32,247 bases of DNA from Balneolaceae bacterium. Lineage in GTDB: Bacteria > Bacteroidota > Rhodothermia > Balneolales > Balneolaceae. The stretch is taken from NCBI GenBank assembly GCA_007123715.1, contig SKKO01000130.1:1-32247 (forward strand). The letters are read 5' to 3'. Both the position numbers and the translations under genes were made by a program. Positions 1 through 32,247 of this stretch are shown here, piece by piece (the stretch's first letter is position 1; each line of letters starts with the position of its first letter). The notes beneath the pieces are model-generated. The model had not been told where the DNA came from. It saw only the letters and a program-made list of their open reading frames with translations, and searched no databases.

Positions 1-1
1 A

Positions 2-1744
2 TCCGCGTCGCCGGTTTTGCCTGCTATAAAGCCTGATCATCATAATGGTTACGATATCTACCCGGCATTTTCGCTCAAAACCGGCAAAATCGAACATGGA
101 TTTGATTCACTGGCAGCATTCATTTCGCAGCAGGATTCAGACAAAATAATTATGGACGGAAATATCGGGACTGACTGGGAATCAGTGATCGGTAATCTGT
201 CAAACGCATTGAAATTAAACAATGCCGAATATCTGTACTTTGATGTGAATTCCGCTTTACTTGCTGAAGATCACATTGATAAAATGATTGAAGGATATCT
301 GGGTGGAGATGACCCTGTATTCGGCAAACTGTACGAAGGCAATCTGGAAGATTTTTTTGACAAAACAAAGCTGGAAATTCTGAAATCGTCAGAAAACCTC
401 AAAACATTCGTCTACGGCACGGGTGCATCTCTTGCCGGAGTGGATTGCCCGGTCTTTTATGTTGACATTCCGAAAAATGAGATACAGTACAGGTCGAGGG
501 CCGGAAGCATTTGCAATATCGGTAAAGCGCATCCTGAAGATCCAAAATCCATGTATAAGCGCTTCTACTTTGTTGACTGGCAGGTTTGCAATCGCCATAA
601 ACAACATCTCCTTCCTGATTTATCTGCTATAGCTGATGGCCAGCGCGACGGGGATCTTAACTGGATGAAAGGAGAAGACCTGAGAGATGGCCTGGAGCAG
701 GCGGCCCAATCGCCCATCAGGGTCAGGCCCTGGTTTGAACCCGGAGTTTGGGGCGGTAAATGGATGCAGGAAAATTTTAACGGACTAAACCCGGATGCGG
801 AAAATTTTGCCTGGTCGTTTGAGCTTATTGCACCCGAAAACGGGGTAATATTTGAAAGTGATGGGAGATTATTGGAAATCGGATTTGAGTGGCTGATGTA
901 TCATTCGGGCCAATCCGTTCTTGGTAAAGATGCCGGCAGATATGGAACATACTTTCCGTTACGGTTCGACTATCTGGATACGATGGGGGGCGGTAACCTG
1001 TCTCTTCAGTGCCATCCGCAGACTGAGTACATACAAAATCATTTCGGAGAAATGATTACCCAGGACGAAACCTACTACATTCTGGATGCAGAGCCGGATG
1101 CCAGGGTTTATCTCGGATTCCGGGAAGGAATCGATCCGGCTGAATTTGAATCAGAATTGAATCGTTCGCATGAAAAGGGTGTATTTTTTGATGCCGATCA
1201 TTATGTTCAGTCATTCCCGGCCTCCAGACACGATCTGTTTCTCATTCCGGCCGGTACCATACACTGTTCAGGGAAAAATAATCTGGTACTGGAAATCAGC
1301 AACACACCCTATATTTACACCTTCAAGATGTACGACTGGCAGAGGCTGGATCTGGACGGGAAACCACGTCCGATCAACATAGACCGTGCAATGGAGAATC
1401 TCGATTTTAGACGCAGCGGCCGGATGGTTTCAGATGAACTGATCAGTAAACCGAAAGTGATTTCAGACAGTAACGACGTACGCATGCTTGACCTTCCGAC
1501 GCATCAAAGTCATCAGTACGGGGTACACAGGCTTGAAATTGTGAGCTCTGTAAAGGTGAATACGGAAGGGAAGTTCCAGGTAATTAATTTGGTTGAAGGT
1601 AAGGCTGTAAAAATTTTAGCCGGCAACAGGCAACTACAGCTGAATTTTGCGGAGACCATGATTATTCCGGCTGCAACAGGGGAATATATGATTGTAAATG
1701 AAGATGACAGCCCGGCCTTTATTATCAAAGCCTTTATGAAATGA
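2..1744 (+). CDS. Long-form class I mannose-6-phosphate isomerase-like protein (5' partial)
   Basis: The reading frame is open from base 2, and the first possible start inside the window is a TTG at base 17, so the true start is probably just upstream. Numbering below counts from that TTG. The C-terminal two thirds is a cupin-type phosphomannose isomerase, a zinc enzyme interconverting mannose-6-phosphate and fructose-6-phosphate in the cytoplasm. Likely zinc ligands are Gln331 and His333 in SLQCHP, Glu351 in QDETYY, and His416 in AGTIHCSG. The first ~190 residues form a separate domain, with GGDDPVFG and VYGTGASL motifs, that is found in ~575-590-residue homologues and is absent from the ~390-residue E. 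coli type. I see no intact P-loop in it. The stop overlaps the next start by 4 nt (ATGA), which implies translational coupling to the sugar porter. The family call is firm. The exact substrate is inferred. Confidence 0.85.
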   Translation, partial: SASPVLPAIKPDHHNGYDIYPAFSLKTGKIEHGFDSLAAFISQQDSDKIIMDGNIGTDWESVIGNLSNALKLNNAEYLYFDVNSALLAEDHIDKMIEGYLGGDDPVFGKLYEGNLEDFFDKTKLEILKSSENLKTFVYGTGASLAGVDCPVFYVDIPKNEIQYRSRAGSICNIGKAHPEDPKSMYKRFYFVDWQVCNRHKQHLLPDLSAIADGQRDGDLNWMKGEDLRDGLEQAAQSPIRVRPWFEPGVWGGKWMQENFNGLNPDAENFAWSFELIAPENGVIFESDGRLLEIGFEWLMYHSGQSVLGKDAGRYGTYFPLRFDYLDTMGGGNLSLQCHPQTEYIQNHFGEMITQDETYYILDAEPDARVYLGFREGIDPAEFESELNRSHEKGVFFDADHYVQSFPASRHDLFLIPAGTIHCSGKNNLVLEISNTPYIYTFKMYDWQRLDLDGKPRPINIDRAMENLDFRRSGRMVSDELISKPKVISDSNDVRMLDLPTHQSHQYGVHRLEIVSSVKVNTEGKFQVINLVEGKAVKILAGNRQLQLNFAETMIIPAATGEYMIVNEDDSPAFIIKAFMK

Positions 1745-3150
1745 ATAAGATCATGAAAAACGGCCATCCGCTATATCTTACTATTATTACCCTGATTGCA
1801 GCCGCAGGTGGTTTTCTGTTTGGTTTTGATATGGCCGTGATCTCCGGAGCTATTACCTTTGTACAGGCACAGTTTGATCTGACAGCCGTACAGGAAGGCT
1901 GGTTCGTTTCTTCTGCATTGATTGGCTGTATTTTGGGGGTGATTGTCTCCGGTGAAATGAGTGATCGTATTGGGAGAAAGCCCGCCTTGATCGCATCTGC
2001 GGCCCTGTTTTTACTTTCTGCGATCGGAACGGCAGCAGCGCCGGGATTTGCACTCCTGGTATCCGCAAGGCTGCTGGGCGGCATGGCTGTCGGGATTGCC
2101 TCTAATGTAGTACCGCTATACATATCGGAAATTGCTCCGGCACATATCCGGGGAAGGCTGGTGACCTGCTATCAGCTTGCTGTAACTGTAGGAATTCTTG
2201 TTGCATATATCTCCAACGCATGGCTGCTGAACCTATCGGAATCAGCTTCAGGCTTTTTGACAGAAGGTTTGTTTGGATTCATTCTTATCGATGAGACCTG
2301 GAGGGCTATGTTTGGAATAGAAGCTCTTCCTGCGATCATATTTTTAACCGGCCTGCTTATTATTCCCGAAAGCCCGCGATGGCTGATGCAAAAAAACAGG
2401 CACAATGAAGCAGAATCTGTACTCACCAAATTTGTTGGCAGCATCGATGCTCAAAAGAGTTTATCGGAAATCAGGGAGACCCTTATGGAAGTACAGGGCT
2501 CGTACAGAGAACTGTTCAAGCCGGGTCTTCGGGTAGCTCTTATGATTGGAATTTTACTACCGGTTTTTTCACAGTTTAGTGGAATCAATGCCATTATTTA
2601 TTATGGTCCTCGGATATTAAATGAGGCGGGGGTTGAGCTGAGTAGTGCCATGCACAGCCAGGTGTTACTCGGTTTTGCAAACATGATCTTTACTTTTATC
2701 GCGGTCTGGAAAGTTGACAGCCTGGGTAGGAGGCCGCTCTATCTTGTTGGAACGGCCGGCGCCATGATTTGTCTCGTTATTACAGGCTATTTTTTCTATA
2801 CCGGTGCCACAGGAAGTGTGTTTCTACTGGTAAGTGTAATAGCCTTCCTGGGTTTTTTCGCGTTTTCAATCGGCCCGCTTAAGTTTGTGATTGCATCCGA
2901 AATATTCCCGAACAGAATCCGGGGACGTGCTCTTGCACTCAGCATCATGGCCATGTGGATTGCTGATACAATTGTTGGCCAGATAACCCCGATTTTACTA
3001 GCTTCCGGCGGGGCTGCTTTTACTTTCTGGTTTTTTGCGTTTTTTTGCGGGATTGCCTTTCTGTTTATCTACAAAGCGGTGCCGGAAACAAAAGGAAAAT
3101 CACTTGAAGAAATTCAGAAAATGTGGATCGAAGTGAAATCGAAATCTTAA
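1741..3150 (+). CDS. MFS sugar porter (sugar:H+ symporter family)
   Basis: This 469-residue inner-membrane transporter has about 12 predicted membrane helices. It carries the full signature set of the MFS sugar porter family (XylE/GalP/GLUT-like): GGFLFGFDMAVISGA at 23-37, DRIGRK at 75-80, PESPRW at 209-214, QFSGINA at 278-284, DSLGRR at 326-331 and PETKG at 448-452. The ATG at 1741 overlaps the upstream stop; a second ATG at 1753 would remove four residues and is a possible alternative. Set between an isomerase and secreted alpha-mannosidases, it most likely imports free mannose released in the periplasm. That substrate is inference from context, since family members carry glucose, xylose, galactose and other monosaccharides. 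Confidence 0.92.
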   Translation: MNKIMKNGHPLYLTIITLIAAAGGFLFGFDMAVISGAITFVQAQFDLTAVQEGWFVSSALIGCILGVIVSGEMSDRIGRKPALIASAALFLLSAIGTAAAPGFALLVSARLLGGMAVGIASNVVPLYISEIAPAHIRGRLVTCYQLAVTVGILVAYISNAWLLNLSESASGFLTEGLFGFILIDETWRAMFGIEALPAIIFLTGLLIIPESPRWLMQKNRHNEAESVLTKFVGSIDAQKSLSEIRETLMEVQGSYRELFKPGLRVALMIGILLPVFSQFSGINAIIYYGPRILNEAGVELSSAMHSQVLLGFANMIFTFIAVWKVDSLGRRPLYLVGTAGAMICLVITGYFFYTGATGSVFLLVSVIAFLGFFAFSIGPLKFVIASEIFPNRIRGRALALSIMAMWIADTIVGQITPILLASGGAAFTFWFFAFFCGIAFLFIYKAVPETKGKSLEEIQKMWIEVKSKS

Positions 3151-3170
3151 AATGATATGATTCAGGCCTC

Positions 3171-5534
3171 ATGAAAAAAACGTTCTGTTTGGCAATGATA
3201 CTCTTTCTCGCAGCCGGTGCAGGCGATCCGGTTATGGCACAATCGGGCGGATATAATCAATATGTTGATCCAAATATCGGGTCGGCACATTCGCGATGGT
3301 TTTTTTACACGCCGGCTGCTCAGCCTTTCGGAATGGCCAAGCCGGCTCCTTCAACCAACGGCCAGTATGGGAATCGCTGGGGCTGGGAGGCAGTTGGCTA
3401 TGATCCCCGGCACGAATCGATCGAAGGCTTTGTGAATTTTCATGAATTCCAGATTGGCGGCATCTCGCTCATGGCTGCAACGGGGGAACTTAAAACAACA
3501 GCCGGACTTCTTGAGGAACCGGATAACGGTTACCGGTCACGGTTTTCGAAAGAGACTGAAATAGCCGGGCCGGGTTACTATAGCGTTCATCTTGATGATT
3601 ATGATATTACCGCAGAACTCACATCGACACCGCGGGTAGCCTTTCATCGTTATACCTTCCCGGCATCCGGCCAGTCACACATTATTATCGATGTGGGTAA
3701 CAGGCAGGGAGAAAGTGGGGAAGTGGCTGATGCCTTCGTGCATAAAGTATCAGACAATGAAGTAGAAGGATTTGTGATTACCCTGCCATCGTATGTGAGG
3801 CATTATCAGCCGGGTGGGACCGTGGGAATGTATTTCGTAGCCAGATGGGATAAGAAAGCCAGCAGCTATGGCACTTTTGTTGGAGAAAACCGGAGGCCCG
3901 GAGCATCATCCGTACAGGGCAGGGGCTCCGGAATGTATGTAACATTTGAAACAGAGGAAAATGAATCGGTAACCGTAAAAGTGGGGCTATCCTATACCAG
4001 TATCGAAAATGCCCGATTGAATCTCGAAATCGAAGCTGCAGGCCTTGATTTTGATACAGCACGCCATCAGGCCGAAGAAAAATGGGAAGAAATGCTCGGC
4101 CGTGTTGCCGTGGAAGGGGGCTCCATTGAAAACAGGATCAAGTTTTATACCGGACTCTATCATGCCATTCTTGGCCGGGGGCTGGCAAATGATGTAAACG
4201 GGGCCTACCGGATGAACAACAGTCTGATTGGTGAAATACCTTCCGATGAAGACGGAAAATTGTTATACAATCATTACAATACGGATGCGGTTTGGGGAGC
4301 TTTCTGGAACCTGGGTACTCTGTGGGCTATGGCCTATCCTGATTATCTGAGCGAATTTATCAACACACAGCTTGATGTTTTCAAAGAGAGTGGCTGGCTC
4401 TCGGATGGAATCGCCACATCAAAATACGTTTCCGGGGTAGGTACCAATTTCACCGGGCAGTTTATCGCATCAGCCTGGAACAGGGGTATAAAAGGGATCG
4501 ATCCCGAAACAGCTTGGGAAGCAGTTTATAAAAACGAAATGGGCTGGATGAACCGTCCGTTGGGTGCCGGTAAGGCCGATACAAAAGCATTTATCGAAAA
4601 AGGATATGTGCCCTTTGAATTTGATGATGAACACTATTCAAGCAGTTCGGCAAGGGCATCCCGGTTTTCTGCTTCTCATACCCTTGAATACAGTTTCAGC
4701 GCTTATGCTGCCGCTCAAATGGCAAGACAGCTTGGAAAATCAGATCATTATGCACGGTTTATGGAACTCTCCGAAGGATGGAAACTGCTCTATGATGAGG
4801 AAACGGGGTTTATAAGGCCGCGTGATCTGGACGGAAATTTTCTGGAAAATTTTGACCCTTCCGAACCATGGCGCGGGTTCCAGGAAGGAAATGCCTATCA
4901 GTACACCTTTTATGTACCTCATGATCCTGAGGGTTTGGTTTCTTTGATTGGAGAAGAGGTGTTTAGTGAACGACTGAACAGCCTGTTTGAACGAGCCGAG
5001 GAGGATGGCTTTTCAGGCGGTGAAACCATAGACGCATTTGCCGGGGTAGGAGGGGTTTATAATCATGGAAACCAGCCCAGCTTGCATATCTCATGGCTCT
5101 TTAATTATGCCGGTAAACCATGGCTGACCCAAAACTGGGTACGCAGGATTAGTAACGGGTTTTATGGCACAGATCCCGTTCATGGTTACGGGTACGGACA
5201 GGATGAAGACCAGGGGCAGCTCGGGGCATGGTTCGTACTGGCCGGTTTGGGATTGTTTGATGTAGCCGGCGGCAGCAGTTATGAACCAACACTGCAGGTA
5301 GCATTGCCTATGTTCGATCGCATAACTATCCAGCTTCATCCGGAACACTATCCCGGAAAGGAATTTGTGATTTCTGTTGAAGGTGACCCAACCGAACATT
5401 ACTTCATCGAATCGGCAAGCCTGAACGGACAAGCACTGGAGTCATTTTATTTTCCGTGGCAAACATTTATCAACGGTGGGCACCTTCATTTTATGAGTTC
5501 TGACGAGCCGGTGAATGTTGGAGTCACACATTAA
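3171..5534 (+). CDS. Secreted GH92 alpha-mannosidase
   Basis: This 787-residue protein has a type I signal peptide (MKKTFCLAMILFLAAGA..., likely cut after Ala23). The mature part starts with the GH92 N-terminal beta-domain (YVDPNIG at 31-37, later DNGYRSRF and YDITAELT) and continues into the (alpha/alpha)6 catalytic domain. GH92 enzymes are calcium-dependent inverting exo-alpha-mannosidases. The probable general acid is Glu572 in QEGNAYQ. The catalytic base region is Asp678-Glu679-Asp680 in QDEDQGQ. Length is normal for the family. Where many GH92 proteins read GNEP, this one reads GNQP (Gln635), so its linkage preference may not be alpha-1,2. It starts 20 bp after the porter stop and is probably co-transcribed with it. 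GH92 membership is secure. The linkage is unknown. Confidence 0.93.
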   Translation: MKKTFCLAMILFLAAGAGDPVMAQSGGYNQYVDPNIGSAHSRWFFYTPAAQPFGMAKPAPSTNGQYGNRWGWEAVGYDPRHESIEGFVNFHEFQIGGISLMAATGELKTTAGLLEEPDNGYRSRFSKETEIAGPGYYSVHLDDYDITAELTSTPRVAFHRYTFPASGQSHIIIDVGNRQGESGEVADAFVHKVSDNEVEGFVITLPSYVRHYQPGGTVGMYFVARWDKKASSYGTFVGENRRPGASSVQGRGSGMYVTFETEENESVTVKVGLSYTSIENARLNLEIEAAGLDFDTARHQAEEKWEEMLGRVAVEGGSIENRIKFYTGLYHAILGRGLANDVNGAYRMNNSLIGEIPSDEDGKLLYNHYNTDAVWGAFWNLGTLWAMAYPDYLSEFINTQLDVFKESGWLSDGIATSKYVSGVGTNFTGQFIASAWNRGIKGIDPETAWEAVYKNEMGWMNRPLGAGKADTKAFIEKGYVPFEFDDEHYSSSSARASRFSASHTLEYSFSAYAAAQMARQLGKSDHYARFMELSEGWKLLYDEETGFIRPRDLDGNFLENFDPSEPWRGFQEGNAYQYTFYVPHDPEGLVSLIGEEVFSERLNSLFERAEEDGFSGGETIDAFAGVGGVYNHGNQPSLHISWLFNYAGKPWLTQNWVRRISNGFYGTDPVHGYGYGQDEDQGQLGAWFVLAGLGLFDVAGGSSYEPTLQVALPMFDRITIQLHPEHYPGKEFVISVEGDPTEHYFIESASLNGQALESFYFPWQTFINGGHLHFMSSDEPVNVGVTH

Positions 5535-5561
5535 TTTTCTTTGAATAAAAATCAATACACC

Positions 5562-6845
5562 ATGAAACGATTAAACTATTTCATATTCCCGCTTATCATA
5601 TTACTTTCATGTTCTGCTGATCAGAATAACAGTGGACTGTTTGAACAGATTCAGAACGACCCAAATATTCCTGTTGTAAAACAGAAAGCTCTCGAAATCA
5701 TATCAACCGGATTTAATGCCGGCGACAGCTATTCAGAAGTATGGATTCGTGATTATAACACCTTTATTGAGCCTGCAATGGAAGTTCATGACCATGAGGT
5801 GATTAAAGAGAACCTTCGCATCTTCTTCAGGTTCCAGGCAGAGGATGGGGGAATTGTGGATGGTTTCAGACCATTTGTTGAAGGGGCGGGAGGTTATGAT
5901 TATATCTACACCGATCTCGAACCCGATTTGATGGCCCATAAAAATACGGTGGAAACCGATCACGAGTCTTCCCTTATTCAAACGGTTTATAAATATATTA
6001 AAAGGTCGGGCGATACCACGTTTCTGGATGAGGTAATTGACGGTATCACAATCGCTGACAGATTGTTGCTGGCCGTTGATTTCCTGATGGAACACCGAAT
6101 GAGCCAGGAATACGGTCTTATATGGGGCGCCACAACCGCCGACTGGGGTGATGTGCAGCCCGAACATGAATGGGGTGTATATTTAACCGAAGATACCCAC
6201 TATGCTGTAGAAGTTTATGATAATGCCATGTTCGTGATAGCCTTGCAGAATCTTGCCGAACTCTTGCCAGATTATGGGGACTTCCTGGGTGATATTCATG
6301 ATTTGATTTCTGCCAATATCATGGCCCATCTGTGGGATGAGGAAAATCGGCAGTTTGTGCCACACCGCTATCTTGACGGATCTCCTTTTCCTGACGATTT
6401 TAATGAGGATGAAATTTATCAGCATGGGGGTACGGCAGTTGCCATCGAAGCCGGATTACTAACCCGTGATCAGGTCTATGAAGCGTTGCAGCGCATGCGC
6501 GCGAATGTAGTGGCTGCAAATGCCGCTACCATCGGCTTAACCCTCTACCCTCCATATCCTGAAGGATTTTTCCTCAATCCGGGGATGTACCCTTACGGTT
6601 ATCAGAATGGCGGCGACTGGACATGGTTTGGCGGGCGCATGATACAACAACTGATCCGATACGGCTTTGTAGAAGAAGCGTATGAAGAAGCACGGCCCAT
6701 GTTCGATAGGGTAATTGAAAATGATGGGTTTTACGAATGGTACACCCCAGCGAATGAACCCATGGGGTCAGGCACATTCAGAGGATCGGCCGGGGTACTT
6801 TTTACCGCCATCGAAATGTTCGAAGAATGGGCTGAAAACCAGTAA
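5562..6845 (+). CDS. Lipoprotein, (alpha/alpha)6 six-hairpin glycosidase-like
   Basis: The 427-residue product begins MKRLNYFIFPLIILLSC, a lipoprotein signal with lipobox LLSC and lipidated Cys17. A TTG 21 nt upstream is in frame, but the ATG gives the better signal peptide. The body is helical, with paired motifs typical of six-hairpin glycosidases: EVWIRDYNTF at 59-68 (compare the W-x-R-D motif of debranching-enzyme and GH63/GH100-like families), ETDHESSL at 131-138, and a striking GATTADWGDVQ at 189-199. I cannot assign it to a numbered GH family. Candidate acids are Asp64, Asp133, Glu135, Asp194 and Asp197. It lies between two GH92 genes (27 bp after one, 23 bp before the other), so a role in trimming the same alpha-mannoside, or a cap on it, is likely by context. 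It could instead be an inactive binding protein. Confidence 0.72.
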   Translation: MKRLNYFIFPLIILLSCSADQNNSGLFEQIQNDPNIPVVKQKALEIISTGFNAGDSYSEVWIRDYNTFIEPAMEVHDHEVIKENLRIFFRFQAEDGGIVDGFRPFVEGAGGYDYIYTDLEPDLMAHKNTVETDHESSLIQTVYKYIKRSGDTTFLDEVIDGITIADRLLLAVDFLMEHRMSQEYGLIWGATTADWGDVQPEHEWGVYLTEDTHYAVEVYDNAMFVIALQNLAELLPDYGDFLGDIHDLISANIMAHLWDEENRQFVPHRYLDGSPFPDDFNEDEIYQHGGTAVAIEAGLLTRDQVYEALQRMRANVVAANAATIGLTLYPPYPEGFFLNPGMYPYGYQNGGDWTWFGGRMIQQLIRYGFVEEAYEEARPMFDRVIENDGFYEWYTPANEPMGSGTFRGSAGVLFTAIEMFEEWAENQ

Positions 6846-6868
6846 TAAAAAAATAAAATTAACGCGCC

Positions 6869-9800
6869 ATGAGAATCCTCAAAAATACAGTACTACTATA
6901 TATTTTGATGACCATTCCTGCTTTTCTTTATGCTTTAAATAGTGATAGAAATATATCTGAGGAGCTTGTAGAAAATGAAATTAAAATGATTTGGAGTATC
7001 GGGGAGAAAGATGGGTCAGCTAATGAATTTGCTCTTGCCCCGGATGGATTTGAAGATTTCAAGTATCAGGATTTTGGATTCGAGGATAAATTTTTTGTAG
7101 TTGGTTTTCACGATGTAAAGGAAGAAATCCCCTATGTTTTGCCGGGTCCGGTTGATACCTGGGGAGGCACATGGTCAACTTCAGGTTGGCGCAGTAACCA
7201 GATAACGATTCTGTTTTCTGTAGATGAGCTGCCAGATAACGGCGAATATACACTGTACATTGAGCTTGCGGATTTTGCGAAAGAATTTTTGCCTCTGATG
7301 AAAGTTTACATAAACAACCAGGAGCAGCGAATTGAACTTGAGGCGGAGGGATATGACCGGAAGTCTCAACGTTCGCCTTCGAAAACGGAACCCTTTGTAA
7401 GTGAAAATGCATTGCAAGGAGATGCTTCCGATGCCACTCCAATTACTGTTTCCATACCGGTTGAAGAGAATATTATCCAAAAAAACGGGAACAGGGTGAC
7501 GATAACGGTTTTGGAAGGGTCATGGATTATGTTTGATCAGATACGCCTTGAAGGACCGGAATTAACAATCCGGCAGTCAGAGCGGCTTTTTATAAGAGAA
7601 TCGCATCCGGCAGATTATCAGCTCGAAACAGAACAAGGCAATGTCCAGCCATTATTAATAAATGTTGAACACCTTACAGGAGAACCGGTTTTACGTGTAG
7701 AGCTGGATAGAGAACCCATTTTTGAAGAAACCGTGGAGATGGGGCAGTACGATTTTGAAGCTCCCATGCCGGCAGTATCTGAACCGGTTACGAGTGAATA
7801 CAGGATTGTAGTTGATAACAAAGTTATTGAATCGGGTACGGTTGAACGTTCACCGCAAAAAATCCAAAACCTTCCTGGTTATGTTGATACACGTATGGGT
7901 GCCGCTCATGCAAGGTGGATGTATACCCCGGGGCCATGGATGCCATTCAGTATGGTAAAATTGAGTCCCATTAACCAAAATTCAGGATGGCAGGCCGGAT
8001 ATGATTCGATTTTTGAAAGTATCGGGACTTTCAGCCATATTCACGAATGGACGATGGCAGGCCTTGGGATATTTCCAACAAACGGCCCCCTGCAAACTCA
8101 AATTGGTGATGAGTTAAATCCGGATTCCGGCTATCGCTCACGGATCGATAAAAAAAGCGAGGAAGCCCCCATCGGGTATTACAAAGCTCACCTGACTGAT
8201 TATGACATCACAGCAGAACTGACAGCAACGACAAGAAGCGGCCTGCTGAGATTTACCTTTCCCGAAGAACGCGACAGTGCGCGTGTGCTGATTGATCTCC
8301 ATATTCCTGCTGAGTACGATTATGTACTGAAGGAAGTTGATGTAAGAAAAGTTTCAGACCACAGGCTGGAGGGTTATTCCGATCAGTATTCGGGAGGTGT
8401 CTGGAGCCAGGATGCAGATCAGGATTATACCGTTCATTTTGTGATAGAGTTCGATCAGCCGATACTTTCAATGGGAGGTTGGGTTGAGGATGAGTTGTTT
8501 GAGGGTGAACATCTTTATGCAAAAGATATCAAAGACGCCGGCCTGATTGTCTATTTTGATCAAAAAGAGAATGCTGTTGTGCAGATTCGCACGGGAATCA
8601 GTCTGGTGAGCATTGAAAACGCTTCTGAGAATCTAAAAACCGAGATGAGCGAGCCATTTGGCTGGGATTTTGATGCAGTGAGGCAAAACCAGGTGGACAC
8701 GTGGAGCGAGCTAATGGGCAGAGTACTCATCAGCACAAACAACCGGCTGGAAAAAAAGAGGTTTTATAACACGGTTTATCGATCCATCAGCAGCCGTAAT
8801 ACCTGGAGTGATGTGAATGGCGAGTGGCGCGGAACAGATGGAACTGTTCACCGGCTGATGAATCCGGATCATGTTGCACTGGGATGTGATGCTTTTTGGA
8901 ATACATTCTGGAACCTGAACCAGATGTGGAACCTGATAACACCGGAATGGAGCAGCCGGTGGGTGAATTCCCAGTTGGCCATGTACGATGCCTACGGATG
9001 GCTTGCCAAGGGGCCGGCCGGAATGAATTTTGTTCCGGTGATGGTTGCTGAGCATGAAATTCCTCTGATTGTAGGAGCCTATCAGATGGGAATCCGGGAT
9101 TTTGATGCCGAAAAAGCCCTGGAAGCAGCCGTAAAAATGCAGACGACTCCTGCTCAAAAAGTTCATAATGGATTTGCAGGGAACAGAGACCTTGAAGCCT
9201 ATCTTCAGTATCAATATGTTCCATACGATCTCGGCCGGTTTTCTAACAGTTTGGAGTATTCATTTGATGACTGGACCGTTGGCCAGTTTGGAAAAGCGCT
9301 CGGAGACAGGGATGTCTATGAGATGTTTAATGATAGGGGTTACTGGTGGAAAAATGCCATTTCAGATACAGGGTTTGCCCACATGAGAGACAGCGATGGA
9401 AATTGGCTCGAAGATTTCGACCCTTTTGAATCCGGAGCAAACCGTCACTATGTTGAAGGAAATGCCTGGCAGCTCACCCATTTTGTTCCGCAGGATGTAC
9501 CCGCTCTCATTGAGTATGTCGGAAAAAGCAGGTTTATCGAAAACCTGGAATGGGGCTTTGAAACCAGTTATTCACAACGGTTCAATGCCTTGAACGACCA
9601 ATACTGGGAAATTGCTGTGGACCAGGGAAATCAGCAGTCGATGCAGTTTGCATTTCTTTTTAACTGGGCGGGTAAACCGTGGCTGACACAAAAATGGAGT
9701 CGTGCTGTTATGGACAAATTTTACGGTTTTGGAGTTGAAAATGCCTACCTGGGTGATGAAGACCAGGGGCAGCTGAGTGCATGGTTTGTGATGGCGGCCA

Positions 9801-10096
9801 TCGGACTATTTCAGACTGACGGTGGCACGCGTGTAAACCCAATCTATGAAATTGCAAGCCCGTTATATGAAAGAGTGGAAATTAATTTGGGCGGAAGGTA
9901 CAACCGCGGTGAAATATTTGTGATTGAGGCTAAAAACGCATCGAGAAAAAACAAATATGTGCAAAGTGCAATGCTAAACGGTACAGAATTATCAACGTTT
10001 TATTTCGATGCTTATGAGTTGCTGAATGGAGGAGAGCTTATTCTTGAAATGGGGCCTGAGCCAAATAAAAACTGGGGGCTCATGAATCATGATTGA
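6869..10096 (+). CDS. Secreted GH92 alpha-mannosidase with N-terminal PL4-like beta-sandwich
   Basis: This is a 1075-residue exported enzyme (signal peptide MRILKNTVLLYILMTIPAFLYA). Residues ~25-235 resemble the carbohydrate-binding-like third domain of PL4 rhamnogalacturonan lyases: a WGGTW region, then strands, then the ending GSWIMFDQIRLEGPE. A further ~100-residue beta-rich linker follows. The GH92 module starts near residue 338 (YVDTRMGAAHARW) and runs to the end. The likely general acid is Glu863 in VEGNAWQ, and the base region is Asp963-Glu964-Asp965 in GDEDQGQ. Where others read GNEP it reads GNQQ (Gln922). Most GH92 proteins are about 750 residues, so the extra ~310 residues are an added module rather than a frame artefact. 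It follows the lipoprotein glycosidase by 23 bp. The GH92 call is secure. The PL4-like domain is a by-eye match. Confidence 0.9.
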   Translation: MRILKNTVLLYILMTIPAFLYALNSDRNISEELVENEIKMIWSIGEKDGSANEFALAPDGFEDFKYQDFGFEDKFFVVGFHDVKEEIPYVLPGPVDTWGGTWSTSGWRSNQITILFSVDELPDNGEYTLYIELADFAKEFLPLMKVYINNQEQRIELEAEGYDRKSQRSPSKTEPFVSENALQGDASDATPITVSIPVEENIIQKNGNRVTITVLEGSWIMFDQIRLEGPELTIRQSERLFIRESHPADYQLETEQGNVQPLLINVEHLTGEPVLRVELDREPIFEETVEMGQYDFEAPMPAVSEPVTSEYRIVVDNKVIESGTVERSPQKIQNLPGYVDTRMGAAHARWMYTPGPWMPFSMVKLSPINQNSGWQAGYDSIFESIGTFSHIHEWTMAGLGIFPTNGPLQTQIGDELNPDSGYRSRIDKKSEEAPIGYYKAHLTDYDITAELTATTRSGLLRFTFPEERDSARVLIDLHIPAEYDYVLKEVDVRKVSDHRLEGYSDQYSGGVWSQDADQDYTVHFVIEFDQPILSMGGWVEDELFEGEHLYAKDIKDAGLIVYFDQKENAVVQIRTGISLVSIENASENLKTEMSEPFGWDFDAVRQNQVDTWSELMGRVLISTNNRLEKKRFYNTVYRSISSRNTWSDVNGEWRGTDGTVHRLMNPDHVALGCDAFWNTFWNLNQMWNLITPEWSSRWVNSQLAMYDAYGWLAKGPAGMNFVPVMVAEHEIPLIVGAYQMGIRDFDAEKALEAAVKMQTTPAQKVHNGFAGNRDLEAYLQYQYVPYDLGRFSNSLEYSFDDWTVGQFGKALGDRDVYEMFNDRGYWWKNAISDTGFAHMRDSDGNWLEDFDPFESGANRHYVEGNAWQLTHFVPQDVPALIEYVGKSRFIENLEWGFETSYSQRFNALNDQYWEIAVDQGNQQSMQFAFLFNWAGKPWLTQKWSRAVMDKFYGFGVENAYLGDEDQGQLSAWFVMAAIGLFQTDGGTRVNPIYEIASPLYERVEINLGGRYNRGEIFVIEAKNASRKNKYVQSAMLNGTELSTFYFDAYELLNGGELILEMGPEPNKNWGLMNHD

Positions 10097-10148
10097 AATT
10101 TTGCCTCAGATTATTCCAGTAAAATTACTAAAAGCAAAAAAATTTAAG

Positions 10149-13100
10149 ATGAAAATCACCGGAATTATTCTGTTATTCTTAATCTTGCCGGTTTTTCTAT
10201 TTGCCGAAAATGGTTTAGAGATTAAATCAGATGTGAAGACTGCATATTTTGTTGATGTTGATGATTTGCTGTTGTCCGGCTACAGCCAAAAGATCAGCGG
10301 TACCGATTTTTTCTACCGAACGGCCATACCCGGGTTTAGGGAGACAATGATTGTACGGGCAACAGATGGCAACTGGTCGATGGAATGGGAGACAGACACG
10401 GTGCCGGAACAGATCGAAACAGATTATGTCTCTTTTGTGTGGGCCGCAAACCTGGATGCAACCGACCGGCCGGTGCCTATGACTCTTACCTTAAATGGGC
10501 ATCAAGAAGTCCGGTTTTATTTAACACGCGACAGGGAATGGAAAGTGCAAAACGAGGCAGGTACCTCTCTTTGGTTTATGGAAAATATTACTGATCCGAA
10601 TGAAGATTATTACGGATTTATGGTTTTGCAGGTACCTGCAGAAAACCTTGTTCCGGGAGAGCCTCTAAGGCTTAAAGTTACCGGGGGACGGGAACAATCA
10701 AATGCCTGGTATATGACTGTGAAAACACCGGTCAGAGAGCAAATGAGTGTGTATTCTGATCCGGCACTTTTCATGGAAAGTGGAAAGATGTTTCAGCCCC
10801 TTACAATCGATCTTATCTATTTGGGCAATCCGGGTAATGCTTTTCTTAAAATTGGTGCAGAGATTGAAAAAGAAGTCAATCTGATATTTGGATACAACAG
10901 ATTTACAGCCAGGAGCCCGCAGGTGAATATAGATACACCTGCTGAAGCTGTACTGGAGGCTGCTGGCCGAAAAATTGTGACGGAGGCACTTATCAAGCCT
11001 GTGAGAAGATGGAAAATGCATTTTGTGCAAAATACCCACACTGATATTGGATATACACGCCCTCAGACAGAAATTATGAGCGATCTGATCCGCCATCTCG
11101 ACCTGGCGCTGGATTATGCAGATGAAACGGATCATTTTCCTGATGATTCCAGGTTCCGGTGGACAGCCGAAAACACGTGGGCCGTTGATCAGTTCCTGAA
11201 AAACAGAACAGCTGAACAAATTGACCGGCTCAGGCGAAGGGTAGAAGAGGGAAGAATTGAGCTGACCGGGATGTACCTGAACTTTGATGAGTTGCCTGAT
11301 GAACAGTCACTTGCAAGGTCTCTTGAACCCATTGACCGGATTCGTTCTCACGGTTTTGAGATTCAGGCAGCCATGCAGAATGACGTGAATGGCATAGGCT
11401 GGGCATTTAGTGATTATTTCTCTTCTCTGGGTGTAAAATATCTGAATATGGGTACACACGGGCATAAAGCACTCATCGCATTTGATTACCCAACGGCGTT
11501 TTGGTGGGAATCACCCTCGGGTAACCGGATGCTTGCATTTCGTGCCGAGCACTATCATACAGGAAATACCCGTTTTCACATCAGCCGGGAAGATTTTGAC
11601 TATTTCGAGAAAGAGCTGCTTTCGTACTTGAATGAATTGGCGGACCGCGGCTATCCTCATGACGTGATGATGATTCAGCATTCCGGCTACCTTACAGATA
11701 ATTCACCCCCATCCATTCGCCCTGCTGAAATGATCCGGAAATGGAATGAAAAATATGAATGGCCAAAACTTCGCCTGTCAGTCATCAGCGATTTCTTTGA
11801 GGAAATTGAAGAGCTTCATGCCGGGGAACTGCCGGTTTATCGTGCTGCATGGCCCGACTGGTGGGTAGACGGATTCGGGTCGGGAGCCAGGGAGGTGGGG
11901 GCCACACGACAAGCCCATATGGATATCATAGCCGGGCAGGGACTCTTAAGCATGGCCCGGTTGCTGGGCCATGAACTGCCCGAGCACTCCGAACAGCAAA
12001 TGGCTTTGTCGAATGATGCTCTTCTGTTTTACGGCGAACATACATTTGGCTCCCATGCCAGTGTGAGTGATCCCTACGGCAAAGGTACCAAGGAAATGAG
12101 GCGTTTAAAAGAATCGTTTGCATGGGAAGCTTCAAGGCGAACAAAACTTGTTCAGGAGGATGCATTTGGATTACTTCAGTCGCATTTTACGAATCTTGAT
12201 AAAACCAGCATCGTTATATACAACACAACACTGCGAATCCGAAGCGGTATTTCACGAATATTTATTGATCACGAAACGGTACCGCGGGGTACACACATTC
12301 AGCTACGTGATGATAAAGGCCGGATACATCCTGCACAATTACTTGAAAATATTCACGGCGGTTCCTACTGGGCACTTCGGGTTGGTGAAATTCCGTCATT
12401 CGGGTTCAGGCAGTTTATTTTGGAACAAGTAGAGGATGGAATAAACCGATCTCTTCAGCCTGCCGGGCAACAGATATTTGAAAATGAATGGTACCGCCTT
12501 GAAATTGATCCGGGGCGGGGTGTTGTTACCGGTTTATTTGATAAAGAACTGGAAAAAGAGCTGACTGATGGAAATGCAGCGTGGGGATTTGGTCAATTCA
12601 TATATGAACGTCTTGGAAACCGCGTAGAATTGGATCAGTATTACCTTGAAACCTACGACCGGTATCCTTTGGAATCAGTCCGGTTTGATGGTTACCAAAA
12701 AGGAGATATCTGGGATACAATCCGATTTACCGGCAATACGATAGCTGCCATTGGCGATGATGGTTTCAGCCTGGAAATCAAGATGCATCATGCCGACAAG
12801 CAGCTTGATTTTACCTACAACATCCGGAAAAAACCGGTTATAGATCCCGAGAGTATCTATGTCTCCTTTCCTTTTGCTCTTGATGGCGGAGAAATCTTTT
12901 TTGATGTGCCGGGAGGTATGATACAGGCTGGAATACATCAGATTCCGGGCTCATCGAATGACTGGAATATGGTGCAAAATGTTGCCGTGGTCAGGAATCA
13001 TGACGCTCAAATCATTTTGAGCAGCCATGAAGCCCCGCTCATGCAAATGGGGAATATCAATACAGGAAGGTTTAATGCAGGCGCTGTCCCGGATTTCCCG

Positions 13101-13550
13101 CATATCTATGGATGGCCGATGAATAACTATTGGGTAACCAATTTTAATGCCGATCAAAAAGGAGAATTCGAATGGACGTATAACATCACTTCCGGCAATA
13201 GTGTGAATAACAGTGACGCGATGATATTTGCAATGAATAACCGTCAGATTCTTGTGTCAAGACTTATTGCCGGGATGTCTGGCAGTGATGCGGTGCCGGT
13301 TAACAGGTCATTGCTTGATGTATTTCCGGACCATATTCATGTTGTCACTGTAAAACCAAAGGAAAATGGCAAAATACTGTTTCACTTGCGTGAAACGGAT
13401 GGAAGGCACACAACCATCCAGTCGTTGTTTGGTGATGAGATAACTGTATGGGAAACAGATGTGAACGGAAACAGGATTTATCCACATCCTGTTCAATCGG
13501 GCGAATTTCAACCTTATGAAGTCAGGTTTTTTGAGGTTGAGGTGAAATGA
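10149..13550 (+). CDS. Secreted GH38-type alpha-mannosidase
   Basis: I chose the ATG at 10149 because it gives a clean signal peptide (MKITGIILLFLILPVFLFA). The in-frame ATG at 10089 would put 20 extra residues in front and overlap the upstream gene. The product is 1133 residues. Residues ~20-290 form a beta-rich N-terminal region of unknown role. The GH38 catalytic domain follows: metal ligands His297 and Asp299 in THTDIGY, the probable nucleophile Asp412 in QNDVNG, and His631 in YGEHTFGSHA. The C-terminal half (~750-1133) is the usual GH38 beta-sandwich region. GH38 enzymes are retaining, zinc-dependent alpha-mannosidases. Many bacterial ones are cytoplasmic, so export here is notable. It is the last gene of the cluster and is followed by a 122-bp gap containing a possible promoter. 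Linkage specificity cannot be read from the sequence. Confidence 0.88.
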   Translation: MKITGIILLFLILPVFLFAENGLEIKSDVKTAYFVDVDDLLLSGYSQKISGTDFFYRTAIPGFRETMIVRATDGNWSMEWETDTVPEQIETDYVSFVWAANLDATDRPVPMTLTLNGHQEVRFYLTRDREWKVQNEAGTSLWFMENITDPNEDYYGFMVLQVPAENLVPGEPLRLKVTGGREQSNAWYMTVKTPVREQMSVYSDPALFMESGKMFQPLTIDLIYLGNPGNAFLKIGAEIEKEVNLIFGYNRFTARSPQVNIDTPAEAVLEAAGRKIVTEALIKPVRRWKMHFVQNTHTDIGYTRPQTEIMSDLIRHLDLALDYADETDHFPDDSRFRWTAENTWAVDQFLKNRTAEQIDRLRRRVEEGRIELTGMYLNFDELPDEQSLARSLEPIDRIRSHGFEIQAAMQNDVNGIGWAFSDYFSSLGVKYLNMGTHGHKALIAFDYPTAFWWESPSGNRMLAFRAEHYHTGNTRFHISREDFDYFEKELLSYLNELADRGYPHDVMMIQHSGYLTDNSPPSIRPAEMIRKWNEKYEWPKLRLSVISDFFEEIEELHAGELPVYRAAWPDWWVDGFGSGAREVGATRQAHMDIIAGQGLLSMARLLGHELPEHSEQQMALSNDALLFYGEHTFGSHASVSDPYGKGTKEMRRLKESFAWEASRRTKLVQEDAFGLLQSHFTNLDKTSIVIYNTTLRIRSGISRIFIDHETVPRGTHIQLRDDKGRIHPAQLLENIHGGSYWALRVGEIPSFGFRQFILEQVEDGINRSLQPAGQQIFENEWYRLEIDPGRGVVTGLFDKELEKELTDGNAAWGFGQFIYERLGNRVELDQYYLETYDRYPLESVRFDGYQKGDIWDTIRFTGNTIAAIGDDGFSLEIKMHHADKQLDFTYNIRKKPVIDPESIYVSFPFALDGGEIFFDVPGGMIQAGIHQIPGSSNDWNMVQNVAVVRNHDAQIILSSHEAPLMQMGNINTGRFNAGAVPDFPHIYGWPMNNYWVTNFNADQKGEFEWTYNITSGNSVNNSDAMIFAMNNRQILVSRLIAGMSGSDAVPVNRSLLDVFPDHIHVVTVKPKENGKILFHLRETDGRHTTIQSLFGDEITVWETDVNGNRIYPHPVQSGEFQPYEVRFFEVEVK

Positions 13551-13583
13551 TTGAAGTTTTAAACATCTGCTGATTTCTGGTTA

Positions 13584-13617
13584 TTTGTATTAAGAATCTT
13601 ATTCTGCTATAATTTTT
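13584..13617 (+). promoter_or_regulatory. Candidate Bacteroidota-type promoter
   Basis: TTTG at 13584-13587 and TAATTTTT at 13610-13617 (7 of 8 to TAnnTTTG) are 22 nt apart. An overlapping reading, TATAATTT at 13608-13615, gives 20 nt. The site lies 55-90 bp before the propeller lipoprotein and would separate it from the mannosidase cluster. It is a pattern match only. Confidence 0.33.
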
Positions 13618-13672
13618 ATTCAGTTTCTTCGTCAGTATAGTTGATGAATGATTACATGACAAGGTTAACAGG

Positions 13673-14590
13673 ATGTTGTTGGCAACTCACATATTTAATA
13701 ACAGGGATCGGATCACCATCATGATAATAATGATGCTACTGATCCCGGCGTGTACAGATTTATCCGGTACAGAAGATGCAGATACAAGAGTAATCGACTA
13801 CCAATGGCCCCGCGAATATTACCAGGCGGTATGGGGCAGCTCGCCTGATGATATATTTGTGGTTGGATCAAATGCAACCATTGTACACTACAATGGTGAA
13901 GAATGGAGGGTCATGGAAAATCCGGCGACCCTGAGGTTAAATGGTGTTTGGGGCAGTTCAGCAGACAATGTCTTCGCCGTTGGGGAAGGTGGTCAGATAA
14001 TTCATTACGATGGGAGCCAATGGACAGAATCCCCGGCCCATATTACAAGCAGGCTTCAGGATATATGGGGAACAGCTCCCAATCATATTTTTGCAGTTGG
14101 TGCCGCCGGAACCGTACTCTTTTTTAACGGAGATTTCTGGACCAGGGTCGACACCCCGATAAGCGATGAGATTTACAGTATTTGGGGCACCTCGGCAGAA
14201 AATATTTATGCTGTTTCTTCAGGTGGTAGCGTGCTCAAATATAATGGCAATGAATGGAAGGTGATCACGAGCGGATGGCCCACCTTTTTTAAAATATGGG
14301 GCACTTCCGATCAGAATATTTTTGCAGTCGGTTCCGGTGGAACCGTCGTTCATTACGACGGTATCGAATGGCAAAAAATGCTGAGTTCTACAGATAAAGG
14401 ATTATATGGCGTGTGGGGAAACTCCCCTGATAATATAACGGCAGTAGGTATTGAGGGCACAATTGTTCAGTACAACGGAAAAGACTGGCGGAAACAAGTC
14501 AGTATTACCCCCGAAAATTATACAGATATCTGGGGTATGAGAGAAACCGTAATTCTTGTCGGCGGATTTGGTACTATAATAAAACAGTGA
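13673..14590 (+). CDS. Beta-propeller lipoprotein with seven WG-type repeats
   Basis: The 305-residue product has a lipoprotein signal: a charged NNRDR stretch, then ITIMIIMMLLIPAC, with lipidated Cys27. An internal ATG at 13721 keeps the lipobox but loses the positive charge, so I kept 13673, which also has AGG-rich sequence in front. The rest is six full repeats of about 38-40 residues plus a partial seventh, following the pattern (V/I)WG(S/T)S..NIFAVG..GTI.HY(D/N)G..W. Repeat starts are spaced evenly. Seven units suggest a seven-bladed propeller facing the periplasm or the cell surface. Such repeats occur in secreted proteins of unknown function and may bind ligands or partners. It is probably a separate transcription unit after the mannosidase cluster. 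Its function is unknown. Confidence 0.85.
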   Translation: MLLATHIFNNRDRITIMIIMMLLIPACTDLSGTEDADTRVIDYQWPREYYQAVWGSSPDDIFVVGSNATIVHYNGEEWRVMENPATLRLNGVWGSSADNVFAVGEGGQIIHYDGSQWTESPAHITSRLQDIWGTAPNHIFAVGAAGTVLFFNGDFWTRVDTPISDEIYSIWGTSAENIYAVSSGGSVLKYNGNEWKVITSGWPTFFKIWGTSDQNIFAVGSGGTVVHYDGIEWQKMLSSTDKGLYGVWGNSPDNITAVGIEGTIVQYNGKDWRKQVSITPENYTDIWGMRETVILVGGFGTIIKQ

Positions 14591-14860
14591 AGCATTTCAA
14601 ATTTGCAGCAACCGAGCCCCAATCAACTCGTAAATGGGTGCAAGGTTAATCCCCAATAAAATAACTTTCTTTTTCTGTTTTGTACATTGTGCGTCAATTT
14701 TTATGTTGAGTGTAGGTTAAACTTCTTTGACACACACGTTCCTGAGAATTACCTTTTAGGATGGGCAGTCCGCAACCCTTAACCGTATTCAGCATCTTAT
14801 GCCCCGCACTCTGCACAAATGCTAATCAACACAGAACCAACTATTTAATCTTGTCAAATC
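14591..14860 (+). other. Intergenic region before the phosphotriesterase-like gene
   Basis: This 270-bp stretch has no convincing coding frame. Its one recognisable element is the promoter-like TTTG / TACCTTTT pair listed separately. I saw no hairpin with a T-run that would terminate the propeller gene. Confidence 0.4.
14726..14757 (+). promoter_or_regulatory. Candidate Bacteroidota-type promoter
   Basis: TTTG at 14726-14729, a 20-nt spacer and TACCTTTT at 14750-14757 (7 of 8 to TAnnTTTG) match the known -33/-7 arrangement of Bacteroidota sigma factors. It would give a leader of about 100 nt in front of the gene at 14861. Confidence 0.45.
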
Positions 14861-15901
14861 ATGCCATTGAAAATAATACTGATGCCATCCATTTTTGTTT
14901 TACTATTCCTATCCTGCCAGGAAGCTGAACATGAACAACGAATTATGACTGTAAATGGCGCCATTTTTTCTTCCGATTTGGGTGTTACACTGATTCATGA
15001 GCATGTGCTTGTGGATTGGATCGGTGCAGACAGTACCGGCTACCACCGCTGGGACCGTGCGGACGTTGCAGAGCGGGTACTTCCCTATTTAATGGAGGCT
15101 GCCGGGCGCGGTGTGGATGCCATAGGTGAATTTACGCCTGCCTATCTTGGCAGGGACCCTTTTATTCTGCTTGAACTCTCACGGCGTACCGGTATGTACT
15201 TGATAACAAATACCGGGTTCTATGGGGCGGTGGATAACCGGTTTATACCTGCTTATGCATACGATGAAACCTCAGCGGAAATCGCGGCACGCTGGATTGA
15301 TGAATTTCACAATGGAATTGACGGAAGCGGAGTGCGCCCCGGTTTTATGAAAATTTCTGTGGCAGAACACAGTGAACTTTCTCCTTTGCACCAGAAAATA
15401 GTTGAAGCGGCTGCCATGACTCATATTGAGACGGGAATGACTATTTTCTCACATACTATTGGTGATATTCCCGCTTTGGCACAAATTGAATTGTTGGAGC
15501 AGCTGGGGCTGAAACCTTCGTCATGGGTCTGGACTCATGCCCAAACCGGTACAATAGAAGCGAATATAAGGCTGGCGGAAAAAGGAGCATGGATTTCACT
15601 TGATAACGTCATGTTCGATCCGTCTCGTGATGAAGGCCAAGAAGGCAGTATTGACTGGTATAAGGATCGAATTATTGCTTTACGTGACGCCGGACATCTT
15701 AACAAAATACTGATTTCACATGATGCCGGCTGGTATGATGTTGGTGAGCCGAATGGCGGGGGTTATCGCGGATATACGGACATTTTTGACTTTCTCATAT
15801 CACGGCTTTTAGAGAGTGGTTTAACGGATGAAGAAATCGAACAATTGCTTGTTAAAAACCCTGCTAATGTGTTCAGCCTGAGGATAAGAAGTGCCAAATA
15901 G
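14861..15901 (+). CDS. Phosphotriesterase-family amidohydrolase, lipoprotein
   Basis: The 346-residue product starts with a lipoprotein signal (MPLKIILMPSIFVLLFLSC, lipidated Cys19). The mature protein is a TIM-barrel metal hydrolase of the phosphotriesterase family. All expected metal-site positions are visible: His46 and His48 in LIHEH, the carbamylated Lys164 in GFMKIS, His198 in FSHTIG, His226 in WTHAQTG, and Asp288 in SHDAG. Family members hydrolyse organophosphates, lactones or unknown esters, and the native substrate here cannot be told. A lipid-anchored form implies action in the periplasm or at the surface, unlike the soluble cytoplasmic homologue of E. coli. It stands alone between a 270-bp and a 335-bp gap. 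Confidence 0.9.
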   Translation: MPLKIILMPSIFVLLFLSCQEAEHEQRIMTVNGAIFSSDLGVTLIHEHVLVDWIGADSTGYHRWDRADVAERVLPYLMEAAGRGVDAIGEFTPAYLGRDPFILLELSRRTGMYLITNTGFYGAVDNRFIPAYAYDETSAEIAARWIDEFHNGIDGSGVRPGFMKISVAEHSELSPLHQKIVEAAAMTHIETGMTIFSHTIGDIPALAQIELLEQLGLKPSSWVWTHAQTGTIEANIRLAEKGAWISLDNVMFDPSRDEGQEGSIDWYKDRIIALRDAGHLNKILISHDAGWYDVGEPNGGGYRGYTDIFDFLISRLLESGLTDEEIEQLLVKNPANVFSLRIRSAK

Positions 15902-16236
15902 ATAGAAAGTTTTTCCCCGTTTATTTCCATACTTATGTGGCAAAAGTGAAAATTCGTCTGCCGGGCAAGATTTGTTCACCTGATTTGTACACTTAAAAAA
16001 GATGGGTTTTAGTCGTATTAATTGCATACAAAAAGATTGCTCAACAATTCAGTATAGGAGCGAAATAATTTTAAAAAAAAATACCAAAAATTCATCACAA
16101 ATTAACAAATAATTCAGGATAAATTTGTCCAAAATATTGTAAAAAACGCCGTTTATAATCAAAAAAAACGCGTTTTTGATGAGAGTTTTTTTATTTTGCC
16201 TGTATGTAAAATTTTTAACTGAGAGGGGACAAATTT
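15902..16236 (+). other. Intergenic leader region of the DASS symporter
   Basis: These 335 bp hold no supported gene. The second half is very A/T-rich and contains a perfect -7-like TAAATTTG at 16120-16127 (without a clear -33 TTTG at the right distance), two CG-centred palindromes just downstream, and a good ribosome binding site GAGAGGGG at about 16221-16228. Confidence 0.5.
16144..16177. promoter_or_regulatory. Two operator-like palindromes upstream of the DASS symporter
   Basis: Site 1 is AAACG-C-CGTTT at 16144-16154. Site 2 is AAAAACGCGTTTTT at 16164-16177. Both are perfect inverted repeats with a CG-rich core flanked by A and T runs, and their centres are ~21.5 bp (about two helical turns) apart. 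They lie just downstream of the TAAATTTG element and 60-93 bp before the ATG, where a repressor would block transcription. CG-centred palindromes are typical of LacI-type operators, but no such regulator is in the window. Confidence 0.45.
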
Positions 16237-17706
16237 ATGTCAGACGAATCATTACGCGACTACTTTTCGCGCCCGAGAATCGGGCTTTTTTTAGGTCCTG
16301 TAATTTTTGCCATCATGATAGCCGTACCAACGCCACAGGCGCTTGAACCGGCAGCATGGAATGTGGCAGCTGTAGGAATATTAATGGCAATATGGTGGGT
16401 TACAGAAGCAATTCCGATACCCGCGACGGCACTTTTACCCATTGTACTTTTTCCGGTTATGGATGTGGGCTCGATTGCTTCAGCCACACAGCCATTCGCA
16501 AACCCGCTTATCTATCTATTTATGGGTGGGTTTATTATCGCATTGGCGATGGAACGTACCAATTTGCACAAACGCATTGCCCTAAACATCGTAATGCTGG
16601 TAGGAACAAAGCCAAAATCGATTATCATAGGCTTTATGATTTCTGCAGGTTTTCTAAGTATGTGGGTAAGCAATACGGCAACAGCCATGATGATGCTGCC
16701 GATAGCGCTGTCTATAATTGGCCTTGTTGAAACAACCGAGGACATGGAGGGTGCCGATCTGCAAACTAATTTTGCAATAGTGATGCTTCTGGGATTGGCA
16801 TACGCCTGTAATATTGGTGGAATCGCAACATTGATCGGAACACCCCCGAACGCGTTGATGGCTGGTTATATGCTCGAAACATACGGTGTGGATATTGGGT
16901 TTGGCCAATGGATGATGGTTGGATTGCCTCTTGTCATCGTTTCACTGCCACTGGTATATGTAATGCTAACCCGATTGGTATTCCCGATTAAACTGAAAAT
17001 TATCCCGGGCGGTTACGGCCTCATAAAGGAACAACTTGAGAAATCAGGAAAAATGTCACGCCCGGAAAAAATGGTTGCCACTGTATTTGTAATGACCGCA
17101 ACTCTATGGGTTACAAGGCCATTACTTGAACCCTATATCCCAAATATTTCGGATACAGGAATCGCGATATTTGGCGCTTTATTGATGTTTTTGTTGCCGG
17201 TCAACTTTAAAAGACTCCGGTTTGTTCTTACATGGGAAGATGCGAAACAGTTGCCCTGGGAAGTTCTCATCCTTTTCGGTGGTGGTCTTAGCCTGGCAGC
17301 CGCAATTACTTCTACGGGCCTTGCAGAGTGGATTGGTCAATCTCTACAGATACTCGATTTTCTGCCGATTATCCTTCTTGTGACGCTTTCGCTTCTGGTG
17401 ATCATTTTCCTCACTGAAGTAACAAGTAACACAGCCACCGCTGCTGCATTCCTGCCTATTCTCGCATCTGTAGCCATTGCAATGGGGTACGATCCGTTAC
17501 TGTTGGTTATTCCTGCAGCCATAGGTGCAAGCTGTGCATTTATGCTGCCGGTAGCTACTCCTCCAAATGCAATCGTATTTGGAAGCGGACTTGTTACGAT
17601 CCCTCAAATGGCAAGAGCAGGCTTTATCTTTAACCTCGCTATGGTTGTTGTGATCACAGGGGTTCTATATCTGCTGGTAGGCTATGTATTTGGAGTGACT
17701 ATTTGA
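16237..17706 (+). CDS. DASS/SLC13-family sodium:anion symporter
   Basis: This 489-residue inner-membrane protein has about 11-12 hydrophobic segments and the twin inverted-repeat signature of the divalent anion:Na+ symporter family: SNTATA at 145-150 and SNTATA again from Ser397, each followed by a conserved LPI stretch, plus LIGTPPNAL and CAFMLPVATPPNAIVFGSG. These Ser-Asn-Thr loops bind sodium and the carboxylate in the bacterial homologue VcINDY. The usual substrates are succinate, malate, fumarate or citrate; sulfate and phosphate relatives exist. The ATG at 16237 is preceded by GAGAGGGG at a normal distance, the clearest Shine-Dalgarno site in the window. It is transcribed alone, converging with the GntR gene 27 bp downstream. 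Confidence 0.92.
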   Translation: MSDESLRDYFSRPRIGLFLGPVIFAIMIAVPTPQALEPAAWNVAAVGILMAIWWVTEAIPIPATALLPIVLFPVMDVGSIASATQPFANPLIYLFMGGFIIALAMERTNLHKRIALNIVMLVGTKPKSIIIGFMISAGFLSMWVSNTATAMMMLPIALSIIGLVETTEDMEGADLQTNFAIVMLLGLAYACNIGGIATLIGTPPNALMAGYMLETYGVDIGFGQWMMVGLPLVIVSLPLVYVMLTRLVFPIKLKIIPGGYGLIKEQLEKSGKMSRPEKMVATVFVMTATLWVTRPLLEPYIPNISDTGIAIFGALLMFLLPVNFKRLRFVLTWEDAKQLPWEVLILFGGGLSLAAAITSTGLAEWIGQSLQILDFLPIILLVTLSLLVIIFLTEVTSNTATAAAFLPILASVAIAMGYDPLLLVIPAAIGASCAFMLPVATPPNAIVFGSGLVTIPQMARAGFIFNLAMVVVITGVLYLLVGYVFGVTI

Positions 17707-17713
17707 TGAAATC

Positions 17714-17758
17714 CGGGAGTATTTCTTGCGGGCTTAACCCCCGGTAGATTGACTCCCG
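17714..17758. terminator. Possible hairpin between convergent genes
   Basis: CGGGAGT at 17714-17720 pairs with ACTCCCG at 17752-17758, with a G/C-rich inner stretch between them. One arm overlaps the 3' end of the GntR gene. The loop is long and there is no T-run on either side, so a terminator role is weak. The position between two convergent stop codons is the main argument. Confidence 0.25.
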
Positions 17759-18108
17759 TATTTGTCATAAAGAATTTTAAGTTCGTCAAATGAAATGCCA
17801 AGCAAATTCATATCCCTGAAAAAAACAGGCAGTTTTTCACTGATAAATTCTGTACGCTTTAATTCCAGTACTTTTTGATAAGCATTCTCGCTCACAAAAT
17901 ATCCGATACCGCGCTGATTGAAAAGTATTTCTTTTTCCTGTAAGTAATGAAATGCCCGCATGGCTGTATTCGGATTAACTTCCATTTTCACAGCTATCTC
18001 ACGAACGGAAGGAATCCTGTCATCGGGAGTCCATTTTTTTTCCAGGATTCGGCTGCAGAAGAAATCGATAATCTGCAGGTAAATGGGTTGTTTCTCACTA
18101 AAGTCCAT
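17734..18108 (-). CDS. GntR-family regulator, YtrA type
   Basis: The 124-residue protein has an N-terminal winged helix typical of GntR: QPIYLQIIDFF, then RIPSVREIAVKMEVNPNTAMRAFHYL at ~34-59 as the helix-turn-helix, then GIGYFVSE as the wing. Only ~45 residues follow, which matches the short effector region of the YtrA subfamily. YtrA regulators usually repress an ABC exporter gene set that includes themselves. This gene is third in such a set: its ATG shares one base with the permease stop (TAATG). The dyad at 19754-19781, in front of the first gene, is its probable operator. The effector is unknown; cell-envelope stress or peptide antibiotics would fit the subfamily. Confidence 0.9.
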   Translation of the reverse strand: MDFSEKQPIYLQIIDFFCSRILEKKWTPDDRIPSVREIAVKMEVNPNTAMRAFHYLQEKEILFNQRGIGYFVSENAYQKVLELKRTEFISEKLPVFFRDMNLLGISFDELKILYDKYGSQSTGG

Positions 18109-18893
18109 TACGCTACCTGCTTGTTCTTTAGTTGCAGATAGCCGAATAATAGAAAAGTGACTATCAATATAGTTCCTATAAAATAAGTCAGAATAGATTG
18201 CCAGTTTGCTGCTGACTCAAGAAGTTGATATTCAATAGAAAAATCATCGGTAATCATCATGAATGTAAGAATCAGTCCGCCGATGGCAATAGTGAAAAAC
18301 AGGCCAATAAAAATAGAAATGATCACCAAAAGTGTTTTCAAAAAATTATTTTTTTTGAAGTAGATGGCTCCCAGCAAAAAGATGCTATGATAAAAAAAGT
18401 AACCCGCAAAACGTTGAAGATTATCAGCTTCAAATGGGTTGAAAAACCGGAAATAATCCCATATACCTAATTTAAATGCTGATATCGATTCAACAAGGAT
18501 ACCAAGCAGGAAAATTGCAGCAACGGCTGCAAGGGTATATGCGACAGATGAAATAAACCATGCTGCAGTGAATTTTTCGAGTGTTGAGGCCGGGAGTGTT
18601 AGAAATTGAAAGGCAGTGGCCGGTGAATGCAATTCGAAAAAAATTCTGCTGGTTAGTACGAGTCCGCCAACGGTATAGAAAAACATAGCGGTGCCTTCCA
18701 TCATTTTGAAACCTAAGAGTTCAATAGGGGTGTCTATGAACAGAACCGGTAACATCCACAAGGAAAAAATAAGGCCAGCAGCACCCAAAATACCTACAAT
18801 CCAGTTTTTCTGATTTAGAATAAAAAACCGCTTTAATACCAGAAAAAATCTTTCAATTGAGAACGATGATGAGAATTGATTCGGGTCTCTCAT
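18108..18893 (-). CDS. ABC-2-type permease of a YtrA-linked exporter
   Basis: This 261-residue integral membrane protein has about six hydrophobic segments (roughly 30-52, 67-86, 110-133, 165-179, 186-213 and 234-252). It contains the phrase FLTLPASTLEKFTAAW at ~97-112, which recurs as LPxSxLEKF in ABC permeases of Bacteroidota. Its ATG overlaps the ATPase stop by 4 nt (ATGA), and its stop overlaps the GntR start by 1 nt, so all three are translationally coupled. It probably forms the membrane channel with the ATPase at 18890-19735. What it exports is not visible. Confidence 0.82.
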   Translation of the reverse strand: MRDPNQFSSSFSIERFFLVLKRFFILNQKNWIVGILGAAGLIFSLWMLPVLFIDTPIELLGFKMMEGTAMFFYTVGGLVLTSRIFFELHSPATAFQFLTLPASTLEKFTAAWFISSVAYTLAAVAAIFLLGILVESISAFKLGIWDYFRFFNPFEADNLQRFAGYFFYHSIFLLGAIYFKKNNFLKTLLVIISIFIGLFFTIAIGGLILTFMMITDDFSIEYQLLESAANWQSILTYFIGTILIVTFLLFGYLQLKNKQVA

Positions 18894-19735
18894 ACCACTT
18901 CCTCTCTGAATTGCTGATGAATCACATCGCCTTTATGGATGATACCGTTAAATAGCAGTTCCAGGTCAATTTGTGTTTCTTTTGACCCCGGCTTTTTTGG
19001 GAGAATGGCAGATTTACCCCCGAAAATTTCCTCGCTGTAGAGAACAAAACGGTTATCATCATCGGCAATCTTTTCAAAGCTCAGTTTTTCTGCGATAGAC
19101 TCTATACCCTCATGAAAAATGATGTTGCCGTCGTTTAAAACGGTAAGGTGATCAATCATGGTTTCGAGATCGCGTACCTGGTGGGTAGAAATAACCACGC
19201 ACCGTTCTGAATGATCGGTGGCGGCCATAATTTTTCGGAACTGGCTTTTTGAAGGAATATCGAGGCCATTGGTAGGTTCATCCATCAACAGAAGACTTGC
19301 ATTTGTTGCAAGTGAAAATGCAATCAGGAATTTTTTTCGCTGACCATAAGAAAGTTCATTCAGATTCTTGTCGGGTTCAACCAGAAATTCCCTGAGGGCC
19401 TGATGCATATAATCAACATTGAATCCGGGATAAAAAGGAGTGTGAATATTTACGTAAGATTCGGCTGTAACGGAAGGTAGATCAAATTGCTCAGGAAGAA
19501 CAAAAAGGTCGCTCAGTGTTTCCGGATAACGCTTTCGGGATGATTTCCCTGATATTTTACAGCTTCCGGTTTTGGGAAACAGCATGCCCGAGATATGATT
19601 CAGTAACGTGGTTTTTCCTGCACCGTTCAGTCCAAACAAGCCGTATATGAAGCCGGTCTGTAATTCAAGATTCAAATTATCAAATAACAGCTGATTTTTT
19701 TTGAAAGCAAAAGACAGATTATGTATGGATACCAT
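18890..19735 (-). CDS. ABC transporter ATP-binding protein
   Basis: The 281-residue ATPase has Walker A GLNGAGKT at 35-42, a signature motif LSYGQRKK at 128-135 (a variant of LSGGQ), Walker B LLLMDE at 148-153 followed by PTNGLD, and the H-loop His185 in STHQ. It is the first gene of the exporter/regulator operon and pairs with the permease that overlaps it. The C-terminal ~80 residues are typical of ABC-2 exporter ATPases of this group. The ATG at 19735 lies 18 bp downstream of the 28-bp dyad, so repression by the GntR protein would act directly on this promoter. Confidence 0.93.
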   Translation of the reverse strand: MVSIHNLSFAFKKNQLLFDNLNLELQTGFIYGLFGLNGAGKTTLLNHISGMLFPKTGSCKISGKSSRKRYPETLSDLFVLPEQFDLPSVTAESYVNIHTPFYPGFNVDYMHQALREFLVEPDKNLNELSYGQRKKFLIAFSLATNASLLLMDEPTNGLDIPSKSQFRKIMAATDHSERCVVISTHQVRDLETMIDHLTVLNDGNIIFHEGIESIAEKLSFEKIADDDNRFVLYSEEIFGGKSAILPKKPGSKETQIDLELLFNGIIHKGDVIHQQFREEVV

Positions 19736-19753
19736 ATATGCGATTTTAATTAT

Positions 19754-19781
19754 TTACTGTACCAGTATACTAATACAGTAA
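19754..19781. promoter_or_regulatory. 28-bp dyad, probable YtrA-type GntR operator
   Basis: TTACTGTA at 19754-19761 and TACAGTAA at 19774-19781 are perfect inverted arms. A second palindrome, AGTATACT at 19764-19771, lies inside them on exactly the same centre. Only the CC/AA pair between arms and core breaks symmetry, so 24 of 28 positions are symmetric. The site is 18 bp upstream of the ATPase start, as expected for autoregulation by the GntR gene at the end of the operon. Confidence 0.7.
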
Positions 19782-20032
19782 CTCAAAATCAACCTTCTTT
19801 ATTTCAAATGATTCTGCTACAAATTTTTTGGACCATAGCAAAAAAGTGCAGGGTAGGTGTGCCGGACCTGAAGACCGGCATTGAAACAACAAACCGATGC
19901 CGGATGCATCAGGATGGCATAGAGAAATCAGTTCTAAAGGATACTTCAGTCACCCGCCTTCGGCCATTTCAGATCTATCCCCATCGGGATACCTTTGGCA
20001 AACTTCTTTGCAGAACTTTTAAATTTACGTAC
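19782..20032. other. Intergenic stretch with short hairpins, no supported gene
   Basis: About 250 bp between the exporter operon and the DinB gene. The middle is richer in G and C than its surroundings and holds TGCCGG/CCGGCA (19860-19865 / 19875-19880, 9-nt loop) and a GATGC/GCATC hairpin near 19907-19921. On the minus strand the first hairpin is followed 20 nt later by a run of six T, so it could end the DinB transcript. A plus-strand frame through it has no family features. It may be a decayed gene or a small structured RNA. Confidence 0.3.
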
Positions 20033-20575
20033 TTAGTTTGACCAGGGCGGGGTTATACCATTCATTCGTGCATAACTGATAAGCTGCCCGGTGTGCTCGT
20101 TAAGATGAGTCATCATAAAAAATAATGCGGCCCAGTTTTCTGTTTCACTCCCGTATAAAACAGCAGGATGTGTAAGAGTTTCATCAGTAAGGGTATCTAA
20201 GAATTCGATTACATGGGTAATGGAATTTTTAAACTCTTCAATGACTTCATCCTTATTTTGAATTTGATCAATGTCTGTTAAATCGATGGTCTCCGGGATT
20301 TCAATACCCAGCCAGCCAGAGGGAATCGAGTAATTGTATCGAATAATATGCGTCAGTACGCCCGCTACGGTCATGGCTACACCATCCGGCGACCAGCTAT
20401 AGGTTTCCTCGGGAAATTCTTCTGCCAGCATAAGTAGTTTATTGGTTGCCAGCTGAAAATGGACTTCTACACGATTGAGATAGGAATCGGTTTGTATTTG
20501 AGCAGAAGTTGTTGCAGGAAAACTAAAAAGAATCAGGAGTAAGAAACCTGCTGGTAGTGCTGAAATAATTTTCAT
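20033..20575 (-). CDS. Secreted DinB-fold metal-binding protein
   Basis: The 180-residue product has a signal peptide (MKIISALPAGFLLLILFSFPATTSA, likely cut after Ala25) and then a four-helix DinB-like domain. The three typical metal-binding histidines are His76 in THIIRY, and His157 and His161 in THLNEHTGQ. The ending YARMNGITPPW is a common DinB-family finish. Most DinB proteins are cytoplasmic thiol-transferase-like or unknown enzymes, so export is a distinct subtype seen in Bacteroidota. It starts 39 bp after the acidic small gene on the same strand and may share its transcript. The enzyme activity is unknown. Confidence 0.83.
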   Translation of the reverse strand: MKIISALPAGFLLLILFSFPATTSAQIQTDSYLNRVEVHFQLATNKLLMLAEEFPEETYSWSPDGVAMTVAGVLTHIIRYNYSIPSGWLGIEIPETIDLTDIDQIQNKDEVIEEFKNSITHVIEFLDTLTDETLTHPAVLYGSETENWAALFFMMTHLNEHTGQLISYARMNGITPPWSN

Positions 20576-20614
20576 AATAAATCAGATTAAGTGTTATGGA
20601 ATATAAAATATTGT

Positions 20615-20866
20615 TTAATTATGTAGTGGAATTAAAATAACATCCTCAAAATCCAGTTCAATCGTATCAAGGATGGGCTCTGCTATTTCAATGATTTCGT
20701 CCTCTGAATATTCATCAAGCCCCTCCAGTTCAACGTAAAGGATGTCGTTTAAATCATCGATTGTATAACGGGCGTCTGTTGATTCGAAACTCTCTTTTAA
20801 AACGTTCACCAGGTAATTCACATCTTTTTGCCACTCTTCAAATTCAGATTCGTTACTTTCTTCCAT
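20615..20866 (-). CDS. Small highly acidic protein of unknown function
   Basis: This 83-residue protein has about 27 Asp/Glu and only three Lys/Arg residues. It starts MEESNESEFEEW and has two likely helices plus a hydrophobic ending (ILDTIELDFEDVILIPLHN), which suggests a folded small domain rather than a disordered tail. I do not recognise the family. It is divergent from anmK with only 41 bp between start codons, so the two promoters must overlap or face each other. It lies 39 bp upstream of the DinB-fold gene. Coding status is supported by its own codon pattern and position. Its role is unknown. Confidence 0.65.
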   Translation of the reverse strand: MEESNESEFEEWQKDVNYLVNVLKESFESTDARYTIDDLNDILYVELEGLDEYSEDEIIEIAEPILDTIELDFEDVILIPLHN

Positions 20867-20907
20867 CTTTTTTATTCTTTAATAAGGTTTTAAGATTTCT
20901 GGAAAAT

Positions 20908-22116
20908 ATGAATCCATCCATCAAAAAGTTAGCAGAGATTGCTCAAAAAGAGTCGAGAACAATTATCGGCCTAATGTCAGGAACTTCACTCGATGGTCTT
21001 GATATCGCGCTGTGCAGGATTACAGGTTCAGGAAACCGGACACAGGTTGCTGTCGAAAAATTTGTAACCAAAGTTTATGGTGATGAGACACGTAATCATC
21101 TTCGAGAGATATCATCGGTTGAGATTGTGAAGTTAGCTGAAATTTGCAGGCAGCATACCTGGCTGGCTGGCCTTCATGGAGAATACATACTCGAAGCGCT
21201 GGATAACTGGAATGTAAAACCGGATCTGGTGGATTGCATCGCAAGCCACGGACAGACTATCTATCACCTGCCCGCACGTGATCAGAATCATCCGTATCAA
21301 AAACCCAACAGTACGCTTCAAATAGCAGATGGAGACCATATTGCCAGGAAAACAGGGATCATCACGATCAGTGATTTCCGTCAGAAACACACGGCTTTTG
21401 GCGGAGAGGGCGCTCCCATGGCGGGATTTGTGGATACCCTGCTCTTTGCCCGTGAAAATGAGACACGAATCCTGTTGAATATTGGCGGAATAGGAAATTT
21501 TACCCTTGTTCCCGCAAAAAATAATCCGGATCAGCAATCATTCACCACCGACACGGGTCCAGGCAACACCCTGATCGATAAACTTTCACAGGCATATTTC
21601 AACGTGCCGTTTGACGAAAATGCAAAGATTGCAAGGACAGGTTCCGTAAGTGATCATTTACTTAGAATTTTGCTCGCTGATAACTGGTTTACATCATCGA
21701 AAACAAAAACCACAGGGCCTGAATACTTCAGCCTGGAATGGCTTCGGGCTAAGTGCAGAGAAGCAGGTATTGACCTGGATACAATCAAACCGGAAGATCT
21801 GATACGAACGGTTACCGAACTTTCTGCACAGACAATTGCAGCCAGTATTAAAACACATCTCGGTGGAGAAACAGGTATTATTTTCGTGAGCGGAGGGGGA
21901 GCACATAACCCATTGCTGATGGAACGAATCTCCGATCGTCTTCCTGACAGCCCGGTCAAAAATTTTTCAGAGCTTGGCATCGATCCCGATGCGAAAGAGG
22001 CTGTACTGTTTGCCGTTCTTGCTAATGAAATGCTGGCGGGGGATGGATTTACATTTTCAATAATGGACGGAAAAAAGAAAAAGGTAAATTTCGGGAAAAT
22101 CTCTTTCCCCGTTTGA
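20908..22116 (+). CDS. anmK: Anhydro-N-acetylmuramic acid kinase
   Basis: The frame is open from 20761, but the ATG at 20908 (with GGAAAA just before it) gives a normal 402-residue AnmK. AnmK cleaves and phosphorylates 1,6-anhydro-MurNAc to MurNAc-6-phosphate during recycling of cell-wall peptidoglycan in the cytoplasm. Family motifs are GLMSGTSLDGLD at ~21-32 (nucleotide binding), SHGQTI, and TDTGPGN with the catalytic Asp215. The upstream part of the frame overlaps the opposite-strand acidic gene and is not family-like, which supports the later start. No other recycling gene (murQ, nagZ, ampG) is in the window. Confidence 0.95.
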   Translation: MNPSIKKLAEIAQKESRTIIGLMSGTSLDGLDIALCRITGSGNRTQVAVEKFVTKVYGDETRNHLREISSVEIVKLAEICRQHTWLAGLHGEYILEALDNWNVKPDLVDCIASHGQTIYHLPARDQNHPYQKPNSTLQIADGDHIARKTGIITISDFRQKHTAFGGEGAPMAGFVDTLLFARENETRILLNIGGIGNFTLVPAKNNPDQQSFTTDTGPGNTLIDKLSQAYFNVPFDENAKIARTGSVSDHLLRILLADNWFTSSKTKTTGPEYFSLEWLRAKCREAGIDLDTIKPEDLIRTVTELSAQTIAASIKTHLGGETGIIFVSGGGAHNPLLMERISDRLPDSPVKNFSELGIDPDAKEAVLFAVLANEMLAGDGFTFSIMDGKKKKVNFGKISFPV

Positions 22117-22341
22117 TCTTTTGAGAGCTCTCTAAGCGTAATATTGTAGACCGGCTCGTGCCAAAGCCAAGCCAACGGTGCTGAGCCGGATAGGGAAAGT
22201 AATTGGAATAAGAAAGTACAACGGTTTCCCGGCCTGTGTGGTAAGGCACAAAGTTTTTTGGGTTTCTTTTGTCGGTTGCGGGTTATGCTGCAATCTGGTT
22301 TCTGAATGAGGTTTTTAAGTCGTTATGACTATAGTACGGAT
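22117..22341. other. Convergent intergenic region with inverted repeats
   Basis: No gene is visible. GAGAGCTCTC at 22123-22132 is a perfect 10-bp palindrome. CCGGCTC at 22151-22157 pairs with GAGCCGG at 22183-22189 across a 25-nt loop. Neither is followed by a T-run, so they are possible but unproven transcription stops between anmK and the convergent gene. Confidence 0.3.
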
Positions 22342-23253
22342 TCAAATACCGGCATGTGTTGTCAATCGAATAACCTGCTCATAAGCTTGAATCAGTTTTT
22401 TTCTGATTGGCATGGATCGCTCGAATATTCCCATCTGTTTTTCGAGATATGTTTTACGCCCTTCTTCGGTTTCTATTTTGACAGGCTCCAGTCCAAATTC
22501 CGAAGCATCATACGGGCTGGCCTGCATGTCCGTTTTTCGCGCTTCCACGGCATTGAGAAATGCTTCACGGATCAATTCACTTGAAATCCACGGATAGAGT
22601 TTATATGCCCACTTGTATAAGTCCATATTGGTGTGGATACAACCCGGCTGCTCCATATCAAGGAAAATATCCCTGCTAAGCTGATGCCTGTTCATAGGTC
22701 TGGCTTTTTCCGTAAAAAAACGAAACGCGTCAAAATGAGTGCAAATCAGCGGCCGTGACTCAACGAATTCAGCGATCTCTTCATCAGCAAGACGAAGCGG
22801 TATCTGGCCATGCCGAACTTCTCCGGCACGGTAAACCATTGCCCATTCATGCATTCCGAAACACCCAAAGAGTGGGTTTTTTACGGAGCTCTCTTTCAGT
22901 AATTCAAGAATCCACTGCAGCGATTTTAATCTCTTCTGAGGAAAAAAAACGGCATCAATATAAGCAATGCCATTTTCTATGGTAAACTCCGATATTTCGG
23001 GAAGGGCCGGATTACCATTAGTTTGGAGTTTTACACCCATTCCGGGTGACCAGCGTTTCAGGTGCGACGGTCGAAACGGATAATATTCAAACAGAAAATC
23101 CAGTACAGGGTCTTTCATATGCCGGGATCGTTTTTCAAGATATGGATCAAGAATACGGCCGAGTACCTCTTCATGATGATTCTTGAGTGCTGCCCACTCA
23201 GCTACACTGAGGTTGGATTCCTGTATTGATATTTCTTCGTAATTGTTTAACAT
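22342..23253 (-). CDS. Conserved protein often annotated 3-methyladenine DNA glycosylase
   Basis: The 303-residue protein matches, from memory, a family common in Actinobacteria and Bacteroidota labelled 3-methyladenine DNA glycosylase. Conserved phrases are DFLFEYYPFRPSHLKRW, CFGMHEWAMVYR, CTHFDAFRFFT, MEQPGCIHTNMDLYKWAYKLYPW and MQASPYDASEFGLEPVKIET. I see neither the helix-hairpin-helix of AlkA nor the features of Tag or AAG, so the DNA-repair label is not supported by what is visible. The many His, Asp and Trp residues in conserved blocks suggest an enzyme. It is divergent from the UbiA gene, with 69 bp between starts. Confidence 0.8.
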   Translation of the reverse strand: MLNNYEEISIQESNLSVAEWAALKNHHEEVLGRILDPYLEKRSRHMKDPVLDFLFEYYPFRPSHLKRWSPGMGVKLQTNGNPALPEISEFTIENGIAYIDAVFFPQKRLKSLQWILELLKESSVKNPLFGCFGMHEWAMVYRAGEVRHGQIPLRLADEEIAEFVESRPLICTHFDAFRFFTEKARPMNRHQLSRDIFLDMEQPGCIHTNMDLYKWAYKLYPWISSELIREAFLNAVEARKTDMQASPYDASEFGLEPVKIETEEGRKTYLEKQMGIFERSMPIRKKLIQAYEQVIRLTTHAGI

Positions 23254-23322
23254 TCGTATTAAGATATCATTCCTGTTTCAGGAATAACAGGTCATTCACT
23301 TATTATCCAAGCTGCATTGTTC

Positions 23323-24213
23323 ATGATAAGAGAAGTAAAAGATTTTATTCTCCATCTTCGTCTGCATTACCAGTTTTTCATACTCTCGGGCGGATATCTC
23401 CTGGGCGGTTTGCTCGCAGACCAGATGGATACAGTTCAATTTTGGCTACAGTTTTTTAATGTTCATGTGCTTCTTTTTGGCGGCGCCACAGCTTTCAATT
23501 CATATTGGGATAAAGATGAAGGGCCTGTCGGAGGGCTAAAAAATCCTCCAAAAATGACGACTTGGATGCATAAGGCCTCACTTTTTTTTATGTTTGCCGG
23601 GTGGTTGTGGTCTTACACTGCTGGATGGGCATTTTTTATGATTTATGGCTTAAGCCTGTTGATGTTCTGGCTATATTCCACGCCTAACGCCCGATGGAAA
23701 GGCCATCCAATCCTCAGTCTTATTGCCATCGGTGTAAGTACAGGTGCAAATTCTGTATTGCTTGGTTTCTGGGCTGCAGGTGGCACTTTATCGGCGATTA
23801 TTATTTTTGGTGCAGTAGGGGCATCTCTTGTTTTGCTTAGTTTATATCCTGTATCGCAGGTATATCAGTCCGGCGAAGATCGAAAACGGGGAGATTTTAC
23901 TTTTTTTCTTAAGTATGGATTAACAGGGGTGAAAAGATATTTTCGGTTTAACTATTTGATCGGATTAATGATGCTCAGTTTATGCTTTGCCGCTTTTTAT
24001 GAACTTCCGGCAGCGGCACTTTTCATCACAGGTTTATGTTCTTTTGTTATCATACACAGATATGTGTCCGGCTTGGAAGGTGCAGAAATTGAGTATCAAA
24101 AAGTGATGAAAATAAAATTTTTTGCATCGTTATCATTTGTAATATTCCTGATGCTTGCAAACAGCATCCGATATGAGTGGATCGGGCGCACATTTTTAAA
24201 TAACTATTTTTAA
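23323..24213 (+). CDS. UbiA-family prenyltransferase
   Basis: The ATG at 23323 is preferred over a TTG two codons earlier and gives 296 residues. The protein has about eight membrane helices. The first Asp-rich motif is N59SYWDKDEG (Asp63, Asp65), and the second is YPVSQVYQSGEDRKRGD (Asp186, Asp191), as expected for magnesium-dependent prenyl transfer to an aromatic or lipid acceptor in the inner membrane. The family includes UbiA, MenA, chlorophyll and archaeal-lipid synthases, and the acceptor here is not clear. Two plus-strand genes follow at 14 bp and 35 bp, so it probably leads a three-gene transcript. Confidence 0.85.
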   Translation: MIREVKDFILHLRLHYQFFILSGGYLLGGLLADQMDTVQFWLQFFNVHVLLFGGATAFNSYWDKDEGPVGGLKNPPKMTTWMHKASLFFMFAGWLWSYTAGWAFFMIYGLSLLMFWLYSTPNARWKGHPILSLIAIGVSTGANSVLLGFWAAGGTLSAIIIFGAVGASLVLLSLYPVSQVYQSGEDRKRGDFTFFLKYGLTGVKRYFRFNYLIGLMMLSLCFAAFYELPAAALFITGLCSFVIIHRYVSGLEGAEIEYQKVMKIKFFASLSFVIFLMLANSIRYEWIGRTFLNNYF

Positions 24214-24227
24214 TTTTACTACAGACA

Positions 24228-24857
24228 ATGACAGAAGTAAATGTCTCCTTTATCACAAGAAACATCGTTGAGAATGCATATACCTATTCGGAGTACAGGG
24301 AATTGGTAGATAATTTACTGAAGGATGGCAAAACTACGGGTGAGAATCATTCTGAGTCAATGATTCATCATACCAAAATGAGTGTTCACCGGATGAAACG
24401 GCTTGACAAGCAAACGGAATTGTTCATTGAATTGAAAAACCGTCTTATTGCAATAGAGCGGAACATGATTTGGCTTGTGCTTACTGAAGCCTGGTGCGGT
24501 GATGCCGGACAGGCGATACCGGTAATCCAGAAAATGGCAGATGAATCACCGAAAATTCAGATACGATATATCCTGCGTGATGAACACCTTGAAATAATGG
24601 ACCGGTTTTTGACCAATGGCCGCAGCCGTTCAGTACCAAAATTGATTTGTCTTGATTCCCGTACACTGGAGGTGCTGGGGTCATGGGGCCCGCGGCCTGA
24701 AGTAGCTCAAATTATGTATAAACAGCTTAGAGACAGGGATGATATTTCAAACAGAGAAGCCGCGGAAACTCTCCATAAATGGTATGCTGACGACCACACG
24801 GTATCCATTCAGAAAGAGTTTATGCCACTGCTTGATCAGTGGGAATTTGCGGGTTAG
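24228..24857 (+). CDS. Thioredoxin-fold family protein
   Basis: This is a 209-residue cytoplasmic protein without a signal peptide. Its central part has the thioredoxin-like pattern of strand, LTEAWCGDAGQAIP, helix, then SVPKLICLD, which carries the conserved cis-Pro before a strand. Cys90 in WCGDA is the only cysteine of the active-site motif. The usual second Cys is replaced (C-G-D-A), so it cannot act as a normal dithiol reductase. Such WCGDA proteins are common in Bacteroidota and Firmicutes and have unclear roles. It starts 14 bp after the UbiA gene. It could work as a monothiol reductase or a chaperone-like partner. Confidence 0.85.
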   Translation: MTEVNVSFITRNIVENAYTYSEYRELVDNLLKDGKTTGENHSESMIHHTKMSVHRMKRLDKQTELFIELKNRLIAIERNMIWLVLTEAWCGDAGQAIPVIQKMADESPKIQIRYILRDEHLEIMDRFLTNGRSRSVPKLICLDSRTLEVLGSWGPRPEVAQIMYKQLRDRDDISNREAAETLHKWYADDHTVSIQKEFMPLLDQWEFAG

Positions 24858-24892
24858 AAACGGAATTTTCAGCCTCACCAATCTACTACATC

Positions 24893-26083
24893 ATGTCTAA
24901 TGACCTCCAATCTTTTTACAGGCACATTGCTCAAACGAGCGATGGACCTATGGGCTTGGAGATAGATCGGGCTGAAGAGTGCTTTCTTTATACCACCGAC
25001 GGCAAACGCTATGTTGATCTGATTTCCGGTATTGCAGTAAGCAGTCTTGGCCACAGGCACCCTGCTGTTATCGATGCAATCAAGAAACAGGTTGACAAGC
25101 ACCTTCACGTGATGGTTTACGGAGAATTTATCCAGTCACCGCAAAGCCGGTTAGCCAAACTTCTTTGTGACCAGCTTCCCGAAAAGCTTGATCGCGTTTA
25201 TTTTGTAAACAGTGGCACCGAAGCCAATGAGGGAGCCATTAAACTTGCAAAAAAGTACACCGGCCGTCATAAGCTGGTGGCATTTCACAACAGCTATCAC
25301 GGAGATACACACGGTTCATTAAGTGTAACCGGTCGCAATATTTATCGTGATCCGTATGAACCGTTATTGCCTGGCGTACATTTTATTGATTTTAATGATG
25401 CTGCCGGATTGAAGGAGATTGATGATTCAACAGCAGCCGTGATTATGGAACCCATCCAGGGCGAGGGAGGGATTATACCCGCGGAAAAAAATTGGCTTAA
25501 GGCTATCAGAAAAAGATGTGATGAAACGGGTACACTATTGATATTTGATGAAATACAGACCGGCTTTTTCAGGACAGGAAGCCTGTTTGCTTATCAATAT
25601 TACGATGTTATACCTGATATTTTATGTCTTGCCAAAGCGATGGGCGGGGGGATGCCGATCGGGGCTTTTGTCTCTTCGAGTGAGATTTTTGAAGTTTTCA
25701 AGTATGAACCACCGCTCAATCACGTAACTACATTTGGCGGGCATCCGGTGAGTTGCGCGGCGGCACATGCCAATCTTAGAGTGCTGCTTTCCCAGGATTT
25801 TGCGGAAAAAGCCTTGGCAATCGAAAAAACCGCACGAAGAATATTAAAAGGCCACGGAATTGTTGAGCTGCGGGGCCGGGGTGCCATGCTCGGTTTGCAG
25901 CTGATGAATGCAGATCTGACCGCCAAAGTTGTGAAAGATTGTTTCAGTAAGGGGATTATACTTGGTTGGACTCTCCATTCCAATTCACTTATCCGGATTG
26001 CGCCGCCACTCATAATTGAATTGGAGCATTTACAGGAAATTTTTCAAAGAATTATGGAAGCCGTAATAAAACATGTAAACTAA
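24893..26083 (+). CDS. Class III PLP aminotransferase (acetylornithine/ornithine type)
   Basis: The ATG at 24893 gives a normal 396-residue enzyme; an in-frame start 54 nt upstream would overlap the previous gene. Class III motifs are VNSGTEANEGAIKLA, FHNSYHGDTHGS, MEPIQGEGG, LIFDEIQTGFFRTG, and the PLP-binding Lys248 in LAKAMGGGMPIG. It is closest in style to acetylornithine (ArgD), ornithine (RocD) and related omega-aminotransferases. It has no arginine or proline genes beside it, so the substrate is open. It ends 18 bp before the stop codon of the convergent kinase gene. Confidence 0.9.
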   Translation: MSNDLQSFYRHIAQTSDGPMGLEIDRAEECFLYTTDGKRYVDLISGIAVSSLGHRHPAVIDAIKKQVDKHLHVMVYGEFIQSPQSRLAKLLCDQLPEKLDRVYFVNSGTEANEGAIKLAKKYTGRHKLVAFHNSYHGDTHGSLSVTGRNIYRDPYEPLLPGVHFIDFNDAAGLKEIDDSTAAVIMEPIQGEGGIIPAEKNWLKAIRKRCDETGTLLIFDEIQTGFFRTGSLFAYQYYDVIPDILCLAKAMGGGMPIGAFVSSSEIFEVFKYEPPLNHVTTFGGHPVSCAAAHANLRVLLSQDFAEKALAIEKTARRILKGHGIVELRGRGAMLGLQLMNADLTAKVVKDCFSKGIILGWTLHSNSLIRIAPPLIIELEHLQEIFQRIMEAVIKHVN

Positions 26084-26101
26084 GGCGGGATACCGGGATT
26101 G

Positions 26102-28924
26102 TTATTCTTTGCAGCTTTCCGCGATACGTTTCATTTGAGCACTCCCTTTAGCTATCTTTGCAACCTCTGTCCAGTAATGAAGAGAGGTCTGCAGAAGTGA
26201 ACGCCCGGTGGATAGATCACCTTGTTTACAATAAGATTCTGCCTTTACTGCCCTTGCTTCTGCAATAAATGGACTGTAATTGCTATGTCCGATTGAATTC
26301 AGGATCTCCATTGTTGCTGTTGCAGCCTGCAAGGCATTGTCTGTCTCTTTCATGAGTAAAAATCTTCTAGCATGTAAAAGCTGTTCAACCACCGGTTGTA
26401 TATCGCCCTGTGAAAGTCCGTCTGAAACGGTTTTATATTCATCAAGCAGATACCCGGCAGTTTCAGGATCTTTCCGTTCTATTGCCTGGTTTGCTGCATA
26501 TAACAAAGATACCTGATGTATGATTGGAAAGCCCATCTCACGGGCTTCAGCCAGCATCCTTTCAATTTGATGTTGTGCTTCAACACTTCCAGGTTTGCGC
26601 TGTGCCAGGATTCTGAATCGCTGCAGGTCAATAAATGCCTGTGTTCGCTGCGGTACAGCGTCAGGTTCAAATTCCAGATAAGCTGAATACGCAGTTTCTG
26701 CAAAATCATCCATTCTAAGATCCATAGATGTTTGAAGTTTGCGAATCAGCCAAACCGGGGTTAAGGAGTGCCGGGGTTCAGCCTGAGTTCCGATATCCCA
26801 CATTCGCTGAAATACAGGAAGAGCTTTATGTGGCTGCCCTGTAAAGGTATAAGCTCTGCCAAGGTCGTCGAGTACCACGGCATGATTAAAGCTGATCTCG
26901 CCATAAATTTTTTCAGCCAGCTCAAGGGTTTCTTCAATAATAGGTATCGATTCCAGTGCTCTGGCACTCTGGTATAAAGCATTTGCATAGATTCTTGCAG
27001 CGCTCATAATCTGTGGATGTTCTGTGCCTTGATGCAGGGTTTGTGTGAGATTCCATGCACGCTCAGCGGTTGAAAATCCCTCTTCATGAAGGCCGATATG
27101 ATATTGAGCATCTTTAAGGAACAGAAGTGCATCAATACAGTTTGTATTGAGTTCCGTTTCTGAACAAGCCAGTTCAACTGCTTTTTCGGCGCTATTATGT
27201 GCACCATGAAAGTCGCCAAGAAGGCTTTTGGAGTCGTGTATAACCAGATAGAGGCTGCTGCGCAGGTCAGCTGTATTTTCAATCTGATCAAGATCACTAA
27301 GGGTCGATTCCGCAAGATTTAATCCTTCCTCAAAGGCCCCGAAAACATTTCTTGTAAACGCATAGGAGTAACGTATCTCAGCAGTTGTAAGTGCATCCAG
27401 TTCAACGCCTCCTTCAATAAGTTTAAGAGCTTGTTCCAGATGTTCAGCTGCCTGATTCATCTGGCTCAGACCAAAAAAACTTTTCCCGATTACGGCATGC
27501 ATTTCAGCGGCAAGTGTTGGCTGGTCGGCAAGTTTTTCCTGCACCATATTGGCGCCTTGATGTAATAAATCCAGGGCGGTTGGAATTTCACCAGGCCGCA
27601 CATGCGGATTTGCAGCCGTAATCATCTCAACCATGAACTCTTTCATCGCAACAGCCCGCTCGGATTCAGCCAGTCTCTGCTCGGCTTCAATCCGGGTTTG
27701 CTGAGATTGCCAAAGAATAATGGATATGGAAACAGAGAGTGTCAGAAATATGAGCAATGAAAGAAGGGCAGCAGTTTTATTTCGCTGTATAAATTTCTGC
27801 ATTCGGTACTTCCTGGAATCTAAACGTGCCATCACCGGCTCATTGTTCAAATAGTTCTTCAGATCACGCCCAAACTGTTCAGCAGAGTCATAGCGGAGTT
27901 CTGGTTCAATACGCAGCGCAGTCATCACAATGTCATCCAGTTCTCTGCTCAGACGTGCCTGAATGATGCCGGCAGGTTTTTTTTCAGATTGTTTGAATAG
28001 TACGGAAGGCCTTTGAAGCGGATTTTCCTTCATGTAATTCAGCATTTTTACCTGTCTAAGTTCATCAAACAGGTAAGGCCTGCGGCCTGTCAGTAATTCA
28101 TGAAGGATAAGCCCGAGAGAGTAGACATCAGATGCTGTATTGACGGGGCTTCCTTCCAGCTGTTCCGGTGAAGCATATTCCGGCGTCATCAATGCCTGAT
28201 TTTCGCGGGTCAGCCTTTGTAAGGGGGCCGCTTCAAATTCCGGTGAAAAAGCTTTTGCAATGCCAAAATCCAGCAATTTTATTACACCATCATGAGTTAC
28301 AAAAATGTTGGATGGTTTCAGATCCCTGTGAATCACAAGGTTTTTATGGGCATGTTGTACCGCATTACAGATTTGTAAAAAAAGACGAATCCGTTCTTCC
28401 AGGTTTAAATTGTTGGAATTGCAATATCTTGTAACAGGCATACCATCAACATATTCCATAATGAACCAGGGAATGCCATGCTCTGTAACTCCGGAATCGA
28501 TGATCCTTGTGATGTTTGGGTGATCGAGAAGTGCAAGAAATTGCATTTCCTGTTTAAAGCGCTTTATAACAGCGGGATTGTAACCCGAAAAATGGATGAA
28601 TTTTGCAGCGGCCTTCATTTTATACTGCCCGTCATCCCGCTCAGCAAGATAAACCGAACTCATCCCGCCGGTGTCGATCAGGTTTCGAATTGACCAAACT
28701 CCCAAATTTTTTGGAACAGGAGGTTCGATATAATCTGATATCCGGTCACTTAAATGGTCAAAATAATCAGATGCCTCATCTTCTGAACGTTTTAAATCAA
28801 TCAAAAGGTCTTTTATCTCCTGTGTGAGTGAAAAGTTTTCAAGTTCAGCAGTGAAATCTTCCAGGTTCATTTCACCAATTGTATCATAAACCTCAAGCGC
28901 TATATCCCAGGCTTTTGCATCCAT
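26102..28924 (-). CDS. Transmembrane Ser/Thr protein kinase with C-terminal TPR repeats
   Basis: This 940-residue protein has three parts. After a ~72-residue N-terminal helical region comes a PknB-like kinase domain (~75-365) with a Gly-rich loop at DTGGMSSV (84-91), ATP-anchoring Lys108, HRDLKPSN with catalytic Asp201, DFG at 219-221, and an activation segment ending TPEYASPEQL. All key residues are present, so it should be active. A single membrane helix follows (~383-404, TAALLSLLIFLTLSVSISIIL). The remaining ~530 residues are helical pairs of the tetratricopeptide type, such as LGRAYTFTGQPHKALPVF, predicted to be outside the inner membrane. This layout suggests a sensor that reads a periplasmic partner and phosphorylates cytoplasmic targets. 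It is transcribed alone. Confidence 0.93.
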   Translation of the reverse strand: MDAKAWDIALEVYDTIGEMNLEDFTAELENFSLTQEIKDLLIDLKRSEDEASDYFDHLSDRISDYIEPPVPKNLGVWSIRNLIDTGGMSSVYLAERDDGQYKMKAAAKFIHFSGYNPAVIKRFKQEMQFLALLDHPNITRIIDSGVTEHGIPWFIMEYVDGMPVTRYCNSNNLNLEERIRLFLQICNAVQHAHKNLVIHRDLKPSNIFVTHDGVIKLLDFGIAKAFSPEFEAAPLQRLTRENQALMTPEYASPEQLEGSPVNTASDVYSLGLILHELLTGRRPYLFDELRQVKMLNYMKENPLQRPSVLFKQSEKKPAGIIQARLSRELDDIVMTALRIEPELRYDSAEQFGRDLKNYLNNEPVMARLDSRKYRMQKFIQRNKTAALLSLLIFLTLSVSISIILWQSQQTRIEAEQRLAESERAVAMKEFMVEMITAANPHVRPGEIPTALDLLHQGANMVQEKLADQPTLAAEMHAVIGKSFFGLSQMNQAAEHLEQALKLIEGGVELDALTTAEIRYSYAFTRNVFGAFEEGLNLAESTLSDLDQIENTADLRSSLYLVIHDSKSLLGDFHGAHNSAEKAVELACSETELNTNCIDALLFLKDAQYHIGLHEEGFSTAERAWNLTQTLHQGTEHPQIMSAARIYANALYQSARALESIPIIEETLELAEKIYGEISFNHAVVLDDLGRAYTFTGQPHKALPVFQRMWDIGTQAEPRHSLTPVWLIRKLQTSMDLRMDDFAETAYSAYLEFEPDAVPQRTQAFIDLQRFRILAQRKPGSVEAQHQIERMLAEAREMGFPIIHQVSLLYAANQAIERKDPETAGYLLDEYKTVSDGLSQGDIQPVVEQLLHARRFLLMKETDNALQAATATMEILNSIGHSNYSPFIAEARAVKAESYCKQGDLSTGRSLLQTSLHYWTEVAKIAKGSAQMKRIAESCKE

Positions 28925-29346
28925 AAATCAGTTCAACAAAATGTTTTGAAAATAATTTAAAATTCCGTGATCCATTTCGAATCAAAATTTCGTCTGTTAA
29001 AATAAATCCCGAAGAGAATGTTTTCAATTGTTTAATGGTGAAATCAAAGAATATAAAGATCATACTTTATTTGATGCTACATGATTGATCGGGAGTGTCA
29101 GATTTGGTGTTAAGTGCAGAGCCGAATCAAAAAAATTGATATATGAAATGAAATTTTCGTTGATGATAAATAGAATTTGTGACATCTCTGAGAGTGGGAA
29201 CTGACGGAACACCGATTCATCCTGTTACCACAAGAGGAGAATCCATTGTAATTCCAGATTAAATCAAAAATTACTGTTGGCACCAATTAGCCAAATAAGG
29301 TTAAAAAATCGTGAATTGATTACCTAAAATAAATAATCAGAAAACT
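28925..29346. other. Intergenic region upstream of the kinase and the small gene
   Basis: This ~420-bp A/T-rich divergent spacer must hold promoters for the minus-strand kinase and the plus-strand small gene. I found no clear TTTG / TAnnTTTG pair. It contains a 27-codon GTG-started frame at 29179-29262 and one copy of a short motif repeated 240 bp downstream, both listed separately. Confidence 0.4.
29179..29262 (+). CDS. Possible 27-residue peptide (doubtful)
   Basis: A GTG-started frame encodes a 27-residue peptide containing GTDGTPIHPVTTRGES and ending IVIPD. It would be ignored, except that its PIHxVT stretch recurs, in the same sense and with 16 of 19 identical bases, in the small gene at 29347. 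It may be a decayed duplicate of that gene's core or chance. There is no clear ribosome binding site. Confidence 0.2.
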   Translation: MTSLRVGTDGTPIHPVTTRGESIVIPD

Positions 29347-29469
29347 ATGAAAACAATCAGCAGTGAAAACCAAATAGCGCAAAATAGTTCACCTGGAGTT
29401 TCAGAAAAGGAAGTTTTTGGCACGGTTGACTGGGAAACCGGTGATCCAAAACCGATTCATGTGGTTACC
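29211..29469 (+). repeat. Two copies of a 19-bp motif, 240 bp apart
   Basis: ACCGATTCAT-NNN-GTTACC occurs at 29211-29229 and at 29451-29469. Sixteen of 19 bases are identical, and the spacing is exactly 240 bp. The first copy lies in the intergenic peptide frame and the second inside the 76-codon gene, both reading PIHxVT. Flanking bases are only weakly similar. Confidence 0.45.
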
Positions 29470-29577
29470 TATGATCTCACCTGCTCACATGATCTGAACC
29501 GTCGCCGGCTACGACATACTTCGGAAAACTTTTCTTCTATTGCGGAATGTGGATTTAAAAAAACAACTGAAAAATGA
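29347..29577 (+). CDS. Small protein of unknown function, overlapping the next lipoprotein gene
   Basis: This 76-residue product lacks a signal peptide. Its stop codon overlaps the ATG of the lipoprotein gene at 29574 by 4 nt (ATGA), the arrangement seen for real coupled genes, which argues against a chance frame. The stretch VDWETGDPKPIHVVTYDLTCSHDL looks like the first strand and loop of a radical SAM/SPASM protein (PIHVVWELTxxCDLxCxHC), but the CxxxCxxC cysteines are missing; the corresponding positions read His, Arg and Thr. It could therefore be the degenerate remnant of a radical SAM gene or a genuine small protein. A precursor-peptide role is possible but no modifying enzyme is adjacent. 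Confidence is moderate that it is translated and low for any function. Confidence 0.45.
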   Translation: MKTISSENQIAQNSSPGVSEKEVFGTVDWETGDPKPIHVVTYDLTCSHDLNRRRLRHTSENFSSIAECGFKKTTEK

Positions 29578-30374
29578 AACGAATATCAGAAATAATCAGG
29601 TCGTATATCGCGGGAGTTTCACTAACAATCATAACACTTTTCTTTATCTCATGCGGTACTTACAGTAATGATACTGATGAAACAGACGGATTTAGAGATG
29701 GAATTTTAAACGAAATCAGGGATTTGTTAAGTGATGACATGATCAGTTCTATAGAAAATGATCTCGGTATGCCTATCCATCGTGGCGCATATCCTCCTGA
29801 TTTAGACTTATTTTATGGAGAAGAATTCACAGCAGGCAGTCTTACGGTCGAAAAGGCACCGCAACTGCTTCACAGGTCAACTGTTGCCAGCGACCAAGGC
29901 AATAATGAACCGGGTACTGCCTGGGCCGACCGTACGTTCCGGTTTAGCAACCAGGATATGCAAAACTATACAATCCGTTTTGAAACACGTGCTACACGGT
30001 CCGACAACGAACCTGTAATTTCTGACAGAGCATTCATTATTGGCCAGGATAACCGCTTTACAATTTTTGTATATGTGGAAAGTGAAAGAGAGGAGGGTGT
30101 TGTAAAAAGCATTCGCATATTTTCTGGTATTCTAACAGATGGGGGAATATCCGAACCTTATAACAGTACATTCATGATTGATAACAGAGGGATAAGGGGG
30201 ATTATACCGAATGGTACGGGCCGCTCATTTGTAGATGGAAAAGGAATTTCATTGCTTGCTGAATGGCCTGCAGGAAAAATCGCTGGCAAAGATTTTCAAA
30301 ACAAGCCATGTGAATGCGATGAAATGTATGATCAGCACTGGTATGGTGCAGGCTCCGAAAATTCCGGAATCTGA
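29574..30374 (+). CDS. Lipoprotein of unknown function
   Basis: The 266-residue product has a lipoprotein signal (basic MKRISEIIRSY, hydrophobic core, lipobox FISC with Cys27). The mature part is a helical start (~36-60, DGILNEIRDLLSDDMISSIENDLGMP), then mostly beta-strand sequence. It contains two further cysteines close together near the C-terminus (NKPCECDEMYDQ), which could form a disulfide or bind metal. I do not recognise the family. It overlaps the upstream small gene by 4 nt and is followed by another lipoprotein gene 90 bp away, so it may belong to a group of exported proteins made together. Surface or periplasmic location is inferred from the lipobox. Confidence 0.8.
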   Translation: MKRISEIIRSYIAGVSLTIITLFFISCGTYSNDTDETDGFRDGILNEIRDLLSDDMISSIENDLGMPIHRGAYPPDLDLFYGEEFTAGSLTVEKAPQLLHRSTVASDQGNNEPGTAWADRTFRFSNQDMQNYTIRFETRATRSDNEPVISDRAFIIGQDNRFTIFVYVESEREEGVVKSIRIFSGILTDGGISEPYNSTFMIDNRGIRGIIPNGTGRSFVDGKGISLLAEWPAGKIAGKDFQNKPCECDEMYDQHWYGAGSENSGI

Positions 30375-30464
30375 GATTGATTTTTAGAGATGCTCTGAAA
30401 CGGGGATAATGGTTCATGCTTTTCAATACAAACTTAAACAATAAATAACTTATACTTAATTACG

Positions 30465-31040
30465 ATGAGAATTTTTTGGCAAATAATAAATCTTATATTT
30501 TTACTGACCGTGGTTTTTGCTTGTTCCGACAATGTAAATAATGCATCAGGCCCTGATGAAATATTTGGCTACATATCAGTAACTGTCACCGGTGCGATTG
30601 ATGCAGTGCACGAATGCGACAACAATGCCAGTTGTGTGGTGAGTTTCGGTGAGGTAGTAACTGAAATAGGAAGTACAACGATCTATACATGGGGGATTGA
30701 AGCTGGAGATTATACCACGTTCCTGCCATTTAGTATTAATACGACATCCTTAAATTCGCCTGTCAGCAGGCCGGCACCCGGTACATATACCATTGGTTCA
30801 GGAACGGCCCCATCGTTTGAAGCCGGTTACAGCAATATCGAAGGCGGATTGAATGATGATTTTAGTTTTGAAACCACAGAAAGCGTAGGCGGTTCACTGG
30901 TCATTGAAACATCCACCAGTGATCGGGTAACCGGCAGTTTTGAATTTAATGCCATTCACATTGATGAAGGCGACAACAGAACGGTTACGATTACAGGAAC
31001 TTTTGAGGCGGTGAGTGAGGATCTGTTAGCCGGCTTGTAA
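30465..31040 (+). CDS. Lipoprotein of unknown function, paralogue of the gene at 31447
   Basis: The 191-residue product has a lipoprotein signal (MRIFWQIINLIFLLTVVFAC, Cys20) followed by SDNVNNASGPD. The mature part looks all-beta with Ser/Thr-rich strands. It shares three blocks with the protein at 31447: SDN.ASGPD after the Cys, SRPAPG.Y.IGS in the middle, and GG.L.IE.S..DRV.G.FEF.A near the end. Two cysteines (ECDNNASC) may form a disulfide. The family is unknown to me. It is likely a small beta-sandwich on the cell envelope, and no enzymatic residues stand out. Confidence 0.8.
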   Translation: MRIFWQIINLIFLLTVVFACSDNVNNASGPDEIFGYISVTVTGAIDAVHECDNNASCVVSFGEVVTEIGSTTIYTWGIEAGDYTTFLPFSINTTSLNSPVSRPAPGTYTIGSGTAPSFEAGYSNIEGGLNDDFSFETTESVGGSLVIETSTSDRVTGSFEFNAIHIDEGDNRTVTITGTFEAVSEDLLAGL

Positions 31041-31446
31041 ACTATATCAACTTGAGAAGAAACCGGAAGTAGTGATTACGAGAAGTGAAATGATGGTGAT
31101 AGATTAGTCTATAAGCTCTTGGAATCAAACAGATTGCCAAATCTTTTCACATATCTACATCTGATCAGTCATAAAATACTTCAGCACGAAGTGGCAAATC
31201 CCATCAGGTTAGCCATTTTTTTAAATGGTTAATCAAGTACATGTAATAGATATTATTTTACTTAAATTCTTTTGAAAATAATTTTAAAAAAAATTCAGAA
31301 ATATGATCTGAATTTCATTTTTTTTACGCGTATAAGTCATATGTTCAGCGACGAACTTTTTGATGAAACAAAAGGCAACAGATTATAAACCCAGAGAATA
31401 AAAAATTTGAGTTTTTATTCAGCCAATAACCAAATTTGAGATATAA
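31041..31446. other. Intergenic region between the two paralogous lipoprotein genes
   Basis: These ~400 bp are without a gene. They hold a 10-bp stem-loop at 31209-31232 (TTAGCCATTT / AAATGGTTAA, one mismatch, 4-nt loop) and a terminator-like hairpin at 31291-31325. A weak promoter-like pair, TTTG at 31406-31409 and CAAATTTG at 31431-31438, lies just before the next start. The two lipoprotein genes therefore look separately transcribed. Confidence 0.45.
31291..31325. terminator. Rho-independent-like terminator, possibly bidirectional
   Basis: AAATTCAGA (31291-31299) and TCTGAATTT (31307-31315) form a perfect 9-bp stem with a 7-nt loop, followed by CA and a run of eight T. A run of A precedes the stem, so the structure also works on the other strand. 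The stem is A/T-rich, which lowers confidence. It lies 250 bp after the upstream lipoprotein stop. Confidence 0.45.
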
Positions 31447-32040
31447 ATGAATAGAATGAAAAGATTCCACAGAATATACCTTTTAACCATGCTTTTTTCA
31501 CTATCTGTATTATTTTCCTGTTCAGATAATGCATCCGGACCGGATGATGGCCCTTCCGGAAGGGGACAGGCTTCATTTACGATTACCGGAGATATTTCAG
31601 GGCAAAAAACCGGAATTGCTGAGTTTTACAGTTTTTCTGCATTCGGAGTACATTCATGGACAATCGATATATTTGATATTGGACCATCTACATTTGAACT
31701 TTCCTTTGTAAGGGTAGGTAATTCTCCGATTTCACGTCCGGCCCCCGGAAACTATTCTATTGGTTCAGATTTTCTGAATTCCAGCGGTTTTACCGCATTT
31801 TATACTCACGGAACCGGTAACAATGCAACTGAATATGCCCCATTATTTTCTGGTTTTTGCTCGGAGAATACAGAAGAAGGAGGCACACTTACCATTGAAA
31901 ATTCTTCAGATGATCGTGTTAGCGGAAAGTTCGAATTTAAAGCCAGTGACTACGATTTTGATGAATCAGGTAATTGTGAGGTTCTCGGTACGATTACCGT
32001 GAAAGGAGAGTTTGATGCCAAAAGAACATCATTAAATTAA
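31447..32040 (+). CDS. Lipoprotein of unknown function, paralogue of the gene at 30465
   Basis: The 197-residue product has a lipoprotein signal with a basic start (MNRMKRFHRIY) and lipobox LFSC (Cys25); the ATG at 31456 is an alternative that keeps it. SDNASGPDDGPSGRG follows the Cys as a flexible, acidic tether. The body is all-beta by eye and shares the blocks SRPAPGNYSIGS and GGTLTIENSSDDRVSGKFEF with its neighbour at 30465, from which it is separated by ~400 bp. The pair probably arose by tandem duplication and then diverged strongly. Two cysteines (GFCSEN and GNCEV) could pair. Its function is unknown. Confidence 0.8.
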   Translation: MNRMKRFHRIYLLTMLFSLSVLFSCSDNASGPDDGPSGRGQASFTITGDISGQKTGIAEFYSFSAFGVHSWTIDIFDIGPSTFELSFVRVGNSPISRPAPGNYSIGSDFLNSSGFTAFYTHGTGNNATEYAPLFSGFCSENTEEGGTLTIENSSDDRVSGKFEFKASDYDFDESGNCEVLGTITVKGEFDAKRTSLN

Positions 32041-32057
32041 CTTGACAAAGAATAATT

Positions 32058-32102
32058 ACAGGCATACATTATATGTACAAAATATATGTAATATATGCCT
32101 GT
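32058..32102. promoter_or_regulatory. Long inverted repeat covering the radical SAM start codon
   Basis: Two 20-nt arms (32058-32077 and 32083-32102) with a 5-nt loop match at 17 of 20 positions; the outer nine, ACAGGCATA / TATGCCTGT, are perfect. The right arm contains the ATG at 32095. In RNA it could hide the start codon. As DNA it could be an operator. It could also end the lipoprotein transcript, whose stop is 17 bp upstream, though no T-run follows. Confidence 0.6.
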
Positions 32103-32247
32103 ACCCATTCACGGACGCGGAGCCGCTCACAATCCTGAAAACCGGTTTCATTCTACCCACCTTGAATATGAACCTGATGAAGTTACAGGCCGATTAGACC
32201 GTCCAAAAACAGTATTGATTCCCGATCATACTACTCAGATTATTTCA
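32095..32247 (+). CDS. PA0069-family radical SAM protein (3' partial, N-terminus only)
   Basis: Only 51 codons are inside the window. They begin MPVPIHGRGAAHNPENRF, the characteristic opening of the PA0069 family of radical SAM proteins (P-I-x-G-R-G-A-x-x-N-P-x-N-R-F), and go on to Asp/Glu-rich sequence, as expected. The CxxxCxxC cluster motif lies beyond the window edge, so the call rests on the N-terminal signature alone. The family's reaction is unknown. The start codon sits in the right arm of a 20-nt inverted repeat, which may affect translation. Confidence 0.8.
   Translation, partial: MPVPIHGRGAAHNPENRFHSTHLEYEPDEVTGRLDRPKTVLIPDHTTQIIS

Follow-up and report, generated by a model that had tools for sequence, protein, structure and literature searches.

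The window analysed here is an entire contig (C127, 32,247 bases) of a Balneolaceae genome that is assembled in 390 contigs and is 98% complete. Six open reading frames lie on its + strand between positions 2 and 13550, with intergenic spacings of -4, 20, 27, 23 and -8 bases, and the next gene starts 122 bases further on; these spacings are compatible with a single operon. Open reading frame calls and family matches agree with the earlier note on this DNA, confirming the six adjacent genes that it claimed. Base 1 is the contig end and falls inside gene 1. The last 121 bases of a second contig of the genome, C154 (11007-11127), are the same as the first 121 of the window, which we read as an assembly-graph overlap. 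Signal peptides and export were judged by eye from the N termini, and Balneolaceae bacterium DLM2.Bin24 (G020), the closest syntenic relative, served for comparison. The features are as follows.

C154 9180-9905, + strand: GntR/UTRA regulator, upstream of gene 1
C154 10087-11127, + strand: ROK half of gene 1, found by a search with the G020 fusion protein
Window 1-121, no strand: contig-end overlap with C154, exact over 121 bases (100% identity)
Window 2-1744, + strand: gene 1, the C-terminal 580 amino acids of a fusion of a ROK kinase and a phosphomannose isomerase (PMI)-like protein, its N-terminal part cut off by the contig end
Window 1741-3150, + strand: gene 2, MFS sugar porter, predicted inner-membrane import (PF00083, E = 5e-120; TIGR00879)
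Window 3171-5534, + strand: gene 3, GH92 protein with signal peptide, GH92a type, pocket motif W-G-A-F-W (PF07971, 1.5e-125; PF17678)
Window 5541-6845, + strand: gene 4, lipoprotein, bare (alpha/alpha)6 barrel of an uncharacterised family (model pLDDT 91.0)
Window 6869-10096, + strand: gene 5, GH92 protein with CBM-like N-terminal domain (amino acids 41-227) and signal peptide (PF14683, 6e-13; PF17678; PF07971)
Window 10089-13550, + strand: gene 6, GH38-family protein with signal peptide (PF01074, 3e-31; PF07748, 8e-8)

A genome search found that C154 encodes residues 1-347 of the full-length gene-1 homologue of G020, and the contig also carries a KorAB-like pair and a cytochrome-c-like lipoprotein upstream. 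Across the junction the order is KorAB-like pair, cytochrome-c-like lipoprotein, GntR/UTRA regulator, ROK::PMI-like fusion, MFS porter, GH92, gene 4 and GH92, and it is identical in G020. Downstream of the six genes, positions 13673-15901 of the window encode two lipoproteins that are conserved in G020, one with repeats of the WGxSxxxIFAVG type and one of the phosphotriesterase family (PF02126). Here and below, genome-wide statements rest on family searches and protein searches.

Full-length ROK::PMI-like fusions are present in G020, in the congener Rhodohalobacter sulfatireducens WB101 (G015) and in two further genomes (G005 and G009). Residues 230-580 of gene 1 have the type I PMI (bicupin) fold (model pLDDT 91.5; Z = 31.9 over 310 residues against 1qwr), and these C-terminal 350 residues have the fold and metal ligands in common with ManA, the ligands Gln, His, Glu and His being kept in 60 of 60 PMI-like sequences. 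The protein differs from ManA in its fusion to ROK, in an extra N-terminal domain of about 230 residues and in two substitutions. In all 60 sequences the Lys proposed to transfer the proton (Lys116 of BaM6PI; PMC4718643) is replaced by Gln and the Arg of the TYR motif by Lys, whereas ManA controls keep both; the pair of changes could be a function-preserving swap. The extra domain (window 2-700, residues 1-230 of gene 1), which belongs to PMI-like proteins of about 590 amino acids, has no family match. Gene 1 scores 26.5 bits against the NCBIfam ManA equivalog model, below the cut-off of 116.2. No other ManA match was found in the genome, and this fits a PMI-like domain that does the ordinary PMI job. 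The ROK zinc motif did not serve as a marker, since it is also missing from the ROK proteins of congeners that were checked. The porter encoded by gene 2 is a clear family member, with 400.4 bits against TIGR00879 (cut-off 237.8).

The same set of genes recurs far beyond this genome. The gene-4 family has at least 525 relatives in GTDB contigs, and the best 80 of these come from Bacteroidota (77), Balneolota (2) and one record labelled Alphaproteobacteria, which is possibly misbinned. The best 80 loci include GH92 in 68, a PMI-like gene in 60, a GntR regulator in 47 and ROK in 48, in addition to fused copies and a second ROK type, together with one of two MFS types; these counts do not represent independent events, because the loci were picked for having gene 4 and for resembling the window. 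At 40 control GH92 loci, gene 4, the PMI-like gene, the GntR regulator and the GH38 type of gene 6 were all absent, and ROK matched at 2. In Balneolaceae and Zhouia the ROK and PMI-like proteins are fused, and elsewhere the operon encodes them separately; this ties both to one pathway. The operon is widespread in Bacteroidota, and within the genus gene 4 occurs in only 4 genomes, including the source genome. No account of this combination of genes turned up in literature searches.

Several related loci carry further genes, the first two of the following as read from translations. One (L031; G005:C20, 9106-16578) has DUF1549/DUF1553-like genes of planctomycete style, a DUF1501-like gene and an NHL-repeat-like gene between the MFS porter and gene 4. 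The locus of R. sulfatireducens (L034; G015:C83, 1034-8553) has added GH38-like, mannonate-dehydratase-like, lactonase-like beta-propeller, epimerase-like and SDR genes, which may give this locus an oxidative route for sugar as well. At a third (L069; G009:C211), the GntR regulator and ROK-PMI stand with DUF1080-like, GMC-oxidoreductase-like and gluconate-2-dehydrogenase-subunit-3-like genes, and GH92 is replaced; the uptake module is thus also combined with degradative modules of other kinds.

The earlier note had described the cluster as lacking SusC/SusD and had proposed that a pair directly upstream would count against this. Neither the window nor its continuation on C154 has a SusC/SusD pair, and the G020 locus has none either, so the description stands for the locus and for its closest relative. 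It does not extend to the genome, which has 14 SusD matches, or to the operons of two congeners: in R. sulfatireducens a SusC/SusD pair sits between the MFS porter and the glycosidases, and in a second congener (G007) the order is PMI, MFS, SusC, SusD. Cassette loci of Sphingobacteriaceae likewise carry SusC/SusD. A survey with profiles built from the source genome's own proteins placed SusD within 10 kb, in fetched flanks, at 9 of 58 full-length cassette loci and at 6 of 37 random Bacteroidota GH92 loci, and we accordingly reject the idea that the absence is unusual. The SusC/SusD pair is an optional attachment to the cassette. Elsewhere in the source genome, contig C78 (L230; G000:C78, 1779-13394) carries SusC/SusD followed by DUF1080-like, PQQ/cupredoxin-like, GatZ-like and PIG-L-like genes, with SusC cut by the contig end.

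The GH92 assignments of genes 3 and 5 are secure, as the N-terminal (PF17678) and catalytic (PF07971) domains match far above cut-off; gene 5 is of the GH92b type, with pocket motif W-N-T-F-W. In characterised GH92 enzymes the mannose at subsite -1 is contacted, in BT3130 numbering, by Asp353 (which bridges O3 and O4), Trp390 (O4), Met400 (stacking) and Ca2+ (O2 and O3) (PMC5930347). Sequences from the gene-4 loci and contig C328 were compared with controls, which were high-scoring GH92 hits from 26 genomes and are not an even sample. Asp353 is Gly, Asn or Leu in 107 of 117 aligned sequences (Asp in 43 of 46 controls); all 107, the clade members, have Gly for Trp390 (Trp in 36 of 46 controls) and Trp for Arg356 (Arg in 43 of 46). 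The catalytic acid Glu is kept in 107 of 107 members and the base Asp in all 105 that have a residue there, and the clade enzymes are probably active because both are retained. With BT3990, BT3130, BT3965, SpGH92 and NnGH92 they share the fold family and the catalytic Glu and Asp, whereas Asp353, Trp390 and Arg356 are substituted throughout the clade. In a tree with the controls, made by a quick method with no bootstrap and with some long branches that meet elsewhere, a single branch (SH-aLRT 100) sets the changed-pocket proteins apart, consistent with one change.

These residues bear on the substrate label. The enzymes resemble mannose enzymes, but the earlier 'alpha-mannoside' reading is doubtful, given that both residues that bind O4 of mannose are lost in the GH92 clade and that the PMI-like domain is without its proposed catalytic Lys. 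Compensation may have left plain mannose as the substrate. The linkage-specificity rules of other GH92 enzymes cannot be transferred to this clade. A change from HGNE to GNQ was considered as a shift of linkage specificity at subsite +1 and was dropped: published work places His584 and Glu585 in a different loop, and the Glu of HGNE is also Gln in 8 of 46 control GH92 proteins. No assayed member of the GH92 clade, the gene-4 family or the PMI-like family is known to us or was found in the literature searched. The genome has a third GH92 of the same pocket-changed clade (L068; G000:C328, 3-2381, - strand), with a lipoprotein-like N terminus; it adjoins an aldehyde dehydrogenase-like gene on a contig without gene 4, and its nearest relatives are the control GH92 proteins L216 and L222.

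Gene 4, between the two GH92 genes, has no Pfam or NCBIfam match over cut-off, the only hit being to GH94 (20.8 bits against a cut-off of 27). Its likely start is the ATG at 5562 (MKRLNYFIFPLIILLSC), and a lipobox pattern occurs in 68 of 87 family members. The model matches known folds with Z = 32-35 over 336-370 residues, the nearest being GH100 neutral invertase (Z = 35.2, 345 residues), GH94 phosphorylases (Z = 35.2, 368 residues) and GH63 mannosylglycerate hydrolase (Z = 32.4, 337 residues). It has the barrel fold and the positions of the candidate acid and base in common with these families; it differs from them in being a bare-barrel lipoprotein with only 16-18% identity and no family match over cut-off. 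Alignment sets D204 (TTADWGD), the candidate acid, against the Asp in the ADWND motif of GH94, and E399 (NDGFYEW), the candidate base, against the Glu in the NDKFPEYYD stretch of invertase. In GH94 that Asp is the general acid, and in GH100 that Glu is the base. D204 and E399 are both invariant in 50 relatives. On the model, gene 4 would likeliest be an inverting hydrolase anchored as a lipoprotein. Two other assignments were set aside: GH195 is GH99-like, and GH125 is not supported, with no PF06824 match in the genome.

The GH38 gene is an accessory of the cassette: it occurs in the window and in 8 of the best 80 gene-4 loci, with no match in G020. The HTDIGYT and MQNDVNG stretches of gene 6 are invariant in 8 relatives. 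A congener without gene 4 has a homologue that is 73% identical (L226; G013:C118, 2927-6349) and contains one in-frame TAA stop.

We consider it rather probable that these genes form a GntR/UTRA-regulated catabolic operon by which a manno-like sugar is freed outside the cytoplasm and taken up as the monosaccharide. The analysis establishes the gene content and spacing, the regulator and the fusion, the conservation of the cassette, the clade structure, the residue changes and the folds; from these we infer the enzyme activities, the order of the steps and the sugar. The two GH92 enzymes, the gene-4 lipoprotein and, here, GH38 would be exported to cut the glycan and release monosaccharide, which the MFS porter would import. 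The ROK domain would then phosphorylate the sugar, and the fused PMI-like domain would isomerise the product toward a ketose phosphate, which in the case of mannose would be fructose 6-phosphate, with the GntR/UTRA regulator presumably sensing a metabolite of the pathway. The earlier proposal, in which breakdown reaches the monosaccharide outside the inner membrane and import comes afterwards, is supported by the MFS porter, by the kinase-isomerase-like fusion and by the occurrence of the same set across Bacteroidota. Its suggestion of high-mannose N-glycan or yeast mannan as the substrate fared less well: family searches gave no match to GH76 or GH125 in the genome, which argues against yeast mannan or an N-glycan core.

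The sugar may be other than plain mannose, to judge from the residues discussed above. The family-wide changes in sugar recognition in the GH92 and PMI-like proteins make a modified or unusual manno-like glycone about as likely as unmodified terminal D-mannose, and we give plain mannose a little less than an even chance, and the same to an O3/O4-altered mannose or a different manno-like sugar taken together. We put forward only tentatively that the cassette is dedicated to a manno-like sugar other than D-mannose or to O3/O4-altered mannose; in that reading the GH92 clade with its rebuilt pocket, a new (alpha/alpha)6 glycosidase family and a ROK and PMI-like pair with altered substrate residues would all be specific for that sugar. 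An ordinary alpha-mannoside operon, in which GH92, gene 4 and GH38 are exo-alpha-mannosidases of differing linkage and ROK-PMI makes fructose 6-phosphate, is plausible to a similar, less than even, degree. The family names and the company of GH38, the PMI fold with its retained metal ligands, the retained GH92 acid and base, and the status of the PMI-like gene as the only ManA-like gene of the genome all suit it; the loss of both O4-contacting residues in every clade member, the Gln in place of the proposed catalytic PMI Lys and a genome without GH76 or GH125 do not. Less probable, and in our view unlikely, is a substituted mannose (for example with an O-sulfate or O-methyl group at O3/O4) whose substituent is removed before or after import, which would make the route a variant of the one that marine Bacteroidota use for sulfated mannan. 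A GH92 enzyme that releases mannose-6-sulfate is already known (PMC13063451), so the specificity of the family can shift, a gene with the S1-sulfatase motif occurs in 10 of 80 related loci, and at one locus (L105) gene 4 stands next to sulfatases and a GH99-like protein. However, the motif was not found in the window, C154 or C328 and is absent from most related loci, and the pocket changes lie at O3/O4 whereas the known sulfated case concerns O6. An L,D-heptose, with its extra carbon at C6 and sedoheptulose-7-phosphate as the product, was considered and left aside for want of evidence; the pocket change is at O4.

A further alternative touches the outer-membrane step only and is compatible with the regulated release-and-import operon that we prefer. 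The lack of SusC/SusD may be merely local, with oligosaccharides entering through a pair encoded elsewhere and the exported enzymes acting in the periplasm, as in a split polysaccharide utilization locus (PUL); this is a real possibility that we hold slightly below even. The SusC and SusD of C78 are 62% and 52% identical to the pair in the R. sulfatireducens operon, with the source genome's other SusC proteins at about 31%, and the gene order in G007 also favours it. Against it, the C78 pair adjoins DUF1080-like and GatZ-like genes, with no mannosidases when read by eye, and co-regulation of the pair with the operon is conjectural.

Known systems resemble the cassette in part. The alpha-mannan and N-glycan PULs of Bacteroidota (in B. 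thetaiotaomicron and Salegentibacter, and the sulfated-mannan PUL of Polaribacter) likewise group several exported GH92 enzymes with other glycosidases in one locus, but they are built around SusC/SusD and the endo-enzymes GH76, GH99/GH195 and GH18, whereas here SusC/SusD is missing from the locus and GH76 from the genome, the uptake module is of the MFS-ROK-PMI type, and the GH92 enzymes belong to a different clade. The N-glycan carbohydrate-processing locus of S. pneumoniae (GH92, GH38, GH125, ROK, GH29 and GH20C; PMC5215778) also places GH92, GH38 and ROK in one operon, but it has an oligosaccharide ABC importer in place of a monosaccharide porter, no PMI fusion and a canonical GH92 pocket.

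Alpha-mannosidase is the routine annotation of GH92 genes, and their presence in marine and gut communities is taken as a sign that mannan is used. If a GH92 clade with a different pocket is indeed linked to an unassigned glycosidase family, such inferences would be wrong for many genomes, and the clade would point to a new specificity that can be assayed directly.

Follow-up and report, generated by a model that had tools for sequence, protein, structure and literature searches.

What does a small lipoprotein do that is encoded between two α-mannosidase genes in a Balneolaceae bacterium? The gene occupies positions 5562 to 6845 on the forward strand of the window, which is the whole 32,247-nucleotide stretch of DNA analysed and at the same time one whole contig of a draft genome. 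A preliminary description had called its product a six-hairpin glycosidase that fits no nameable glycoside hydrolase (GH) family, and had proposed that it acts on a cap or side chain. On the same strand the gene is preceded by the C-terminal part of a mannose-6-phosphate isomerase (PMI; 2-1744, weak NCBIfam manA match, PDB 1qwr E 2.2e-14), whose reading frame runs off the contig start, an MFS sugar porter (1741-3150, Pfam and NCBIfam profile matches), and a GH92 exo-α-mannosidase of 787 residues (3171-5534, Pfam E 1.5e-125, nearest solved chain 6f8z_A at E 1.8e-82). It is followed by a second GH92 exo-α-mannosidase of 1075 residues with an N-terminal CBM-like domain (6869-10096, Pfam E 3.8e-124) and by a GH38 α-mannosidase (10089-13550, Pfam E 3.3e-31). 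Because the gaps on the 5' and 3' sides of the gene are 27 and 23 bases, respectively, and the second GH92 gene and the GH38 gene overlap by 8 bases, the run from PMI to GH38 looks like one operon. Two of the three GH92 genes in the 3.9-Mb genome are those flanking the gene. The same gene order, preceded by a GntR regulator, is found in the closest named relative locus, L010 of Balneolaceae bacterium DLM2.Bin24 (92% identity). About 230 N-terminal residues of the PMI in the window match nothing in Pfam or PDB, and this long form of PMI is kept in most homologous loci.

The open reading frame starts with an ATG at 5562, ends with the stop codon at 6843-6845 and encodes 427 residues; an in-frame TTG at 5541 is a possible earlier start that would add seven residues. 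The lipobox LLSC with Cys17 (codon 5610-5612), whose cysteine 84 of 89 homologues share, marks the predicted protein as exported and membrane-anchored. The sequence motifs on which the glycosidase assignment had been based are all present, with EVWIRDYNTF beginning at residue 59, ETDHESSL at residue 131, and GATTADWGDVQ at residue 189. An AlphaFold2 model built with 89 sequences (pLDDT 92.3) agrees with this assignment: the protein is predicted to be spanned by a lone (α/α)6 barrel of twelve helices, as in the six-hairpin superfamily; the barrel begins near residue 35 and is not preceded by a β-sandwich domain. Near the top of the 50 matches listed by VIA-align are GH94 phosphorylases (3qde_A, Z 34.6, rmsd 2.8, 365 residues aligned) tied with GH100 invertases (6ttj_J, Z 34.4, rmsd 3.3, 349 aligned), and the GH63 mannosylglycerate hydrolase (4wva_A, Z 31.9, rmsd 3.1, 337 aligned), all at 15-18% identity. 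GH125 is absent among the 50 matches listed, which excludes nothing. Since the six-hairpin superfamily includes enzymes for many different sugars, its fold leaves the specificity unfixed.

The gene neighbourhood was compared in 81 loci, namely the window and 80 others. GH92 is encoded in 69 of these loci, PMI in 61, a ROK kinase in 53, an MFS porter in 49, and a GntR regulator in 48, while the main GH38 cluster is represented in nine and L083 holds a further GH38 outside that cluster. The closest upstream gene is a GH92 gene on the same strand in 54 cases and the closest downstream gene encodes PMI in 35. The neighbours of the gene are a mannose module, and the constant company with mannosidases noted earlier is borne out by the larger sample; around the gene in L043 no mannose genes are recognised. 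Some loci in addition encode GH2 (of glucosaminidase or β-mannosidase type), GH3 and GH20 enzymes, GH99-like proteins together with sulfatases, or a weakly GH76-like protein, and because of these extra genes the loci point to N-glycans and α-mannans as substrates. In L036 (1666-12511) the gene is surrounded by a protein with a T9SS tail and weak similarity to GH99, another GH99-like protein as well as three sulfatases, with no GH92 gene. This is possibly a sulfated-mannan locus and resembles the loci for diatom α-1,3-mannan. The neighbours of the gene in L072 are similar in size to those in L036. The endo C6-sulfate α-1,3-mannanase GH195 also acts with GH92 and sulfatases on mannan (PMC13063451), but it is related to GH99 and unrelated to the barrel described here, and identity with GH195 was therefore rejected.

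We consider it somewhat more probable than the opposite that the gene represents a six-hairpin family new to Pfam and NCBIfam, whose members are exported, exo-acting inverting glycoside hydrolases with mannose as the likely product, that is, exo-α-mannosidases. Hydrolysis, inversion, exo action and mannose specificity are properties that we infer. The enzyme would trim α-mannosides alongside GH92 and GH38 on substrates of N-glycan or mannan type, and the mannose released would be imported through the MFS porter, phosphorylated by the ROK kinase and then isomerised to fructose-6-phosphate. However, GH92 enzymes already free mannose in most of the loci, and operon content alone therefore cannot tell the product of this enzyme. 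In some loci mannose-use genes persist without GH92. PMI without GH92 is found in L015, L058 and L085, all of which encode GH38, and in L019, L021 and L049, although such loci are few and L021 and L049 are short contigs. In L019 the order is GntR, ROK, MFS, the gene and PMI, followed by FecR and SusC, and neither GH92 nor GH38 is encoded within about 10 kb. Because the genes for mannose use are retained in L015, L019, L021, L058 and L085, these loci suggest that the enzyme itself frees mannose.

The same loci bear on the main rival, which is the role originally proposed. An inverting exo-glycosidase could clear the way for GH92 and GH38 by taking off a cap or side chain other than mannose, such as α-glucose from high-mannose glycans or galactose from fungal mannan. 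Such caps exist, and Bacteroides thetaiotaomicron uncaps α-galactose-capped mannan with a GH97 enzyme (PMC10154615). The fold is common to GH63 and GDE-type α-glucosidases, and the gene shares an operon with GH92 in most loci. But PMI is still present where GH92 is missing, L019 encodes no other mannosidase of GH92 or GH38 within about 10 kb, and no second sugar pathway recurs across the loci read. We therefore favour cap removal less than mannose release and regard it as rather unlikely. Of the preliminary proposal, the candidate new glycosidase family is in keeping with the fold, the conserved canonical acids and the linkage to mannosidases, whereas the part concerning the cap has lost ground.

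Does the protein nevertheless belong to a family already described? A genome scan revealed at least 525 relatives. Of the 80 best, all but one are from Bacteroidota or Balneolota, and the exception comes from a bin labelled Thalassobius that may be mis-binned. The family is widespread but not common, since strong matches were obtained in only four of the 394 sampled genomes of the phylum. The protein itself has no match above the cut-offs in Pfam or NCBIfam, its best Pfam score being 20.9 bits to PF17167 (GH94 superfamily), for which the cut-off is 27. Among the 89 members, matches at E 0.01 or better are found to PF17167 in 50, to PF22422 in 13, to GDE_C in ten, and to Bac_rhamnosid6H in five. 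Ten homologues, picked partly for their high scores, were scanned separately, and eight of these score 30-39 bits for PF17167, above its cut-off; for GDE_C the second copy in L011 also passes, at 22.3 bits, and the L036 protein lies at the limit. Given this pattern across the 89 members and the ten homologues, the family is anchored by profile similarity in the six-hairpin superfamily, nearest GH94, but is a clean member of none of the listed families. The earlier statement that no family can be assigned thus holds as far as Pfam and NCBIfam are concerned, where this protein has no strong match to an existing GH family, but must be qualified: by these comparisons the catalytic domain of the GH94 superfamily is a distant homologue of the protein, and PF17167 is passed by some members of the family. 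It is accordingly a candidate new family set against Pfam and NCBIfam only. In the library searched, we found nothing published on the family or on the operon.

In profile-profile comparison with hhalign the best score was obtained with a set of MGH1-like proteins (E 7e-6), followed by the GH94 set (E 0.004), both scores being modest as the MGH and GH94 sets are shallow (Neff about 2.4). The first could mean that the enzyme hydrolyses small α-mannoside solutes in the manner of the GH63 mannosylglycerate and glucosylglycerate hydrolases (MGH/GgH). These share the size, the barrel and the base motif GFYE(Y/W), with which GFYEW of the protein is aligned by hhalign. Mannose and glycerate would both be usable products, and MgH enzymes provide a precedent for the chemistry, being inverting hydrolases of an α-mannoside (PMC6608630). 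However, the motifs ESGxDN and YWRGPxW of these solute enzymes are absent, the identity is 15-16%, and PF22422, the profile for this type, matches 13 of the 89 members weakly and the window protein not even at 0.1. In addition, the usual partners of the gene are mannosidases that trim polymers or glycans, with GH99-like proteins and sulfatases in some loci. A solute hydrolase is therefore improbable. GH100, the neutral/alkaline invertases, is likewise a lone (α/α)6 barrel of similar size and shares the motifs NGG-W and NDxFxE(Y/W)Y including the base glutamate, but it differs in the acid-loop motif, PF12899 matches none of the 89 members at E 0.01, and its members are sucrose enzymes, not exported lipoproteins encoded among mannose genes.

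Slightly more improbable still is a phosphorylase distantly related to GH94, or a branch of GH94 that has been truncated. The GH94 superfamily is the best Pfam relation and GH94 barrels lead the fold list. Moreover, the cellobiose and chitobiose phosphorylases share with the family the ADWxD acid motif, the R-D pair for sugar binding and the NGG motif. Asp197 corresponds to the catalytic aspartate of their ADWND. But the identity is 16-17%, and the window protein is exported, has no extra domains and lacks the N-terminal β-sandwich. The phosphate-binding histidine of ENGGxxTH (His666 in CgCBP; residue roles and numbers from PMC5501786) is absent, its place being taken by Trp355 (codon 6624-6626), which is invariant in all 89 sequences. 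In addition, an extra glutamate is invariant at the position where the hydrolases GH100 and MGH have their base. This is Glu392 in FYEWY (codon 6735-6737), which aligns with Glu414 of InvA (GH100; PMC6995568) and with the glutamate of GFYEY in MGH-type proteins, to which by motif the base Glu419 of MhGgH (PMC6608630) corresponds. The putative general acid is Asp197 in ADWGD (codon 6150-6152), invariant as well and aligned with Asp492 of VpChBP and Asp490 of CgCBP.

In inverting six-hairpin enzymes of the GH15-like kind the acid is located in the α5-α6 loop and the base in the α11-α12 loop. According to the model Asp197 and Glu392 lie in exactly these loops and would thus occupy the canonical places. 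These placements, and the replacement of the phosphate-binding histidine by Trp355, speak for an inverting hydrolase and against a phosphorylase. In the proposed mechanism Asp197 would protonate the glycosidic oxygen while Glu392 would activate water, and the -1 site would be built by Trp61, Arg63 and Asp64, Trp195, and Asn349-Gly-Gly-Asp352. By motif, Arg63-Asp64 correspond to the sugar-binding pair Arg367-Asp368 of the GH94 enzyme CgCBP, Trp195 to Trp488, and Asn349 to Asn660 (PMC5501786); Asp64 (codon 5751-5753, motif W-x-R-D) is invariant in the 89 sequences. The same is true for the three acids of the acidic patch E131-T-D133-H-E135 (5952-5966). The enzyme would work like an inverting exo-glycosidase of the GH63 or GH100 kind on a GH94-like barrel, and it falls in none of the families tested. 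The least probable reading is an inactive binding or scaffold protein that has retained the barrel. Although enzymatic activity is a prediction, ten aspartate and glutamate positions are invariant across the diverse set of 89 sequences, and conservation is among the highest in the motifs proposed to be catalytic.

Three families of exo-α-mannosidases have so far been characterised for the breakdown of high-mannose N-glycans, namely GH38, GH92 and GH125 (PMC10154615). The exo-α-1,6-mannosidase GH125 resembles the present family in having an (α/α)6 barrel of similar size with a W-x-R-D motif and in acting alongside GH92 when mannan and N-glycans are degraded. In contrast, PF06824 (GH125) matches none of the 89 members, hhalign against a GH125 set gave no useful alignment, and the GH125 profile has no match among the open reading frames of the 84 loci read, although GH125 coexists in many genomes. 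Of 44 carrier genomes, 27 also encode GH125, and the idea that the enzyme generally takes the place of this α-1,6-mannosidase was therefore rejected. The four carriers in the genus of the window lack GH125.

A second copy of the gene, about 50% identical, is present in the same cluster in eight loci of alignment A2, L011 (14782-16074), L017, L023, L024, L027, L033, L035 and L040, and in two genomes of the genus of the window. In a quick tree the eight A2 copies are placed on one side of a supported branch (SH-aLRT 99, with caution for L017 because of its long branch), and this separate branch suggests that the paralogous copies represent two specificities. As a more tentative proposal, to which we give somewhat less than even chances, the genes could constitute a new GH family of inverting exo-α-mannosidases with a lone GH94-like barrel, widespread in environmental Bacteroidota and Balneolota, which would be the fourth bacterial kind beside GH38, GH92 and GH125 and would include a second clade cutting a different linkage. 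If true, this fourth kind of exo-α-mannosidase would be encoded beside genes for mannose use in hundreds of Bacteroidota, marine, soil-dwelling and anaerobic, and would fill a gap in the recycling of high-mannose glycans and α-mannans. The homologues would be spared mislabelling as GH94 phosphorylases, and a small single-domain tool enzyme would be gained.

Some further genes of the window were seen in passing. The protein encoded at 13673-14590 is secreted and, with its repeated pattern W-G-x-S-x-x-N-I-x-A-V-G, is probably a β-propeller. At 14861-17706 a phosphotriesterase-family lipoprotein is followed by a multi-pass membrane protein resembling a transporter, and the operon in L010 is also trailed by two proteins matching the lengths of this pair. 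Two small lipoproteins at 30465-31040 and 31447-32040 have the motif S-R-P-A-P-G-x-Y-x-I-G-S in common and are apparently paralogous.
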